Source: Pseudotabrizicola algicola
GTDB lineage: Bacteria; Pseudomonadota; Alphaproteobacteria; Rhodobacterales; Rhodobacteraceae
Length of the DNA: 64,000 nt
Direction: 5' to 3'
Assembly: GCF_010915705.1 (NCBI RefSeq)
Contig: NZ_JAAIKE010000003.1
Coordinates: 310,001-374,000 of the forward strand
Shown here piece after piece: positions 1-64,000 of this stretch. The notes under the pieces were generated by a model that made no database searches, was not told the origin of the DNA, and saw only the letters and a list, made by a program, of their open reading frames with translations. Both the position numbers and the translations under genes were made by a program. The number at the start of each line of letters is the position of its first letter. Within the stretch, counting starts at the first letter, position 1.

Positions 1-1685
1 GCCGCATTGCCATCGACATCGCCGATGGCGGCAAGACCCTGATCCGCGTGACGGATGATGGCTGCGGCATGACGGCGGCCGACCTGCCGCTCGCCATCGC
101 GCGCCACGCCACCTCGAAGATCGACGGCAGCGACCTGCTCAACATCCACAGCTTCGGCTTCCGCGGTGAGGCGCTGGCCTCGCTCGGCTCTGTCGGGCGG
201 CTGACGCTGACCTCGCGGGCGCAGGGCCATGATGCCGCACAGATCAGCGTGGCGGGTGGCCGCGTGGGTGATGTGCGCCCCGCCGCGCTCACCCGTGGCA
301 CCGTGGTGGAACTGCGCGATCTGTTCTACGCCACGCCCGCCCGCCTCAAGTTCCTGCGCACCGACCGCGCTGAGACGCAGGCGATTGCCGAGGTGGTGCG
401 CCGCCTTGCGATGGCGGAGCCGCATGTCGGCTTTACCCTCACCGACACCACCGACGGCGACAGCCGCCTTTTGTTCCGCGCCGACCCGCAGTCGGGCGAT
501 TTCTTCGACGCGCTGCACGGGCGGCTGACCGGCATCCTCGGGGCTGATTTCACGCAGAACGCCTTGCGCATCGACATCCCGCGCGATGGGCTGCACCTCA
601 CCGGTTATGCCGCGCTGCCCACCTATTCGCGCGGCTCGGGCGCGCAGCAATTCGTCTTCGTCAACGGCCGCCCCGTGCTCGACAAGCTGCTGCTCGGCGC
701 CCTGCGCGTCGCCTATTACGACTTTCTGTCGCGCGACCGTCATCCGGCGGCGGTGCTGAACCTGATCTGCGATCCGCAGCGGGTGGATGTGAACGTCCAC
801 CCCGCCAAGGCCGAGGTGCGCTTCCGCGAACCCGACGCCGCCCGCAGCCTCATCATCACCGGATTGCGCACGGCTGTGTCCGGCGCGGGTCACCGCGCCT
901 CGACCACCGTGGCCGATGAAACGCTGGCGGCCCTCCGCCCCGCGCGCCCCGTCTATCAGATGGACCGCCCGTCACAGGCCAGCTTCGCCCGCGCCTTCAC
1001 CTTTCAGGCGCCCGCGCCACCGCCTGACTCCGCCCCCGGCTTTGCCGAAGCCCCGACGGGCCGCATCGAAGAGCGCAGCGCAGCAAGCGATGAGAGCCAC
1101 GCCAGCCACCCGCTCGGCGCCGCCCGCGCGCAGCTGCATGAAAACTACATCATCGCCCAGACCGAAACCGGCATCGTGATCGTCGATCAGCACGCCGCGC
1201 ATGAACGGCTGGTCTACGAACGCCTCAAGCGCCAGATGGATGAATCCGGCATCACCGCACAGGCGCTGCTGATCCCCGAAATCATCGAACTGTCCCCGAC
1301 CGATGCCGCCCGCCTGCTCGACGCCGCCGCGACGCTCGCCGAAATCGGCCTGCGCGTCGAACCTTTCGGCGGCAATGCCATCGCCGTGCGCGAAACCCCC
1401 GCCATCCTCGGCGCGGTCAACGCTGCCGCGCTCATCCGCGACGTGCTCGACGAACTCGCCGACGCCGGCCACAGCACCAACATCCGCGCGAGGATCGACG
1501 CCGTGCTATCGCGCATGGCCTGCCACGGCTCCATCCGCTCGGGCCGCCAGATGCGCGCCGAAGAGATGAACGCGCTCCTGCGCGAGATGGAGGCGACGCC
1601 CCATTCCGGCCAGTGCAACCACGGCCGCCCCACCTATGTGGAGTTGAAACTCCACGACATCGAACGGCTGTTCGGCCGCCGATGA
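1..1685 (+). CDS. mutL: DNA mismatch repair protein MutL (5' end outside window)
   Basis: MutL couples mismatch recognition by MutS to strand incision. The frame is open from base 3, so the true start lies upstream; the GTG at 48 is internal. Visible GHKL ATPase motifs are DDGCGM (motif II) and GFRGEAL (motif III), followed by the NVHPAKAEVRF stretch of the transducer domain. The C-terminal dimerisation/endonuclease domain carries DQHAAHERLVYE, which fits the DQHA(X)2E(X)4E metal-binding motif, and ends with CNHGRPTY, the CPHGRP-type motif. This is therefore the endonuclease-type MutL of bacteria that lack MutH. The stop codon overlaps the rmuC start (ATGA), suggesting co-transcription. Confidence 0.97.
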   Translation, partial: RIAIDIADGGKTLIRVTDDGCGMTAADLPLAIARHATSKIDGSDLLNIHSFGFRGEALASLGSVGRLTLTSRAQGHDAAQISVAGGRVGDVRPAALTRGTVVELRDLFYATPARLKFLRTDRAETQAIAEVVRRLAMAEPHVGFTLTDTTDGDSRLLFRADPQSGDFFDALHGRLTGILGADFTQNALRIDIPRDGLHLTGYAALPTYSRGSGAQQFVFVNGRPVLDKLLLGALRVAYYDFLSRDRHPAAVLNLICDPQRVDVNVHPAKAEVRFREPDAARSLIITGLRTAVSGAGHRASTTVADETLAALRPARPVYQMDRPSQASFARAFTFQAPAPPPDSAPGFAEAPTGRIEERSAASDESHASHPLGAARAQLHENYIIAQTETGIVIVDQHAAHERLVYERLKRQMDESGITAQALLIPEIIELSPTDAARLLDAAATLAEIGLRVEPFGGNAIAVRETPAILGAVNAAALIRDVLDELADAGHSTNIRARIDAVLSRMACHGSIRSGRQMRAEEMNALLREMEATPHSGQCNHGRPTYVELKLHDIERLFGRR

Positions 1686-2833
1686 TTACCCTTTTCGGCC
1701 AGACCTTCGCCCCCACCGACCCCGAGGTGCTGATCCTTGGCGGGCTGCTGCTGTTCCTGCTGGTGTTCCTCGCCCTCATCCTGCGTGCCGCAGGCCGTTC
1801 GGCCACGATGGCCGCCCCGCTGATGCGCGAAATCGGCTGGCTGTCGCAGCGGGTGCAGCAACTCGGCGACGGGCAGGAACGGCTGGCGGGCGGGCTGCAC
1901 CATGTCTCGGAAACCCAGGCCGTCAGCCAGTCCGCAATGCTTCAGGTGATGGAACAGCGTCTGGCCGAAGTCTCGCGCCAGATGAACGAGTCGCTGCACG
2001 GCACTTCCACCCGCACCGCCCGCAGCCTTGGCGAACTGCAGCAAAGGCTGGAAACGATCGACCGCGCGCAGGCCAATATCGAAAAGCTGTCGGGCAATGT
2101 GCTGTCCTTGCAGGACATCCTGTCCAACAAGCAGACGCGCGGGGCTTTTGGCGAAATCCAGCTGCATGACATCGTGCAAAAGGCCCTGCCGCGCGATGCC
2201 TATACCATGCAGGCCACGCTGTCGAACAACCGCCGCGCCGATTGCCTGATCCATCTGCCCAAACCGCCCGGCCCCATCGTGATCGACGCGAAATTCCCGC
2301 TCGAGGCCTATGATGCGATGCGCCGCGCCGAGACCCCGAGGCAGGCGCAAGAGGCGGCCACCCTGATGCGCGGCGCAGTGCGCCAGCACATCCGCGCCAT
2401 TTCCGAGAAATACATCATCGAGGGCGAGACCGCAGATGGTGCGCTGATGTTCCTGCCTTCGGAAGCGGTCTATGCCGAGTTGCACGCCAATTTCCCCGAC
2501 GTGGTGCGCGAAGGCTTTGCCGCCAAGGTCTGGATCGTGTCACCCACCACCTGCATGGCTACCCTGAACACCATGCGCGCGGTGCTGAAAGACGCCCGCA
2601 TGCGCGAGCAGGCGGGCGCGATCCGCAAGGAACTGGCGCTGCTTTACGCCGATGTCGACCGTCTTGGCACGAGGGTGGAAAACCTTGACCGCCATTTCGG
2701 GCAGGCGGCCAAGGACCTTGAGGACATCAAGATCAGTTCGGAAAAGGCGACCAAACGCGCCCGCCGTCTGGACAATTTCGATTTCGAGGAGATTGCCGCC
2801 ACGCCGGTCATCGCCCCCGACGCGGCGGAATGA
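1682..2833 (+). CDS. rmuC: DNA recombination protein RmuC
   Basis: RmuC-family protein of 383 aa, thought to limit recombination at inverted repeats; the core has a nuclease-like fold. I chose the ATG at 1682 because it overlaps the mutL stop as ATGA and is directly followed by a hydrophobic N-terminal helix (VLILGGLLLFLLVFLALIL); an upstream in-frame start would lie inside mutL. After the membrane helix comes a long heptad-rich coiled coil (residues about 35-140), then the conserved RmuC core with KQTRGAFGE, VIDAKFPLEAY and the WIVSPTTCMATL stretch. Its stop codon directly abuts the stop of chrR on the other strand. Confidence 0.95.
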   Translation: MITLFGQTFAPTDPEVLILGGLLLFLLVFLALILRAAGRSATMAAPLMREIGWLSQRVQQLGDGQERLAGGLHHVSETQAVSQSAMLQVMEQRLAEVSRQMNESLHGTSTRTARSLGELQQRLETIDRAQANIEKLSGNVLSLQDILSNKQTRGAFGEIQLHDIVQKALPRDAYTMQATLSNNRRADCLIHLPKPPGPIVIDAKFPLEAYDAMRRAETPRQAQEAATLMRGAVRQHIRAISEKYIIEGETADGALMFLPSEAVYAELHANFPDVVREGFAAKVWIVSPTTCMATLNTMRAVLKDARMREQAGAIRKELALLYADVDRLGTRVENLDRHFGQAAKDLEDIKISSEKATKRARRLDNFDFEEIAATPVIAPDAAE

Positions 2834-3478
2834 TCAGATGCGGAAGAACGGCTGCGCCAGTCGCGGCAACAGGGCGTTGAACTTCAACGAACCCTGGGTC
2901 GCCGCCAGACAGATGCAATCCATCCCCGCTTCTGCCACCGGCGTATGCTCGACCGAGGCATCGGCGATCTCGATGTCACCGCGCCCGAACCGGTCCGCCT
3001 CGTCGCGGAAGGCGCCCTGCAGCACCAGCGTCAATTCCAGCCCGCGGTGGCCGTGGTCCGGCATCGCCGCCCCGCCCGGAATGTAGAGCAAGCGGGCCGA
3101 GGCCCCCTTGTCGCCCGTCGGCAGGATCGCCTGCCGCACGCCCATGCCCACCGCGCGCCACTTCACCCTGTCCAGCCCGCCGCCGACATAATCCAGCAAG
3201 GGCGCAGGCAGCACCGCATCGGCGCGGCGGGGCGCGGCAGTCTCGACCTGCGCCAACCCGTCAATGCGCGCCAGACAGGCGGCCAGACTGCCTTCGTCCA
3301 TCTCGCAGGTGCTGTCCTCGATCACCGCGCCGCCCAGCGCGTCAAAGGCCATCGACCGCGCGCGACATTCGTCGCACAGCGACAGATGCGCGGCGATCAC
3401 CAGATTGAAGGCTTCGGGCAGGTCCGCCGCCGCATAAGCCATCAGCAATTCATCCGACAGGTGGTGTTTGATCGTCAT
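2834..3478 (-). CDS. chrR: Anti-sigma factor ChrR (zinc anti-sigma plus cupin domain)
   Basis: ChrR holds RpoE inactive until singlet oxygen or organic peroxide triggers its turnover. The 214-aa protein has the two-domain layout of R. sphaeroides ChrR. The N-terminal anti-sigma domain has His6, His31, Cys35 and Cys38 (HLSLCDEC), exactly the zinc-ligand spacing described for ChrR. The C-terminal cupin-like domain, from about residue 105, has candidate metal ligands His142, His144, Glu148 and His178. The start overlaps the rpoE stop as ATGA, so the sigma factor and its inhibitor are translationally coupled. The gene converges on rmuC with no intergenic base. Confidence 0.96.
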   Translation of the reverse strand: MTIKHHLSDELLMAYAAADLPEAFNLVIAAHLSLCDECRARSMAFDALGGAVIEDSTCEMDEGSLAACLARIDGLAQVETAAPRRADAVLPAPLLDYVGGGLDRVKWRAVGMGVRQAILPTGDKGASARLLYIPGGAAMPDHGHRGLELTLVLQGAFRDEADRFGRGDIEIADASVEHTPVAEAGMDCICLAATQGSLKFNALLPRLAQPFFRI

Positions 3479-4038
3479 CGTTCCGTTGCCTTCACGTCCA
3501 TTTGCTGGCGCAGACGGTCCAGCGCCAAGCGTATCCGCGATTTGATCGTGCCCAAAGGCAACCCGGTTTCAGCGGCAATCTCACTGTGCGAGAGATCACC
3601 GAAATAGGCCCGTTCTATCAAGGCGCGCTGCTTCAAGGGCAGTTGGGAAAGTGCAGCCCCCAACCGTTCGGTTTCCTGCTGTGCCTCGAACACCTCGGCC
3701 TGATCGGGTTCAGGCTCCGGCCCCCAAGGCAAGTCTTCGGGTTCGGGGCGGCGCGACTTGCGCAGCGCGTCAATCCGTCTGTTGCGGGCGATGGTGAAGA
3801 CCCATGTCGCCACCGAAGCCCGCTCTGCATCGAACAGCTTCGCCTTTTGCCACAGCGTCGCCATCACATCCTGCGCGCATTCCTCGGCCAGCGCCTCGGA
3901 CGCGCCGGATTTCATCAGGAACGCCTTCACGCGGGGCGCGAAATGCCGGAACAATGCAGCAAATGCCGTCCTGTCCTGATGATCGCGCACCCGGAATACA
4001 AGCGCCGACCAATCCGTTTGCTCTGCATCCGCTGCCAA
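3475..4038 (-). CDS. rpoE: ECF sigma factor RpoE (singlet-oxygen response)
   Basis: Group ECF11-type sigma factor paired with ChrR. Region 2 reads FRHFAPRVKAFLMKSG then WVFTIARNRRIDALRK; region 4 has the helix-turn-helix SHSEIAAETGLPLGTIKSR. The frame stays open up to 4254, so the start is uncertain. I favour the TTG at 4038 (187 aa, MAADAEQTDW...): it is preceded by AGAGAGGG at a suitable distance and gives about the length known for R. sphaeroides RpoE. The ATG at 4128 (217 aa) is the alternative, but it lacks a Shine-Dalgarno sequence and the extra stretch has unlike codon use. Probably autoregulated through the site at 4147-4177. Confidence 0.93.
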   Translation of the reverse strand: MAADAEQTDWSALVFRVRDHQDRTAFAALFRHFAPRVKAFLMKSGASEALAEECAQDVMATLWQKAKLFDAERASVATWVFTIARNRRIDALRKSRRPEPEDLPWGPEPEPDQAEVFEAQQETERLGAALSQLPLKQRALIERAYFGDLSHSEIAAETGLPLGTIKSRIRLALDRLRQQMDVKATER

Positions 4039-4146
4039 GCGCAGGTTCCCTCTCTTCCGATCCGCCGCGGCCCCGCGCCCAGCATAAAGCTGTGGCGGAA
4101 CAAGCGCATCCGGTTTCTCAGGGCTCATGGCATCGAACATCATGCA

Positions 4147-4177
4147 CTGTCTACGCGCCATGTCGCCCGCCGGATCA
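4147..4177 (-). promoter_or_regulatory. Candidate RpoE-dependent promoter of rpoE-chrR
   Basis: On the minus strand TGATCC (4177-4172) is followed after 18 bases by TAGAC (4153-4149). The -35 matches the R. sphaeroides RpoE element TGATCC exactly; the -10 is a weaker match to TAAGA. The position suits autoregulation of rpoE, and the predicted transcript start (about 4142) lies upstream of both candidate rpoE start codons. Confidence 0.5.
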
Positions 4178-4255
4178 CTTTTCGCAGAGGTCGCGCCAAA
4201 AAAATCTGACACCAGAGTAAGTGTCACGCGAAGGCTGTCAACTTTACTAGACAAG

Positions 4256-4285
4256 TGATCCAGACAGCGCCATCAGCGTATAAGG
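4256..4285 (+). promoter_or_regulatory. Candidate RpoE-dependent promoter of the 4312-8969 operon
   Basis: TGATCC at 4256-4261 and TAAGG at 4281-4285 are 19 bases apart (17 if read as TATAAG), about 27 bases before the ATG at 4312. This is close to the R. sphaeroides RpoE consensus TGATCC-N18-TAAGA. The orthologous operon in R. sphaeroides is known to be RpoE-dependent. Confidence 0.65.
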
Positions 4286-4311
4286 CTAAACTGATCCAAG
4301 GAAAGCTCTTC

Positions 4312-5604
4312 ATGCCGTTCGAGACTATGGCCGCCGCTCCCCGTCGCATCGCAGTCATCGGTGGGGGCATATCCGGCATGTCCGCCGCGCATATGCTGGG
4401 CGATCTGCACCATGTGGTGCTGTTCGAAGCCGAGCCGCGCCTTGGCGGCCACGCCCGCACCGTCATGGCGGGCAAGCGCGGCGACCAGCCGGTCGACACG
4501 GGTTTCATCGTGTTCAACCATGTGAACTACCCGCATCTGGTCAAACTGTTTGAACGGCTGGAAGTTCCCACCGCCAAAAGTTCCATGAGTTTCGGGGCCA
4601 GCATCGACGGCGGGCGCATCGAATATGCGCTGGCCAGCCTCGATACGCTCTTTGCCCAGCGCAAGAACCTCGTGAACCCCAAGTTCATCGGGATGATCCG
4701 CGACATCCTGCGCTTCAACAAGCACGCGCTGCGCCTTGCCAAACCGGGCATGACCATTCGCGATCTGCTGGCCGCGCTCGGCACCGGCGATTATTTCCGC
4801 GACTATTACATCACGCCGTTTTCCGGCGCGATCTGGTCCACGCCGACCGCAGGCATCCTCGATTTTCCCGCCGATGCCATGATCCGCTTTTTCGACAACC
4901 ACCGCCTGCTGCACACCGATGGCCAGCACCAGTGGTACACCGTCGAAGGCGGGTCGGTGCAATATGTGCGCCGCCTGCACGCGGCGATGCAGCGGCAGGG
5001 GGTCGACCTGCGGCTTGGCACCTCTATCGCCGGCGTGCGCAGGCAGGATGGCATGGTGCAAGTGCGCGCGCATGGCTCCGAATGGGACTCCTTTGACGAG
5101 GTGATCTTTGCCACCCATTCCGATGACACGCTTGCCATGCTGATGGACCCGTCGCCGGTCGAACGCATGGCGCTTGGCGCGGTGCGCTACCAACCGAACG
5201 AGGCGGTGCTGCATTGCGACGAAAGCCTGATGCCCCGCCTGCGCAAGACATGGTCAAGCTGGGCCTATGTCGAGCCGAAGGGCGGGCCGGGCGACCGGAT
5301 CGACCTGACCTACTGGATGAACAGCCTGCAACCCATCCCGCAGGATGACCCGCATTTCGTCACGCTCAACAGCAACCGTGCCATCCGCGAAGACTGTATC
5401 TATGACAGCGTGACCTTCCGTCACCCCGTCTACGACGCCGCCGCCGTCGCGGCGCAGGGGGTCATCCGCGCGCTGAACGGCACCCAGAACACATGGTTCT
5501 GCGGCGCGTGGATGAAGAACGGCTTCCACGAGGACGGGATCGGCAGCGCGGTGGATGTGGTCGAGGCGATGCGCCATCGCAGCGCATCGGGCGTGGCCGC
5601 ATGA
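4312..5604 (+). CDS. FAD-dependent amine oxidase-like protein of the RpoE operon
   Basis: A 430-aa flavoprotein of the NAD(P)-binding Rossmann/amine-oxidase family. The dinucleotide-binding motif is IAVIGGGISGMSAA near the N terminus, followed by FEAEPRLGGHA. The ATG at 4312 is chosen because AAGGAAAG precedes it by 7 bases; longer in-frame starts would run through the RpoE promoter. Position and family match RSP1091 of R. sphaeroides, an RpoE-regulon gene linked to converting cis-vaccenate in membrane lipids to furan fatty acids under singlet oxygen. That functional assignment rests on context and recall rather than on a catalytic motif seen here. Its stop overlaps the next start (ATGA). Confidence 0.85.
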   Translation: MPFETMAAAPRRIAVIGGGISGMSAAHMLGDLHHVVLFEAEPRLGGHARTVMAGKRGDQPVDTGFIVFNHVNYPHLVKLFERLEVPTAKSSMSFGASIDGGRIEYALASLDTLFAQRKNLVNPKFIGMIRDILRFNKHALRLAKPGMTIRDLLAALGTGDYFRDYYITPFSGAIWSTPTAGILDFPADAMIRFFDNHRLLHTDGQHQWYTVEGGSVQYVRRLHAAMQRQGVDLRLGTSIAGVRRQDGMVQVRAHGSEWDSFDEVIFATHSDDTLAMLMDPSPVERMALGAVRYQPNEAVLHCDESLMPRLRKTWSSWAYVEPKGGPGDRIDLTYWMNSLQPIPQDDPHFVTLNSNRAIREDCIYDSVTFRHPVYDAAAVAAQGVIRALNGTQNTWFCGAWMKNGFHEDGIGSAVDVVEAMRHRSASGVAA

Positions 5605-6353
5605 CCGTCGACCTGATCCACGGCGAAACCTTCCACGGCCGCAAAGGGGCCGTGCGCAACAGCTTTCGCTATACCGTGGATTACGTGGCGCTTGATGCCG
5701 AGGCCCCTGTGCAGGGGCCGCGCCTCTTTTCGCGCAACCGCCGCAACCTGACTGCGCTCTGGGACGCTGACCACGGCGGGCCGGCGGGGCAGGGCAGGGG
5801 GGCGCTCTGGGTGCGCGAGGTGCTGGCCAGCCACGACCTTGCCGAGCCTGCCCGCATCGTCCTGATGGCGCAGCCGCGCATCCTTGGCCATGTGTTCAAT
5901 CCGGTGTCCTTCTGGCTGTGCTATGACGCCACGGGCGCGCTGCGTAGCGCCATTGCCGAGGTGTCGAACACCTATGGCGACCGCCACGCCTATCTGATCC
6001 ACCACGACGATCAGGCCCCGATCACCCGCGAAGACACGCTGACCGCCCGCAAGATCTTCTACGTCTCGCCCTTCCAGCCGATCGAGGGCAGCTACAGCTT
6101 CCGCTTCGACATCACCGACGCCCGCATCGGCATCTGGATCGATTACACCACGGCAGATGGGGGGCTTTTCACCAACCTGATCGGCCCGCGCGTGCCGCTG
6201 ACCAACGGGGCGATCCTGCGCGCCTGCCTGCGCCGCCCCCTCGGCTCGCGCCGCGTGCTGGCGCTGATCCACTGGCAGGCGCTGAAACTGGCGCTCAAGG
6301 GGGTGAAGTTCCGCACCCGCCCCGCCCCGCCTGCGCAAGACGTCAGCCGATGA
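5601..6353 (+). CDS. DUF1365 family protein
   Basis: A 250-aa protein starting at the ATG that overlaps the preceding stop (ATGA at 5601). The DUF1365 signature regions are visible: RNSFRYTVDYVALD near the start, ILGHVFNPVSFWLCYD, EVSNTYGDRHAYLI, KIFYVSPFQPIEGSY, and a Trp/Lys-rich end. In R. sphaeroides the protein at this position (RSP1090) was reported as needed for the ChrR turnover response to singlet oxygen; I recall this from the literature and cannot verify orthology here. No signal peptide or membrane segment is evident. Translationally coupled on both sides. Confidence 0.88.
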   Translation: MTVDLIHGETFHGRKGAVRNSFRYTVDYVALDAEAPVQGPRLFSRNRRNLTALWDADHGGPAGQGRGALWVREVLASHDLAEPARIVLMAQPRILGHVFNPVSFWLCYDATGALRSAIAEVSNTYGDRHAYLIHHDDQAPITREDTLTARKIFYVSPFQPIEGSYSFRFDITDARIGIWIDYTTADGGLFTNLIGPRVPLTNGAILRACLRRPLGSRRVLALIHWQALKLALKGVKFRTRPAPPAQDVSR

Positions 6354-7648
6354 CCGCCCGAGCCACCTCCGCCCGCCCCGTCGCTGCGGCACCGCAGTCC
6401 GCGCCGCTGTGGCCGTGGTCGCTGTTTGCGGCGATGATCGCGGTGGCGGGCTTGCCCATCTATATCCACGCGCCCAAGTTCTACGTCGACAGCTACGGCA
6501 CCAGCCTCGCCGCGCTCGGCTTCACCCTCGCGGCGCTGCGGCTGATCGACGTGGTGCAGGACCCGCTGCTCGGCTGGCTGGCCGAGGCGGGGCGCAGGCA
6601 CCGCGCCGCCCTCGTCTGGGTCGCGGCCAGCGTGATGGCCCTTGCGATGATCGGCCTCTTTGCCATCACCCCGCCCGTCGCGCCGCTGGCGTGGTTCGCG
6701 CTGACCCTCACCCTGCTGTTCAGCGGGTTTTCCTTCCTTACCATCGTGTTCTACGCCCAAGGCGTCGACAAGGCGGCACGGCTTGGCCCCTCGGGCCATC
6801 TGCGGCTGGCGGGCTGGCGGGAGACCGGCTCCCTGCTTGGCGTCTGTATCGCCGCCGTCGCGCCCGTCGCACTCGGCAGCCTGACGGCGCAGCCCTTCAC
6901 CGGCTTTGCCGCAGGCTTCGTGCTGCTCGCGCTGATCGCGACCCTGTCGATGCGCCGCGAATGGGCCGCCCCGACCGCCGCCGCCCCCGCCGCACGGGAC
7001 CAAAGCGCCAGCCTCGCCCTGTTCCGACCCGTGCTGGCCGATCCGCTCGCCCGCCGCCTCCTCCTGATCGCGCTGCTGAACGCGGCCCCTGTCGCCGTCA
7101 CCTCCACGCTGTTCCTGTTCTTCGTCGAAAGCCGCCTGAACGCGCCGGGGCTGGAAGGCCCGCTGCTCCTCCTGTTCTTCCTCTGCGCCGCCGCCGCCGC
7201 CCCGGTGTGGAGCCGCGCCGCCACCCGCTTCGGGGCCAAGCGCAGCCTGCTCGCCGCCATGATTCTTGCCATCGCCGCCTTCCTCTGGGCGGTGACGCTG
7301 GCCGAAGGCGATACGCTGGCCTTCGCGCTCATCTGCGCCGCCTCGGGTGCCGCCCTTGGCGCTGACCTTACGCTGCTGCCCGCGCTCTTTGCTCGCCGCC
7401 TTGCCGCGCTGGGCAGGGGGGAGGGCGCGGCCTTCGGCCTGTGGTCCTTCATGTCCAAACTCTCGCTGGCCCTTGCCGCCGCAACCCTGCTGCCCGCCCT
7501 GTCGGCAGCGGGTTTCACCCCCGGCGCCAGCAACCCGCCGCAGGCGCTCTGGGCACTGTCGCTGCTCTACGCCGCCTTGCCTTGCGCGCTCAAACTCTTC
7601 GCACTGGCACTTCTCGCCATCACCCCAACCGCCGAGGCCACGTCATGA
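6350..7648 (+). CDS. MFS transporter, GPH sugar/cation symporter-like
   Basis: A 432-aa polytopic membrane protein with about twelve hydrophobic segments. The family features are LIDVVQDPLLGWLAE in the first loop (GPH-type D-x-x-x-D-P-x-x-G) and YIHAPKFYVDSYG near the N terminus. The second half begins after a charged middle loop near residue 215. It sits in the RpoE operon with lipid-modifying candidates, so its cargo may be a lipid or lipid precursor rather than a sugar; this is inference. The start overlaps the DUF1365 stop and its own stop overlaps the DUF3833 start. Confidence 0.85.
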   Translation: MTARATSARPVAAAPQSAPLWPWSLFAAMIAVAGLPIYIHAPKFYVDSYGTSLAALGFTLAALRLIDVVQDPLLGWLAEAGRRHRAALVWVAASVMALAMIGLFAITPPVAPLAWFALTLTLLFSGFSFLTIVFYAQGVDKAARLGPSGHLRLAGWRETGSLLGVCIAAVAPVALGSLTAQPFTGFAAGFVLLALIATLSMRREWAAPTAAAPAARDQSASLALFRPVLADPLARRLLLIALLNAAPVAVTSTLFLFFVESRLNAPGLEGPLLLLFFLCAAAAAPVWSRAATRFGAKRSLLAAMILAIAAFLWAVTLAEGDTLAFALICAASGAALGADLTLLPALFARRLAALGRGEGAAFGLWSFMSKLSLALAAATLLPALSAAGFTPGASNPPQALWALSLLYAALPCALKLFALALLAITPTAEATS

Positions 7649-8226
7649 CGACTTTCGCCCTGATCCTTGCAGGCATGCTGCTCATGCTCGCCCTGCTGGC
7701 GCTGTCCAGGCGCTTTGTGGGCTTCCGGTCCCAGCGCCCCGCCGATCTGGCCAGCCGCGGCCCCCGCTTCGACCCGCGCCAGCACCTCAGCGGCCCGATC
7801 CTTTGCGAAGGCGTCATCTATGGCCCCACAGGGCGCGTCACCTCGCGCTTTGTCGCCGATATGGTCGGCACATGGGAAGGTAACACCGGCACCCTCAACG
7901 AGCGCTTCCACTACGACAGCGGCAGCGTGCAAGACCGCTGCTGGACGCTGCGCCTTGGCAATGATGGCAGCATCCGCGCCGAAGCGCCCGATGTGGTCGG
8001 CACCGGCCTCGGGCAGGCCGAAGGCCCCGCCGTGCAGATGCGCTACCGCATCAAGCTCGACCCCGAGGCGGGCGGCCATGAACTTGACGTGACCGACTGG
8101 ATGTATCTGATGGAAAACGGAACCATCATGAACCGCAGCCAGTTTACAAAGTTCGGGGTGACCGTCGCAGAATTGGTTGCCACAATGCGCAAGGTGCCGG
8201 ACGCAGACCTTACAAGGAGACATTGA
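7645..8226 (+). CDS. DUF3833 family protein, membrane-anchored
   Basis: A 193-aa protein. The first 22 residues (TTFALILAGMLLMLALLAL) form an uncleaved signal anchor or signal peptide. The remaining domain shows DUF3833 features: HLSGPILCEGVIYGPTGRV, RFVADMVGTW, FHYDSGSVQDRCWTL and a lipocalin-like run of alternating hydrophobic strands ending in DWMYLMENGTIMNRSQ. The likely location is periplasmic, facing the inner membrane, where a lipocalin-like fold could handle a lipid ligand (inference). The ATG at 7645 overlaps the MFS stop codon. Confidence 0.85.
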   Translation: MTTFALILAGMLLMLALLALSRRFVGFRSQRPADLASRGPRFDPRQHLSGPILCEGVIYGPTGRVTSRFVADMVGTWEGNTGTLNERFHYDSGSVQDRCWTLRLGNDGSIRAEAPDVVGTGLGQAEGPAVQMRYRIKLDPEAGGHELDVTDWMYLMENGTIMNRSQFTKFGVTVAELVATMRKVPDADLTRRH

Positions 8227-8228
8227 CG

Positions 8229-8969
8229 ATGAAGGATTGGACAGGAAAACGCTATTGGCTGGTGGGCGCATCGGAAGGTCTGGGCCTTGCCTTGGCCCAG
8301 ATGATCTCGCGCGCGGGGGCCGAGGTGATCCTGTCTGCCCGATCCGAAGACCGTCTGAACGCCGCCGCCGCCACGCTGCCGGGCAAGGCCAGCGCGGTGG
8401 CCTGCGATGTGGCCGATCTGGCCTCGGTGCAAGAGGCCGCCGCGCAGATCGGCCCCGTTGACGGGGTGGTCTACCTTGCCGGCGTCTATTGGCCGACCAA
8501 GGCACAGGACTGGAATGCCGAACAGGTCGAGGCGATGTGCGATGTCAACTTCACCGGCTGCGCCCGTGTGATCGGCGCTGTCCTGCCGGATATGGTGGCG
8601 CGCGGGGCGGGGCATGTGGTGATCACCGGCTCGCTCTCGGGCTTCCGCGGGCTGCCGGGGTCCATCGGCTATACCGCCTCCAAGGCGGGGGTCATGTCGC
8701 TGGCGGAATGTCTTTACGCCGATCTGCGCGGCAGCGGGGTCGAGGTGCAGGTCGCCAACCCCGGCTTCATCCGCACCCGCCTGACCGACAAGAACGAATT
8801 CTCGATGCCCTTCCTGATGGAACCCGAAGAGGCCGCGCGCGAGATGTTCGAACACATGAACAGCGACTCCTTCAAGAAAAGCTTTCCGCTGGTGTTCTCG
8901 TGGCTGTTCCGTGCCGCGCAATTCCTGCCCGATTGGGCCTATTACCGCCTGTTCGCCCCCCGCAAATAG
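8229..8969 (+). CDS. SDR family oxidoreductase, last gene of the RpoE operon
   Basis: A 246-aa short-chain dehydrogenase. The NAD(P)-binding motif is GASEGLGLALAQ, the catalytic serine lies in ITGSLSGF, and the YxxxK pair is in YTASKAG. The C terminus is extended (FKKSFPLVFSWLFRAAQFLP), with a hydrophobic stretch that could touch the membrane. AAGGAG at 8214-8219 sets the ATG at 8229; an in-frame TTG at 8223 is too close to it. Converges with rsmB. Confidence 0.9.
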   Translation: MKDWTGKRYWLVGASEGLGLALAQMISRAGAEVILSARSEDRLNAAAATLPGKASAVACDVADLASVQEAAAQIGPVDGVVYLAGVYWPTKAQDWNAEQVEAMCDVNFTGCARVIGAVLPDMVARGAGHVVITGSLSGFRGLPGSIGYTASKAGVMSLAECLYADLRGSGVEVQVANPGFIRTRLTDKNEFSMPFLMEPEEAAREMFEHMNSDSFKKSFPLVFSWLFRAAQFLPDWAYYRLFAPRK

Positions 8970-9059
8970 CCGCTCGTCCAGCCATCCGGCTGTCCTCGCT
9001 TGCCGGTCGAAGCGCAAGCCGTGCGCAGAGCGCCCGCAAGGAAGCGATAAGCGCCCGGT

Positions 9060-10304
9060 TCAGCCCTGCGCGGCCAGCGTGGCGATGAAGAACCCGTCCA
9101 TGCCGCCCCAGTAATCGGGGCGCAGCCGCACACCGCCCTGCGCGGTCACCCATTCGGGCGGCAGCCACGGCAGCGCCGGCGGCACCACGCGCAGCCCCGG
9201 ATGCCGCTGCAGCACTGCCGCCAACTGCTCTTCCCCTTCGGCCGGCAACAGCGAGCAGGTGCAATAGACCAGCCGTCCTCCGGGGCGCAGCCAGCCCAGC
9301 GCCCTGTCCAGCAGCGCCGCCTGCAACGCCACCAGCCCCGCCACTTCCGAGCCGTCCTTGACATGCTGCAAATCGGGGTGCCGCCGCAGCGTTCCCGTGG
9401 CCGAACAGGGCGCATCCAGCAAGATCGCGTCAAACCCCGCCTCCGGCTCCCAGTGCAGCGCATCCGCTACCACCAGCCGCGCGCGCAGCCCCGTGCGGGC
9501 AAGGTTCTCTTCCACCCGCGCCATGCGGGGGGCCGAAATGTCCAGCGCCGTCACCTCTGCTCCGGCATCCGCCAGTTGCAGCGTCTTGCCGCCGGGGGCC
9601 GCGCAGACATCCAGCACCCGCTCCCCCGCCTGCACGCGCATCAGCCGCACCGCCATCGCTGCTGCCACGTCCTGCACCCACCAGTCCCCGCTGGCATAGC
9701 CCGGTGCCAGCGTGATCTGCCCCGGCGTCGCCAGCCGGATGCTACCCGAGGGCAGCCCCTCACCCTCCGGCAGCGCCGTTGCGCCCGCCTTGGGCGTAAT
9801 GTCCAAGGGCGGCACCTGCGCCTGCATCGCCTCGATCGCCGCCACCGCCTCGCGCCCGTAGGCATGCACCAGCGGTTGCCGGATCCAGCGCGGCATCTGC
9901 GGCGCGGGCAGGGCGGCCAGATCGACCGTTTCCGGCAGCGCCCGCAGCACCGCATTGACCAGCCCCGACAGATGCGTGGTGCGCTTGCCGCGCCGCGCCA
10001 GCGTCACCGCCTCGTTCACCACCCCATGCGCCGCCGCACCTTCGGCCCGCTCGTAGACCGCCAGCCGCAGGATGTTCAGCACCGCCAGCGGCGGAGCCTT
10101 GCGCAAAAGGGGGCGCAGCACGCGGTCGATCCGGTCCAGCTGGCGCAGCACCTGCACCGCCAGCCGCTCGGCCCGCGCCCGATCCGGCCCCGCCAGCCCC
10201 TCGGGCAGCGCCACCTGCGACAGCATCAGCCCCTCGCCCAGAACCGCGTTCAGGATGCCCACGGCGGCACTGCGTGCGGTCACGCTTTCGGTTCCGGCCT
10301 TCAT
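9060..10304 (-). CDS. rsmB: 16S rRNA m5C967 methyltransferase RsmB
   Basis: A 414-aa SAM-dependent RNA cytosine C5 methyltransferase. The N-terminal NusB-like RNA-binding domain (about 1-130) contains VNEAVTLARRGKRTTHLSGLVNAVLR. The Rossmann methyltransferase domain has VLDVCAAPGGKTLQLAD for SAM binding. The two family cysteines are in DAPCSATGTLRRHPD and YCTCSLLPAEGE. The start ATG at 10304 follows GAGGATGCC. Divergent from the SDHAF4-like gene. Confidence 0.95.
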   Translation of the reverse strand: MKAGTESVTARSAAVGILNAVLGEGLMLSQVALPEGLAGPDRARAERLAVQVLRQLDRIDRVLRPLLRKAPPLAVLNILRLAVYERAEGAAAHGVVNEAVTLARRGKRTTHLSGLVNAVLRALPETVDLAALPAPQMPRWIRQPLVHAYGREAVAAIEAMQAQVPPLDITPKAGATALPEGEGLPSGSIRLATPGQITLAPGYASGDWWVQDVAAAMAVRLMRVQAGERVLDVCAAPGGKTLQLADAGAEVTALDISAPRMARVEENLARTGLRARLVVADALHWEPEAGFDAILLDAPCSATGTLRRHPDLQHVKDGSEVAGLVALQAALLDRALGWLRPGGRLVYCTCSLLPAEGEEQLAAVLQRHPGLRVVPPALPWLPPEWVTAQGGVRLRPDYWGGMDGFFIATLAAQG

Positions 10305-10376
10305 GCTGCGGCATCCTCGTGTCTTGTCTCGCTTGGCAAAGGCCGTATATCAAACCACACGCACAGGAAAGCCGCC

Positions 10377-10559
10377 ATGACCGATACCGCGCACAGCCCC
10401 GACCTGCCCCCCGCCGCCCGGCGCGCCCTTGCCGAAGCGGAAGAGCGTCGGCGGAACGCCGAAGCGATGACGCTGCCGCCCGAACTCGGCGGCCGCAAGG
10501 GGCCGGAACCCGTCCGCTACGGCGATTGGGAGAAAAAGGGCCTCGCCATCGACTTCTGA
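10377..10559 (+). CDS. DUF1674 / succinate dehydrogenase assembly factor 4-like protein
   Basis: A 60-aa protein, easily missed because the frame is open far upstream. The ATG at 10377 follows CAGGAAAG. The conserved C terminus GGRKGPEPVRYGDWEKKG followed by LAIDF is the DUF1674/SDHAF4 signature; such proteins help mature the flavinylated succinate dehydrogenase subunit. The first half is a charged alanine-rich helix. Divergent from rsmB, and not beside sdh genes here. Confidence 0.85.
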   Translation: MTDTAHSPDLPPAARRALAEAEERRRNAEAMTLPPELGGRKGPEPVRYGDWEKKGLAIDF

Positions 10560-10621
10560 CGGGCGGGCCGCCTCAAGACCCTCTCCGCCGCGCCGCGCGG
10601 CACCCCGCGGCCTGAGGCTCC

Positions 10622-10999
10622 TCAGCGCAGGCGGAAAGACGCGGTTTGCCCTGCGCCCTTGTCCGATGTGAAGCGCAGGCGGCTGGCGTCGATCACTTCG
10701 ACCAGCTGGCAATTGAACGGCACGACATAGCCGCTCCAATCGATGTCGCGGCAGAAATACCCGTCCTGCCACGACCAGTTGCCGCTGATCCCCCAGCCCA
10801 GCGCCGATCCGGTGATCTTGCCATCCGGCGTCACCCGCAGCGACAGGTTGTAAAGCCCGATCCGCAATTCCCTGTCCTGCACGAGGGCAAGGAATGTTGC
10901 CTTGTCGCGGACCGGTCCGGGCGGGTTGGCAAGACCCGCCGTTGCGGCAGCAAGGGCGGGCAGGGCGATCAGGCACAGGGCGAGGACAAGACGGCGCAT
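10622..10999 (-). CDS. Small secreted hypothetical protein
   Basis: A 125-aa protein of unknown function. Residues 1-24 form a clear Sec signal peptide (RRLVLALCLIALPALAAATAGLA). The mature part is beta-rich, with WGISGNWSWQDGYFCRDIDW and two cysteines about 14 residues apart that could form a disulfide bond. It lies 65 bases downstream of dapB on the same strand and may be read through from it. I do not recognise the family. Confidence 0.75.
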   Translation of the reverse strand: MRRLVLALCLIALPALAAATAGLANPPGPVRDKATFLALVQDRELRIGLYNLSLRVTPDGKITGSALGWGISGNWSWQDGYFCRDIDWSGYVVPFNCQLVEVIDASRLRFTSDKGAGQTASFRLR

Positions 11000-11064
11000 G
11001 GGAACCTCATGGTCAATCCAGGGCTTATACGCAGACCCTTGCGATTTGGTTCACTCGGTCCCGA

Positions 11065-11874
11065 TCACAAGCCCAGAACGTCGATCATATCATAATGGCC
11101 GGGCTTCTGGTCCTGCCCCCACAGCACCGCGCGCAGGGCACCGCGCGCGAAGATACCGCGGTCCGTCGCCAGATGGCGCAGCACGATCCGCTCGCCATCG
11201 GCGGCAAAGATCACGTCATGCTCGCCCACGATGTCGCCGCCGCGAATCGCGGAAAACCCGATGCTGCCCCGCTCGCGCGCGCCGGTGATCCCGTGGCGGC
11301 CCGAAACCATCGCCTGATCGAGCGTCACGCCCCGCCCTTCCGCAGCGGCGGCCCCCAGCATCAGCGCGGTGCCAGAAGGCGCATCCACCTTCATCCGGTG
11401 ATGCGCCTCCACCACCTCGATGTCCCAATCGGCGTCCAGCGCCTGCGCCACCTTCTGCGTCAGCCGCACCAGCAGGTTCACGCCAAGGCTCATGTTCCCC
11501 GCCCGCACGATCACCGCATGCCGTGCGGCGGCTTCGATCGCGGCGATATGGCCCGGCTCCAGCCCGGTGGTGCCGATCACATGCACCGCCCGAGCCTGCG
11601 CCGCCAAAGCCGCAAATTCCACCGTAGCGGCAGGGGCGGTGAAGTCGATCACCCCCTGCGCCTGCGCAAAAGCCTCCAGCGGGTCATCGCTGACCCGCAC
11701 GCCCAAGGGCGCGCCGCCCATGCATTCGCCCACATCGCGGCCCAGCCACGCATGGCCCGGCCGCTCCAGACAGCCGACCAGCCGCGCCTTGCCCGAGGCG
11801 GCAATCGTGCGGATCAGCATCTGCCCCATCCGGCCCGAAGCTCCGGTGACAACGATTCCCGGCATGGTCTGCAT
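11065..11874 (-). CDS. dapB: 4-hydroxy-tetrahydrodipicolinate reductase
   Basis: DapB catalyses the second committed step of diaminopimelate/lysine synthesis. The 269-aa protein starts at the ATG at 11874, directly behind a strong AAGGGGGAAG ribosome site; the frame continues upstream through the rbfA region but that is not coding. The NAD(P)H-binding motif is [11 protein letters not shown], and the active-site signature is [15 protein letters not shown] with the catalytic His and Lys. The stretch VIGTTGLE is also typical. Divergent from rbfA. Confidence 0.97.
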
Positions 11875-11964
11875 GGCACTTCCCCCTTGTTGCGCAACAG
11901 CCGTGTAGCCTGTTGCCGCGCGCCGCAAAAGCCCGCCGTTGCGGGACAGACAAAAACAGCTTAC

Positions 11965-12420
11965 ATGCCCCCCATGTCGAACAAACGCACCTCCTCGGGC
12001 GATGGCCCCAATCAACGCCAGCTTCGGGTTGGCGAACTCATCCGCCGCACATTGTCGGATGTGCTCAACCGCGCCGAGATCCATGATCCGGACCTGAACC
12101 GCATGTCGATCACCGTGGGCGAAGTCTCGTGCTCGACCGATCTCAAGGTGGCCACCGTCTATGTGATGCCGCTGATGGGGTCCGTCCCGGTGGAAGAGGC
12201 GATTGCCGCCCTTGCCCGCAACAAGGCCGAACTGCGCCACCGCGTCGCGTCGCAGCTTACCCTGAAATACGCGCCCGACCTGCGTTTCCGCCCCGATGAA
12301 ACCTTCGACCGTCTGGACGAGACCCGCCGCCTGTTCGCCGACCCCAAGGTGGTGCAGGATCTGGCCGCGCCCGATGACGGGGACGGGCAAGACGACAGCC
12401 CCCGCGGCGGGACGGTCTAG
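11965..12420 (+). CDS. rbfA: Ribosome-binding factor A
   Basis: RbfA binds the 30S subunit late in assembly and in the cold. The single KH-like domain is recognisable from [19 protein letters not shown] through [16 protein letters not shown] to [14 protein letters not shown]. Two nearby starts exist, 11965 (151 aa) and 11974 (148 aa); neither has a good Shine-Dalgarno sequence, so the choice is open. An acidic tail of about 15 residues ends the protein. The stop is one base before the next start. Confidence 0.95.
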
Positions 12421-12421
12421 G

Positions 12422-13147
12422 ATGCTGCGCCTTGCCGCCCTTTTCGCGCTCCTGCTGCCGCAGGTGGCGGCGGCCAACACCTGCCAGACGGTGACCTTTG
12501 AAGACACTGCCTTCACCACCTGCGAGGTGCAGGCGGGCGAAGACCTGCGCCTGTTCCACGCGGGTCCCAAGGGCAATCTGGGCAGCTTTGGCGCGGTCAA
12601 TGCGCAACTGGCCGCCGAGGGCAAGACGCTCGGCTTTGCAATGAACGCCGGCATGTATCACGCCAACCGCGCTCCGGTGGGCCTGCTGATCGAGGACGGG
12701 GTCGAACGCTCGGAGATTGTGACCAGCGAAGGGCCGGGCAACTTCGGCCTGCTGCCCAATGGCGTCTTCTGCATCGGCGACCGCTTTTCGGTGATCGAAA
12801 GCCGCGCCTTCGCGCAGCGCCCGCCCGCCTGCCGCTATGCCACCCAGTCGGGGCCGATGCTGGTGATGAACGGCGCGCTGCACCCGCGGCTGATCCCCGA
12901 CAGCGACAGCACCTATATCCGCAACGGCGTGGGCGTCAGCGCCGATGGCAGCCGCGCGGTCTTTGCCATTTCGGACGGGCGGGTCAACTTCCACCGCTTT
13001 GCCCGCTTCTTCCGCGATGCGCTGGGCCTGCCCGATGCACTCTATTTCGATGGCAAGATCTCGCGGCTCTACGCCCCCGCGATCCACCGCAATGACATCG
13101 GCTTTGCCATGGGGCCGATCGTCGGCACCGTCGTGAACAGGAACTGA
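12422..13147 (+). CDS. Phosphodiester glycosidase (NAGPA/DUF2233) family exported protein
   Basis: A 241-aa protein with a signal peptide ([17 protein letters not shown], cleavage near residue 19). The mature region matches the phosphodiester glycosidase family: [59 protein letters not shown] and [15 protein letters not shown]. Members cleave sugar-phosphodiester linkages, but the substrate is unknown. The ATG at 12422 lies one base after the rbfA stop and the gene ends four bases before truB, so it is part of that operon. Confidence 0.88.
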
Positions 13148-13151
13148 AGCC

Positions 13152-14057
13152 ATGGGCCGTGTGAAAAAGGGCCGCGCCGTTTCCGGCTGGGTCATCATCG
13201 ACAAACCGGCGGGCGTCGGCTCGACCACGGTGGTCAACAAGGTGAAATGGGCGTTTCAGGCGCAAAAGGCGGGCCATGCCGGCACGCTGGACCCCGACGC
13301 CACCGGCGTTCTGGCGATTGCGCTGGGCGAGGCGACCAAGACCGTGCCCTATGTCACCGACGGGATGAAATGCTATCATTTCCGCGTGGCCTTCGGGGCG
13401 GCGACCAGCAGCGACGATGCCTCGGGTGCGGTGCTGGAAACGCGCGAGGCGCGCCCCACGGATGCGCAGATCGAGGCCGCCCTGGCCGCCTTTCGCGGCG
13501 ACATCCTGCAGGTGCCGCCGCAGGTCTCGGCGGTCAAGGTCGATGGCGAGCGCGCCTATGATCTGGCCCGCGAGGGGGTGGAAATGGACCTTGTCGCGCG
13601 GCCCCTCCGGGTGGAGCGGCTGGAGGTGCTGGGCCGCCCCGATGTCGACCATGTCGATCTGGAGATGATCTGCGGCAAGGGCGGCTATGTGCGGTCCATC
13701 GCGCGCGATCTGGGGCAGGCGCTGGGCTGTCTTGGCCATGTCGCCTGGCTGCGCCGCATCTGGTCCGGCCCGTTCGAGGCTGCGGGTGCCGCGACGATGG
13801 AAGACATCGAACGCCTTGCCCGCAGCGACGAGATCGACGCCCTGTTGCGCCCCTTGGAACTGGGCCTCGCCGATCTGCCCGAACTGCCCGCCACTCCGGA
13901 GGGGGCGGCGCGGTTGCGCAACGGCAATCCGGGCATGGTGTTCGCGTCGGACGTGGACTGGGGCGAAGAGGCCTGGGCCAGCCATCAGGGCCGCGCCGTG
14001 GCGGTCGGCATCTACAAGGCCGGAGAGCTGCACCCCAGCCGGGTGTTCAACCTGTAG
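13152..14057 (+). CDS. truB: tRNA pseudouridine-55 synthase
   Basis: TruB makes pseudouridine 55 in the T loop of nearly all tRNAs. The 301-aa protein has the catalytic motif [13 protein letters not shown] with the nucleophile Asp47. [10 protein letters not shown] follows it, and [14 protein letters not shown] lies in the RNA-binding part. A C-terminal PUA-like region follows. The start ATG at 13152 is shortly behind the glycosidase stop. A strong hairpin directly follows the stop. Confidence 0.97.
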
Positions 14058-14062
14058 CCGGG

Positions 14063-14099
14063 TGCCGCCGCGCGGGGCATCGAGCCCCGCGCGGCGGCA
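14063..14099 (+). terminator. Strong hairpin after truB
   Basis: A perfect 16-bp stem (14063-14078 with 14084-14099) closes a 5-base loop six bases after the truB stop. Only two T residues follow, so it may stall polymerase or protect the 3' end rather than act as a textbook intrinsic terminator. Confidence 0.6.
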
Positions 14100-14143
14100 T
14101 TGCCATGGCCCGGTGGTCCGGCGGCGGTCCGGGCGGAGATGGC

Positions 14144-14170
14144 GGAGCCTCCGGCGGGAGTATTTGGGGA
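14144..14170 (+). repeat. Short interspersed Rhodobacteraceae-type element
   Basis: The stretch GGAGCCTCCGGCGGGAGTAT followed by TTGGGGA, just before a start codon, resembles a short element that I recall seeing many times in Rhodobacteraceae intergenic regions. Only one copy was noticed in this window, so the call rests on recall. Its end supplies the GGGGAAG ribosome site of the next gene. Confidence 0.4.
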
Positions 14171-14178
14171 AGCAGCAA

Positions 14179-14709
14179 ATGCAAGATGCGGCGGGACAGC
14201 TGGTGCGGCGGCACCTGAAGGGCGATGCGGAGTCGGAGGCGGTGTATTCGCCCTGCGAGACCTATCGCTATCTGCTGACGCGGATCTGGGACGGGGCAGG
14301 GGCGCGGGCGCTGTTCGTGATGCTGAACCCGTCCACCGCGACCGAGGCGCAGAACGACCCCACGGTGGAGCGCTGCGAGCGGCGCGCGCGGGCCCTGGGC
14401 TTTGGCGGCTTTCGGGTGGTCAACATTTTTGCCTATCGTGCGACCGACCCCCGGGTGATGCGGGCGGCGGCCGATCCGGTGGGGCCGGGGAATGATGCGG
14501 CGATTCTGGCGTCGGTGGAGGCGTGGCGGCCGCATCGGGTGGTCTGTGCCTGGGGCGCGCACGGGCTTTATCTGGGGCGCGGCGCGGCGGTGGCCGCGCT
14601 GTTGCGCGGCACCGGAGTGCCGCTCTGGCATCTGGGGCTGACCGCCGCGGGGGAGCCCAAGCATCCGCTCTACATCGGCTATGCCCAGCAGCCGCAGCCG
14701 TGGGTCTGA
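14179..14709 (+). CDS. DUF1643 family protein
   Basis: A 176-aa protein of unknown function. The DUF1643 hallmarks are FVMLNPSTATEAQNDPTVER, CERRARALGFGGFRVVNIFA and the later WGAHGLYLGRG and PKHPLYI. Such proteins often occur next to mobile or restriction functions, but none is seen here. The ATG at 14179 follows GGGGAAG by six bases. Convergent with the RTX gene. Confidence 0.85.
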   Translation: MQDAAGQLVRRHLKGDAESEAVYSPCETYRYLLTRIWDGAGARALFVMLNPSTATEAQNDPTVERCERRARALGFGGFRVVNIFAYRATDPRVMRAAADPVGPGNDAAILASVEAWRPHRVVCAWGAHGLYLGRGAAVAALLRGTGVPLWHLGLTAAGEPKHPLYIGYAQQPQPWV

Positions 14710-14724
14710 GACGCGGCGCAGAGT

Positions 14725-15822
14725 TCAGGCGGCGCGCAGGCGGATCAGCGACAGGTCAAGCCCTGCGGCATCGCGGATAAGCGCCACCGCCACACCGTCA
14801 AGTGCCAGCGTCATATCGGCCGTGCCTTCGACCGGGACAGCGGTCAGGCTGGGCTGCGGATGGAGGGCGGCATCGTAGAGGACGAGGATTTCATCTTCGT
14901 CGGGGTTGTAATCGGTGATCTGCGCCAGCGGCAGGCCGGGGGCAAAATCCTGCAGATGGAAGTGGTCGGCCCCCTCTCCGCCGGTGGCGATATCGCCGGG
15001 GCCGGTCCAGAGCGTGTCATCGCCGGCGCCGCCGTTCAGGAAATCTGCTGCCGCGTCGCTGCGCGTGTCAAAGCCCCCCCGCAGCGTATCATCGCCCGTG
15101 CCACCGTCCAGCGTGTCCTGCCCGCCGCCGCCGGTCAGCAGGTCATGCCCCGCGCCGCCCGCCAGCCAGTCACGGCCCATGCCGCCGTCCAGCGTGTCCT
15201 GCCCTTCGCCGCCGAGCAGCGTATCGGCCCCGCCGCCGCCGGTCAGACTGTCATCGCCTTCGCAGCCCGCCAGATGGTCGGCCCCGCGGCCCCCGCGCAG
15301 CAGGTCATCGCCTGCGCCGCCGATCAGGCTGTCATTCCCGCCGTGGCCGAGCAGCCTGTCATCGCCTTCGCCGCCATCGAGGTAATCGCGCCCCGCGCCG
15401 CCAAAGAGCCGGTCATCGCCCGCGCGGCCCGTCAGCTGGTCATCGCCGCCGCCGCCCGCCAGCCGGTCTGCCGCCGCACCGCCGCCGAGGATGTCTGCCG
15501 CAGCGCCGCCCGTCTGTTGCACCGGCAGCGGCGCTGGCTCCGGCACGTCATCCGACACCGGCATGCCTTCGACAACGGCTCCTGCAGGGGTGCCGGCAGG
15601 CGCGAGACCCTCCGGTGCGTCAAACGGCTCCGCCTCGGGTGCGTCATCGGGGAAAAGCCAGTCCAGCGCGAGGTCTTCTCCGGGCGGGGGCAGCGCCTCT
15701 TCCCCTGCGGGGTCGTCCGGCGTGTCGGGGTCCGCCTCGTCCGAAGGTTCCGATGCGCGCGTCAGGCTGTCGGCCACAAAGCCCGCCCCGAACGCCCCCA
15801 GTATGGCAAGAAATGCCAGCAT
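14725..15822 (-). CDS. RTX-type calcium-binding repeat protein with N-terminal membrane anchor
   Basis: A 365-aa protein. The proposed start (ATG 15822, alternative GTG 15825) is followed by a hydrophobic segment ([18 protein letters not shown]). Next is a strongly acidic, proline-rich linker of about 80 residues. About a dozen or more glycine/aspartate nonapeptides of the GGxGxDxLx type follow (for example [22 protein letters not shown]), which form a calcium-binding parallel beta roll. The C-terminal 80 residues resemble the terminal region of such proteins ([16 protein letters not shown]). No toxin or enzyme domain is visible, and no type I secretion genes are nearby. Confidence 0.87.
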
Positions 15823-16187
15823 CACCCACACCCCATACCTGCCGCACCCCGGCGCGTTAACCAGGTTTTCGCGCAAACCCCCGATTGCAAACGAAAACCG
15901 CGAGTCCAGAGCTAGCACGAATCGGCCCGCCCGCCCAGAGATCGGCGCGGGAATCTGCGGGCTTCGTTAACGGGGTCTTGCCGCCAATCCGTCGCCGCCT
16001 TTCGCGCGAATCATGGCGAAACCCGCAGGAAACCTGCCCCAAGCCGCGTCGCGCCCCTGCGCCGGGGCTTCCCTTTGCCCGCGCTTTGCCCTATACGCGC
16101 GCATCCCCGGTGCATGCCGGGGGCCAACGGTCTTGCTGGACGACATCCCGGCTCGCACCATCACCCTTCTGCCTAAGGAGACATCCG
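15823..16187. other. Intergenic region between the RTX gene and rpsO
   Basis: About 365 bases without a convincing gene. It should hold the divergent promoters of the RTX gene and rpsO. A TATACG at 16092-16097 is a plausible -10 for rpsO. The distal part has a 6-bp stem, CCCCGG (16105-16110) with CCGGGG (16117-16122), in what would be the rpsO leader. Confidence 0.5.
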
Positions 16188-16457
16188 ATGTCGATCACCG
16201 TCGAAGAAAAAGCCCGCCTGATCAAGGAATACGCGACCAAAGAGAACGACACCGGCTCGCCGGAAGTTCAGGTGGCGATCCTGTCGTCGCGCATCGCGAC
16301 CCTGACCGAGCATTTCAAGGGCCACAAGAAAGACAACCACTCGCGTCGTGGCCTTCTCATGATGGTTGCCCAGCGCCGCAAGCTGCTGGACTACCTGAAG
16401 GCCAAGGACGAGGCCCGCTACACCTCGCTGATCGGCCGCCTCGGCCTGCGCCGCTAA
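16188..16457 (+). CDS. rpsO: 30S ribosomal protein S15
   Basis: An 89-aa protein of exactly the family length, binding helices of the central domain of 16S rRNA. Recognised by [36 protein letters not shown] and the C-terminal [18 protein letters not shown] at 16175-16180 precedes the ATG at 16188. It is monocistronic here, with its own terminator, whereas pnp, usually its neighbour, is at 43996-46137. Confidence 0.98.
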
Positions 16458-16482
16458 GCGGTTTCAGCTCCGGTTGAGCCAG

Positions 16483-16510
16483 CGCCCGCCCCGAAAGGGG
16501 TGGGCGTTTT
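16483..16510 (+). terminator. Intrinsic terminator of rpsO
   Basis: A 10-bp stem (16483-16492 with 16497-16506, one G-T pair) closes on a GAAA tetraloop and is followed by TTTT at 16507-16510. It lies 26 bases after the rpsO stop. Confidence 0.88.
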
Positions 16511-16871
16511 GCATTCGGGGGCGGGCGCGCTTGCATGGGCCGCATCTCTCGGAATTTCGCCGCGCGGCATTGCGGTGCAGGCGCAGGCCGCACGACCGCG
16601 TTGTGCCGACCTTCCCGTTGCGAAGCGCCGGTCTGCGTTAACGCAAACCTCAGGCCCCCCGTCTAAAAACGCCAGACGGACGGCCGTTCCACTACATCAA
16701 CCCGCCAAAACCCTCGGCCCACGGTTTCCTGTCGTGTCCAGACCTGCCAGCAGCAAAGAACATCCGGCCGTATTCCGGCACGGCGCGCCTTTTTTGGAAA
16801 TGTGCCTTGCCGGGTGAAACTTGCGCGTAAAATATTCCGTTATCGATGCGTAGCCGAGCAAGGAGTGCGAT
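16511..16871. other. Intergenic region upstream of the MetOD1/kinase pair
   Basis: No gene is supported in these 361 bases. They contain a 20-bp near-palindrome centred on GTTAAC (16630-16649) and a second inverted repeat, CCGTCT...AGACGG (16659-16679). Composition drifts to lower G+C toward the following gene. A GTG start with AGGAG at 16861-16865 ends the region. Confidence 0.5.
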
Positions 16872-17357
16872 GTGAACCGCGAAAGCTTTTGTCTTGACCT
16901 GATCCGCGACATGACCGGCCTCTTGGAGGATACCGTCGGTTTGCAGGATGCCGAAGGCTATGTGACCGTTGTCGGGCAGCTCATGGGCGAAAGAATCTAC
17001 ACGCAGCGGGGCTTCGGGCCGGACCATCCGATGCAAGACGCCGAGCTTGGTCCTGTTCTGGTGGACCTGAAAGCCAAGATCGACGGCGGCTTCCGGATCG
17101 AAGAAGACACGGCCTCGTCGCTGGTGTTTTTCAACGACAAATGTCCTTTCGGCAGCCGTGTCGAGGGGCGACAATCGCTCTGCATGATGACATCGAATGT
17201 CTTTGGTTTCATCGCATCCCAATGCAAGGGATATGCAAAGGTCGAATTGGAGAAAACGATCGCAGCCGGCGATGGAATGTGCCGGGTAAAGCTGCATTTC
17301 AACAAGAACACGGCTCCCGGCAGGGAATATTATCGGATAGAAAATACCGATGGTTGA
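16872..17357 (+). CDS. Methanogen output domain 1 (MetOD1)-like protein
   Basis: A 161-aa protein with a GTG start at 16872, six bases after AGGAG; an ATG two bases earlier is out of frame and stops at once. The sequence resembles the MetOD1 signalling domain: a conserved DKCPFG, then a cysteine cluster (SLCMMTSNVFGFIASQC) and a late GMCRVKLHF. The cysteines suggest metal, heme or redox sensing, which is inference. It overlaps the hybrid kinase gene by eight bases, so the two are probably one sensory unit. Codon use and G+C are lower than in the flanking genes. Confidence 0.72.
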   Translation: MNRESFCLDLIRDMTGLLEDTVGLQDAEGYVTVVGQLMGERIYTQRGFGPDHPMQDAELGPVLVDLKAKIDGGFRIEEDTASSLVFFNDKCPFGSRVEGRQSLCMMTSNVFGFIASQCKGYAKVELEKTIAAGDGMCRVKLHFNKNTAPGREYYRIENTDG

Positions 17358-19209
17358 CCTGAAACTCGTGGAAGCGTTTGTGCAGGTTCAAAACTATCCC
17401 TGCGCCGTGCTTCAGCCCAACTGCACCGTGATTTCGTTCAACTCGGAATTCAAACAGTTATTCGACGGCGTTTTTGTTGATGACCGCCTGAAAAGCGCTG
17501 CCCGGCATGCCGCGCGCACCAGCGGCAGTGTGCCTGCAAGCCTTCTGGGCAAAGATCACGAACGGCATAGTGCAAGCCTCACTGCCCTGCATCTGGCAGA
17601 CAGTCATCTTATCTACCTGCAAGTGCGGCCAAGAGATAACCATTTCTCGAAAATCACCCAAGGTCTGACCAATCTCAATGAATCCGTGTCTCGCGGCGCG
17701 AGACATTCTGTCACCTTGCAGCAGGTGCTCGAGGCCACCGCAGATGGTGTGCTGATCTGCAATGTCGACGGAAAAGTCCTCGAGACGAACAAGGCGTGCA
17801 AGGATATTCTGGGCGAGGTAAAGCATATCTCGTCGCTCTTGCCGGAATATTCCTTCAAGGCCATTTTTGCGAACCCTGACCGGCAGTCGAAACTGACATC
17901 CGTCAGAATTGCAAAGACTTCCCCCGCCGGACAGGAATTGACCCTGGATGTGCGGATCGGTCAATCGCGGAGCGTGGACGGTGCTATCTACGTCGTGCTG
18001 ATTGCGGACCGGACCGATAGAACCCGCCTCGAACAGGCCATGAAGCAGGCCAAGGATGCAAATGCGAATGCGCAGCAGGCCTCCGCGCGGGACGCGGCCA
18101 AAAGCCGTTTCCTCAGCACGATGAGCCATGAGATACGCACACCCCTTCACGGGGTTATCTCGGCGCTGGAGTTGATGGACCTTCACGGCTTCGAAGACCA
18201 GGAACTGCGCGCATTGCACAAGATCGCCACCACGGCGAGCGAAGAAGCCCTGCATCAGGTCAATCGCGCCCTTGATTTTACCAAGTTCGAAGCGCGCCTG
18301 CAGTCGGACAGTCCGGTAGAGACATTCGACCCCGCAGAACTTGTCAAAAGCGTCATAGACCAGATGAAGGCTTTCGCGGTCCGTCGCGGCAATACTCTGA
18401 CCCTTAGCCAGACCGGACTGCTGTCGGCAAATGCGGTGGGCGATCAATATCTGTTCCACCAGATTGTGCAGAACCTTATCGGAAATGCCTTGAAGTTTAC
18501 ATCGAATGGCATGGTGAACGCCCATCTTGGCATATTCACCCTCGATGATGGTCGCCTGCGACTTGACCTCGATATCAGCGACACCGGGGTCGGCTTCGAT
18601 ATGAGCCAGAAGGAACGCCTTCTGAAAGAGTTTGAAACCGGCAAAGAGAAGTTTACCAAAATCGAAGACGGGGCGGGGATCGGCCTGTCTCTTGTAAACC
18701 GCGCCGTGATCCGGATGGGCGGCGTTCTCAGCATCGACAGCGTTCCCGGTCGTGGGTCGTCGTTTCGCGTCATCATGGATCTGGGTGCCGGCGCCTCGCG
18801 CGCAAAGGCCGATCTTGCGCCGCGTCCTGCCTTGGGGTCCTTCGGGCTTTCGGTGCTGGTTGTCGATGACAATATGGTCAACCGCAGCATGCTGGCGCGG
18901 ATACTGACTTTGCTGGGTTGCAAGGTTTCCGAAGCGGAGTCCGGCAAACAGGCCCTCACGCTATTGGCGGCCGGTGGCTTTGATCTGGTGTTTATGGATA
19001 TCAGCATGCCCGATATGAACGGGATAGAGGCGACGCAGGCCTATTTCCGGTCCAACCCGACCAAGCCGGCCCGTATCGTCGGTCTGACGGCACATGTCGA
19101 TAAGGCCATACGGGACTCCTGTCTTGAGGCGAATATGGATGACGTTCTCTCAAAACCGCTGAAACGGGCGAGTTTGGAAGATTACCTGAAATCCGTCATG
19201 GTGAAATAG
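17350..19209 (+). CDS. PAS-containing hybrid histidine kinase with receiver domain
   Basis: A 619-aa protein without membrane segments, so probably cytoplasmic. The order is an N-terminal region (1-110), a PAS-like domain (about 118-225), a HisKA dimerisation domain with the phospho-acceptor His260 in FLSTMSHEIRTPLHG, and an HATPase domain with N-box QNLIGNALKFT, DTGVGF and GAGIGLSLV. A C-terminal receiver domain has VVDDN and the phospho-acceptor Asp550 in VFMDISMPDMNG. No output domain or HPt protein is nearby, so a phosphorelay partner is encoded elsewhere. Overlap with the MetOD1-like gene points to that protein as its sensor. Two 60-base lines at 17341-17460 are 45% and 50% G+C by hand count. 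Confidence 0.92.
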   Translation: MVDLKLVEAFVQVQNYPCAVLQPNCTVISFNSEFKQLFDGVFVDDRLKSAARHAARTSGSVPASLLGKDHERHSASLTALHLADSHLIYLQVRPRDNHFSKITQGLTNLNESVSRGARHSVTLQQVLEATADGVLICNVDGKVLETNKACKDILGEVKHISSLLPEYSFKAIFANPDRQSKLTSVRIAKTSPAGQELTLDVRIGQSRSVDGAIYVVLIADRTDRTRLEQAMKQAKDANANAQQASARDAAKSRFLSTMSHEIRTPLHGVISALELMDLHGFEDQELRALHKIATTASEEALHQVNRALDFTKFEARLQSDSPVETFDPAELVKSVIDQMKAFAVRRGNTLTLSQTGLLSANAVGDQYLFHQIVQNLIGNALKFTSNGMVNAHLGIFTLDDGRLRLDLDISDTGVGFDMSQKERLLKEFETGKEKFTKIEDGAGIGLSLVNRAVIRMGGVLSIDSVPGRGSSFRVIMDLGAGASRAKADLAPRPALGSFGLSVLVVDDNMVNRSMLARILTLLGCKVSEAESGKQALTLLAAGGFDLVFMDISMPDMNGIEATQAYFRSNPTKPARIVGLTAHVDKAIRDSCLEANMDDVLSKPLKRASLEDYLKSVMVK

Positions 19210-19275
19210 GCTCGGCCGCCCGTCGAGGCGTCACGGAAACCTGCGTCCCTCGCCGGAGCCGTGCAGGCAGGTTTG

Positions 19276-19309
19276 CCCGTGCGGGGCTCAGGTCCATGCC
19301 CCGCACGGG
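19276..19309. terminator. Candidate hairpin between convergent genes
   Basis: A perfect 11-bp inverted repeat (19276-19286 with 19299-19309) around a 12-base loop lies between the kinase and the aminopeptidase P gene, which converge here. There is no clear T run on either side, so it is only a candidate bidirectional terminator. Confidence 0.5.
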
Positions 19310-19348
19310 TCGGCTCAAGGGCCACACGGGGCGGCAGGGCAGGCCGCC

Positions 19349-20428
19349 TTACCCCGCCACATGCACATCGCGCGGCAGTCCCGACAGAATGCGCGCGCCG
19401 GTTGCGGTGACCACGGCCACCTCTTCCAGCCGGATGCCAAAGCGCCCCGGCAGGTAGATGCCGGGCTCCACGGTGAACACCATGCCTTCTTCCAGCAGCA
19501 TCGTGTTCGTCGCGGTCATATAGGGCGGCTCATGCACTTCCGATCCGAGCCCGTGTCCGGTGCGGTGGGTGAAATACTCGCCATACCCCGCCGCCACGAT
19601 CACGCCGCGCGCGGCATCATCCACCACATGGGCAGCCACACCGGGGCGAATGGCCGCCAGCGCCGCCTGCACCGCGGCATCCACCACCGCATGCACCTCG
19701 GCATAGCCTTCGGGCAGGTGGCCGACAGCGGCCATGCGGGTGATGTCGGAGTAATACCCGTCCTTGCGCGCGCCGATATCGACCACGATCGCATCGCCGG
19801 TGCGCAGCACGGTGCTGCCGGTGTGGTGATGCGGAAAGGCCGAATTGGCCCCCGCGCCCACAATGACGAACTCGCACCGCGCGCCATGCGCGGCAAAGGT
19901 GGCCATCGCCACATCTGCAAGGTCGGCCTCGGTCATGCCGGGCCGGATCGCCGCGCGCACCGCCGCCTGCGCCAGATCGGCGATGCGGGCGTTCTCGGCC
20001 AAGGCCGCCAGTTCCGCCTCATCCTTGACCATGCGCAGCGCGCCCACGGTGTCGCTGGCAAAGCCGCGCGCCACATTGGGCAGGCTGTCCAGCACCAGAA
20101 GCCCGTGGTCGGTCCGCATCGACTCGTCCAGCGACACGCGGCGCGGGCTGGGCGCGATGGCCTGCACCGCGGCCTCCAGCGCCGCCGCAGGGCCGGTCGC
20201 ATCGGCCCAGTCCCAGAACGGCAGGTCGGTGTGCTGGCGCGCATCGGCGGCGTTCAGCGCGGGCATGACAAAGCCCGCCTGCTCCGGCCCCACCAGCAAC
20301 AGGCAGGGGCGCTCGTCCGGATGGGGCGCAAAGCCCAGCAGCCAGCGCATATGCGCTCCGGGGGCCAGCACCACAAGTCCGGTGCCCGTCGCCTCCATCC
20401 TCGCGCGCAAACGGTCCAGCCGTGTCAT
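19349..20428 (-). CDS. M24 family aminopeptidase P-like (Xaa-Pro) peptidase
   Basis: A 359-aa pita-bread metallopeptidase. The N-terminal creatinase-like domain is followed by the catalytic domain with metal ligands in VDIGARKDGYYSDITR, HRTGHGLGSEVHEPPY and VEPGIYLPGRFGIRLEE. It lies in the same minus-strand unit as a peptide-binding protein and overlaps the GAF gene stop by ATGA. A role in hydrolysing imported peptides with proline in position two is likely (inference). Confidence 0.92.
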   Translation of the reverse strand: MTRLDRLRARMEATGTGLVVLAPGAHMRWLLGFAPHPDERPCLLLVGPEQAGFVMPALNAADARQHTDLPFWDWADATGPAAALEAAVQAIAPSPRRVSLDESMRTDHGLLVLDSLPNVARGFASDTVGALRMVKDEAELAALAENARIADLAQAAVRAAIRPGMTEADLADVAMATFAAHGARCEFVIVGAGANSAFPHHHTGSTVLRTGDAIVVDIGARKDGYYSDITRMAAVGHLPEGYAEVHAVVDAAVQAALAAIRPGVAAHVVDDAARGVIVAAGYGEYFTHRTGHGLGSEVHEPPYMTATNTMLLEEGMVFTVEPGIYLPGRFGIRLEEVAVVTATGARILSGLPRDVHVAG

Positions 20429-20886
20429 GCGGGGTTCTCCATCGGCACGCTGGCAATCGCGGCCAGCAGGTCCGCCTTGTGCTTGGCCACCAGCGCCTCC
20501 AGCACCGCCACCCGTTCCGGCGTGAAATGCCCCTCGACATCCAGCACGTTCACGGTGCCCACCACCTGACCGCCATCGGTCACCGGAATGTTCAGCGCCG
20601 AATGGCAGCCCAAGGCGTTGATCAGCGCGTGATCGTTGAAATAGATGGCAAATTCCGGCGTCGTATTGGCGACAAAGCTGCGCTGGCCGTCAATCACCAC
20701 ATCCGACCACGCGTCGGAGCGCATCGGTTTGGTGCCGGTCGCCGGATAGTCCTCGGGGTGCGAGGTATAGGCACGCCGGACCAGGTCTGCCTTGCGGTCA
20801 AGCACGGTCACAGTGAACAGGCGCGCTCCGGCGGCGTCCTGCGCAGCACGGTGCAAAGCCGCGAAAACGGCTGTCGGATCAGTCAT
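20425..20886 (-). CDS. GAF domain protein
   Basis: A 153-aa single-domain protein. The GAF fold is suggested by RLFTVTVLD, the SDVVIDGQRSFVA strand-helix unit and CHSALNIPVTDGGQVVGTVNVLD near the end. The ATG at 20886 follows AAGG; earlier in-frame ATGs at 20904 and 20925 are possible. Ligand unknown. The single conserved-looking cysteine in GCHSALN is noted, but I see no complete methionine sulfoxide reductase signature. It sits between the peptide-binding protein and the peptidase in one operon. Confidence 0.75.
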   Translation of the reverse strand: MTDPTAVFAALHRAAQDAAGARLFTVTVLDRKADLVRRAYTSHPEDYPATGTKPMRSDAWSDVVIDGQRSFVANTTPEFAIYFNDHALINALGCHSALNIPVTDGGQVVGTVNVLDVEGHFTPERVAVLEALVAKHKADLLAAIASVPMENPA

Positions 20887-20949
20887 GGCGATACCTTGGG
20901 TCATTTTGATGCCACGGGGCGGCAAGATGCCGCCCCGCTTCGTGTCAGA

Positions 20950-22536
20950 TCAGTTCTTTTCCACCAGACGGTAGAAGACAAAGTCGGCGCTGGCCCCGTT
21001 GACATAGCCCTGCACCTTCTCGGCCATCGCCACCTGCTTGATCGCCTGGAACATGATGACAAAGGGCGACTCGTCCTGAACCGATTTCTGCAGCTCCAGA
21101 TACATCTGGTTGCGCGTGTCCTCGTCCTGTTCCGACAGCGCGGCCAAGGTCTTGGCATTCATCTCCTCGGGCGGCATCCACGCGTTGCGCCATGTGGTGG
21201 TGGACACGTATTTGTCATCCGAGTTGTCGGCGTTATAGGCAAAGGCCTTGGCGTTGGAATGCGGGTCCATGAAGTCGGGGCCCCAGTAAAGCAGCATCCC
21301 CTGATGGGTCCGCGCGCGATACTTGGTAATCACCTGCGCCCCCGTTCCCGGAAGGATCTCGAAGTCGATCCCCGCAGGCGCGAAGGTCTGCTGCAACGAG
21401 GCCGCGATGTCGGTGAAGGGCGCGGAATTGATGACATCCAGTTCGATCTTCAACGGTGTCGTCACGCCGCCTTCGGCCAGAATCTGCTTGGCCTTTTCCA
21501 GATCATAGCTGAACGGCGTCTCGGTCAGCGCGCCGGGGAAGCCTTCGGGCCAGAAGGCCTGATGCACGTCCATCTGGCCCTTCAGGAAGCTGTCGGCCAT
21601 GCCTTGGTAATCCACCAGATAGCGGGCGGCTTCCCACAGGGCAGGGTTCTGCAAAGCCTCGGTTTTCTGGTTGAACGAGATCCAGTGCACGGCGGTCTGC
21701 GGATAGGTTTCCACCTTCACCGCCGCATTGCCGGCAAGGCCCGCGACCTGATCGGGCGACAGGTTTTTCGCCATGTCCACATCGCCCGATTCCAGCAGCA
21801 GGCGCTGGGTGGCCGCTTCGGCTACATGGCGGATCAGCACCTGTTCAACCTTGGGCGCGCCGCCGAAATAGTCGGGGTTCGCCGCCAGCATCATCACCTC
21901 GCCGGGGGCAAACCGCGCGAGCTTGAAGGGGCCGGTGCCTGCGCTGTTGGCGTTCAGCCACGCGTGGCCCATGTCGTCATCGGTGGCATTCGCCATTGCG
22001 GTTTCCACATCGACGATCGACGCAGGGCGCGACGCCAGCACGTTCAGCACGAAAGACGGCGCGAAATCGCCTTCCCAGCGCACGGTCACCGTATTGCCAT
22101 CGGCGGTCACCATCTCCTCGATGTTCTCCGCCGTCCAGCCCAGCGTGCCCAGAATGAACGCGGGGGCCTTGTTCAGCACCAGAACGCGCTTCCAGCTGCC
22201 CACCACATCGGCGCCGCGCAGCGGGTTGCCAGAGTGGAACGTCACCCCCTCGCGCAGCTTGAACACCACGGTTTTCGCCGCCGTGTCGACTTCCCAGCTT
22301 TCGGCCAGTCCGGGGGAAAGCGTGGTGGTGTCGGTCGCATCATAGCGCACCAGCTGGTCATAGGTGTTGGTCACATATTCGCCCGAGCTGAACTCGTAGG
22401 CGGTGGCCGGGTCAATGGTCACGATGTCGTCGATGTTCTGCGCGATCACCAGCGCGGTGTCGGGCGTGGCCGCAAGGGCCGGAGCGGTGGCCAGCGCGAT
22501 CAGGCTGACCGCCAGCGTGGTTCGAAGAAAGGACAT
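20950..22536 (-). CDS. ABC transporter substrate-binding protein, peptide family (SBP_bac_5)
   Basis: A 528-aa periplasmic binding protein of the dipeptide/oligopeptide class. The start at 22536 follows AGGAGAG and gives a proper signal peptide (SFLRTTLAVSLIALATAPALAA). Family marks are IAQNIDDIVTIDPATAYE, LSPGLAESWEV, VVFKLREGVTFHSGNPL and the later GPFKLARFAPGE. The permeases and ATPases that go with it are on the plus strand at 23266-26817. It follows the XRE-cupin regulator gene with only 35 bases between them. Confidence 0.93.
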   Translation of the reverse strand: MSFLRTTLAVSLIALATAPALAATPDTALVIAQNIDDIVTIDPATAYEFSSGEYVTNTYDQLVRYDATDTTTLSPGLAESWEVDTAAKTVVFKLREGVTFHSGNPLRGADVVGSWKRVLVLNKAPAFILGTLGWTAENIEEMVTADGNTVTVRWEGDFAPSFVLNVLASRPASIVDVETAMANATDDDMGHAWLNANSAGTGPFKLARFAPGEVMMLAANPDYFGGAPKVEQVLIRHVAEAATQRLLLESGDVDMAKNLSPDQVAGLAGNAAVKVETYPQTAVHWISFNQKTEALQNPALWEAARYLVDYQGMADSFLKGQMDVHQAFWPEGFPGALTETPFSYDLEKAKQILAEGGVTTPLKIELDVINSAPFTDIAASLQQTFAPAGIDFEILPGTGAQVITKYRARTHQGMLLYWGPDFMDPHSNAKAFAYNADNSDDKYVSTTTWRNAWMPPEEMNAKTLAALSEQDEDTRNQMYLELQKSVQDESPFVIMFQAIKQVAMAEKVQGYVNGASADFVFYRLVEKN

Positions 22537-22571
22537 GTGTCTCTCCTGTTGGGTGCCGCAGCTTGTCCCCG

Positions 22572-23171
22572 CTACGGGCTTTCGGGGGATCGTCCGATCA
22601 GGCGGGGCGACGTTCCGGTCCACAACAGGCGGGCCGGTGTTTCCCCGATATTGGCAAAGGAATGCGGGGTATCCCCCATGAAATGCAGGCTGTCGCCGGG
22701 ATGCAGCACGAACACCGCATCGCCCAGTGTCTGGCGCAGGGTGCCTTCCAGCAGATAGATCAGCTCCTCGCCGGTATGGGCCGCGATTTCCGAGGCATAG
22801 CCGACAGGGATTTCGATGATGAGCGACGACAGGACGCCGCCGGGCAGGGTGCTGTTGACCCGCTGATAGCGCAAGGAACTGTCGGCGATGGCAAAGCTGG
22901 GCCGCTCGCCATGACGGCTGATGCTGTCGGACGGGCGCGGCGTGGCGATGAACCAGTCGATCTCCACCCCCAGCGCCGCCGCCAGACCCGCCAGCGTGGC
23001 AAGCGAGGGCGTGGCCTTGTCGCGCTCCACCTGTGACAGGAAACCGACCGAGATGCCCGCCTGATCCGCCAGAACCTGCAACGTCAGCCCCGCCTTGCGC
23101 CGCAAATCGCGGATGCGGCCGCCGAAGGCAAGCGGCGGGGCCGGGTCAGGCTGTCGCATGGGTTGAGACAT
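22572..23171 (-). CDS. XRE-family regulator with cupin sensor domain
   Basis: A 199-aa transcription factor. The helix-turn-helix spans about residues 17-72 (LTLQVLADQAGISVGFLSQVE), and a cupin-2 domain (about 110-190) has TGEELIYLLEGTLR and LHPGDSLHFMGDTPHSF. This is the layout of regulators of amine, amino-acid or peptide catabolism, in which the cupin binds the inducer. It is the first gene of the minus-strand unit and faces the AT-rich operator at 23199-23240, so it likely controls both itself and the transporter genes. Confidence 0.92.
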   Translation of the reverse strand: MSQPMRQPDPAPPLAFGGRIRDLRRKAGLTLQVLADQAGISVGFLSQVERDKATPSLATLAGLAAALGVEIDWFIATPRPSDSISRHGERPSFAIADSSLRYQRVNSTLPGGVLSSLIIEIPVGYASEIAAHTGEELIYLLEGTLRQTLGDAVFVLHPGDSLHFMGDTPHSFANIGETPARLLWTGTSPRLIGRSPESP

Positions 23172-23198
23172 GGCACTCTCCTTCCCGACTCACGCTAG

Positions 23199-23240
23199 TA
23201 AAAAAATTTTGCTAAGTCAAAAATTTTTGATAACGTGAAA
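23199..23240. promoter_or_regulatory. AT-rich operator between regulator and permease operon
   Basis: In a G+C-rich genome this spot is almost pure A/T. Two 15-base direct repeats, AAAAAATTTTGCTAA (23201-23215) and AAAAATTTTTGATAA (23219-23233), start 18 bases apart. The second contains the perfect 12-base palindrome CAAAAATTTTTG (23218-23229). It lies between two divergent start codons and is the obvious binding site for the XRE-cupin protein. Confidence 0.7.
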
Positions 23241-23265
23241 AAAAATATTAACGGGAACCTCTGCC

Positions 23266-24342
23266 ATGACCCAGACCCTGACGCCCGGCGACCAGACCGC
23301 CGCGCTGCGTGATGCCGGACCCCGCCTTGCCCGTGGCCTGCTGGCTGCGGGCGGCGTGCTTCTGACCGTGGCGCTGACCTTTCTGGGGCTGCTGGCCATC
23401 ACCTTCGTCATCGGCCGCGTGGTGCCGATCGACCCGGTGCTTGCCGTGGTGGGCGACCGCGCAAGCAGGGAAACCTATGACGCCGTGCGCCTCGCGATGG
23501 GGCTGGACGACCCGCTGCTCGTGCAGTTCGCCCGCTATGTCGGCGCGGTGGTGCAGGGCGATCTGGGCCAATCCGTCGCCACAGGGCGCGCGGTGGCGAG
23601 CGATCTTGCGCGCGTATTTCCGGCAACGCTGGAAATGGCCACCATCGGCATCCTGATCGGCGTTGTGGTGGGTGTGCCGATGGGCGTGCTGGCGGCAGCG
23701 CGGCAGGGGACATGGGTGGATCAGGTCATCCGCGTGGTCGGTCTGGCGGGCTATGCCATTCCGGCCTTCTGGCTGGGTCTGGTGGGGCTGGTGCTGTTCT
23801 ACGCCAAGCTGCGCTGGGTCGGCGGCCCGGGGCGGATCGACCTCTTTCTCGACGGCATGGTCCCCGTTCGCACCGGCTTGCTCCTGGTCGACTCGCTGAT
23901 CGCCGGCAACTGGGCCGCGCTGCGCAGCGCGGCATCGCATATCGTGCTGCCCGCCACGATCCTCGGGTTCTTCTCGCTCGCCTACATCGCCCGCATGACC
24001 CGCAGCTTCATGCTGGAACAACTGGGGCAGGAATACATCACCACCGCCCGCGTCAAGGGCGTGCCCGAACGGGTGGTCATCTGGCGCCACGCCTTCCGCC
24101 CCATCCGCGTGCAACTGGTGACGGTCATCGGCCTGTCCTACGCGGGCCTGCTGGAAGGATCGGTCATGATCGAAACCGTGTTCTCCTGGCCGGGGATCGG
24201 CAATTACCTGACCACGGCCCTCCTGAACGCCGACATGAACGCTGTGCTGGGGGCCACGCTCGTCATCGGGGCGGTGTTCATCGGCATCAACAAGGGGTCA
24301 GACCTGCTCTACCGCCTGCTGGACCCGAGGGCTCGCACATGA
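23266..24342 (+). CDS. ABC transporter permease, DppB-like
   Basis: A 358-aa inner-membrane permease of the peptide ABC class. It has about six hydrophobic segments, the first after the cytoplasmic N terminus (VLLTVALTFLGLLAITFVI). The coupling-helix region reads EYITTARVKGVPERVVIWRHAFR, which contacts the ATPases. The stop overlaps the start of the second permease as ATGA. Confidence 0.93.
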   Translation: MTQTLTPGDQTAALRDAGPRLARGLLAAGGVLLTVALTFLGLLAITFVIGRVVPIDPVLAVVGDRASRETYDAVRLAMGLDDPLLVQFARYVGAVVQGDLGQSVATGRAVASDLARVFPATLEMATIGILIGVVVGVPMGVLAAARQGTWVDQVIRVVGLAGYAIPAFWLGLVGLVLFYAKLRWVGGPGRIDLFLDGMVPVRTGLLLVDSLIAGNWAALRSAASHIVLPATILGFFSLAYIARMTRSFMLEQLGQEYITTARVKGVPERVVIWRHAFRPIRVQLVTVIGLSYAGLLEGSVMIETVFSWPGIGNYLTTALLNADMNAVLGATLVIGAVFIGINKGSDLLYRLLDPRART

Positions 24343-25241
24343 TTTCCCGCGCTTGGCTGATGGACGAAGACCCGGCAACCCGCGCGCAGGCGCGGGCGGG
24401 GCAGGCATGGCGGCTCGCCCGCGATCTGTCGCGCAACCCGCTGGCGATGGTCGGGCTGGCAATCATCGTGGCGCTGCTGGTCGTCGCGGCCTTCGCGCCG
24501 TGGCTCGCCCCCTATTCCCCCGTCGAGGGGATGCTGACCAACCGCCTGCAGCCCCCCTCTGCCGCGCATTGGATGGGCACCGACGAACTGGGGCGGGATA
24601 TCCTGTCGCGCGTGATCCACGGCGCGCGGATCACCCTTTACATCGTGATGCTGGTCGCGGTGATCTCGGCTCCGCTCGGGCTCGTCATCGGGGCGGTGTC
24701 GGGCTATTTCGGCGGCTGGGTCGACCGCGTGATGATGGGGCTGACCGACATTTTCCTGTCGATGCCCCGCCTGATCCTTGCCCTCGCCTTCGTTGCCGCC
24801 CTCGGACCCGGCATCGAGAACGCCGTCATCGCCATCGCCATCACCGCCTGGCCCGTCTACGCCCGCATCGCGCGGGCCGAAACGCTGACCTTCCGGCGGT
24901 CCGATTTCATCGTCGCGGTGCAGATGCAGGGGGCCAGCCACGCGCGGGTCATCGCCTTGCACGTCCTGCCGCTCTGCATGTCCTCCACCATCGTCCGCGT
25001 CACGCTGGACATGGCGGGCATCATCCTGACCGCCGCAGGGCTGGGCTTCCTCGGCCTTGGCGCGCAGCCGCCCTTGCCCGAATGGGGCGCGATGATCTCC
25101 AAGGGCCGCGCCTTCATCCTCGACCAATGGTGGGTCGCCACCATGCCCGGCTTTGCCATCGTCATCGTGTCACTGGGGTTCTGCCTCTTCGGTGACGGGC
25201 TGCGCGATGTGCTCGACCCACGGCAAAGGAGCAAATCATGA
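24339..25241 (+). CDS. ABC transporter permease, DppC-like
   Basis: A 300-aa permease partner. The N terminus is cytoplasmic, then come a membrane helix (MVGLAIIVALLVVAAFAPW) and HWMGTDELGRDILSRVIHG, a typical DppC stretch. FIVAVQMQGASHARVIALHVLP follows as the coupling helix. The ATG at 24339 overlaps the previous stop, although the frame is open further upstream. Overlaps the first ATPase gene by four bases. Confidence 0.93.
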   Translation: MISRAWLMDEDPATRAQARAGQAWRLARDLSRNPLAMVGLAIIVALLVVAAFAPWLAPYSPVEGMLTNRLQPPSAAHWMGTDELGRDILSRVIHGARITLYIVMLVAVISAPLGLVIGAVSGYFGGWVDRVMMGLTDIFLSMPRLILALAFVAALGPGIENAVIAIAITAWPVYARIARAETLTFRRSDFIVAVQMQGASHARVIALHVLPLCMSSTIVRVTLDMAGIILTAAGLGFLGLGAQPPLPEWGAMISKGRAFILDQWWVATMPGFAIVIVSLGFCLFGDGLRDVLDPRQRSKS

Positions 25242-26089
25242 CCCTGCTTTCGGTTCAGGACCTTCGGGTCAGCTTCCCGCGCCCCTCGGGCGGGCGGGTC
25301 GAGGTGGTGCGCGGCCTCTCCTTCGATCTGGGGCGCGAACGCTTGGGCATCGTGGGCGAATCCGGCTCGGGCAAGTCGATGACCGGTCGCGCCCTGATGG
25401 GCCTCATCGCCCCCCCGGGGCGTGTCACCGCGCAGCGGATGCAGTTTGACGGCATAGACCTCACCACCCTGTCGGAAAAAGACTACCGCGCGCTGCGCGG
25501 GGCGCGGATGTCGATGGTGCTGCAAGACCCCAAGTTCAGCCTGAACCCCGTGATCCGCATCGGCGACCAGATTGCCGAGGCGCTGGAGTTTCACACCTCC
25601 CTCTCTGCCGCCGCACGTCGCGCCAAGGTGCGCGACGCGCTCGAGGCGGTGCGCATCGACGACCCCGACCGCGTGGCGCGGCTGTTCCCGCACGAGGTCT
25701 CGGGCGGCATGGGCCAGCGCGTGATGATCGCGATGATGGTGGTGCTGGAACCTGATCTGATGATCGCCGACGAGCCGACAAGCGCCCTCGATGTCTCGGT
25801 GCGCGAACAGGTTCTGTCGATCATGGATGATCTGGTTCGGCGGCGCGGCATGGGCCTGATGCTGATTTCGCATGACCTCAACATGGTGGCCCGCTGGTGC
25901 GACCGCATTCTGGTGATGTTCAACGGCGAGGTGGTGGAAGAAATCGGCCCCGGCGCGCTGCATGCCGCAACGCATCCCTACACACGCGGGCTGATCGCCA
26001 GCCTGCCACGGCTCGACGAAGACCGCTCCGAATTGCCGGTGCTCGACCGTGCCGCCTTGGCGCGGGTCGGACAGGAGGCCCGCCCATGA
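25238..26089 (+). CDS. ABC transporter ATP-binding protein, DppD-like
   Basis: A 283-aa nucleotide-binding subunit. Walker A is GESGSGKSMTGRAL, the signature is VSGGMGQRVMIAMM (the SGGM form usual in DppD/OppD), and Walker B with the D loop is LMIADEPTSALD. The C-terminal oligopeptide extension (HPYTRGLIASLPRLDE) is present. Translationally coupled to both neighbours. Confidence 0.94.
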   Translation: MTLLSVQDLRVSFPRPSGGRVEVVRGLSFDLGRERLGIVGESGSGKSMTGRALMGLIAPPGRVTAQRMQFDGIDLTTLSEKDYRALRGARMSMVLQDPKFSLNPVIRIGDQIAEALEFHTSLSAAARRAKVRDALEAVRIDDPDRVARLFPHEVSGGMGQRVMIAMMVVLEPDLMIADEPTSALDVSVREQVLSIMDDLVRRRGMGLMLISHDLNMVARWCDRILVMFNGEVVEEIGPGALHAATHPYTRGLIASLPRLDEDRSELPVLDRAALARVGQEARP

Positions 26090-26817
26090 TCCGCGTCGAT
26101 GATCTGACGGTCCGCTACGGCCCCTCGACCGTGCTGCACAACGTCGGCTTTGCCGTGGCGCAGGGCGAAAGTTTTGCCCTCGTGGGCGAAAGCGGCTCGG
26201 GCAAATCGACCATCCTCAAGGCACTGTCCGGTCAGGTGGATGACTGGTCGGGGCAGATGACGGTGGGCGGGCAACCCGTCACCCGCTCGCGCAGCCGCGC
26301 ACAGGCCGCGCAGGTGCAGATGGTGTTTCAGGACCCCTACGGCAGCCTGCACCCGCGCCGCACCGTCGATGATGCCCTGTCCGAACCGCTCGCCATCCAC
26401 GGCCTGCCCGACCGCGACGCCCGCGTGCTGGCCATGCTCGATGCCGTGGGGCTGGCGCGGCGCTTCCGCTTCCGGCTGCCGCACCAGTTGTCAGGGGGGC
26501 AACGGCAACGCGTGGCGATTGCCCGTGCGCTGATGCTGTCCCCCAAGGTCTTGCTGCTCGACGAACCCACCAGCGCGCTGGATGTCTCGGTGCAGGCCGA
26601 AATCCTGAACCTTCTCAAACGGCTGCGTGCCGAACAGGGGCTGACCTTCCTGCTGGTCACCCATGATCTGCCGGTCGTGTCCTTTCTCTGCGACCGTCTG
26701 GCGGTGCTTCGGGCGGGGCGGGTGGTAGAAACCGCCGATGTCGCCGCCCTGCGCGGCCGCGCCCTGACCAGCGACTATGGCCGCGAACTGCTGGCCCGCT
26801 CCGAAGGCATGGCCTGA
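26086..26817 (+). CDS. ABC transporter ATP-binding protein, DppF-like
   Basis: A 243-aa second ATPase. Walker A is GESGSGKSTILKAL, the signature is LSGGQRQRVAIARAL, and Walker B is VLLLDEPTSALD. It is shorter than typical DppF because it lacks most of the C-terminal oligopeptide extension. The ATG at 26086 overlaps the DppD-like stop as ATGA; an upstream open stretch in the same frame lies within the previous gene. Confidence 0.93.
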   Translation: MIRVDDLTVRYGPSTVLHNVGFAVAQGESFALVGESGSGKSTILKALSGQVDDWSGQMTVGGQPVTRSRSRAQAAQVQMVFQDPYGSLHPRRTVDDALSEPLAIHGLPDRDARVLAMLDAVGLARRFRFRLPHQLSGGQRQRVAIARALMLSPKVLLLDEPTSALDVSVQAEILNLLKRLRAEQGLTFLLVTHDLPVVSFLCDRLAVLRAGRVVETADVAALRGRALTSDYGRELLARSEGMA

Positions 26818-27188
26818 CAGGGCCTCTGTCCCCTCCGGCGCATGATCCGCGCCTTGGCGGGGCAGGGGGGCAGGGGGGCAAACCGTTGCGCGCCGCCCTT
26901 GCGGGCGGTGTCGGCACAGTCCCTTGCGCGGTCCGCGCGGCCAAGGCGGTGCCGCGCGGGCGGCGAAAGCGCCAGACAGGCGCACGGGGCGGGTTCAAGA
27001 CGCAGGGCCGAACCGCGCACGCATGCGGCCAACCTCGCAAACGTCTTAACAACACATGAATCCCCGTTGGCTAACCCGTTGATTTTGCTTGCGCCGTGCG
27101 CGTGTAACACAGCGGGGACAGTGGCTGCCTCTTGCATCCGCGCCGCTGTCCCGCTAACCCAGAACCGCATCATCCAAGGGGAAGCAAG
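26818..27188. other. Intergenic region upstream of pheS
   Basis: No gene is supported in these 371 bases. There is a short stem, CCGCCC-ttgc-GGGCGG, near 26895-26911 without a T run. A plausible promoter for pheS, TTGATT (27079-27084) and TGTAAC (27103-27108) with an 18-base spacer, lies 80 bases before the start codon. No clear leader peptide with phenylalanine codons was found. Confidence 0.45.
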
Positions 27189-28268
27189 ATGGACCTGACC
27201 AACCTTCGGGGCAAGTATATCGAGGCCGTGGCCGGGGCGTCGAGCGAGGCCGCGCTGGAAGAGGTCCGGCTGGCGGCCCTTGGCAAGAAGGGCGAGATTT
27301 CGGCCCTGATGGCCACCCTTGGCAAGATGGACCCCGAGGCACGCAAGGCCGCAGGGGCCGCGATGAACCTCCTGCGGGACGAGATCGACGCCGCCCTGCG
27401 CGCCCGCAAGGCCGCCCTCTCGGACGCGGCCCTCGATGCCCGGCTGCGGGCCGAGTGGCTGGACGTGACGCTCCCTGCCCGCCCCCGCCCGCGCGGCACC
27501 ATCCACCCCGTCAGCCAGGTGATGGAAGAGCTGACCGCCATCTTCGCCGACATGGGCTTTTCCGTGGCCGAGGGCCCGCAGGTCGAGAGCGACTGGTATA
27601 ACTTCGACGCCCTCAACATCCCCCCCGAGCATCCGGCCCGGCAAGAGCATGACACCTTCTTCATGCACCGCGACCCGAACGACCCGCGCCCGCCCCACGT
27701 GCTGCGCACCCACACCAGCCCGGTGCAGATCCGGGCGGTGGTGGATCAGGGCGTTCCCCTGCGCGTCATCGCCCCGGGCCGCGTCTACCGGATGGACATG
27801 GACCAGACCCACACCCCGATGTTCCATCAGGTCGAAGGCATCGCCATCGACCGCGACATCAGCATGGCCAACCTGAAGTGGACGCTGGAAGAGTTCTGCC
27901 GCGCCTTCTTCGAGGTGGACAAGGTAGAGTTGCGCTTCCGTGCCTCGCATTTCCCCTTCACCGAACCCTCGGCCGAGGTCGATATCCGCTACTCCAACGT
28001 CGGCGGCCAGCTTCGCATCGGCGAGGGCGACAAGTGGATGGAAATCCTCGGGTCCGGCATGATGCACCCCAAGGTTCTGGCCGCGGCCGGCGTGGACCCG
28101 AATGAATGGCAGGGCTTTGCGTTCGGGGTGGGGATCGACCGGATTGCCATGCTCAAATATGGCATCCCCGATCTGCGCGCCTTTTTCGAATCCGATCTGC
28201 GCTGGCTGCGCCATTACGGATTCTCGGCGCTCGACATGCCCGATCTGGCAGGCGGCCTGAGCCGCTAG
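27189..28268 (+). CDS. pheS: Phenylalanyl-tRNA synthetase alpha subunit
   Basis: A 359-aa catalytic subunit of the tetrameric class II enzyme. The N-terminal coiled coil precedes the class II core: [66 protein letters not shown] and the motif 3 region [17 protein letters not shown]. The ATG at 27189 follows AAGGGGAAG. The beta subunit gene lies 312 bases downstream, with a small gene on the opposite strand between them. Confidence 0.98.
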
Positions 28269-28423
28269 CCGCGCTCGATCGGCTGCACCAGTATTTCCGC
28301 GACGGTCTGAAATCCTTGTGCGGCAAGCACAAAGCACAGGGCGGCGATCCCGATCATCAGGATGAGAAGCCAGGAATGTCTGGCCTTGTGGTTCTTGGGT
28401 TTGGTGAGCATCGGGTCCATCAT
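28265..28423 (-). CDS. Small single-pass membrane protein
   Basis: A 52-aa protein of unknown function with a basic N terminus ([13 protein letters not shown]) and one membrane helix ([20 protein letters not shown]). Its stop overlaps the pheS stop by four bases from the other strand. The ribosome site (AGGGG) is weak. An ATG four codons in is another possible start. I include it because the basic-then-hydrophobic pattern is unlikely by chance, but it is only moderately certain. Confidence 0.6.
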
Positions 28424-28580
28424 GCCCCTGTGTCTAGCGGACCGGTTCAGCAAGATTGTGGCGAACTGCACGCTGGTGGCGCGACAACCCGTTTCCATCC
28501 CGGAAACCCCCGCCGCGCCGCTTCCCCTCTGCGCGGCTTTGCGATAAGGCCGAAACCAAGATATCCAAGGGACGAACGCG

Positions 28581-30989
28581 ATGAAATTCACCCTCTCCTG
28601 GCTCAAGGACCACCTCGACACCGAGGCTTCGCTTGATGACATCCTCTATGCCCTGACCGATCTGGGTCTCGAAGTGGAAGAGGTGGTGAACCCCGCCGCC
28701 AAACTGGCCCCCTTTACCATCGCCAAGGTGCTGGAAGCGACGCAGCATCCCGATGCCGACCGTCTGCGCGTCTGCCGCGTGCTGACGGATGAAGGCGAAA
28801 AGCAGATCGTCTGCGGAGCGCCCAATGCACGGGCGGGCATCACGGTGGTGCTGTGCAAACCGGGCGACTATGTGCCGGGCATCGACACCACCTTGGGCGT
28901 CGGCAAGATCCGCGGCGTTGAGTCGCACGGCATGATGGCGTCGGAGCGGGAGCTGGAGCTTTCGGACGAGCATAACGGCATCATCGAATTGCCCTCGGGC
29001 GAGGTGGGCGACAAGTTCACCGATTGGCTTGCCTCGAACCGCCCCGGCACCGTGGACCCGATGATCCATATCAAGATCACGCCGAACCGGCCCGATGCTT
29101 TGGGGGTGCGGGGCATTGCGCGCGATCTGGCCGCGCGCGGGCTTGGCACTCTGCGGCCGCTGGATATTCCGCTGATCGAAGGGCAGTTCGATTGCCCCGT
29201 GGCGGTCCGGATCGATCCCGCGCTGAAGGCCAAGGGGTGCCCGCATTTCGCGGGACGGCTTATCCGCGGCGTCACCAATGGCCCGTCGCCCGACTGGCTG
29301 CAGCAGCGGCTCAAGGCCATCGGTCTGCGTCCGATTTCGGCGCTTGTCGACATCACCAACTATTTCACCTTCGGTCTTGGCCGCCCGCTGCACGTTTTTG
29401 ACGCCGCCAAGGTCAAGGGCGCGCTGCGGATCCATCCCGCCAAGGGCGACGAGACGTTTCTGGCGCTGGATGGCAAGACCTATGCATTGCGCGAAGGCAT
29501 GATGGCGATTTCCGACGATGCGGGGGTCGAGTCGCTCGCCGGGATCATGGGCGGAGAAGCTTCGGGCTGCACGCCGGAAACCACCGATGTCTTCCTTGAG
29601 TCCGCGTGGTGGGACCCGATCACCATCGCCGCCACGGGCCGCGCGCTGCGGATCAACTCCGATGCGCGCTACCGCTTTGAACGCGGCGTTGATCCGGCCT
29701 TCACCCTGCCGGGGCTCGACCTTGCTACGCAGATGGTGCTTGACCTGTGCGGCGGCACGCCCAGCCATCTTGCGCAGGACGGCGCGCCTCTGGACACCAC
29801 CCGCAGCTATCGGCTGGACCCTGCCCGCGTGATCAGCCTTGTCGGCATGGATATCCCCGAGGTCGAGCAGCGCGCCACACTGGAAGCCTTGGGCTTCACC
29901 CTTGCAGGTGACATGGCCACTCCGCCAAGCTGGCGACCCGATGTGCTGGGTGAGGCCGATCTGGTCGAAGAGGTGGCGCGCGTCGCGTCGCTGACCAAGC
30001 TGGTGGGCAAACCGCTGCCGCGTGTCGCGGCAGGTGTGCCGCGCCCCATCCTGACGCCCCTGCAGCAGCGCGAGCGGATCGCGCGGCGCACGATCGCGGC
30101 CTTGGGCTATAATGAATGCGTGACCTACAGCTTCATCGACGAAGCAGCGGCCAAGCTGTTTGGCGGCGGCACAGATGCCGTGCGGATCGACAACCCGATT
30201 TCTTCGGAGATGAGCCATCTGCGCCCCGACCTGCTGCCCGGCCTTCTGCGCGCCGCGGCCCGCAATCAGGCGCGCGGCTTCATGGATCTGGCGCTTGCCG
30301 AAATCGGCCCCACCTTCTTTGGCGGCGAACCCGGAGAGCAGCATCTGCACGCCACAGGCCTCCTTGTCGGCCACAGCGCCCCGCGTGATCCCTATGGCAG
30401 CCGCCGTCCGGTGGATGTGTTCGATGCCAAGGCCGATGTCGAGGCCGTGCTGGCCGCGCTTGGCGCGCCCGCGCGGGTCCAGATCAGCCGCAAGGTGGCC
30501 CCGTGGTGGCATCCGGGGCGGTCTGGCGTGATCGGGCTTGGCCCCAATGTCATGGCCACCTTTGGCGAGGTTCACCCCAAGGTGCTTGCCGAAATGGGCA
30601 TCAAGGGCGCGGCGGTGGCCTTTACCATCCAGGTCGCCAACATCCCGTTCCCCAAGACAAAAACCCCGACCCGTCCGGCGCTCGCGATCAGCGATCTGCA
30701 AGCGGTGGAACGCGATTTCGCCTTTGTCGTCGATAGCACGGTCGAAGCGCTTACGGCGGTGAATGCGGCGCTCGGGGCGGATAAGGCGCTGATCGAGTCG
30801 GTGCGCATCTTCGACCAGTTCACCGGTGACAAGGCCGAGGCGCAGATGGGGGCAGGCAAGAAATCCATCGCCCTGACCGTGCGCCTCCAGCCCACCGGCA
30901 AGACGCTGACCGAGGCCGAGATCGAGGCGGTGTCAGCCAAGGTCATCGATAAGGTGACCAAAGCCACGGGCGGCACCCTGCGCGCCTGA
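28581..30989 (+). CDS. pheT: Phenylalanyl-tRNA synthetase beta subunit
   Basis: An 802-aa subunit. The order is an N-terminal domain with the tRNA-binding OB fold (about 40-150, ATQHPDADRLRVCRV and QIVCGAPNARAG), the B3/B4 editing domain (about 210-380), and the B5 domain. The catalytic-like module follows (ALGYNECVTYSFID, NPISSEMSHLRPDLLPGLL), then the C-terminal anticodon-binding ferredoxin fold (AVERDFAFVVDSTVEAL). Full length. Ends at a strong hairpin. Confidence 0.98.
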   Translation: MKFTLSWLKDHLDTEASLDDILYALTDLGLEVEEVVNPAAKLAPFTIAKVLEATQHPDADRLRVCRVLTDEGEKQIVCGAPNARAGITVVLCKPGDYVPGIDTTLGVGKIRGVESHGMMASERELELSDEHNGIIELPSGEVGDKFTDWLASNRPGTVDPMIHIKITPNRPDALGVRGIARDLAARGLGTLRPLDIPLIEGQFDCPVAVRIDPALKAKGCPHFAGRLIRGVTNGPSPDWLQQRLKAIGLRPISALVDITNYFTFGLGRPLHVFDAAKVKGALRIHPAKGDETFLALDGKTYALREGMMAISDDAGVESLAGIMGGEASGCTPETTDVFLESAWWDPITIAATGRALRINSDARYRFERGVDPAFTLPGLDLATQMVLDLCGGTPSHLAQDGAPLDTTRSYRLDPARVISLVGMDIPEVEQRATLEALGFTLAGDMATPPSWRPDVLGEADLVEEVARVASLTKLVGKPLPRVAAGVPRPILTPLQQRERIARRTIAALGYNECVTYSFIDEAAAKLFGGGTDAVRIDNPISSEMSHLRPDLLPGLLRAAARNQARGFMDLALAEIGPTFFGGEPGEQHLHATGLLVGHSAPRDPYGSRRPVDVFDAKADVEAVLAALGAPARVQISRKVAPWWHPGRSGVIGLGPNVMATFGEVHPKVLAEMGIKGAAVAFTIQVANIPFPKTKTPTRPALAISDLQAVERDFAFVVDSTVEALTAVNAALGADKALIESVRIFDQFTGDKAEAQMGAGKKSIALTVRLQPTGKTLTEAEIEAVSAKVIDKVTKATGGTLRA

Positions 30990-31016
30990 CTGCGCAGACC
31001 GCACATCCAACTTTGA

Positions 31017-31046
31017 CGCCGCGCGGCCCGTGCCGCGCGGCGGTTT
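31017..31046. terminator. Hairpin between pheT and the DUF1523 gene
   Basis: A perfect 11-bp stem (31017-31027 with 31032-31042) with a CCGT loop, followed by GTTT on the plus strand. Positioned to end pheT and probably the convergent operon too. Confidence 0.7.
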
Positions 31047-31717
31047 CATTTGCGCGGTTTGCTGCGCCAGCTTGCCAGCCACGCCCAGAGGCTGCCAAAC
31101 ACCCCCTTGGCGCGGTCGCGCGCTGCGTCGGCCCGCGCATCGACTGCATCCCAAGTCTCGGCCACGTCCTCCAGCGCAGGGTCGATGGTGCGCTCGCGGA
31201 ATTGCAGCCAGACCCGCCGGATCATGAACAGCACAAAGGCAAGGAAGGTCAGGATCACGATGTTCAGCCAAGGGATCAGCGTCACATCGGGACCGGCCAC
31301 GCGCTTGATCGACACCGCATTCGGGAAGATGGTGAAGAACTGGTTGCGCCAGCCATAATGGCGCAGGGCCACCCATACGGGGGCCGCGTCGGTCGAAACC
31401 GCTTCCTTGGCCTGTGTCTGCAAGCCGAAACTGTTGATCTTGAAATAGGGCGGCCAGCCCCAGCCGGTATCTTCGTTGCGGTATTCCATCGTCCGGCCAT
31501 TCGGGTAGACCGCATTGATGAAGAACACATCGCGCGAAGTGGAATTGGCCATTCCCACCTCGGCGCGGCTCCAGAAAATCGAGTTGTCCCCGATGTCCAC
31601 GCGGCGGTTCTCGGTGCCGACGATCCGCACGATATCGGTTTGCGGCAGGGTGTAGTGCAAAAAGCCGAACACCAGCGTCGCCAGCATCAGCCAGAAGCCC
31701 CATTTCACATAACGCAT
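31046..31717 (-). CDS. DUF1523 family membrane protein
   Basis: A 223-aa protein. It has an N-terminal helix (YVKWGFWLMLATLVFGFLHY), a periplasmic-facing domain with the DUF1523 hallmarks RNEDTGWGWPPYFKINS, YGWRNQFFTIFPNAVSIKRV and LIPW, and a second helix (IVILTFLAFVLFMI). A charged cytoplasmic tail of about 55 residues ends in a basic patch. It is the last gene of the seven-gene minus-strand operon, which suggests that the ATPase system acts at the membrane. Function unknown. Confidence 0.85.
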   Translation of the reverse strand: MRYVKWGFWLMLATLVFGFLHYTLPQTDIVRIVGTENRRVDIGDNSIFWSRAEVGMANSTSRDVFFINAVYPNGRTMEYRNEDTGWGWPPYFKINSFGLQTQAKEAVSTDAAPVWVALRHYGWRNQFFTIFPNAVSIKRVAGPDVTLIPWLNIVILTFLAFVLFMIRRVWLQFRERTIDPALEDVAETWDAVDARADAARDRAKGVFGSLWAWLASWRSKPRK

Positions 31718-31724
31718 TGCCGCC

Positions 31725-31994
31725 TCACTGAAAGTTCAGGATGTAGAGCGTCACCACAACAGCAACGGCCGGGACGACGTAGATGAGCCACAGAAGCCGC
31801 TTCTTCAAGCCCCTGTCATAAATGGCCATGCCCTTTTCGATATAGGCGGCACGGTCCCCCGCAATGCCGCCCGCGTCGAAACGCTTTTCCAGCCGCTCGC
31901 GCCGGACGGACCGCAGGTAGACCCGCATGACCAGATAAACCACCGTCAGGGCGGCAAAACCGATGACCGCCAGCCTGACCCAGCCAAGGATCAT
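31725..31994 (-). CDS. Small two-helix membrane protein of the AAA operon
   Basis: An 89-aa protein with two hydrophobic segments (ILGWVRLAVIGFAALTVVYLVM and LLWLIYVVPAVAVVVTLYIL) flanking a charged loop of about 40 residues (RERLEKRFDAGG). The start at 31994 overlaps the upstream stop as ATGA. No family recognised. It probably inserts with both ends on the same side of the inner membrane. Confidence 0.8.
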   Translation of the reverse strand: MILGWVRLAVIGFAALTVVYLVMRVYLRSVRRERLEKRFDAGGIAGDRAAYIEKGMAIYDRGLKKRLLWLIYVVPAVAVVVTLYILNFQ

Positions 31995-33352
31995 GCCCGT
32001 CGCCCCTGTGCCTTGCCCCAAGGCCCGACCACCGGGCCCAGATCGCGCGCGGGGCGCGGCTCGGGGCGGCTGCGTTCATCCATGCCGGGTTCGGGGCCGA
32101 ACAGCGCCGCACGCGCCCCCTGCTTGTCGACCACATATTCCCGCACCAGAAACTCGGCGACATAGCGGCGCTTGCGCTCCGACCAGTGGGCATAGCTGGC
32201 GTAGAACAGCTCTTTGTGCACGATGAACATCTGGCGCACATCCAGCGGGGCCAGTTCCGACAGCAGCATGTTTACCAGATCGCGGTCCTTATGGGCGCGC
32301 GCCCGCAGCGTGTAGAAATAGGCCGGATGCTCGCTGGTGATGCGCGGCCAAGGTCCGCCCGCCTCGATCCAGCGCAAAAGCGCCGCAAGCCCCTGAAACT
32401 CGGGCGGCAGGGCATCCCCCAGCCGATGTGCGAGGGCGCGCAATTCCGTGCGACGCGCATCGCCGATTTCCAGCCCCAGCCGGTCCGCCGCTTCCACCAG
32501 AATGAAATCCATCTTCTGCCGGATCACCGCCGCCGCATCCATCCCCCGCGCCTGCACGATGGGTTCGACCAGCTGGTTGCGCTCCAGCCAGTCGGCAACC
32601 TGGTTGCGCTGGGTCAGATCGAACACCTGCGAGATCGGCACCGCGCCCAAACTCTCGCGCGGCATCGCGGCAATCAGCGCCGGGCTGGGCAGATCGCGGA
32701 ACACATACAGCCCGCCAAAATGGCTGGTCCAGAAATTCGGCTGCTCGAAGGCCATCTGCGGCAGATGGATCGGCACCCGCGTCACATCTCCGGTGCGCTT
32801 TGCAAGACCGATCATCTCGGCGATCAGCAGATCATCGCGCCAGCCATCCGGCTCGGTGCGGAACCGCTCGATCAGGGCGGCCAGCTTGCCCGCATCCGCC
32901 ACGTGCCCGCCGATGGTATCCGCCTCGACCGTGATCCGGCGGATGTCCAAGAGCTTGGCGGGCGTCGAGATTTCATAGACCGAGTTCTGCAAGGACCCCG
33001 CCACCGCATCCCGCGCGGTCAGCGCGAAAAGCTGCGCCTCGTTTGTTTCGATGAATTGCCGGATGATCCCGCGACTGGTCGAGAATTTCGAGTTGAGCAA
33101 CGGCGCATTCTTTTGCGCCGTGGTCAGCAGGATGAATTGCCGGTTGGCCCCCTTGGGGTTGAGGTAAAGATCATCCCCCAGTTCCGCCCCGATTTCCGGC
33201 GAATAGCCGGAAATGTCGATGTGAAAATCCGGCAGCGTCGTCTCGCGCCCGCATAGATGCTTCATCGCCCGTTTGTACCGCTCGACAAGGGCGGGCGAGC
33301 TGACCTCGACCAGATTGCCAAACATCAGGCCGTTTTCGATGAGGCGTTTCAT
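31991..33352 (-). CDS. DUF6638-like protein of the AAA operon
   Basis: A 453-aa soluble protein. The start at 33352 overlaps the stop of the 65-aa gene as ATGA; the open frame upstream lies in the neighbours. Conserved-looking blocks are HIDISGYSPEIGAELGDDLY, NRQFILLTTAQKNAPLLN, SQVFDLTQRNQVADWLERN and ARAHKDRDLVNMLLSELAPLD. The last 40 residues are Pro/Arg-rich and probably disordered. I believe it matches DUF6638 but cannot confirm this; no enzymatic motif is evident. Confidence 0.8.
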   Translation of the reverse strand: MKRLIENGLMFGNLVEVSSPALVERYKRAMKHLCGRETTLPDFHIDISGYSPEIGAELGDDLYLNPKGANRQFILLTTAQKNAPLLNSKFSTSRGIIRQFIETNEAQLFALTARDAVAGSLQNSVYEISTPAKLLDIRRITVEADTIGGHVADAGKLAALIERFRTEPDGWRDDLLIAEMIGLAKRTGDVTRVPIHLPQMAFEQPNFWTSHFGGLYVFRDLPSPALIAAMPRESLGAVPISQVFDLTQRNQVADWLERNQLVEPIVQARGMDAAAVIRQKMDFILVEAADRLGLEIGDARRTELRALAHRLGDALPPEFQGLAALLRWIEAGGPWPRITSEHPAYFYTLRARAHKDRDLVNMLLSELAPLDVRQMFIVHKELFYASYAHWSERKRRYVAEFLVREYVVDKQGARAALFGPEPGMDERSRPEPRPARDLGPVVGPWGKAQGRRA

Positions 33353-33546
33353 TGCTTTCCTTCGTGATGCTGAACGAAGGCCAAGACAGAGCCATAGTGC
33401 TCTTTGACGTGCTTTTGTTGTGAAATCATCATCCTGGAGCCACGCTCCGGCCAGTTGTGCGCCTCGAACATTGCCGTTGTGCTGCCATGGTTTTCTTTGG
33501 CGATCCGGGCGATTGCCTTTGCGTCCCAGCCGGGTTCGTGTGCCAT
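33349..33546 (-). CDS. 65-aa protein of the AAA operon
   Basis: A small soluble protein of unknown function, rich in His, Lys and Glu (GWDAKAIARIAKENHGS, SQQKHVKEHYGSVLAFVQHH). Start ATG 33546, or GTG 33549 overlapping the ATPase stop as GTGA; GAGGGCAAGGGG precedes both. Its stop overlaps the next start by ATGA, so it is translated in step with the operon. It could be an adaptor of the ATPase, but that is only a guess from position. Confidence 0.75.
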   Translation of the reverse strand: MAHEPGWDAKAIARIAKENHGSTTAMFEAHNWPERGSRMMISQQKHVKEHYGSVLAFVQHHEGKQ

Positions 33547-35474
33547 CACCCCTTGCCCTCCAGATAACGCCGCTTAGCCTCCTCGTTGCGCTGGTAGTCG
33601 CGCAGCATGCCTTCGATCGCCACCTCGTCCGATTTGTCGGCATAGCGGAATTCGCTGTCGGCGTAACGGTTGACCTCCTGGATCACCATGTCCACCGTGA
33701 TCGGGGTCATCAGGCTGCGGATCATCGCCAGCTTGTCGTCATAGGGTTTGAACAGGAACAGGTCCGGCTTTTCCATCCAGTCATCGGGCAGTTCGAAATC
33801 CATCGCCCGCACCTTCACCGCATCGGTGATGTTCTTGATGGCGCGGCCGGTGAAACGCGGGTCGGCTTCCTGAATGGCCTTCAGATAGCGACCGATCCTG
33901 GCGATGGTGTCCAGCGGCCCGATTTCTGCCGTGACCTTGTCCCAGACCTTGACAAGCCCGTCTTCATGCGGGCGGGAATGGCCCTCGAAACTCGCGGCGA
34001 CGGCCTTCCTGATTTCCTGTGCCGCGAACAAATCGTGGTCTCCCAAGGGGATGGAATGGTTCTTCCCCAGCAGCAGCGACAGGATGTCGATGTAATCCTC
34101 GCGCGTCTGCGGCCCGTCGACCAGAAAGCGCGCCCCCGCCCGCTGGCGCAGGGCATCATCCACATTTTCGGGAAAGTTGGAAAACATGCCGAAGGTGCAG
34201 TTGCCGCGCACCACGGTGCCAGCTCCCGCAAAGGCCTGCATGAACACAGCTGTCACCTCTTGCTGGCCCGCGCTCGATTGCCGGTCCCCCCGCTTGCCCG
34301 CCACCTGATCGATATCGTCAATGGTGCCGAAGCCGATCACCGCAGGGTCCAGCACCGCATCGATAAAGGCCTTGGCGTTCTGGCCGGATTTGCCCTGATA
34401 GCTGTCGATCTGGTCGATGCTGAAATTCTGATAGCGGAACGGATAGCCCGCGACCGTGCAGTAATCGTTCAGAAGTCCCGCCATCATCTGGATCAGCGTG
34501 GTCTTGCCGGTGCCGGGTTTGCCATCCCCCATGAAGGTGAAGATAAAGCCGCCCAGTTCCGCAAAAGGGTTCAGGCGGCGTTCAAAATCATAGGCCATCA
34601 GCATCTTGGCCAGCCGCAGCGACTGGTATTTGGCAATGTGATTGCCCACCACCTCATGCGGTTTCTTGAAGGTCATCGTCAGCGCGCCGCCTTTGGCAGC
34701 GCGGGCCGGTTTGAAGCCCGCGATGGTCAGCCCGTCTGCCTCTACCTTCCAGCTTGCGCCGGTAAATGCCTCGAGGCGGGGGGCAGTCTGGGCACGCAGG
34801 GCGACCTTTTCCATCACCGTTTCGGCAAAGGCGGCGACGGTGGCGGCAAGGCGCGTGTCGTCGCTGGCATGCAGCGCAATGTCCTGATCGAGCTCCCACA
34901 GCGCGCCTTGCAGGGCGAGGGGGGCGTTGTCGGTCAGCACCTCATCCACCGCGCCCACCTCTACGCTGGCGGTGCCCAGATGCGGGGCCAGAAGGAAGGC
35001 GGTCGCATTGGCAAAGGTGTAAAGGCACAGCAACGCTTCGGCACCAAGAAGGTCGGTGAATTCGGCGCGGCGCAGGTCGGGCAGGCGGCCTTCAAGATTG
35101 GCCTTTTTCAGCTCGCCCAAGGGCGATTGCGCGGCAAAGGTCTCGCCCATGGCAAGCGCGATCGCAAGCGCGCGGCGCAGCGCATGCAGCACCGAGGCTT
35201 GCGCGGGCGAGAGCAGACCGTCAGAGCCGGATTCGACCCGCTCCACGATGCGCACGCCACCGGGCCGCGCGGTCGGGCGGGTGACCAGACCGGGCGTGGT
35301 CGACCGAAACCGCGGACGGCTGCCCAGCCCGGGCGAGCGCTCTTCCACCCTGTCGGGTGTCATCGCCTTGCCGAGGCGCGGCGCGTGGTCAAATCCGGTC
35401 AAGAGGGCAAGCGCCGCGTCATACTGCGCGCGGATCGTCTCCTCTTTCAGTTCCATCGTGTCGCGTGTCGACAT
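33546..35474 (-). CDS. AAA+ family ATPase of an uncharacterised operon
   Basis: A 642-aa protein. The first 250 residues are a family-specific N-terminal region with a low-complexity Pro/Arg stretch. The AAA+ core follows: Walker A GDGKPGTGKTTLI with Lys324, Walker B FGTIDDID with Asp386/Asp387, and a sensor-1-like GMFSNFPENVDDAL. The arginines in LRQRAGARFLVDGP are arginine-finger candidates. About 200 further residues contain a helical lid (RFTGRAIKNITDAVKVRAMD) and a charged tail. The start at 35474 follows AGGGGGC. It is the only energy-using protein of the operon, so it probably drives remodelling of a partner encoded beside it. Confidence 0.88.
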   Translation of the reverse strand: MSTRDTMELKEETIRAQYDAALALLTGFDHAPRLGKAMTPDRVEERSPGLGSRPRFRSTTPGLVTRPTARPGGVRIVERVESGSDGLLSPAQASVLHALRRALAIALAMGETFAAQSPLGELKKANLEGRLPDLRRAEFTDLLGAEALLCLYTFANATAFLLAPHLGTASVEVGAVDEVLTDNAPLALQGALWELDQDIALHASDDTRLAATVAAFAETVMEKVALRAQTAPRLEAFTGASWKVEADGLTIAGFKPARAAKGGALTMTFKKPHEVVGNHIAKYQSLRLAKMLMAYDFERRLNPFAELGGFIFTFMGDGKPGTGKTTLIQMMAGLLNDYCTVAGYPFRYQNFSIDQIDSYQGKSGQNAKAFIDAVLDPAVIGFGTIDDIDQVAGKRGDRQSSAGQQEVTAVFMQAFAGAGTVVRGNCTFGMFSNFPENVDDALRQRAGARFLVDGPQTREDYIDILSLLLGKNHSIPLGDHDLFAAQEIRKAVAASFEGHSRPHEDGLVKVWDKVTAEIGPLDTIARIGRYLKAIQEADPRFTGRAIKNITDAVKVRAMDFELPDDWMEKPDLFLFKPYDDKLAMIRSLMTPITVDMVIQEVNRYADSEFRYADKSDEVAIEGMLRDYQRNEEAKRRYLEGKG

Positions 35475-35482
35475 ATTGCCCC

Positions 35483-36613
35483 CTAGCGCGTGGCGATGAT
35501 GCGCCCGCCAGCCCCCACAACGAACTTTCTGACATCGCGAAACCCCGGCGGGTTCAGCTCCGCGAGGGCCTGATAGGGCTGTTCGGGCAGCACCACCATG
35601 CGGTCCATGCGCGTGGTGCCGGTGTCTGCCCCCTTGCCGGCAAAGGGGTCGAGCGCGAAGATCTGCCGCTCTGCCGTGCTGAACCAGCCGTCCCTGACCT
35701 GCTCCACGCGTTCGGCGCGCAGATCCTCCACCGTCCAGACCAGCGCCCAATCCTGCCCTTCGGGCGCGCGCGCGGTGGCGAGCACATCGGAGATCGGCCC
35801 CGATTGCAGAGTGAAACTGTGCGAATACATCGGCCCCAGATGGATGCGCCGCAACCGCTTGGGGTGCAGGGTGGGGAAATCGGTATCAAAGCCCTGCGCG
35901 ATGGTCAGCAGCTTCAGCCCCGCCACCGATTGCGCCATCAGATGGTGCTTGGCACGGGGCCAGCGGCCGTCATCGGAGGGCAGGGGGCGTTTTCCGCTGT
36001 CTTCCAGATCCAGCAGATAGACCACGGGCAGGTTGACCTGCGTGTCATAGACCGCCCAATGCACCAGATAGTGACGCCGGCCGTTGCGGTCCTCGATCCA
36101 CTGCGCATCGGGGTCATTGCGGGCCAGAAACAGGCCGCCTTGCGCCAGAGCCTCGTGGTAAAGCCGCTGCGACAGCGCGAATTGCAGGTCGGTGGGCAGC
36201 GCCAGATCGCCCACGATGCGGCGGATCATGCGGTCCTTCAACTCGTCAACCGAGGCGCTGCCCGAAAGATGCTTTCCCGCCTGTGCGGCATCGACGGCCA
36301 TCACCATCAGCTCTTGCGCGACCGGAAACCCGCTTTCGTGGCGGTCGAAGGTCAGGCGCTGTGCCACCTCTGACCGCCCCGTCATCAGGTATTTGCAGGA
36401 CAGCGCACGAAAGGTGCTGGCCAAGGCGCTGATATAGCGCCCCAGCACCCGCGCCTCGGTGCGGGTCAGGCTGCCCTCGCGCTCCAACTCGCCCGCGACA
36501 CGGGCCAGATGGCCGGAGATATTGTCGAACTTGGCGAAATAGCGCCGCGCGACCAGCGTGTCATAAAGCTCGGTATGGTCGTTCGTCAGCTGCGCCTTGA
36601 CCTCGTTTGCCAC
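35483..36613 (-). CDS. Uncharacterised 376-aa protein of the AAA operon
   Basis: A soluble, mixed alpha/beta protein without a family I recognise. The N-terminal third is helical (HLARVAGELEREGSLTRTEA), and the middle contains YLVHWAVYDTQVNLPVVYLLDLEDSG, a strand-rich stretch. The C-terminal third (GPMYSHSFTLQSGPISDVLA, WALVWTVEDLRAERVE) also looks strand-rich. The start directly abuts the stop of the coiled-coil gene upstream, and it precedes the ATPase by eight bases. Confidence 0.78.
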   Translation of the reverse strand: MANEVKAQLTNDHTELYDTLVARRYFAKFDNISGHLARVAGELEREGSLTRTEARVLGRYISALASTFRALSCKYLMTGRSEVAQRLTFDRHESGFPVAQELMVMAVDAAQAGKHLSGSASVDELKDRMIRRIVGDLALPTDLQFALSQRLYHEALAQGGLFLARNDPDAQWIEDRNGRRHYLVHWAVYDTQVNLPVVYLLDLEDSGKRPLPSDDGRWPRAKHHLMAQSVAGLKLLTIAQGFDTDFPTLHPKRLRRIHLGPMYSHSFTLQSGPISDVLATARAPEGQDWALVWTVEDLRAERVEQVRDGWFSTAERQIFALDPFAGKGADTGTTRMDRMVVLPEQPYQALAELNPPGFRDVRKFVVGAGGRIIATR

Positions 36614-37687
36614 TTATTCCCCATACGCGTTCTTGTCGTGTTTCTCGACAATCGCGGCAAAGCGGCGGTTGAACCGCTCATCCGCCTTGGCCTTCTGCTC
36701 GAGGATCTTTCGGGCAAAGACCATATGGCCCTCGTGCGCCTCCAGCATCCCGGCCATACGGTCATTGGTCGCCGAGCCGATTGCGGCCATCGCCGCCTGC
36801 GCCTCTTGGTCGGTTTTCACGCCGATCTCGTTGATGCGGTGCGCCACATCCTGCTGTTGCGCGGTTTTCAGACTGCTGGACAGCGCGTCATAGAGGACAA
36901 CCCGCTGCTTGGTATCGGTCTGCAGCTTGTTGATCAGCACCATCTGGGTGGCCGCCTGATTCTGCAGGCTGTCCATCCATGTCTTGCCCTTTTCGATATA
37001 GCGCTCCAGCGTCTGGCTTTTGGCCAGCTGCACCTGTTCGTCCTGCACCAAGGCGTTGAAGCGGGTGTTGATCTCGGCCAATTGCGTTTCCAGCCGCGTG
37101 CGGGCGGCGGCGTCCTGCTCGACGCTGATCCGGTTTTCCAGATCGATGATCGTGGGGTCCAGTCCGGCAATCTCGGCGCGCAGCGCCTCCAGCGTCGCCA
37201 CTGTCGCCTCGCGCTCTGCCAAGGTGGCAGAAAGGTTCGTCTCGACCCGCGCCTTCTGGCTGTTCAGAAGATCGAGCTGGCCTTGCAGCAATCTCACGAT
37301 CACGTCGGATTTGGCGATCAGATCTTGCAACTTGTCGTCGATGCTGGCGGTGCGCATCCGCTCTTGCCGCATGGCCTCGGACTTTGCGCTGCTGAAAATC
37401 CCGATGAAACTTTCCATTCCGGTTTTCGAGCGCATCTCGTCGAAATCCTTGGAAAAGGCCGATGTCACATCGTCCAGTCCCATGATCAGCTCGGCAATGT
37501 TGGCGTTCATCACCTCGGCATGCTTGTGCACATCTTCCAGAGTGGCGTTTTCGATGTCGATGGCGGCCTCGCCCTGATCGAGGCTCTGCCGCGCGCTCTC
37601 GATCCGGCTTGTCACCGCGCTGATCTTGGCTTGGGCCTCGGCCACCTGCTTCTGGCTTTCGAGAATCTGCGCATTGAAATCAGCCAT
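36614..37687 (-). CDS. Coiled-coil protein, first gene of the AAA operon
   Basis: A 357-aa protein that is almost wholly alpha-helical with long heptad runs (residues about 5-60 and 110-260). It has no membrane segment. One non-coiled insert reads SKTGMESFIGIFSSAKSEAMR. The C-terminal part has QRVVLYDALSSSLKTAQQQ and ends with a charged tail. It weakly recalls TelA/toxic-anion-resistance-like helical proteins, but I would not assign it to them. The ATG at 37687 follows GGAGGAC on the minus strand. The promoter and operator lie just upstream. Confidence 0.82.
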   Translation of the reverse strand: MADFNAQILESQKQVAEAQAKISAVTSRIESARQSLDQGEAAIDIENATLEDVHKHAEVMNANIAELIMGLDDVTSAFSKDFDEMRSKTGMESFIGIFSSAKSEAMRQERMRTASIDDKLQDLIAKSDVIVRLLQGQLDLLNSQKARVETNLSATLAEREATVATLEALRAEIAGLDPTIIDLENRISVEQDAAARTRLETQLAEINTRFNALVQDEQVQLAKSQTLERYIEKGKTWMDSLQNQAATQMVLINKLQTDTKQRVVLYDALSSSLKTAQQQDVAHRINEIGVKTDQEAQAAMAAIGSATNDRMAGMLEAHEGHMVFARKILEQKAKADERFNRRFAAIVEKHDKNAYGE

Positions 37688-37728
37688 ATTGTCCTCCGCT
37701 GGACTGTGACACACGCGTTGATATGGGT

Positions 37729-37747
37729 ATGTAAATCCGAATTACAT
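37729..37747. promoter_or_regulatory. 19-bp palindrome upstream of the AAA operon
   Basis: ATGTAAATCCGAATTACAT pairs in 8 of 9 positions around its centre. It starts 42 bases before the first start codon of the operon, and the -35-like TTGAGA on the minus strand lies just upstream (about 37758-37753). A repressor bound here would block the promoter. The AT-rich site stands out in its surroundings. Confidence 0.6.
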
Positions 37748-37892
37748 TGCTTGTCTCAAAGAAAATGCACGCGCCTCGGGCCTCCGGCGGGCCGCCATCC
37801 CCCGCACGCCCCGCAGGTGCAGTCTTGCCGCAGTCCCCTGCATGCGCCAAGCCCCAATATTGCAGGCGGCGCGGCATGGGCACGCTCGGCCA

Positions 37893-37924
37893 GAAAGGAA
37901 AAGGCCCGGACTGTGCCGGGCCTT
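37893..37924 (-). terminator. Intrinsic terminator of the aldehyde dehydrogenase gene
   Basis: A 9-bp stem, AAGGCCCGG (37901-37909) with CCGGGCCTT (37916-37924), closes a 6-base loop. On the minus strand it is followed by TTCCTTT. It separates the aldehyde dehydrogenase gene from the AAA operon promoter. Confidence 0.8.
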
Positions 37925-37946
37925 CCAGACTGGCAGGGTGGCCGGA

Positions 37947-39404
37947 TTACTCGGCCGCGTCCCTGAGCGTGAAATCATAGCCCGAAACGGATTTGGCCTC
38001 GAGAAACTCTTCCAGCCCCCAGATGCCGCCTTCGCGGGCGCGGCCCGATTGCTTGACCCCGCCAAAGAACGAGCCGGCGCCGCGCGACTTGCCATTCATC
38101 TCGACCATGCCGGATTTCAGCGCATGGCTCAGACGGTTGGCGCGCAGGGCATCGCCCGTCTGGACATAGTTGGTCAGACCATAGGGCGTGTCATTGGCGA
38201 TCCGCACCGCCTCTTCCTCCGAGTCAAAGGGCAGGATGGCCAGAACCGGGCCAAAGATCTCTTCGCGCTCGATGGTCATGCCGGGCCGCACATCGGCAAA
38301 GACGGTCGGCTTGACATAAAAGCCGCGGTTGAACCCTTCGGGCAGGCCGGGGCCCCCCGCGACCAGTCGCGCGCCCTCATCGATGCCCTTCTGGATATAG
38401 CCCTGAATCTGATCCCATTGGCGCTTGTTGACCACGGGGCCGATATGCGGCCCTGCCTCATGCGCGGGGCCGACGCTGATGGCCTTGGCCACTTCGGCCG
38501 CGCGCGACACCGCCTGCTCGTAAACGCTGCGCTCCACCAGCAGGCGCGACGGGGCGTTGCACGACTGCCCCGTATTCTCCATCATCCGCCGCACCGACCG
38601 TTCCACCGCCTTGTCATCGGCATCGGCAAACAGCAGGTTCGCGCCCTTGCCGCCCAACTCCAGCGTCACCCGCTTCAGCGTTTCGGCGGCGGCCTTGGAA
38701 ATCGCCTTGCCCGCCCGCGTCGATCCGGTGAAGGAGATCATCTCGACATCGGGATGGGTGGAAAGCTGGTTGCCCACACCCGCCCCGTCGCCATTCACAA
38801 GGTTGAACACCCCCGGCGGAATCCCCGCATCATGGCAGAATTCGGCAAACAGCATCGCATTCAGCGGGCTTTCCTCTGATGGCTTGAGCACACAGGTGCA
38901 GCCCGCCAGCATCGCCGGAATCGCCTTCAGGGCAATCTGGTTCACCGGCCAGTTCCACGGGGTGATGAGCCCGACCACCCCGATCGGTTCCATGATGACC
39001 GCCGAACGCGGCGCCTGCGGGCCAAGCGGGCGCACCCATTCGATCTGCTCGAATGCCTTGAGGAAGTTTTCGGTATGCCAGGGCAGGCAGGGCGCCTGTT
39101 CCTGCAGCGCGAAATCAATCGGCGCGCCCATTTCCATCGAGATCGCTTCGGCGAACTCCTGCAGGCGGGCGTTATACTGGTCAAGGATGGCCGCCACCAG
39201 ACGCGCGCGCTCGGCGGGTGGCGTCGCCGCCCAGGCCGGAAACGCGGCCTTGGCCGCCGCGACGGCGGCATCGGTATCGGCCTGATCGCCCAGCGAGATC
39301 ACGGCGCAAGGTTCTTCGTTGGACGGGTTGATCACCTGATGGTCGCTGGGGGTCTTCGGGGCGACCCATTCGCCGTTGATGTAGAAATCGCGCTTTGTCA
39401 GCAT
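37947..39404 (-). CDS. Aldehyde dehydrogenase family protein
   Basis: A 485-aa NAD(P)-dependent dehydrogenase. The start at 39404 follows GGGAGCAGAG. The coenzyme-binding loop is FTGSTRAGKAISKAAAETL, the general base is in LELGGKGANL, and the catalytic cysteine is in NTGQSCNAPSRL. TPWNWPVNQIALK and EEIFGPVLAI are typical. The SCNAPSRL form is seen in a branch of broad-specificity enzymes, and the substrate cannot be told from sequence. Divergent from the peroxiredoxin gene. Confidence 0.95.
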   Translation of the reverse strand: MLTKRDFYINGEWVAPKTPSDHQVINPSNEEPCAVISLGDQADTDAAVAAAKAAFPAWAATPPAERARLVAAILDQYNARLQEFAEAISMEMGAPIDFALQEQAPCLPWHTENFLKAFEQIEWVRPLGPQAPRSAVIMEPIGVVGLITPWNWPVNQIALKAIPAMLAGCTCVLKPSEESPLNAMLFAEFCHDAGIPPGVFNLVNGDGAGVGNQLSTHPDVEMISFTGSTRAGKAISKAAAETLKRVTLELGGKGANLLFADADDKAVERSVRRMMENTGQSCNAPSRLLVERSVYEQAVSRAAEVAKAISVGPAHEAGPHIGPVVNKRQWDQIQGYIQKGIDEGARLVAGGPGLPEGFNRGFYVKPTVFADVRPGMTIEREEIFGPVLAILPFDSEEEAVRIANDTPYGLTNYVQTGDALRANRLSHALKSGMVEMNGKSRGAGSFFGGVKQSGRAREGGIWGLEEFLEAKSVSGYDFTLRDAAE

Positions 39405-39691
39405 CGCTCTGCTCCCGTAAAAGAATTTGACCGCAGGGTGGACGCGCCCCGCCCCGTGCGCAAGCATCTTTGCGACCTGCCCTTCGGGAAGCCTGCCGTG
39501 TTTCGATCATTCCCGCGCTTGGGGCCGCGCAAGCGACGCATCCTGCGAACACGCAGCGCAACAGAACAAAGCAGGTGCCTGCCCGCGCTGTGCTGGGTGA
39601 TTTTTCCCTTTTTCGCGCAAGAGACCGCGGGGGGATGAAATTCTGTTCCAAACCCACTAGCTTGGCGGCAACCAACATCAGGAGTTGTCCC

Positions 39692-40348
39692 ATGTCGATC
39701 CGCATCAATGACATTGCCCCCGATTTCACCGCCGACTCGACCGCCGGAGAGATCCGTTTTCACGACTGGCTGGGCGACAGCTATGCCATCATCTTCAGCC
39801 ATCCGCGCGACTTCACCCCCGTCTGCACCACGGAATTCGGCGCTGTGGCGCAGTTGGCGGGCGAATTTGCCAAGCGCAACACCAAGGTGATCGGCGTCTC
39901 GGTCGACTCGGTGGAAGACCACGGCAAATGGAAGCGCGACATCGAGGCGTTTGCAGGCGCGCCCGCCGACTTCCCGATCATCGACGATACCAGCCTGACG
40001 GTGGCCAAGGCCTATGACATGCTGCCCGCCGAATACTACCTGCCGACCGAAGGCCGCACGCCCGCCAACACCGCCACCGTGCGCACGGTCTATATCGTGG
40101 GGCCGGACAAGAAGGTGCGGCTGACGATGACCTACCCGATGTCGGTGGGCCGCAACTTCGCCGAAATCCTCCGCGCGCTCGATGCGGTGCAGGCCACCGA
40201 TGGTGTTCCGGTCGCCACCCCCGCCAACTGGGTGCCGGGGCAGGATGTGATTGTCGCGCTGTCGCTGAACAACGAGCAGGCCAAGGAAAAGTTTGGCGAG
40301 CTTGACATCAAGCTGCCCTACCTGCGCTTTGCCAAACGCCCCGTGTGA
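39692..40348 (+). CDS. 1-Cys peroxiredoxin (Prx6 class)
   Basis: A 218-aa peroxidase. The peroxidatic cysteine is in DFTPVCTTEFGAVAQLAGEF, and the Prx6-type C-terminal domain contains PANWVPGQDVIVALSLN and KLPYLRFAKRP. No second (resolving) cysteine was seen. CAGGAG lies upstream of the ATG at 39692, ten bases away. It detoxifies hydrogen and alkyl peroxides in the cytoplasm. Followed by a clear terminator. Confidence 0.95.
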   Translation: MSIRINDIAPDFTADSTAGEIRFHDWLGDSYAIIFSHPRDFTPVCTTEFGAVAQLAGEFAKRNTKVIGVSVDSVEDHGKWKRDIEAFAGAPADFPIIDDTSLTVAKAYDMLPAEYYLPTEGRTPANTATVRTVYIVGPDKKVRLTMTYPMSVGRNFAEILRALDAVQATDGVPVATPANWVPGQDVIVALSLNNEQAKEKFGELDIKLPYLRFAKRPV

Positions 40349-40365
40349 CGGTGTGACGTTCAGCG

Positions 40366-40394
40366 AAAGGCCCCGGAACCGTCCGGGGCCTTTT
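40366..40394. terminator. Bidirectional intrinsic terminator
   Basis: A 12-bp stem (40366-40377 with 40382-40393), ACCG loop and TTTT on the plus strand, AAA on the left arm. It ends the peroxiredoxin gene and, from the other strand, the DUF6525 gene whose stop is at 40396. Confidence 0.88.
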
Positions 40395-40395
40395 G

Positions 40396-40659
40396 CTAGG
40401 CCGGATAATCACGGCCCCAGACCTGCGCCGCCTCGCGCCGCAGGCTGGCAGCCTCGGCGGCAGACAGGCGGGCCAGGGCGGCCTTTGTGCAGCCCGTCTC
40501 GCGCAAGGCCCGCAGCCAGAGCTTGTGCAATGATGCAGGGCTCCACGGCAGCGCCGCCTGCGTCGCCCATGCCCGCAATGGCGGGGGCAGGCCGTCGTGC
40601 GCCGCCATTGCATTGCCTTTGCGCCAGCGCGCGCGGGGAGAGGTCAGGTTGCGCATCAT
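40396..40659 (-). CDS. DUF6525-like small protein
   Basis: An 87-aa basic, Trp-rich protein. The sequence pattern ([58 protein letters not shown]) resembles the DUF6525 family of Rhodobacteraceae. The ATG at 40659 overlaps the stop of the GTPase gene (ATGA), so it belongs to the same zinc-responsive unit. Function unknown. Confidence 0.75.
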
Positions 40660-41858
40660 GCCGCCTGCTGCCGACGCCACAGCGGGAAGGGATCGGCCAT
40701 TCCGGCCCAAAGCGCGGGCGTATAATCCGCCGCGTCGATCAGGGCGGCATCAAGGCGCGCCGTCAGCGCGGCGCGGTCCATTCCTGCCCCGATGAACACG
40801 ATCTCCTGGCGCCGGTCGCCCCACGGGTCTTGCCAATGCCGCGCCACCTCGGCCAAGGCGTCGGGATGCGTCGGCCACCGCTCGCGCGGGACCGAGGCCC
40901 ACCAGCCGCCCAAGGGCGTCACCGATGACACCGCTCCGGCCAGCGAAAACTCGGCCACCCAGTTCGGGCGTGTCGCCAGCCAGAAATGCCCCTTGGCACG
41001 GATCACCCCCGGCAGATCGCCGTTCAGAACCGCATGGATGCGCGCAGGGTCAAACGGGCGGCGCGCACGGTAGACAAAGGAAGAAATCCCGTATTCCTCG
41101 GTTTCCGGTGTGTGATGGGCAAAGCCATACAGCTCCTTGGCCCAAAGCGGATGTTCCTGCGCGCGGTCAAAATCGAACAGCCCGGTGCCAAAGATCGCCC
41201 GCGGGTCCACGCGGGAATGATCCGCCTCGATCAGCCGCGCATCAGGGTTCAGCGCGCGGATGATCTTGCGCGCCGCATCCACCCGCGCAGGCCCGGCATC
41301 GCGGCATTTGTTCAAGATCACCACATTGGCAAATTCGATCTGGTCGGTCAGCAGGTTCACCAGCGTGCGCGTGTCGCCCTCCCCCGTCACCTCGCCGCGG
41401 TCGGCAAGGAAATCATGGCTGGAAAAATCGCGCAGCAGGTTGATGGCGTCGACCACCGTCACCATCGTATCCAACCGCGCCACATCCGACAGGCTGTCGC
41501 CCGCCTCGTCGCGGAAATCGAAGGTGGCGGCCACCGGCAGGGGTTCGGCAATGCCGGTGCTTTCGATCAGCAGATAGTCGAACCGCCCCTCGGCTGCCAG
41601 CCTGCGGACCTCGACCAGCAAATCATCCCGCAGGGTGCAGCAGATGCAGCCATTGGTCATTTCCACCAGTTTCTCCTCTGTCCGCGACAGGCCCGCCCCG
41701 TCACGGATCAGATCGGCGTCGATGTTCACCTCGCTCATGTCGTTCACGATCACGGCCACGCGCCGGCCGTCACGGTTGTTCAGCACATGGTTAAGCAGCG
41801 TCGTCTTTCCGGCCCCCAGAAAACCGGAAAGAACTGTCACGGGCAGACGGTCAGTCAT
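40656..41858 (-). CDS. COG0523/CobW-family metallochaperone GTPase (ZigA-like)
   Basis: A 400-aa G3E GTPase. Walker A is [15 protein letters not shown], the metal-binding CxCC is in [13 protein letters not shown], the switch region is ESTGIAEP, and the guanine-specificity motif is VILNKC. The C-terminal CobW domain holds [11 protein letters not shown] and [11 protein letters not shown]. Such proteins carry zinc to client enzymes under zinc limitation. The Zur-like box at 41871-41885 supports a zinc-starvation role over cobalamin synthesis. Confidence 0.93.
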
Positions 41859-41870
41859 GTCGACTCCATT

Positions 41871-41885
41871 TGTAATAATATAACA
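41871..41885. promoter_or_regulatory. Zur-like box upstream of the COG0523 GTPase
   Basis: TGTAATAATATAACA is a 15-bp palindrome with one mismatched pair, close to the alphaproteobacterial Zur consensus TGTTATAATATAACA. It lies 12 bases before the GTPase start codon, where a bound repressor would cover the promoter. Confidence 0.7.
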
Positions 41886-41981
41886 TATCTATCTCTAGTG
41901 ACGCGGCGTCTCAAGTCGAAATGCTTGAACGACGTTCACGGGCGCGGTATAGGTTTTGAACGGTGTTCATGGGAGTGTGAC

Positions 41982-43172
41982 ATGCACAGTTTAGCCGATA
42001 CCAGACAGCTTACCCTTGACGGCATCATTACCGAGGAGCAGGCCCGCATCATCGAGGCCCGCGCGCGTGAGGCGATGGTGGCCCTCGGCATCAACAGTTT
42101 GCTCAGCGCGGGCATTCTTGCCGCCACGCTGGGCACCATCTTCTGGCTGGCAAGCGCGCCCGCGGTTGCCGTGTTCGGGTCGGTCCTGCTGGGGGCAGGG
42201 CTGCTGATCCTCGCACGGGCAGGGCAGCTTTACCGGATGTTCGGCAATGCCGCCGCGCTGATCGGGGCGGGCATGCTGATCGGCGGCGCGGGGATCGAGC
42301 TGCTGGACAAGTATTACGATCTTGCCCCCACCATCATGCTTCCGGCGGGGGCGCTGGTGGCCCTGATTGCAGGGCGGGCGCTGTTGCGCGGCGGGCTGAC
42401 GACCCGCTTCGTGCAGGGCGCGATCCTGCTCATGGGTCTTGCGCTGCATCTGTCCGGTCTGGCCGTGCTGACCGAGCAATGGCAGGCCGGTGGCGCGGTG
42501 ATGCCGCTAGTCTATGCCTACACGGCAATCTTGCTGGCGCTCGCAGGCTGGGCCACCGATGTGCGGCTGGTCACGGCGCTTGCCATCGTGCCTTTCGCGC
42601 AGATGCTTTCGACCAGCACCAGCTATTTCCACGCGGCCTATGTGTTCATGTCGCCCGAACCCACGCTCAGCATCCTGCAAATGTCGGCGCTGGTGGTGGC
42701 GATGGTCTGGCTGGGCAACCGGTTGCCCGAACGCAGCGCGCGGCACAGCCGCATCCTTGCCACCCTCGGCTTTGTCGTCGCCAACCTCTGCGCCCTTGTC
42801 GGGTCACTCTGGGGCGATGTGGTGGGCCAGACGATCTGGGGGCCGGGCTACGACTGGACCACCGACATGAGCTATGAGGAATATGACGCCGCGCGTCAGG
42901 CGTTCGAAGCCAATGCCTTCGTGATTTCGGCCAACGCCTATTCGATCCTCTGGGCCATCGCGCTGATCGCGGTCATCGCATGGGCCGCGCAGACCAACCG
43001 CCGCGCGCTGTTCAACGCGGGCGTCACCTTTGCCGCCATCCATGCCTATACCCAGATGTTCGAAAGCTTCGCCGACGAGCCGCTGGCCTATGTCATCGGC
43101 GGATTTGCCGCGATCCCGCTCGCATGGGGGATGTGGCGGTTGAACGCATGGCTTGCCAGCCGCAGCGCCTGA
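41982..43172 (+). CDS. DUF2157 polytopic membrane protein
   Basis: A 396-aa protein. About 25 soluble N-terminal residues (TLDGIITEEQARIIEARARE, the DUF2157 start) are followed by about ten membrane segments. The start at 41982 follows GGGAG; the frame is open through the opposite-strand GTPase gene but is not coding there. One acidic soluble loop (TTDMSYEEYDAARQAFEA) lies near residue 300. Function unknown. Divergent from the Zur-linked GTPase, 123 bases apart. Confidence 0.85.
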   Translation: MHSLADTRQLTLDGIITEEQARIIEARAREAMVALGINSLLSAGILAATLGTIFWLASAPAVAVFGSVLLGAGLLILARAGQLYRMFGNAAALIGAGMLIGGAGIELLDKYYDLAPTIMLPAGALVALIAGRALLRGGLTTRFVQGAILLMGLALHLSGLAVLTEQWQAGGAVMPLVYAYTAILLALAGWATDVRLVTALAIVPFAQMLSTSTSYFHAAYVFMSPEPTLSILQMSALVVAMVWLGNRLPERSARHSRILATLGFVVANLCALVGSLWGDVVGQTIWGPGYDWTTDMSYEEYDAARQAFEANAFVISANAYSILWAIALIAVIAWAAQTNRRALFNAGVTFAAIHAYTQMFESFADEPLAYVIGGFAAIPLAWGMWRLNAWLASRSA

Positions 43173-43179
43173 ACCTGCA

Positions 43180-43199
43180 CCGGCCCCGCAAGGGGCCGG
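43180..43199. terminator. Hairpin between convergent genes
   Basis: An 8-bp perfect stem (43180-43187 with 43192-43199) with a GCAA tetraloop in the 36 bases between the DUF2157 stop and the L,D-transpeptidase stop. It lacks a T run. Confidence 0.55.
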
Positions 43200-43208
43200 C
43201 GCGCGCCG

Positions 43209-43802
43209 TCAAGAAATGGCAACCTTCGGATACAGCGTCACATTCGCGCCAATCGGCACCATGTCGTAAAGCTGGGTGATATGCTCGTTGACCAGCCGCA
43301 CACAGCCGTTGGACACCGCCGAGCCAATTGTCCAAGGCTCGGGCGTGCCGTGGATGCGCAGGAAGGTGTCGCCCCGCCGTTCGTCAAACAGATACAGCGC
43401 CCGCGCACCCAGCGGGTTGCCGGGGCCACCCGGCATCCCGTCGGCCCATTTCGCATAGGCATCGGGATTGCGCTCGATCATGCTCTTGGTCGGGGTCCAG
43501 CTTGGCCATTCCTTCTTGGCCCCCACGGTGAACTGCCCCGCCTCATAGAGATCACCGCGCCCGACCCCCACGATGAAGCGCAGCGCGCGGCGTGGCTCCA
43601 GCAGCCAGTAGAGCGAGAAGGTATTCGGATCGACCAGAAGCGAGCCGGGTTCGAACGTATCGCGCAGGCGCACGATCACCGGCTCATGTTCCGGCGGCAC
43701 CACATAGGTGTTCAGGCTCCGCTTGGTCTGGCCAAGCGCGGGACTGGCCAGAACCGCAGCCGACGAGGACAGGAAAAGGCGACGCGTCAGGTCAATCGGC
43801 AT
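43209..43802 (-). CDS. L,D-transpeptidase (YkuD domain), exported
   Basis: A 197-aa cell-wall enzyme that forms 3-3 peptidoglycan cross-links or attaches proteins. The N terminus has a twin-arginine-like signal (DLTRRLFLSSSAAVLASPALG). The YkuD active site is IHGTPEPWTIG then SNGCVRL, giving the His and catalytic Cys. The start at 43802 gives the best signal peptide; 43811 is an alternative. Confidence 0.93.
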   Translation of the reverse strand: MPIDLTRRLFLSSSAAVLASPALGQTKRSLNTYVVPPEHEPVIVRLRDTFEPGSLLVDPNTFSLYWLLEPRRALRFIVGVGRGDLYEAGQFTVGAKKEWPSWTPTKSMIERNPDAYAKWADGMPGGPGNPLGARALYLFDERRGDTFLRIHGTPEPWTIGSAVSNGCVRLVNEHITQLYDMVPIGANVTLYPKVAIS

Positions 43803-43938
43803 AAAGATCATTCCTCGCAAGTGTTTGCCTACGTTTGCCACAGATATGATTCAAAGGAACCCGCAGCGGACCAAATCACGCGCATGTGTTGCCCCGTGTC
43901 TCTGCCTCATGTCCGTGCGGCACCCTGCACCCGAAAGA

Positions 43939-43968
43939 AAAAGCCCCGGCGCGGGGGCCGGGGCTTTT
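43939..43968. terminator. Intrinsic terminator of pnp
   Basis: A 12-bp stem (43939-43950 with 43957-43968) with arms ending in AAAA and TTTT, so it can work in both directions. It lies 28 bases beyond the pnp stop. Confidence 0.9.
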
Positions 43969-43995
43969 CCGTGTTCTCGGGGCGTGTCAGAGCGC

Positions 43996-46137
<2,142 letters not shown>

Positions 46138-46528
46138 CTATCGTTCCCTATATGGAAGCACCCACGGCCCCTGCCGCGGCTTCCCTTTGCATGGCGGCCC
46201 CATTGCCGCCGCCCCCCAATCCTTTGCATGCGGCCGGGGGCGGGCCTCACGTCACAGATGGCGGGGCCATACAGGAAAATGGCGGCTTTGGGAAGCGGCC
46301 TGTTTGTGGCCGGCCTCCGGGCAGGCTCCGGTCCCTGCTCCGGCCTCGGCTCGCAAGCGGTCACCGGGCAGGGGCGGGCGGACAGGGCGGCGCGCCACCT
46401 TCCCCCGCCCTTTGTGTGCCGCATTCCGGGCGTGGTGCTGCCCTCATGTCATGCCAAGACAGCCATGCCGTTCCATGCTATCGCCTGACCAGACGCACCA
46501 CCCCAAGACGGATGCCCGCCCCGACCCC
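46138..46528. other. Intergenic region between pnp and the biosynthetic cluster
   Basis: About 390 bases without a convincing gene. It should carry the pnp promoter (a TATAGG on the minus strand near 46153-46148 is a possible -10) and the promoter of the PKS-NRPS cluster. An in-frame ATG at 46475 could extend the first cluster gene by 18 residues. No operator-like symmetry stood out. Confidence 0.5.
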
Positions 46529-47935
46529 ATGCCCGTAGGAAACGCGCTCGCCTTTTTCATGCTGGCCATATGGCCGGTGGTTTCGTGGATATTCTTCACG
46601 AAAATGCCTCCGGCACGCGCGCTGATCTGGACCATCCTCGGGGCCTATATGCTCTTGCCTCCGGTGGTGGCGATCGATCTGCCGCTGGTGCCGGATATCG
46701 ACAAATACGCGGCGGGCAGCCTCGCGGCGCTGGTGGCGGTGCTGTTCCTGCTGCGCAAGCGGTTCGGGCTGTGGCCCGACGCGATGCTGGGGCGCGGGCT
46801 GATCCTGCTTTACCTCATCAGCCCCTTTGCCACGGTGATGACCAACACGGACCCGATCTGGTTTCCCGAACGCACGCTGCCCGCCTTGCGCCTCTATGAC
46901 AGTCTGGCCGTCGTCGGCACGCAGTTCATCGCGCTGATCCCCTTCTTTCTGGGCCGCCGCTTTCTGGGCAGCGAACAGGCCATGCGGGCGCTGGTCGTCG
47001 CACTGGTGGTGGCGGGGCTGATCTACTCGCTGCCCATGCTGCTCGAGGCGCGCATCTCGCCCCAGTTGAACCTCTGGGTCTACGGCTTCTTCCAGCATGA
47101 TTTCAGCCAAGCCATCCGCTTTGGCGGATTCCGCCCTTTCGTGTTCATGCCGCACGGGCTGTGGGTCGCCTTCTTTGCCCTGATGTGCTTCATCGCGGCG
47201 GTCACGCTGTTCCGCATCGGTCCTGCCGCGGCGCGCCCGCGCTATCTGGTACTGGCGCTCTATCTTCTGGTTGTGCTGCTCTATTGCCGCAGCGCGGGGC
47301 CGCTCATCTATGCGCTGCTGCTGGTGCCGATGGTCACGCTGCTTTCGCGGCGGATGCAGGTGCTGCTGGCGGGGCTCATGGTGCTGGTGGTCATCACCTA
47401 TCCGCTGCTGCGCGGCCTGCATCTGGTGCCGGTCGATGACATCCTGAACCTCGCGCTCGGCCTCAACCCCGAACGCGGGGCCTCGCTGCAATTCCGTATC
47501 CTGAACGAAGAACTGCTGCTCGACCGCGCGGCAGAGCGGCCCTGGTTCGGCTGGGGGCTCTACGGGCGGGGGCTGATGCACGACCCGATCACGGGCCAGA
47601 TCAACGTGATCGCCGATGGCGGCTGGATCATCACGCTCGGCACCTTCGGCTGGGCCGGTTACATCGCCGAATTCGGGCTGCTGGCGCTGCCGATCCTGTT
47701 GCTCGCCCGCGAGGCGCTGCGCCAACCCGGATCGGCGCTTTCCCCCTTCGCCTGCGCCGTGGCACTGATCCTTGCGGTCAATCTGGTGGATCTTCTGCCC
47801 AATGACACGCAGATTCCCTTCACATGGCTGATGGCAGGGGCGGTGCTGGGCTATGCCGAGGCGTTGCGCGCCCGCTGGAAGTCCGGTCATCTGCCTGCCG
47901 CGGCACAGTTGCAACCAGGGCGGACCGTGCTGTGA
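46529..47935 (+). CDS. O-antigen ligase/polymerase-like membrane protein
   Basis: A 468-aa polytopic protein with ten or more membrane helices. A large soluble loop late in the sequence (VPVDDILNLALGLNPERGAS and RAAERPWFGWGLYGRG) has the WzyC/WaaL-type pattern, including the PWFGWG stretch before a periplasmic loop. Proteins of this class join or polymerise sugar-lipid units on the outer face of the inner membrane. Start chosen at 46529 (alternative 46475); neither has a good ribosome site. It is the first gene of the cluster and overlaps the next start (GTGA). Confidence 0.82.
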   Translation: MPVGNALAFFMLAIWPVVSWIFFTKMPPARALIWTILGAYMLLPPVVAIDLPLVPDIDKYAAGSLAALVAVLFLLRKRFGLWPDAMLGRGLILLYLISPFATVMTNTDPIWFPERTLPALRLYDSLAVVGTQFIALIPFFLGRRFLGSEQAMRALVVALVVAGLIYSLPMLLEARISPQLNLWVYGFFQHDFSQAIRFGGFRPFVFMPHGLWVAFFALMCFIAAVTLFRIGPAAARPRYLVLALYLLVVLLYCRSAGPLIYALLLVPMVTLLSRRMQVLLAGLMVLVVITYPLLRGLHLVPVDDILNLALGLNPERGASLQFRILNEELLLDRAAERPWFGWGLYGRGLMHDPITGQINVIADGGWIITLGTFGWAGYIAEFGLLALPILLLAREALRQPGSALSPFACAVALILAVNLVDLLPNDTQIPFTWLMAGAVLGYAEALRARWKSGHLPAAAQLQPGRTVL

Positions 47936-49218
47936 CGCGCCGCCTGCGCGTCCTTCTGCTGGCCGAGGCGGCAAACCCCGAATGGGTGTCGGTGCCGCTG
48001 GTGGGCTGGTCGCTGGCCCGTGCGCTGGCCGAGGTGGCCGATGTGCATGTGGTGACGCAGGTGCGCAACCGCGACGCCTTCCTGCGCGCGGGGCTGGTCG
48101 AGGGGCGCGACTTTACCGCCATCGATTCCGAGGCGCTGGCAGGGCCCCTTTGGAAGCTGGGCACCTTCCTGTCGGGCGGGCGCGGCGGCTGGACGATCCA
48201 GCAGGCGGTGGCAACGATCAGCTATCCCTATTTCGAACATCTGGTCTGGAAGCGGTTCGGTCCGGACATCCGCGCCGGGCGCTATGATGTGGTGCACCGC
48301 ATCACCCCGCTGTCTCCTGTGCAGCAAAGCCCGATTGCGGCGAAGTGCCGTGCCGCAGGGGTGCCATTCGTGCTGGGGCCGATCAACGGCGGCGTGCCTT
48401 GGCCCAAAGGCTTCGAGGCCGAGATGAAGCGCGAGCGCGAATGGCTGTCAAAGGTGCGGGGCCTCTACCGCGCGCTGCCGGGGCGGCGGTCCACCTTGCG
48501 CGCCGATGCCATACTGGCCGGATCGCGCCAGACCCTGCGCGACATTCCCGCGCGCCACCATGACAGGGTGATCTACCTGCCCGAGAATGCGATTGACCCC
48601 GCGCGGTTCAATGCGCGGGCGCTGCATGGCGGGCCGGGGCCGATGCGCGCCTGTTTCATCGGGCGTCTGGTGCCGCTCAAGGGGGTCGACATGCTGATCG
48701 CCGCTGCCGCCCCCCTCTTGCGCGACGGCAGGCTGGTGCTCGAGATCATCGGCGATGGTGACATGATGGCCCCCTTGCGCGCGCAGGCGGCAGAGTTCGG
48801 AGGCGGGGTGATCTTCCACGGCTGGAAGGCGCATGCCGAGGTGCAGGACATTGCCGCCCGCTGCCAGCTTCTGGCCTTTCCTTCCATCCGCGAATTCGGC
48901 GGCGGTGTGGTGCTCGAGGCGATGGCGCTGGGCCTTGCGCCGGTTGTCGTCGACTACGCCGGCCCCGCCGAACTGGTCACCGATGCGACCGGCTGGAAGG
49001 TGCCGATCACGGGGCGCGCGGGCGTGATCGCGGGGCTGGCCGCGCGTCTGGCGTGGTGCGTCGATCACCCCGCCGAGGTTGCTGCCAAGGGCGAGGCTGC
49101 CCGCGCGCGGGTGCAGGCGCTGTTCACATGGGAACGCAAGGCCGAACAGGTCCTCGGCATCTATCACTGGATTGTGACCCCGGACCGCCCGAAACCGGAC
49201 CCCTTCGGGCAGGAATAA
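47932..49218 (+). CDS. Family 4 (GT4) glycosyltransferase
   Basis: A 428-aa GT-B enzyme. The GTG start at 47932 overlaps the previous stop. The N-terminal acceptor domain begins RLRVLLLAEAANPEWVSVPL. The C-terminal nucleotide-sugar domain has FIGRLVPLKGVDMLIAAAA, LEIIGDGDMMAPLR and the donor motif SIREFGGGVVLEAMALG followed by PVVVDYAGP, the EX7E-type region of GT4. Soluble or peripheral. It probably adds a sugar to the lipid or polyketide made by the cluster. Confidence 0.9.
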   Translation: MTRRLRVLLLAEAANPEWVSVPLVGWSLARALAEVADVHVVTQVRNRDAFLRAGLVEGRDFTAIDSEALAGPLWKLGTFLSGGRGGWTIQQAVATISYPYFEHLVWKRFGPDIRAGRYDVVHRITPLSPVQQSPIAAKCRAAGVPFVLGPINGGVPWPKGFEAEMKREREWLSKVRGLYRALPGRRSTLRADAILAGSRQTLRDIPARHHDRVIYLPENAIDPARFNARALHGGPGPMRACFIGRLVPLKGVDMLIAAAAPLLRDGRLVLEIIGDGDMMAPLRAQAAEFGGGVIFHGWKAHAEVQDIAARCQLLAFPSIREFGGGVVLEAMALGLAPVVVDYAGPAELVTDATGWKVPITGRAGVIAGLAARLAWCVDHPAEVAAKGEAARARVQALFTWERKAEQVLGIYHWIVTPDRPKPDPFGQE

Positions 49219-49296
49219 GTCAGCCCCGGTTCCTTATTTTAGCCAAGTTTGCTACATACCAAACGGGTCTTGATTGTCTGCCGAGTGTTTTTCCTG

Positions 49297-52200
49297 ATGC
49301 CCGATTCCCTGATCCCGCCCGATCTTTCAGACACCGACATCGCGATTGTCGGCATGGCGGCGCATCTTCCGGGCGCGGACGATATTTCGACCTATTGGCA
49401 GAATCTGCGCGGCGGGATCGAGTCGATCAAGGTGCTCGACGAAGCCACCCTGCTGGCAGCAGGGGAATCGCCCGCACGTCTGGCGCGCCCCAATTACGTG
49501 CCCGCCGCCGCGCTGCTTGACGGGTTCGAACAGTTCGACGCCGAGTTTTTCGGCTTTTCCCCCAAAGAAGCCGCCATCCTCGACCCCCAGCACCGCCAGT
49601 TCCTCGAAGTGGCATGGGAGGCACTTGAGAACGCGGGCCACCCGCCAGAGCGGTTTTCCGGCCCCATCGGGGTCTGGGCGGGCTGCGGCATGGGGTCGTA
49701 TTTCTACTTCAACCTCTGCTCGCACCGCGATCTGGTCGATCAGACCGGCATGTTCCTTCTGCGCCATACCGGCAATGACAAGGATTTTCTGGCCACCCGC
49801 GTCAGCCATATCCTCGACCTCAAGGGGCCGAGCATCAATGTGCAGACCGCCTGTTCCACCAGCCTCGTGGCGGTGCATTACGCGGCGCAGGCGCTGCTCA
49901 ATGGCGAATGTGACATGGCTCTTGCGGGGGGCGTCACCATCGAACTGCCCCATGCGCGCGGCTATCTCTATACCGAAGGCGAAATCCTGTCGCCCGATGG
50001 CCATTGCCACGCCTTCGACCACCGCGCGCAAGGCACCGTCTTCGGCTCGGGCGCGGGCTGCGTCGTGCTGCGCCGCGCAGCGGATGCGGTGCGCGATGGC
50101 GACCACATCTGGGCCATCATCAAGGGTTCTGCGGTGAACAATGACGGCGCGGCCAAGGCGGGCTATCTCGCCCCCTCGGTCGACGGTCAGGCCCGCTGCA
50201 TCGCCGAGGCGCAGGCGGTGGCGGGGGTCAGCGCCGACACCGTCACCTACGTCGAATGTCACGGCACCGGCACCTATCTGGGCGACCCGATCGAGGTGGC
50301 GGCCCTTACCGCCGCCTTCCGCGAAACCACCGATGCCGTGGGCCATTGCCGCATCGGCAGCGTCAAGACCAACATCGGCCATCTCGACACCGCCGCAGGG
50401 GTGGCCAGCCTCATCAAGGTGGCGCTGGCGCTGCACCACCGCGAACTGCCGCCCAGCCTCGGCTACGAAGCGCCCAATCCGGCCATCGACTTCGAAACCT
50501 CGCCCTTCCGCGTGAATGACCGCCTGTCGCCTTGGTCCGCGCCCCTGCGCCGCGCCGGGGTCAACAGCCTTGGCGTCGGCGGCACCAATGCCCATGCCGT
50601 GCTGGAGGAGGCCCCGCCGCGCCCCGCTTCCGCGCAAAGCGACTGGCCCTTCCAGCCGCTGGTGCTGTCGGCGCGCAGCAAATCCGCGCTCGATGCCGCC
50701 AGCACCCGCCTTGCGCAGCATCTGCGCGCCAACCCCGATCAGCCGCTCGCCGATGTCGCCTTTACGCTGAAGGAAGGCCGCCGCGCCTTTGACAAGCGCC
50801 GCGTGCTGGTGGCCGAAACCCATGCGCAAGCCGCCGAGATACTGGAAAGCGGCGATCCGCGCCGGATCTTCACCCATGACCATCTGGGCGACGACCCCGA
50901 GGTGGTGTTCATGTTCCCCGGCGGCGGCGCGCAATATGCGGGCATGGCGCGCGACCTGTATGAGACGGAACCCGTCTTCGCCGACTGGATGGATCGCGGC
51001 CTTGCGGTGCTGGAGCCGAAGCTCGACTATGACATCCGCGCGCTCTGGCTGCCCGCGCCGGGGGCCGAGGCGGCGGCGACCGAGGCGCTCAAGCGCCCCT
51101 CGGTGCAACTGCCGCTCATCATGATCACCGAATACGCGCTGGCCAAACTCTTCGAGTCATGGGGCGTGACCCCGACGGCGCTGGTCGGCCATTCGATGGG
51201 CGAAAACACCGCCGCCGCCCTCGCGGGCGTGATGTCCTTCGAAGATTGCATCGGCCTCGTCCACCTGCGCGGCACGCTGTTTGATACGATCGCGCCCGGC
51301 GGCATGCTCTCGGTGCCGCTGTCGGAGGAAAACCTTCGCAAGACCCTGTCCCGCCTCGGCTATTCTCTGCCAGAGACCGCCAGTGCTGCGCCCCTGGTTC
51401 CCGAACCACTGGCGACGGGGCAGGCCCGCCGTCCGACGGCGCAACTGGACATCGCCTCGGTCAATGCGCCCGACCTCTGCGTCCTCTCCGGCCCCGATGC
51501 CACCCTCGCCACCCTTGCCGCCTCCCTCGCCGCCGAGGGGATCGAGACCCAGCGCATCGCCATCGACATCGCCGCCCATTCCGCCATGCTGGAGCCGATC
51601 CTCCGGCGCTTCGGCGACTACCTGCGCTCTATCGCGCTCAATGCGCCCGATGTCCCGATCATCTCCAACCGCACCGGCGCGGAACTCACGGCGGCGCAGG
51701 CGACCGACCCCGAATACTGGGTCCAGCACCTGCGCAACACCGTGCATTTCCGCGCCTGCATGGCCACGCTGACCGCCACTCCGGGGCGGGTCTATGTGGA
51801 AATGGGGCCGGGGCGGGCGCTGTCCTCGCTCGCGCAGGCAAACGGGGTTGCGTCGGGTCAGGTGATTCCGGCCCTGCGCCACCCCGACCAGCGCATGGCG
51901 GATGACGCATGGCACATGGTCACCCTCGCGCGGCTCTGGGCCTGCGGGGTGGCGATCGACTGGGACCAGATCTGGGGCGACGCCCCGCGCCAGCGGGTGC
52001 CGCTTCCGGGCTATGCTTTCCAGCGCAAACCCTATTTCATCGCCCCCGCCCTTGGTCAGACGCCCGAGGAACAGCCGCTGCCTGCCCGTATCGACGATCT
52101 GTCGGCATGGGGCTGGCGGCCCCAGTGGCGGCCCGTGGCGGCGGGTTTCGATGTCGATGACCTGCCCGACGCCCCGCCGGAAACATGGCTGGTGTTCCTC

Positions 52201-55200
52201 GATGACACCGGCCTTTGCGCATCGGTGGCCGACCGTCTGGCGCAGGCGGGGCACCGCGTGGTGCGGGTCCGCGCAGGCGATGCCTTTGCCCGCGACGCGC
52301 AGGGCGACTACCGCCTGTCGCCCGAACGCGGGCGCGAAGGCTATGACGCGCTGATCCGCGATCTGGTGGCGCGCGGTCTGGCCCCGTCGCGCATCCTGCA
52401 TGGCTGGCTTGTGACCGCGCGCGAAACCTTCCGTCCCGGCTCCAGCTTCCTGCACCGCAACATCGAGCAGGGCTTCTACGCGCTGATGTTCCTCGGTCAG
52501 GCACTGGCCGAGGAAAACCTGCCGCGCCCGATCCGGCTGACCGTGCTCACCACTGGCGCGGCGCGGGTGCGGGACGAGGTGCTGGCCTATCCCGAAAAGG
52601 CGATGGTCCTCGGTCCCGCCCGCGTGATCCCGCGCGAGGTGCCGGGGGTGCAGGTCGGCCTGCTCGATCTGGGGCCGGATGCCCCGGCGGAAGTGGTGCT
52701 CGAAGAGGTGCTGTCCGACACGCCCGCCATCGCCGCATGGCGCAAGGGGCGGCGCTATCAGGCGGGGGTAAAGCCGGTGGCCCTGCCCGAAAGCGGGCTG
52801 ACGCTTCCCACGGGCGCGCATGTGCTGATCACCGGCGGCTTTGGTGGCATTGGCCTGACCGTGGCCGAAGATATGATCCGCCGCTTCGGTGTCAGGATCA
52901 CGCTGATCGCGCGCAGACCCCTGCCGGAACGCGGGCTCTGGCCCGCGGTTCTGGCCAAGGCCGCGCCGGGCGATCCGCTGGCGCGGCGCATCCTTGCCCT
53001 GCAACGGCTGGAGGCCTTGGGCGGCGCGGTGCTGGTCGCCCGCGCCGATGTGGCCAATGTCGATGAGATGCAGGCCGCCCGCACGGCAGGCGAAACCTGC
53101 TTTGGGCCCGTTCATGCGGTGATCCATGCGGCGGGTGTGGTCGATGACGGCCCGCTGCTGGTGAAAACCCCGGCCGAGGTCGAAGAGGTCTTCGCCCCCA
53201 AACTCCACGGCACGCAGGTGCTCGAACGTCTGTTCCCCGACGGGTCCATCGCGCTTCTGGTGCTGTTCTCCTCCACCTCCACGGTGACGGGGCCGGCGGG
53301 GCAGATCGACTATGTGGCGGCCAACGAATACCTCAACGCCTATGCCAAGCACCGCGCGGGCGGCAAGACCCGCGTGGTGGCGCTCAACTGGGGCATCTGG
53401 CAGGGCGTCGGGATGGCGGCCGAGGCGCTGGCCGACCGTGCGGGGCGGGTGGAATCCCCGCGCGTGCCGCTTGCAGCGCCAATGCTGGACGAATCCGGCT
53501 TTGACCGCGACGGCAACCGTGTGTTCCATGCGCGCTACGGGCTTGACCGCTGGGTGCTGGACGGGCACCGCACCAAGGATGGCACCGCGCTGATCCCCGG
53601 CACCGGCTATCTGGAGGTGATGGCCGAGGCTTGGGCCGCCCAGGGCGAAGGCGATGCTTTCGAGATCCGCGATCTGACCTTCTTCCGCGCGCTGGATGTG
53701 GGCGATGAACCGCGCCCCGTGCGCGCGCGCCTTCAGCGCAGCGACGAAGGCTACGGGTTCGAATTGCACTCGGGCCTGATGGTCAAGGGCCGCACCGGCT
53801 GGCTCCTGCATGCGTCGGCGCGGCTGATGCCCTTGGCAGGGACCGCGCCCCGGCTTGATGTGGCGGCCCTTTCCTCGCGCCTGCCCGCGCCCGAGGTGGG
53901 CGCGGGGCTGGTCAGCCCGCAAGAGGCGCATCTCGATTTCGGTCCGCGCTGGCGGGTGCTGACCTCGCGCAGTCTGGGGCAGGGCGAGGGCTTGGCCCAT
54001 CTGGCCTTGCCCGACGCCTTTGCCGCCGAACCCGATCAGGGCTGGCGCATCCACCCCGCGCTGATGGACCTTGCGACGGGCTGGGCCATGGGGCTGATCG
54101 ACGGCTACACGCCCGACGCGCTCTGGGTGCCGGTTTCTTATGCGCGGGTGCGCGTCTATCGCCCGCTGCCCGCCCGCATCGTCAGCCACATGCGCAACGC
54201 CGCCGCCAATACGGCGGCGCGCGGCAGCGCCAGCTTTGACGTGACGCTCGCCACGCCCGATGGCGAGGTCTGCATCGAGGTCGAAGGCTTCACCATGCAC
54301 CGGCTGGACGGCGGCCTGCGCCTGACGCCCCCCGATCCGCGCGGCCTCGAGGTGGATGCCGTGCAGACCCGCGCAAGCTCGCCCGCCGAGGAACGCCTGC
54401 TGCATGCCTTCTCGCAAGGCATCCGCCCCGAGGAGGGGGCCGAGGCCTTTGGCCGCGCGGTGGCGCTGGGGCAAAGCCAGATCATCGTCTCCTCGCTCGA
54501 CCTGCCCGCGCTGATCCGCGCGGCGGCGGTGGCGGAGGAGACACGCAGCGAAGGCACCAGTTTCGAGCGCCCCGATCTGGACAGCGCCTATGTAGAGCCA
54601 CGCAATGACATCGAGCGCACTCTTGTGGGGTTCTGGCAGGACCTCTTGGGCGTCGCCCGCGTCGGGGTCGAGGACAGCTTCTTCGACCTTGGCGGCCACA
54701 GCCTGATTGCGGTGCGCCTGTTTGCGATGGTCAAAAAGGCCTACCGCGTCGACTTCCCGATCTCGGTCCTGTTCGAGGCCCCCACCATCGCCGCCTGCGC
54801 GCGTCTGATCGAAGACCAGATCGGCCCGCAGGACAGCGGGGAAGGGGCAGGGCCCGACGGTGCGGCAGAGCCGCGCGCGCCGCAGCGCCGCTTCACCCAT
54901 ATCGTGCCGATGCACAAGGGCGAGGGGCGCGGCGATGGCGGTGCCAAGACGCCGTTCTTCCTTGTGGCGGGCATGTTCGGCAATGTGCTCAACCTGCGCC
55001 ATCTGGCACAACTTCTGGGCGGCGACCGGCCCTTCTACGGGTTGCAGGCGCGCGGTCTTTATGGCGACGCGCAGCCGCATGCCGATTTCGTCACCGCCGC
55101 CCGCGACTACATCGCGGAAATGCGGCAGGTGCAGCCCGTTGGCCCCTATCTCTTGGGTGGCTTCTCGGGCGGCGGTCTGATCGCATGGGAAATCGCCCGC

Positions 55201-55743
55201 CAGCTCGAGGCAGAGGGAGAAGCGGTGCCGCTGGTCGTGCTGCTCGACACGCCGGTGCCGATGCGGCCCCAGCTGTCCAAGCTGGACAAGCTGATGATCC
55301 GCGCCGCCGAACTGCGCGCCGAAGGGCCGGCTTTCTTCGCCCGCTGGTGGCGCGAGAAACAGGCATGGAAACGCGCGCAAGGCGCGCAGACCACCGACGA
55401 GGGCGCCTTCCACAACGCCGCGATCGAGGCCGCCTTCCGCGCCGCCCTGCCGCTCTACCAGATGGCCCCGCGTCAGGGGGCCACCGTGCTGTTCCGCCCC
55501 GCGCTCGACAGGCGCTGGCAGGTGACCGGCGGGCGCTGGGTCAGCACCGCACGCGAATTCGTGTTCCCCGACAATGACCTGGGCCAATTCGCCCCGGCGC
55601 TGGACGTGATCGAGGTGCCGGGCGACCATGACAGCATGGTGCTGGAGCCGAATGTGCGGGTGCTGTCCGCCCGCCTGCGCGCGGTGATCGAAGCGGCAGA
55701 AGGCACCGCGCCGGTGGCGTGGCTGGCCGCAGCGGCGGAATAG
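49297..55743 (+). CDS. Type I polyketide synthase, KS-AT-KR-DH-ACP-TE
   Basis: A 2,148-aa single-module megasynthase. KS (about 10-430) has the catalytic triad Cys186 (TACSTSL), His322 (ECHGTGT) and His362 (TNIGH). AT (about 540-860) has Ser633 in GHSMGE; its specificity site reads IAAHS, neither the HAFH malonyl nor the YASH methylmalonyl form. KR (about 1170-1380) has GGFGGIG and a B-type-like VDD. DH follows the KR: His1424 in DGHRTKDGTALIPG and Asp1591 in HPALMD. ACP has Ser1802 in LGGHSL; TE has Ser1957 in GGFSGGG. No ER or methyltransferase is seen. ATG 49297 is the best start, though without a clear ribosome site. Confidence 0.93.
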   Translation: MPDSLIPPDLSDTDIAIVGMAAHLPGADDISTYWQNLRGGIESIKVLDEATLLAAGESPARLARPNYVPAAALLDGFEQFDAEFFGFSPKEAAILDPQHRQFLEVAWEALENAGHPPERFSGPIGVWAGCGMGSYFYFNLCSHRDLVDQTGMFLLRHTGNDKDFLATRVSHILDLKGPSINVQTACSTSLVAVHYAAQALLNGECDMALAGGVTIELPHARGYLYTEGEILSPDGHCHAFDHRAQGTVFGSGAGCVVLRRAADAVRDGDHIWAIIKGSAVNNDGAAKAGYLAPSVDGQARCIAEAQAVAGVSADTVTYVECHGTGTYLGDPIEVAALTAAFRETTDAVGHCRIGSVKTNIGHLDTAAGVASLIKVALALHHRELPPSLGYEAPNPAIDFETSPFRVNDRLSPWSAPLRRAGVNSLGVGGTNAHAVLEEAPPRPASAQSDWPFQPLVLSARSKSALDAASTRLAQHLRANPDQPLADVAFTLKEGRRAFDKRRVLVAETHAQAAEILESGDPRRIFTHDHLGDDPEVVFMFPGGGAQYAGMARDLYETEPVFADWMDRGLAVLEPKLDYDIRALWLPAPGAEAAATEALKRPSVQLPLIMITEYALAKLFESWGVTPTALVGHSMGENTAAALAGVMSFEDCIGLVHLRGTLFDTIAPGGMLSVPLSEENLRKTLSRLGYSLPETASAAPLVPEPLATGQARRPTAQLDIASVNAPDLCVLSGPDATLATLAASLAAEGIETQRIAIDIAAHSAMLEPILRRFGDYLRSIALNAPDVPIISNRTGAELTAAQATDPEYWVQHLRNTVHFRACMATLTATPGRVYVEMGPGRALSSLAQANGVASGQVIPALRHPDQRMADDAWHMVTLARLWACGVAIDWDQIWGDAPRQRVPLPGYAFQRKPYFIAPALGQTPEEQPLPARIDDLSAWGWRPQWRPVAAGFDVDDLPDAPPETWLVFLDDTGLCASVADRLAQAGHRVVRVRAGDAFARDAQGDYRLSPERGREGYDALIRDLVARGLAPSRILHGWLVTARETFRPGSSFLHRNIEQGFYALMFLGQALAEENLPRPIRLTVLTTGAARVRDEVLAYPEKAMVLGPARVIPREVPGVQVGLLDLGPDAPAEVVLEEVLSDTPAIAAWRKGRRYQAGVKPVALPESGLTLPTGAHVLITGGFGGIGLTVAEDMIRRFGVRITLIARRPLPERGLWPAVLAKAAPGDPLARRILALQRLEALGGAVLVARADVANVDEMQAARTAGETCFGPVHAVIHAAGVVDDGPLLVKTPAEVEEVFAPKLHGTQVLERLFPDGSIALLVLFSSTSTVTGPAGQIDYVAANEYLNAYAKHRAGGKTRVVALNWGIWQGVGMAAEALADRAGRVESPRVPLAAPMLDESGFDRDGNRVFHARYGLDRWVLDGHRTKDGTALIPGTGYLEVMAEAWAAQGEGDAFEIRDLTFFRALDVGDEPRPVRARLQRSDEGYGFELHSGLMVKGRTGWLLHASARLMPLAGTAPRLDVAALSSRLPAPEVGAGLVSPQEAHLDFGPRWRVLTSRSLGQGEGLAHLALPDAFAAEPDQGWRIHPALMDLATGWAMGLIDGYTPDALWVPVSYARVRVYRPLPARIVSHMRNAAANTAARGSASFDVTLATPDGEVCIEVEGFTMHRLDGGLRLTPPDPRGLEVDAVQTRASSPAEERLLHAFSQGIRPEEGAEAFGRAVALGQSQIIVSSLDLPALIRAAAVAEETRSEGTSFERPDLDSAYVEPRNDIERTLVGFWQDLLGVARVGVEDSFFDLGGHSLIAVRLFAMVKKAYRVDFPISVLFEAPTIAACARLIEDQIGPQDSGEGAGPDGAAEPRAPQRRFTHIVPMHKGEGRGDGGAKTPFFLVAGMFGNVLNLRHLAQLLGGDRPFYGLQARGLYGDAQPHADFVTAARDYIAEMRQVQPVGPYLLGGFSGGGLIAWEIARQLEAEGEAVPLVVLLDTPVPMRPQLSKLDKLMIRAAELRAEGPAFFARWWREKQAWKRAQGAQTTDEGAFHNAAIEAAFRAALPLYQMAPRQGATVLFRPALDRRWQVTGGRWVSTAREFVFPDNDLGQFAPALDVIEVPGDHDSMVLEPNVRVLSARLRAVIEAAEGTAPVAWLAAAAE

Positions 55744-55744
55744 C

Positions 55745-56749
55745 ATGGCCCGCGTGTTGACGGTCATCCTGAACTGGCGGACGGCGCAGATGACCCTGCG
55801 CGCCGCCGAGGCCGCGCTGATCGCGATGCACGGCATCGAGGGCGCGCTGGTGATCGTCGACAACGACTCCGGCGATGGCAGTTTCGAGGTGATGGCCGCC
55901 GAAGTCGCGGCGCGCGGCTGGGATCATGGCCCCCACCGCGTGCGGGTGCTGCAATCGGGGCGCAACGGCGGCTTTGGCGCGGGCAACAACTTCGGCATCC
56001 GCGCCGGTCTGCCGGATGGCACGCCGCCCGATTACGTCTATCTGCTGAACTCCGACGCCTTTCCCGCGCCGGATGCCATTGCCGCCCTGCTTGCCCATCT
56101 GGAAAACCACCCCGACACAGGCTTTGCCGGCAGCCACATCCACGGCGAGGATGGCACGCCGCACCACACCGCCTTCCGCTTTCCTTCCATCGCGGGGGAA
56201 TTTGAACAGGCCGCGCGGTTCGGCCCGATCTCGCGCCTGCTGCGCCGCGCCATCGTCGCCCCGCCCTTGCCGCAGGTTACGGGCCGGGTCGACTGGCTGG
56301 CGGGGGCCAGCCTGATGATGCGCCGCAGCGTGCTCGACCGGATCGGCCTCTTCGATGAAACCTTCTTTCTCTATTTCGAGGAAACCGAGCTTTGCCTGCG
56401 CGCGGCGCGGGCGGGCTGGCCCACCGATTACGTGGTCGAAAGCCGCGTCGCGCATATCGGCTCTGCCTCCACCGGAATGAAGGGCTGGCAGCGGATTCCC
56501 CGCTTCTGGCTCGACTCGCGCCTCTATTACTACGCCAAATCGCATGGCCGCGCCTATGCGCTGGCCGCGACGGCGGCGCATGTGGCGGGCGGCCTGATCT
56601 GGCGCGCGCGTGCGTTGATTCAGCGCAAGGATTTCATCGATCCCGCGCATTACCTTGGCGATATGTCGGCCCATGCGGCGGCATGGGCGCTGTCCGGGTT
56701 CCGGCCCGTGGCGCAGGGAGAGGCCGCAGCGGCGGCGAGGAGAGTGTGA
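55745..56749 (+). CDS. Family 2 (GT2) glycosyltransferase
   Basis: A 334-aa GT-A enzyme resembling rhamnosyltransferases. Family motifs are [53 protein letters not shown] (the DxD-like metal site) and [26 protein letters not shown] followed by [10 protein letters not shown]. Starts one base after the PKS stop and overlaps the NRPS start by one base, so it is tightly coupled between the two megasynthases. Confidence 0.92.
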
Positions 56750-59700
56750 TGAGTCAAAGTGCGATTCTGATCGGCAACGAAAGCCTGACGCAGGCCTGCG
56801 GCGCGGCATGGCTGGCGCGCGGGCATCGTCTGGTGGCGGTGGTCACACGCGACGCGGCGGTGCGCACTTGGGCGCAAGGCGCGGGCCTGCGCGTCGAGGC
56901 GCCGGGCGCAGGGCTTGCCGCGCGTCTGGCGGGCGCGTCCTGCGACTGGCTCCTGTCGGTCGCCAACCTGTCGCTGGTGCCTGCATCCGTGCGGGCGCTG
57001 GCCACGCGGGGGGCGATCAACTTCCATGACGGGCCGCTGCCGCGCTATGCGGGCCTGAACGCCCCCGTCTGGGCCTTGCTGGCGGGCGAGGCGCAGCACG
57101 GCATCACATGGCACCTGATGACCGATGGCGTCGACGAAGGCGACATTCTGGAACAGCGCCTGTTCGACATCGCCCCGGCAGAAACCGCGCTCTCGCTCAA
57201 CACCTGCTGTTTCGAGACGGGGCTTGAAAGTTTCTCGGCGCTGATGGCGCAGATGGAAAGCGGCCTGCGCCCGCAGCCGCAGGATTTCACCCGGCGGCAG
57301 GTGTTCGCGCGCGCGGATCGCCCCGCAGCCTTCGGGCGGCTCGATTTCACCGCCCCTGCCGAAGCGGTGGCGCGTCAGGTGCGCGCGCTGGATCATGGCC
57401 GATACTGGAACCCGCTGACCACGGCCAAGATCGCAGGCTCTTTCGGCGTGCTGAACGTCGGCGCCGCCGATGTGGTCGCGGGGTCGGGCTTGCCCGGCAC
57501 GGTGCTGTCCGCCTCGCCCGAAGGCGTGGTGGTGGCCTGCGGATCGGGCGCGGTGCGTCTGCACCGTCTGACCTGCCAAAGCCGGGGCCTGCCCGTCAGC
57601 CCCGAAACGGTGCAGGATCTCGCGCCCCTGACCGACGCGCAGGCGCTGACCGCCGCGCTTGCCGCGCTGGCCCCCGCCGAACCGGCGATCCGCAAGCGGC
57701 TTGCCGCGCTGTCGCCTCTGGTGGTGGCAGGCACGGGGGGCGGGCAGGGCTGGCTGCGGATCGACCTTGCGGGCGATGCGGCAACGCTGGCCGTGGCCCT
57801 CGCCCATGTCTCGGGGCAGGACAGCCCCGATGTGGCACTTTCCACGTCGCCGGGCCTGCCCGGCTATGTCAGCGACTGGGTGCCGGTGCGGGTGCCGACC
57901 GGCGGCACGCTGGCCGAGGCGCGGGCGGCGCTTTCGGCAGACACCGCCCCCGGCTTCGCGCTTGACCTGATGACGCGTGACGTGGCGCTGGCCGATCTGG
58001 CGGTGCCGCAGGTGGGCGTCTCGCGCCACGGCGCGCCGGTTGCAGGAACGGTGGTCACCCTGACCGATGGGGCGCTGCTCGCCGATCTCTCCCGCCTGTC
58101 CGAGGCCGAGGCGCGGGCGCTGGCCGACCGTCTCGCCTTCGTCGTTCAGGCGGCGGATCGGGTCGAAAGGTTTGCCGATCTGCCCCGCATGACACCGCAG
58201 GAACGTCATGCTGTCCTGCATGACGTGAACCAGACGCTCGCCGCACGCGCTGCATACTGCGTGCATCAGGCGTTCGAGGCGCAGGTCGACCGCACCCCCG
58301 ACGCTCCGGCGGTGAGTTTCGAGGCGGTGACGCTGACCTATGCCGCGCTCAACGCCCGCGCCAACCGCGTGGCGCATGTGCTGCGCGGGCTGGGCGTCGG
58401 GCCGGGGGTTCTGGTCGGCCTGCACATCCGCCGCAGTCTCGACATGCTGGTGGGCGCCTTGGCAATTCAAAAAGCGGGTGGGGCCTATGTGCCGATGGAC
58501 CCGGCCTATCCCTCTGATCGCACGGCACTTTTCATCGAAGACAGCGCCTGTCCGGTGATCGTCACCACCTCCGATCTGGCGCGTGGCCTGCCGTCTTCTG
58601 TGGCGGCGCTCTGCCTTGATACCGATGGGCGCATCCCCGTGGCCGACCAGACCAACCCCATATCTGGTGTGGGGCCCGCCGATCTGGCCTATATGATCTA
58701 TACATCCGGCTCCACCGGACGGCCCAAGGGAGTGATGGTCGAACATCGCAACGTGGCCAATTTCTTCACGGGCATGGACCAGCGCATCGGCCCCGAACCC
58801 GGCGTCTGGCTGGCCGTCACCTCGCTTTCCTTCGACATTTCCGTGCTGGAACTGTTCTGGACCTTGGCGCGCGGATTCAAGGTGGTGATCTCGTCCGACG
58901 AGAACCGGGCGCTGGTTTCGTCCGGGCGCATCGTTTCGTCAGAAAAGATGGACTTTTCAATCTATTACTGGGGAAATGACGATGGCGTCGGCCCCAAGAA
59001 ATACGAGCTTTTGCTCGAAGGCGCCAAGTTCGCCGACACCCACGGCTTCGTCGCCGTCTGGACGCCGGAGCGGCATTTCCACGCCTTTGGCGGCCCCTAT
59101 CCCAACCCTTCGGTGACAGGTGCCGCCGTGGCCGCGGTCACCAAGAACATCGGGGTGCGCGCGGGGTCTTGCGTGGTGCCGCTGCACCACCCCGCCCGCA
59201 TCGCCGAGGAATGGGCGGTGATCGACAATCTGACCGGCGGGCGCGCGGGGATTGCCATCGCAAGCGGCTGGCAACCCGATGATTTCGTTCTAAAACCTGA
59301 AAACACGCCGCCCCGCAACAAGGCCGCGATGTATGAGGCGGCCGATCAGGTGCGCAGGCTGTGGCGCGGCGAAGGGGTGGATTTCCCCAAGGCCGATGGC
59401 GGCATGTTCACCGTGGTCAGCCAGCCGCGCCCCGTGTCGGCGGAACTGCCGATCTGGGTGACGACCGCCGGAAATCCGGAAACATGGCGCGAGGCCGGAG
59501 AGATGGGGGCCAATGTGCTGACCCACCTTCTGGGCCAGTCGGTCGATGAGGTGGCGGCCAAGATCAAGCTCTACCGCGAGGCCCGCGCCAAGGCGGGCCA
59601 CGACCCGCAGGCGGGCATCATCACCTTGATGTTGCACACTTATGTCGGGCGTGACCGCGAACAGGTGCGTCGCGTGGCCGAAGCGCCGATGAAGGCCTAT

Positions 59701-61254
59701 CTGGCCGCGGCGGTCGGTCTGGTCAAGCAATATGCCTGGGCCTTCCCCGCCTTCAAGAAGCCGCAGGGTGTCACCAACCCGATGGACATCGACCTGCGCA
59801 GCCTGAGCGCCGAAGAGAATGACGCGATCCTCGATTTCGCCTTCCAGCGCTATTTCGAGGATTCGGGCCTGTTCGGCACGGTGGAAGACGCGCTGGCGCG
59901 GGTCGAACAACTCAAACGCATCGGCGTGGGTGAAGTGGCCTGCCTCATCGACTATGGCATCGCGCCCGAACAGGTGATGGAGGGGCTCTATCCCCTCGCC
60001 GAAGTGGTGCGCCGCGCCAATGCAGGCGGCGGGGTCGAGGCGGATGACTTCTCGATCGCGGCGCAACTGATCCGGCACAAGGTCACCCACCTGCAATGCA
60101 CCCCCAGCATGGCCCGGATGATCGCCCTGAACGAAGACTCGCGGGCGGCCCTTGCCGGGGTGAAAACCGTGATGGTGGGCGGCGAGGCGCTGCCGGGGGC
60201 CTTGGTGCAAGACCTGCGGGCGGCGACTTCGGCGCGCCTGCTCAACATGTATGGCCCGACCGAAACCACGATCTGGTCTTCGGTCGAAGAGGTTGGCGCA
60301 GGGGAAGCGGTGGTCAATATCGGCACACCTTTGCCCAACCAGCAGATGTATGTGCTGGACGAGACACAAGATCCTGTGCCGGTCGGCACGCCGGGCGAAT
60401 TGTGGATCGGCGGCGACGGGGTGACGCGCGGCTATTGGCGGCGCGATGATCTGACCGCCGAACGTTTCCTGCCCGATCCTTTCGTCACGCCAGATCGTGC
60501 CTGCCCTTGGGGCGCGCGCATGTATCGCACCGGCGATCTGGTGCGGCGCAGGGCCGATGGAAAGATCGACTTTCTGGGCCGCGCCGACCATCAGGTCAAG
60601 CTGCGCGGCTACCGGATCGAACTGGGCGAGATCGAGGCGGTGCTGGAGGCGCAGCCCGGCGTGCGGCAGGCCGTCGTGATGGCGCGCGAGGACACGCCCG
60701 GCGATCTGCGGCTGGTGGGCTATGTCACCGGCACCGCCCATGAGGCGGGATTGCGTGCGGAACTGGCCGCTGTCTTGCCTGAACATATGGTGCCTGCGCA
60801 TATCGTGACTCTTGACGCCTTTCCGCTGACCCCCAACCGCAAGCTCGACCGCAAGGCGCTGCCCGTACCGCAAGCGCGTGGGGCGGAGCCGGTCAGCTTC
60901 GTGGCGCCCGCATCGGATGTGGAAGCGCAGATCGCCGCCGTCTGGGCGCGGGTGCTGGGGGTGCCGAAGGTGGGCGCAAAGGACAACTTCTTTGCGCTGG
61001 GCGGGCATTCTTTGCTTGCCGTGCAGGCCCACCGCGAAATCCGCGAGGCGTTGGGGGCGGCGAAACTCTCGATCACCGATATTTTCCGCTTTCCCACGCT
61101 GCAAGCTCTCGCTGCCCATCTTGACGATGGCCCCCGGCCCGCCGCCGCACCGGCGGTCAAGCCTGCCGGATTGGCAGCGCAGGCCGATGCCCGCGCCGAG
61201 GCGATGGCGCGCAGACGGGCCATGCGGGCAGGGCGGGCGGGCGTGGATGCCTGA
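56749..61254 (+). CDS. NRPS: formyltransferase, adenylation with inserted luciferase-like monooxygenase, carrier domain
   Basis: A 1,501-aa protein. An N-terminal formyltransferase (1-165) has Asn91/His93 in [13 protein letters not shown] and Asp132 in DEGDI, then its C-terminal subdomain to about 290. Residues about 300-500 look like a condensation-domain remnant without HHxxxDG, ending in the usual linker. The adenylation domain has [11 protein letters not shown] and Asp696 in FDIS (alpha-amino acid recognition). It is interrupted at 734-1090 by an FMN-dependent luciferase-like monooxygenase of the MupA/Atu3671 type (FSIYYWGND...). It resumes with [15 protein letters not shown] and NRKLDRKAL. 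The carrier domain has Ser1421 in LGGHSL. There is no thioesterase, so the product must pass to a partner, presumably the PKS. Confidence 0.92.
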
Positions 61255-61891
61255 CGCCGCCCTGCTGGCGGCGCTGCGGGGCATCGTCCCCGCCGGTGCG
61301 GGCCTTGGCCGCGCCGATCCGCGCGCGGACCATCCGCTGCTGGCGGGCGAAGCCATTGCGGGCGCCGTGCCGGCACGCCTGCGCGAGTTTGCTGCGGGGC
61401 GCGCGGCGGCCCGCAGGGCAATGGCAGCGATCGGCGAGGTGGCGGCGCAGGCTATTCCGATGGGTGCCGACCGCGCGCCGCAATGGCCTCCGGCTGTTAC
61501 AGGCTCCATCACCCATACAGACAGCCACTGTCTCGCGGTTGCGCTGCCCTCTACCCTCTGCCGGGGCATCGGAATCGATCTGGAAGCGGATACGCCGCTC
61601 GACATGGCCCTGTGGGATGTGGTCCTGCGCCCCGATGAGCGGGACGGCATGACCGGCGCGCAGGCAAAGGCAATCTTCTGCGCCAAAGAGGCGGCCTATA
61701 AGGCGCAATATGCGCAAAGCCGCCAGCTTTTCGGCTTTGACACCCTGCACGTTACCTTTGCGGGCAATCATTTCGCGGCGACCTTCACCCGCGACGTGCC
61801 GCCCTTTTGCGGCGGCGACCGGATTGCCGGGTCGGTGCTGCGCGTCGCGGGCCATCTGCTGGCCGCCGCCCACATCCCGCCGCACGGCTAA
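61247..61891 (+). CDS. 4'-phosphopantetheinyl transferase, EntD/Sfp superfamily
   Basis: A 214-aa enzyme that loads phosphopantetheine on the carrier serines of the PKS and NRPS. The conserved motifs are [22 protein letters not shown] (metal-binding Asp) and [13 protein letters not shown]. The start at 61247 overlaps the NRPS by eight bases, so it is the last gene of the cluster. The protein resembles the siderophore-type EntD branch more than AcpS. Confidence 0.92.
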
Positions 61892-61997
61892 TGTGCCGCA
61901 GTGCAGCGACGAATTGTCGCGACATGGCCGAGAAAAGCGCTACTCTTGCCGCAGCCCACCCGCCTTGAGGAGATCGCGTGCTGGGCCGGAGGATGCA

Positions 61998-62207
61998 ATG
62001 AACAAACTTGTCGCCTTGGTATGCGTGATAAGCTGGTCAGGTTTCTGGGCTTTTGGCTATCTGGCCCTGTCGGCGGATATTCGGGACCAGAACCAGATTC
62101 TCGTGGCCAGCCTTCTTGCCGGCATCGGCTTTCTGACGGGGGTGTTCGCCTATATCAAACTGGCGCGCGACAAGCCGCAAACCTATACGCGGGCGCGTCA
62201 CGGTTAA
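61998..62207 (+). CDS. Small two-helix membrane protein
   Basis: A 69-aa protein with two hydrophobic helices (LVALVCVISWSGFWAFGYLA and ILVASLLAGIGFLTGVFAYI) joined by a short charged turn. A GGAGG at 61988-61992 fixes the ATG at 61998. No family recognised. Confidence 0.75.
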   Translation: MNKLVALVCVISWSGFWAFGYLALSADIRDQNQILVASLLAGIGFLTGVFAYIKLARDKPQTYTRARHG

Positions 62208-62267
62208 AGCAGGGCGAAACGCCGCTTTGCCCTTGTTCGGGGCCGGGGTCCGACTTACCTCTGGGCC

Positions 62268-63062
62268 ATGAAACATCTCATCCCGTTCCTTCCCAAACCG
62301 CCCATCGTGCCGGTGATCCGTTTGCAAGGCGCGATCGGCGCCGGCGGGCGCAGCCTGTCGGATCAGGCGCTGGCCCCTTTGCTGGAGCGGGCCTTTTCCC
62401 GTGGCAAACCCGCCGCCGTGGCATTGGTCATCAACTCGCCCGGAGGCTCGGCCGTGCAGTCCTCGCTGATCGCGGCGCGGATTCGGCGGCTGGCCGACGA
62501 AAAGCGGGTTCCGGTGCATTGCTTTGTCGAGGATGTGGCGGCCTCCGGCGGCTATTGGCTGGCCACGGCCGCCGATCGGATCTGGGTTGACCCCTCCTCG
62601 CTGGTCGGGTCCATCGGGGTGATCTATGCCAGCTTCGGCCTGCACGAACTCTTGGCAAAGAACGGGGTCGAGCGGCGGGTGCATACCGCAGGGCGGTCAA
62701 AATCCTTTGCCGATCCGTTCAAGCCAGAACGTCCCGAAGATGTGGCGCGCATCCATGCCATGCTTGCCCCGCTGCACGAGAATTTCATCGCACAGGTCAA
62801 GGCACGGCGCGGCGCTCGGCTCAAACCCGATGCCGACCTGTTCAACGCCGATATCTGGGTGGGTCAGGCCAGCGTTGAAAACGGGCTGACCGACGGAATC
62901 GGGCATCTGGTGCCGAAGATGAAGGAACTTTACGGCGACAAGGTGCGGTTTGTCCCCTATGGCCAGCGGCGCAGCCTGTTGCAGCGTTTCGGGATGACGA
63001 TGACCGATACCTTCGTCTCGAGCGTCGAGGAACGTGCCCTCTGGGCGCGCTACGGGCTCTAG
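62268..63062 (+). CDS. S49 family peptidase (SohB/SppA-like)
   Basis: A 264-aa Ser-Lys protease of the signal-peptide peptidase group. The catalytic serine is in VEDVAASGGYWLATAADRI, and a candidate general-base lysine is in RSKSFADPF. LVINSPGGSAVQS and SLVGSIGVIY are typical. It lacks a clear N-terminal membrane anchor, so it resembles the short cytoplasmic-side members. The next gene starts directly at its stop. Confidence 0.92.
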   Translation: MKHLIPFLPKPPIVPVIRLQGAIGAGGRSLSDQALAPLLERAFSRGKPAAVALVINSPGGSAVQSSLIAARIRRLADEKRVPVHCFVEDVAASGGYWLATAADRIWVDPSSLVGSIGVIYASFGLHELLAKNGVERRVHTAGRSKSFADPFKPERPEDVARIHAMLAPLHENFIAQVKARRGARLKPDADLFNADIWVGQASVENGLTDGIGHLVPKMKELYGDKVRFVPYGQRRSLLQRFGMTMTDTFVSSVEERALWARYGL

Positions 63063-63245
63063 ATGCTGGTCAAGATCATCCTCATCTTCCTGCTCGCCAT
63101 GGTGCTGGTGGGTATGATCGGAAAGGTGGTGTTCCCCACCGCGCTCGACCGCATGAAACGCAAAGCCTTGGGGCGGGGGCCTGTGTGTCGCGCCTGCGGG
63201 CGCTATGTCATCGGCAAAAGCTGTGACTGCGGAAAAAGGGGCTGA
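63063..63245 (+). CDS. Small membrane protein with a zinc-ribbon-like tail
   Basis: A 60-aa protein. A single membrane helix (LVKIILIFLLAMVLVGMIGKVV) is followed by a basic linker and four cysteines, CRAC then CDC (CRACGRYVIGKSCDCG), that could bind one zinc. The start immediately follows the peptidase stop, and it precedes the SDR gene by three bases. Function unknown. Confidence 0.8.
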   Translation: MLVKIILIFLLAMVLVGMIGKVVFPTALDRMKRKALGRGPVCRACGRYVIGKSCDCGKRG

Positions 63246-63248
63246 GTG

Positions 63249-64000
63249 ATGGTGGCATTGGTAACCGGCGCGGGCAAACGGCTTGGCCGTGCGATGGCGC
63301 TGTATCTGGCGGGGCGCGGTCATGATGTGGCCGTTCACTACGCCGCCTCGGAAGCCGAGGCCGCCGCCGTGGTCGCCGAGATTGGGGCGATGGGCCGCCG
63401 AGCGGTGGCGCTGCACGCCGATCTGCTGAACGAGGCCGAGGTGGAAACGCTGGTCCCGCGTGCGGCGGCGGCGCTGGGGCCGCTGACCGTGCTGGTCAAC
63501 AACGCCTCGATCTTTGAATATGACACGGTGCAGACCGGCACGCGGTCGAGCTGGGACCGCGCGATGGAAAGCAACCTGCGCGCGCCCTTTGTGCTGACGC
63601 AAGCCTTTGCCGCGCAATGCCCGAAGGCGCTGCCGGACGAGAATGGCGAGCCTCTGGCGCAGGGGCTGGTCGTCAACATGATCGACCAGCGGGTGCATAA
63701 GCTGACGCCCGAATTTGCCAGCTATACCATTGCCAAGATGGGTCTCTGGGCGCTGACGCAGACGGCGGCGCAAGGGCTGGCGCCGCATGTGCGGGTGAAC
63801 GGGATCGGGCCGGGGCCGACCTTGCAGGGGGGGCGGCAGTCGGCAGATCACTTCGCCCGGCAACGCGCCGCCACCGTGCTGGGGCGCGGCGCGCACCCGT
63901 CAGATATCGCGGCGGCGCTGGGCTTCTTTCTCGACTCGCCTGCGGTCACAGGGCAGATGATCGCGGTCGATGGCGGGCAGCATCTGGGCTGGAAGACGCC
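63249..64000 (+). CDS. FolM-like SDR (pteridine reductase family), 3' end outside window
   Basis: The first 250 residues of a short-chain dehydrogenase. The cofactor motif TGAGKRLG is the TGxxxRxG form of pteridine reductases and FolM. The triad candidates are the Asp in NMIDQR and YxxxK in SYTIAKMG, followed by NGIGPGPTLQ. The protein ends with VDGGQHLGW near its expected C terminus, so only a few codons are missing. It probably reduces dihydropteridines. The open frame runs through the window edge. Confidence 0.88.
   Translation, partial: MVALVTGAGKRLGRAMALYLAGRGHDVAVHYAASEAEAAAVVAEIGAMGRRAVALHADLLNEAEVETLVPRAAAALGPLTVLVNNASIFEYDTVQTGTRSSWDRAMESNLRAPFVLTQAFAAQCPKALPDENGEPLAQGLVVNMIDQRVHKLTPEFASYTIAKMGLWALTQTAAQGLAPHVRVNGIGPGPTLQGGRQSADHFARQRAATVLGRGAHPSDIAAALGFFLDSPAVTGQMIAVDGGQHLGWKT

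Follow-up and report, generated by a model that had tools for sequence, protein, structure and literature searches.

An NRPS-PKS cassette of Rhodobacteraceae that probably serves a Wzx/Wzy-dependent surface polysaccharide

What does a locus make in which a type I PKS, an NRPS, two glycosyltransferases and a membrane protein of the Wzy/WaaL fold lie side by side? We identified six such genes, all on the + strand at 46529–61891, in a Rhodobacteraceae genome within a window of 64,000 nucleotides (the whole stretch of DNA analysed). The first-pass annotation had described a six-gene PKS-NRPS-glycosyltransferase cluster with a WaaL/Wzy-like protein, which domain matches and gene order confirm, and had suggested an operon, which is borne out as an operon-like arrangement in the gene layout. 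We conclude, with a probability of about 0.8, that this cassette forms the NRPS-PKS arm of a pathway for a surface polysaccharide that depends on Wzx and Wzy. Because it is co-inherited with the machinery for building and exporting polysaccharide, its short, formylated, glycine-derived chain probably belongs to the polysaccharide rather than being a free metabolite. Support for the system is good; the structure of the acyl unit and its attachment are what we infer. The six genes are as follows.

46529–47935, + strand: WzyL, integral membrane protein of the Wzy/WaaL fold, 468 aa, predicted polysaccharide polymerase
47932–49218, + strand: GT4 glycosyltransferase related to EpsH (PF00534; NCBIfam EPS_EpsH at 474 bits, under the cut-off of 800)
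49285–55743, + strand: type I PKS, one module, KS-AT-KR-DH-ACP-TE (alternative start at 49249 or 49297)
55745–56749, + strand: GT2 glycosyltransferase between PKS and NRPS (PF13641/PF00535; position and strand kept in 76 of 78 loci)
56749–61254, + strand: NRPS, FT - half C - A(monooxygenase) - T, 1501 aa, predicted loading module
61247–61891, + strand: 4'-phosphopantetheinyl transferase, PPTase (PF17837/PF01648)

PKS, GT2 and NRPS are contiguous in 76 of the 78 loci that have all three genes. Of the 58 loci in which a PPTase was found, 56 have it beside the NRPS. The PKS has the following domains, with residue conservation scored on an 80-row alignment and given as counts of readable rows.

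49333–50466, + strand: KS (PF00109/PF02801; Cys and both His in 73/73)
50905–51840, + strand: AT (PF00698 and NCBIfam acyltransferase matches; GHSMG in 74/74)
52819–53403, + strand: KR (PF08659; Tyr and Asn in 76/78)
53506–54309, + strand: DH, after the KR (PF21089/PF14765; His-Gly-Pro in 75/78, Asp in 78/78)
54619–54810, + strand: ACP (PF00550; Ser in 79/79)
54958–55629, + strand: TE, candidate off-loading acyltransferase (PF00975; GFSGG/GYSGG in 78/78, His in 78/79; the Pfam match reaches 55290 and was lengthened to the conserved His)

The active-site residues of all six domains are thus kept in nearly all readable rows, and the catalytic residues of KS, AT and ACP are intact, as in a modular type I PKS. 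The NRPS is divided as follows.

56749–57603, + strand: formyltransferase, FT (PF00551/PF02911; Asn-His-Asp in 81/81 readable rows)
57610–58266, + strand: condensation (C) domain, C-terminal half only (the HHxxxDG-bearing half is missing)
58273–58908, + strand: A domain, first part, to A4 (PF00501; top PDB match LgrA)
58954–60006, + strand: luciferase-like FMN monooxygenase between A4 and A5 (TIGR04020 at 481 bits, cut-off 244; PDB match PuwE, 6ket_A)
60043–60843, + strand: A domain, second part, from A5 (top PDB match the second A domain of LgrA)
60928–61122, + strand: peptidyl carrier, T (PF00550; Ser in 83/83 readable rows)

The PDB entry nearest to the FT is a methionyl-tRNA formyltransferase. 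The A-domain binding code is D-I-L-Q-M-G-M-I-W-K; D-I-L is present in 85/85 NRPS rows and the following Q in 84/85, with a consensus of D-I-L-Q-x-G-[M/L]-[I/V]-W across those 84 of 85 rows that are readable there. With this code assigned to glycine by a key and not by a predictor, the A domain is predicted from sequence to be glycine-specific. A flavin monooxygenase lies between what we take to be motifs A4 and A5 of a glycine-coded A domain, as in MtaG and MelG. A domain profile search found no fatty-acyl ligase and no starter condensation domain in the NRPS or PKS. A lipopeptide NRPS was rejected, given the FT in first position, a half C domain without its HHxxxDG half and the missing fatty-acyl ligase.

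WzyL has the GT-C fold of WaaL, which is also its best structural match. It matches no Pfam family at E 0.1, and hence not PF04932 (Wzy_C); the only PF04932 match in the genome is a different protein. WaaL and Wzy have a common fold, so that fold alone cannot tell them apart, and it is the context that favours a Wzy polymerase; WzyL is counted here as the Wzy-type polymerase of the pathway.

This context was assessed by phylogenetic profiling of 120 Rhodobacteraceae genomes from 120 genera, with a single E threshold per query, fixed once. The NRPS is present in 45 of the 120 genomes. WzyL occurs in 44/45 NRPS genomes vs 6/75 others (p 5e-25), one subfamily of Wzx flippase (query from locus L099) in 44/45 vs 4/75 (p 6e-27) and a WecG-type glycosyltransferase in 45/45 vs 4/75 (p 9e-29), where the Fisher p-values assume independence among genera, an assumption that does not hold. 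The other O-antigen ligase of the same genome, used as a negative control, showed no association (3/45 NRPS genomes vs 10/75, p 0.93). GT4 is found in 25/120 genomes, 23 of them among the 45 with the NRPS. WzyL lies at most 30 kb from the NRPS in 35, and Wzx in 34, of the 44 genomes that each shares with it; the remainder are farther away or on another contig. Physical linkage, which applies to most partners, accounts for part of the co-occurrence but not for all of it, as the association persists for genes that are distant or on other contigs. The present genome is such a case: Wzx is on one other contig (C1), and WecG, Wzz-like and Wzc-like proteins, a sugar transferase and further glycosyltransferases are encoded on another (C12). 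The genome does have the system's dedicated flippase, away from the cassette.

Neighbouring genes at 84 loci gave a similar picture, with WzyL at 46, Wzx at 32, WecG at 32 and a sugar transferase at 11, and with Wzz-like genes at 36 and Wzc-like ATPase genes at 31, two labels resting on Pfam scores that fall short of the curated thresholds (21.8 against 25.5 bits and 23.0 against 25.4 bits, the Wzc-like one aided by a CpsD/CapB annotation at the matching gene in locus L086). The last three are candidates for the initiating sugar-phosphate transferase, the chain-length regulator and the kinase of such a pathway. Relatives that are plasmid-borne or distant lie inside polysaccharide loci in Ruegeria (two), Paracoccus, Aminobacter, Parasedimentitalea and Deinococcus, as do those of Shinella and Rhizobium. 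In five Hydrogenophaga/Burkholderiales loci the stretches examined contain neither a Wzx nor a WzyL family member, a Methylobacterium relative has just a weak glycosyltransferase match, and an Aliiroseovarius relative adjoins a 9.2 kb NRPS/PKS gene in a stretch with no annotated polysaccharide-synthesis gene; the family of loading NRPSs is therefore not restricted to polysaccharides. Two of the six genomes scored as having WzyL and lacking the NRPS do carry the cassette in variant form. In G085, FT-A-T, KS, AT, ACP and TE are kept, the KR is dead, and DH and monooxygenase are absent; in G097, the sites of FT, T, KS, AT and KR are lost and the polysaccharide genes retained, so the acyl unit is dispensable there. 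The other four (G077, G080, G092 and G104) have a WzyL of 37–45% identity and no NRPS/PKS match in the stretches read.

We propose the following route. The PPTase would activate both carrier domains, the NRPS would load glycine according to its A code, and the FT would N-formylate it. The embedded monooxygenase would oxidise the carrier-bound glycine, probably at C-alpha (cf. MtaG/MelG). The KS would then extend the formylglycine starter by one malonyl-derived unit, which KR and DH would reduce and dehydrate, and the TE would release the resulting short formamido-C4 acyl unit or move it onto a sugar. GT2, in this lineage with GT4, would build or extend the lipid-linked sugar bearing this unit, the dedicated Wzx encoded elsewhere in the genome would flip the repeat, and WzyL, from the first gene of the operon, would polymerise it. 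The unit might decorate a sugar or stand in the chain. A bolder reading, to which we give a rather low probability, is a mixed sugar-polyketide polymer: GT2 would glycosylate the formylglycine-polyketide unit while it is on its carrier or just after its release, and every repeat flipped by Wzx and polymerised by Wzy would covalently contain an NRPS-PKS residue, and lineages would alter the polymer's chemistry by swapping reductive and oxidative domains.

Other readings of the same genes have to be weighed. WzyL could be a WaaL-type ligase whose acceptor, lipid A or some other molecule, would receive the glycan with its NRPS-PKS unit; its top structural match and the common fold fit this, yet WzyL co-occurs with a dedicated Wzx and, at many loci, with Wzz-like and Wzc-like genes, as expected of a polymerised polysaccharide, which makes a ligase unlikely. 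We regard as rather improbable a free or glycosylated small molecule, such as a signal or antibiotic, whose genes would neighbour polysaccharide genes only through common variable or plasmid-borne islands. Several relatives are indeed plasmid-borne, the last domain of the PKS is a TE, the type that normally performs release, and in Aliiroseovarius the FT-A(monooxygenase)-T loader stands beside a plain NRPS/PKS gene; however, the co-occurrence of WzyL, Wzx and WecG survives distance and separate contigs, the unrelated O-antigen ligase shows none, and no exporter or resistance gene was found among the 20 neighbour-family representatives scanned.

It is likewise improbable, in our view, that the PKS acts iteratively to make a longer polyene or lipid-like chain, which would anchor the polysaccharide in the form of a dedicated lipid carrier or a glycolipid. 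A lone KS-AT-KR-DH-ACP-TE module without ER can work in this way, KR before DH is not the common modular order, and the rhizobial K-antigen requires the fatty-acid-synthase-like RkpA. Against this, the starter predicted from the loader, formylglycine, is polar, and variant G085, with its dead KR and no DH, fits a polyene or lipid poorly. Of what the first-pass annotation proposed, the coupling of peptide-polyketide assembly on carrier domains to sugar transfer and to an enzyme of the WaaL/Wzy type is supported, and a surface glycoconjugate instead of a siderophore or simple secreted metabolite was right in direction; no TonB receptor and no siderophore exporter or reductase was found among the window proteins scanned or the 20 neighbour-family representatives scanned. 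Of the "glycosylated lipopeptide or surface glycolipid", the surface glycoconjugate stands and the lipopeptide or glycolipid is not supported, given the FT start without fatty-acyl ligase or starter C domain; that the NRPS travels with Wzx, Wzy and WecG, and often with Wzz-like, Wzc-like and sugar-transferase genes, points to a polymerised polysaccharide.

Genome-mining tools assign PKS-NRPS loci of this kind to secondary metabolism, and a small molecule is then sought in the medium. If the cassette supplies a Wzx/Wzy polymer instead, the wrong fraction has been searched for its product, in a family with carriers in 45 of 120 sampled genera. The reading would join assembly-line enzymology with bacterial glycan assembly and offer a genetically testable route to altering a polysaccharide through changes in NRPS and PKS domains; variant G085, without monooxygenase and DH and with a dead KR, suggests that evolution already does so.

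Searches of the open-access literature listed no characterised counterpart of the cassette. Partial parallels include MtaG and MelG, the NRPS modules that end the myxothiazol and melithiazol assembly lines. As described for these two clusters (PMC10204066), the modules have, like the cassette NRPS, a flavin monooxygenase set into a glycine A domain between A4 and A5; in those modules it hydroxylates the glycyl alpha-carbon. They are chain-terminating modules that release an amide, whereas the cassette NRPS is a loading module with FT and half C domain, is followed by a PKS and belongs to a polysaccharide system. LgrA, of linear gramicidin synthetase, shares the FT-A-T initiation and is the best PDB match of both A parts, but begins a long peptide, has an FT that matches the cassette FT weakly (E 2e-4 at best) and is not known to carry a monooxygenase within the A domain. 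The FT-A-T loaders of the oxazole polyketides conglobatin and oxazolomycin hand an N-formylglycine starter to a PKS, as predicted here; the cassette differs in having no cyclodehydratase gene, an added monooxygenase, a single PKS module with TE and a tie to polysaccharide. Small ACP/KS systems make N-acyl groups of bacterial sugars, such as the viosamine of Pseudomonas syringae flagellin, and these and RkpA likewise apply fatty-acid- or polyketide-type chemistry to a surface glycan; we know of no NRPS, formyltransferase or embedded monooxygenase in either. In Phaeobacter inhibens, a relative, one locus number separates PKS Inhi_1972 from NRPS Inhi_1974, as in the cassette, and the two are named, in the part of the source available, without a product or polysaccharide tie; judged by description and not by sequence they are probably the same cassette, and our reading, if true, probably explains this orphan PKS-NRPS (PMC4062626). 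With Wzx/Wzy-dependent pathways, finally, the system has in common a dedicated Wzx, a Wzy-fold enzyme and a WecG-type glycosyltransferase, and at many loci also Wzz-like, Wzc-like and sugar-transferase genes; it is set apart by its NRPS, type I PKS and PPTase, which are not among the standard components of such a pathway.

The six plus-strand genes at 46529-61891 encode a Wzy/WaaL-fold membrane protein and predicted polymerase (WzyL), the glycosyltransferase GT4, a one-module PKS, the glycosyltransferase GT2, a formyltransferase-bearing NRPS loader and a PPTase. They lie between a PNPase gene and an S49-family peptidase gene in a 4.49 Mb genome of 29 contigs (G000), of which the window covers positions 310001-374000 of contig C23. 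The closest relatives of the NRPS are Pseudorhodobacter and Pseudotabrizicola records with 81-86% identity; judged by this one gene and not by a species tree, the host most likely belongs to the Rhodobacteraceae close to those two genera. Genes outside the cassette are as follows.

31046-31717, DUF1523 gene, adjoining the block at 33546-37687
31991-33352, DUF6638 gene, adjoining the same block
33546-35456, minus strand, AAA ATPase, in the minus-strand block 33546-37687
43996-46137, minus strand, PNPase, flanking the cassette on one side
62268-63062, plus strand, S49-family peptidase, flanking it on the other

The block at 33546-37687 encodes two further proteins of 376 and 357 aa without a convincing Pfam match. 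An RTX-repeat protein is encoded at 14725-15831.

Our main test was co-inheritance over 120 Rhodobacteraceae genomes, one per genus, in which we detected the NRPS in 45 (E threshold 1e-150), WzyL in 50 (1e-20), the G000 Wzx in 48 (1e-60) and the G000 WecG-type glycosyltransferase in 49 (1e-60). WzyL was present in 44 of the 45 NRPS genomes versus 6 of the 75 others (one-sided Fisher p 5e-25), Wzx in 44/45 versus 4/75 (p 6e-27) and the WecG-type glycosyltransferase in 45/45 versus 4/75 (p 9e-29). GT4 (23/45 versus 2/75) and a further glycosyltransferase family, GT2b (21/45 versus 4/75), followed the NRPS more loosely. As a control we used a different O-antigen-ligase family protein of G000 (1e-40), which showed no association (3/45 versus 10/75, p 0.93). 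Among the 44 genomes with both genes, the distance from the NRPS was at most 30 kb for WzyL in 35 and for Wzx in 34; the remaining copies were distant or on another contig, where, the drafts being fragmented, they may still be near. Three genomes show the separation more clearly. Wzx is more than 1 Mb from the cassette NRPS on the same contig in G034 and G055. In G000 the cassette is on contig C23 and Wzx on C1, each well inside a long contig, as are the WecG, GT2b, Wzc-like, Wzz-like, sugar transferase and GT4b genes on C12. That these genes are kept together though physically apart argues for one pathway. The first-pass annotation, which had pointed to a surface glycoconjugate, was right in direction; more specifically, we consider the NRPS-PKS module to be part of a Wzx/Wzy polysaccharide pathway, with a probability of roughly 0.8.

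Near the polysaccharide genes on C12 a second RTX-repeat protein is encoded (L098:132-1061). On C1, a second NRPS (C-A-T-TE, L099:10834-14841), whose HHxxxDG motif looks intact by eye, shares a few bases with the end of the Wzx gene and is followed by an aldose epimerase gene. It is present in 3 of the 45 cassette-NRPS genomes, G000 included, and one relative (44%) adjoins the cassette in Paracoccus marcusii (L083).

The neighbourhood was read at 84 NRPS-bearing loci (80 genome contigs, four plasmids), which were selected by the NRPS, so that the neighbouring genes are the result; several end at contig ends. PKS was found in 79, GT2 in 78, PPTase in 58 and WzyL in 46. The proposed six-gene PKS-NRPS-glycosyltransferase cluster is real. 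In 76 of the 78 loci with all three, PKS, GT2 and NRPS follow one another directly on the same strand. Polysaccharide genes recur beside them, namely Wzx (32), WecG-type glycosyltransferase (32) and sugar transferase (11), named by Pfam scores well over cut-offs, and Wzz-like (36) and Wzc-like ATPase (31), whose scores are under cut-offs, with further glycosyltransferases at many loci. As the whole G000 genome has only three Wzx-family (PF13440) matches, chance would place an estimated one Wzx or so in 84 such stretches. Annotated plasmid relatives (two Ruegeria, Paracoccus, Parasedimentitalea, Aminobacter and one Deinococcus plasmid) share this context, as do, by sequence matches, Shinella and Rhizobium relatives. 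Two recurring neighbour families, of ~802 aa (18 loci; representative L073:18416-20821) and ~314 aa (27 loci; representative L024:24905-25846), may be components of the polysaccharide system that have gone unrecognised; neither representative has a Pfam match.

Six genomes had WzyL without an NRPS call. The cassette is present under threshold in two of them, G085 and G097. In G085 (L108) the NRPS is a 1140-residue open frame without the monooxygenase, with FT and T motifs intact and the A code DILQLGLIWK (by eye), and the PKS keeps KS, AT, ACP and TE motifs but has no DH and a KR without catalytic Ser and Tyr; the joint loss in this one case suggests that monooxygenase, KR and DH serve one chemical outcome. 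In G097 (L109) the FT, T, KS, AT and KR sites are gone and the PKS frame shows an apparent internal stop, while ACP and TE motifs and polysaccharide genes are kept, a state that may reflect decay or another use. The other four (G077, G080, G092, G104) carry WzyL homologues that are more distant (37-45%) and belong to other polysaccharide loci, and neither a PKS nor an NRPS was matched in the stretches examined; in G077, G092 and G104 a GT2 38-40% identical to that of the cassette is nearby.

In an NRPS tree (quick method, some inner forks open), Hydrogenophaga/Burkholderiales sequences are nested in Rhodobacteraceae, consistent with horizontal transfer. Aliiroseovarius, Methylobacterium and Deinococcus loader relatives fall outside on long branches, their placement unsure. 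On an Aliiroseovarius plasmid (L091:13824-27563) a homologous FT-A(monooxygenase)-T gene adjoins a plain NRPS/PKS gene of 9.2 kb, and no polysaccharide-synthesis gene is annotated near it in that stretch; the loader family thus probably also serves ordinary assembly lines, and this locus is a candidate for an ordinary formylated-amino-acid natural product. The cassette of L056, titled Nocardioides marinus (an actinobacterium), groups with Leisingera, and the record is probably mislabelled or contaminated; L008, a Curvibacter MAG, groups similarly with Tabrizicola-like sequences.

Our open-access literature search found no paper linking such an NRPS-PKS to a Wzx/Wzy polysaccharide pathway. Phaeobacter inhibens PKS Inhi_1972 and NRPS Inhi_1974, given without a product in the excerpt of PMC4062626, are, judged by their description, probably the same cassette. 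Our confidence is low as to which acyl unit exactly is made and how it is attached. Once oxidised, the loader-bound unit would probably be extended once, then reduced and dehydrated, and the hemiaminal could be kept, cleaved or cyclised; the joining step could be carried out by the TE or, as the other candidate, by GT2, whose place between PKS and NRPS is constant. PMC10204066 describes, for the clusters of myxothiazol and melithiazol, a flavin monooxygenase inserted between A4 and A5 that hydroxylates a glycyl residue at its alpha-carbon, after which cleavage yields an amide. The cassette NRPS shares with these systems both the monooxygenase insertion site and the predicted amino acid, and by this analogy its T-bound formylglycyl is probably oxidised at C-alpha.
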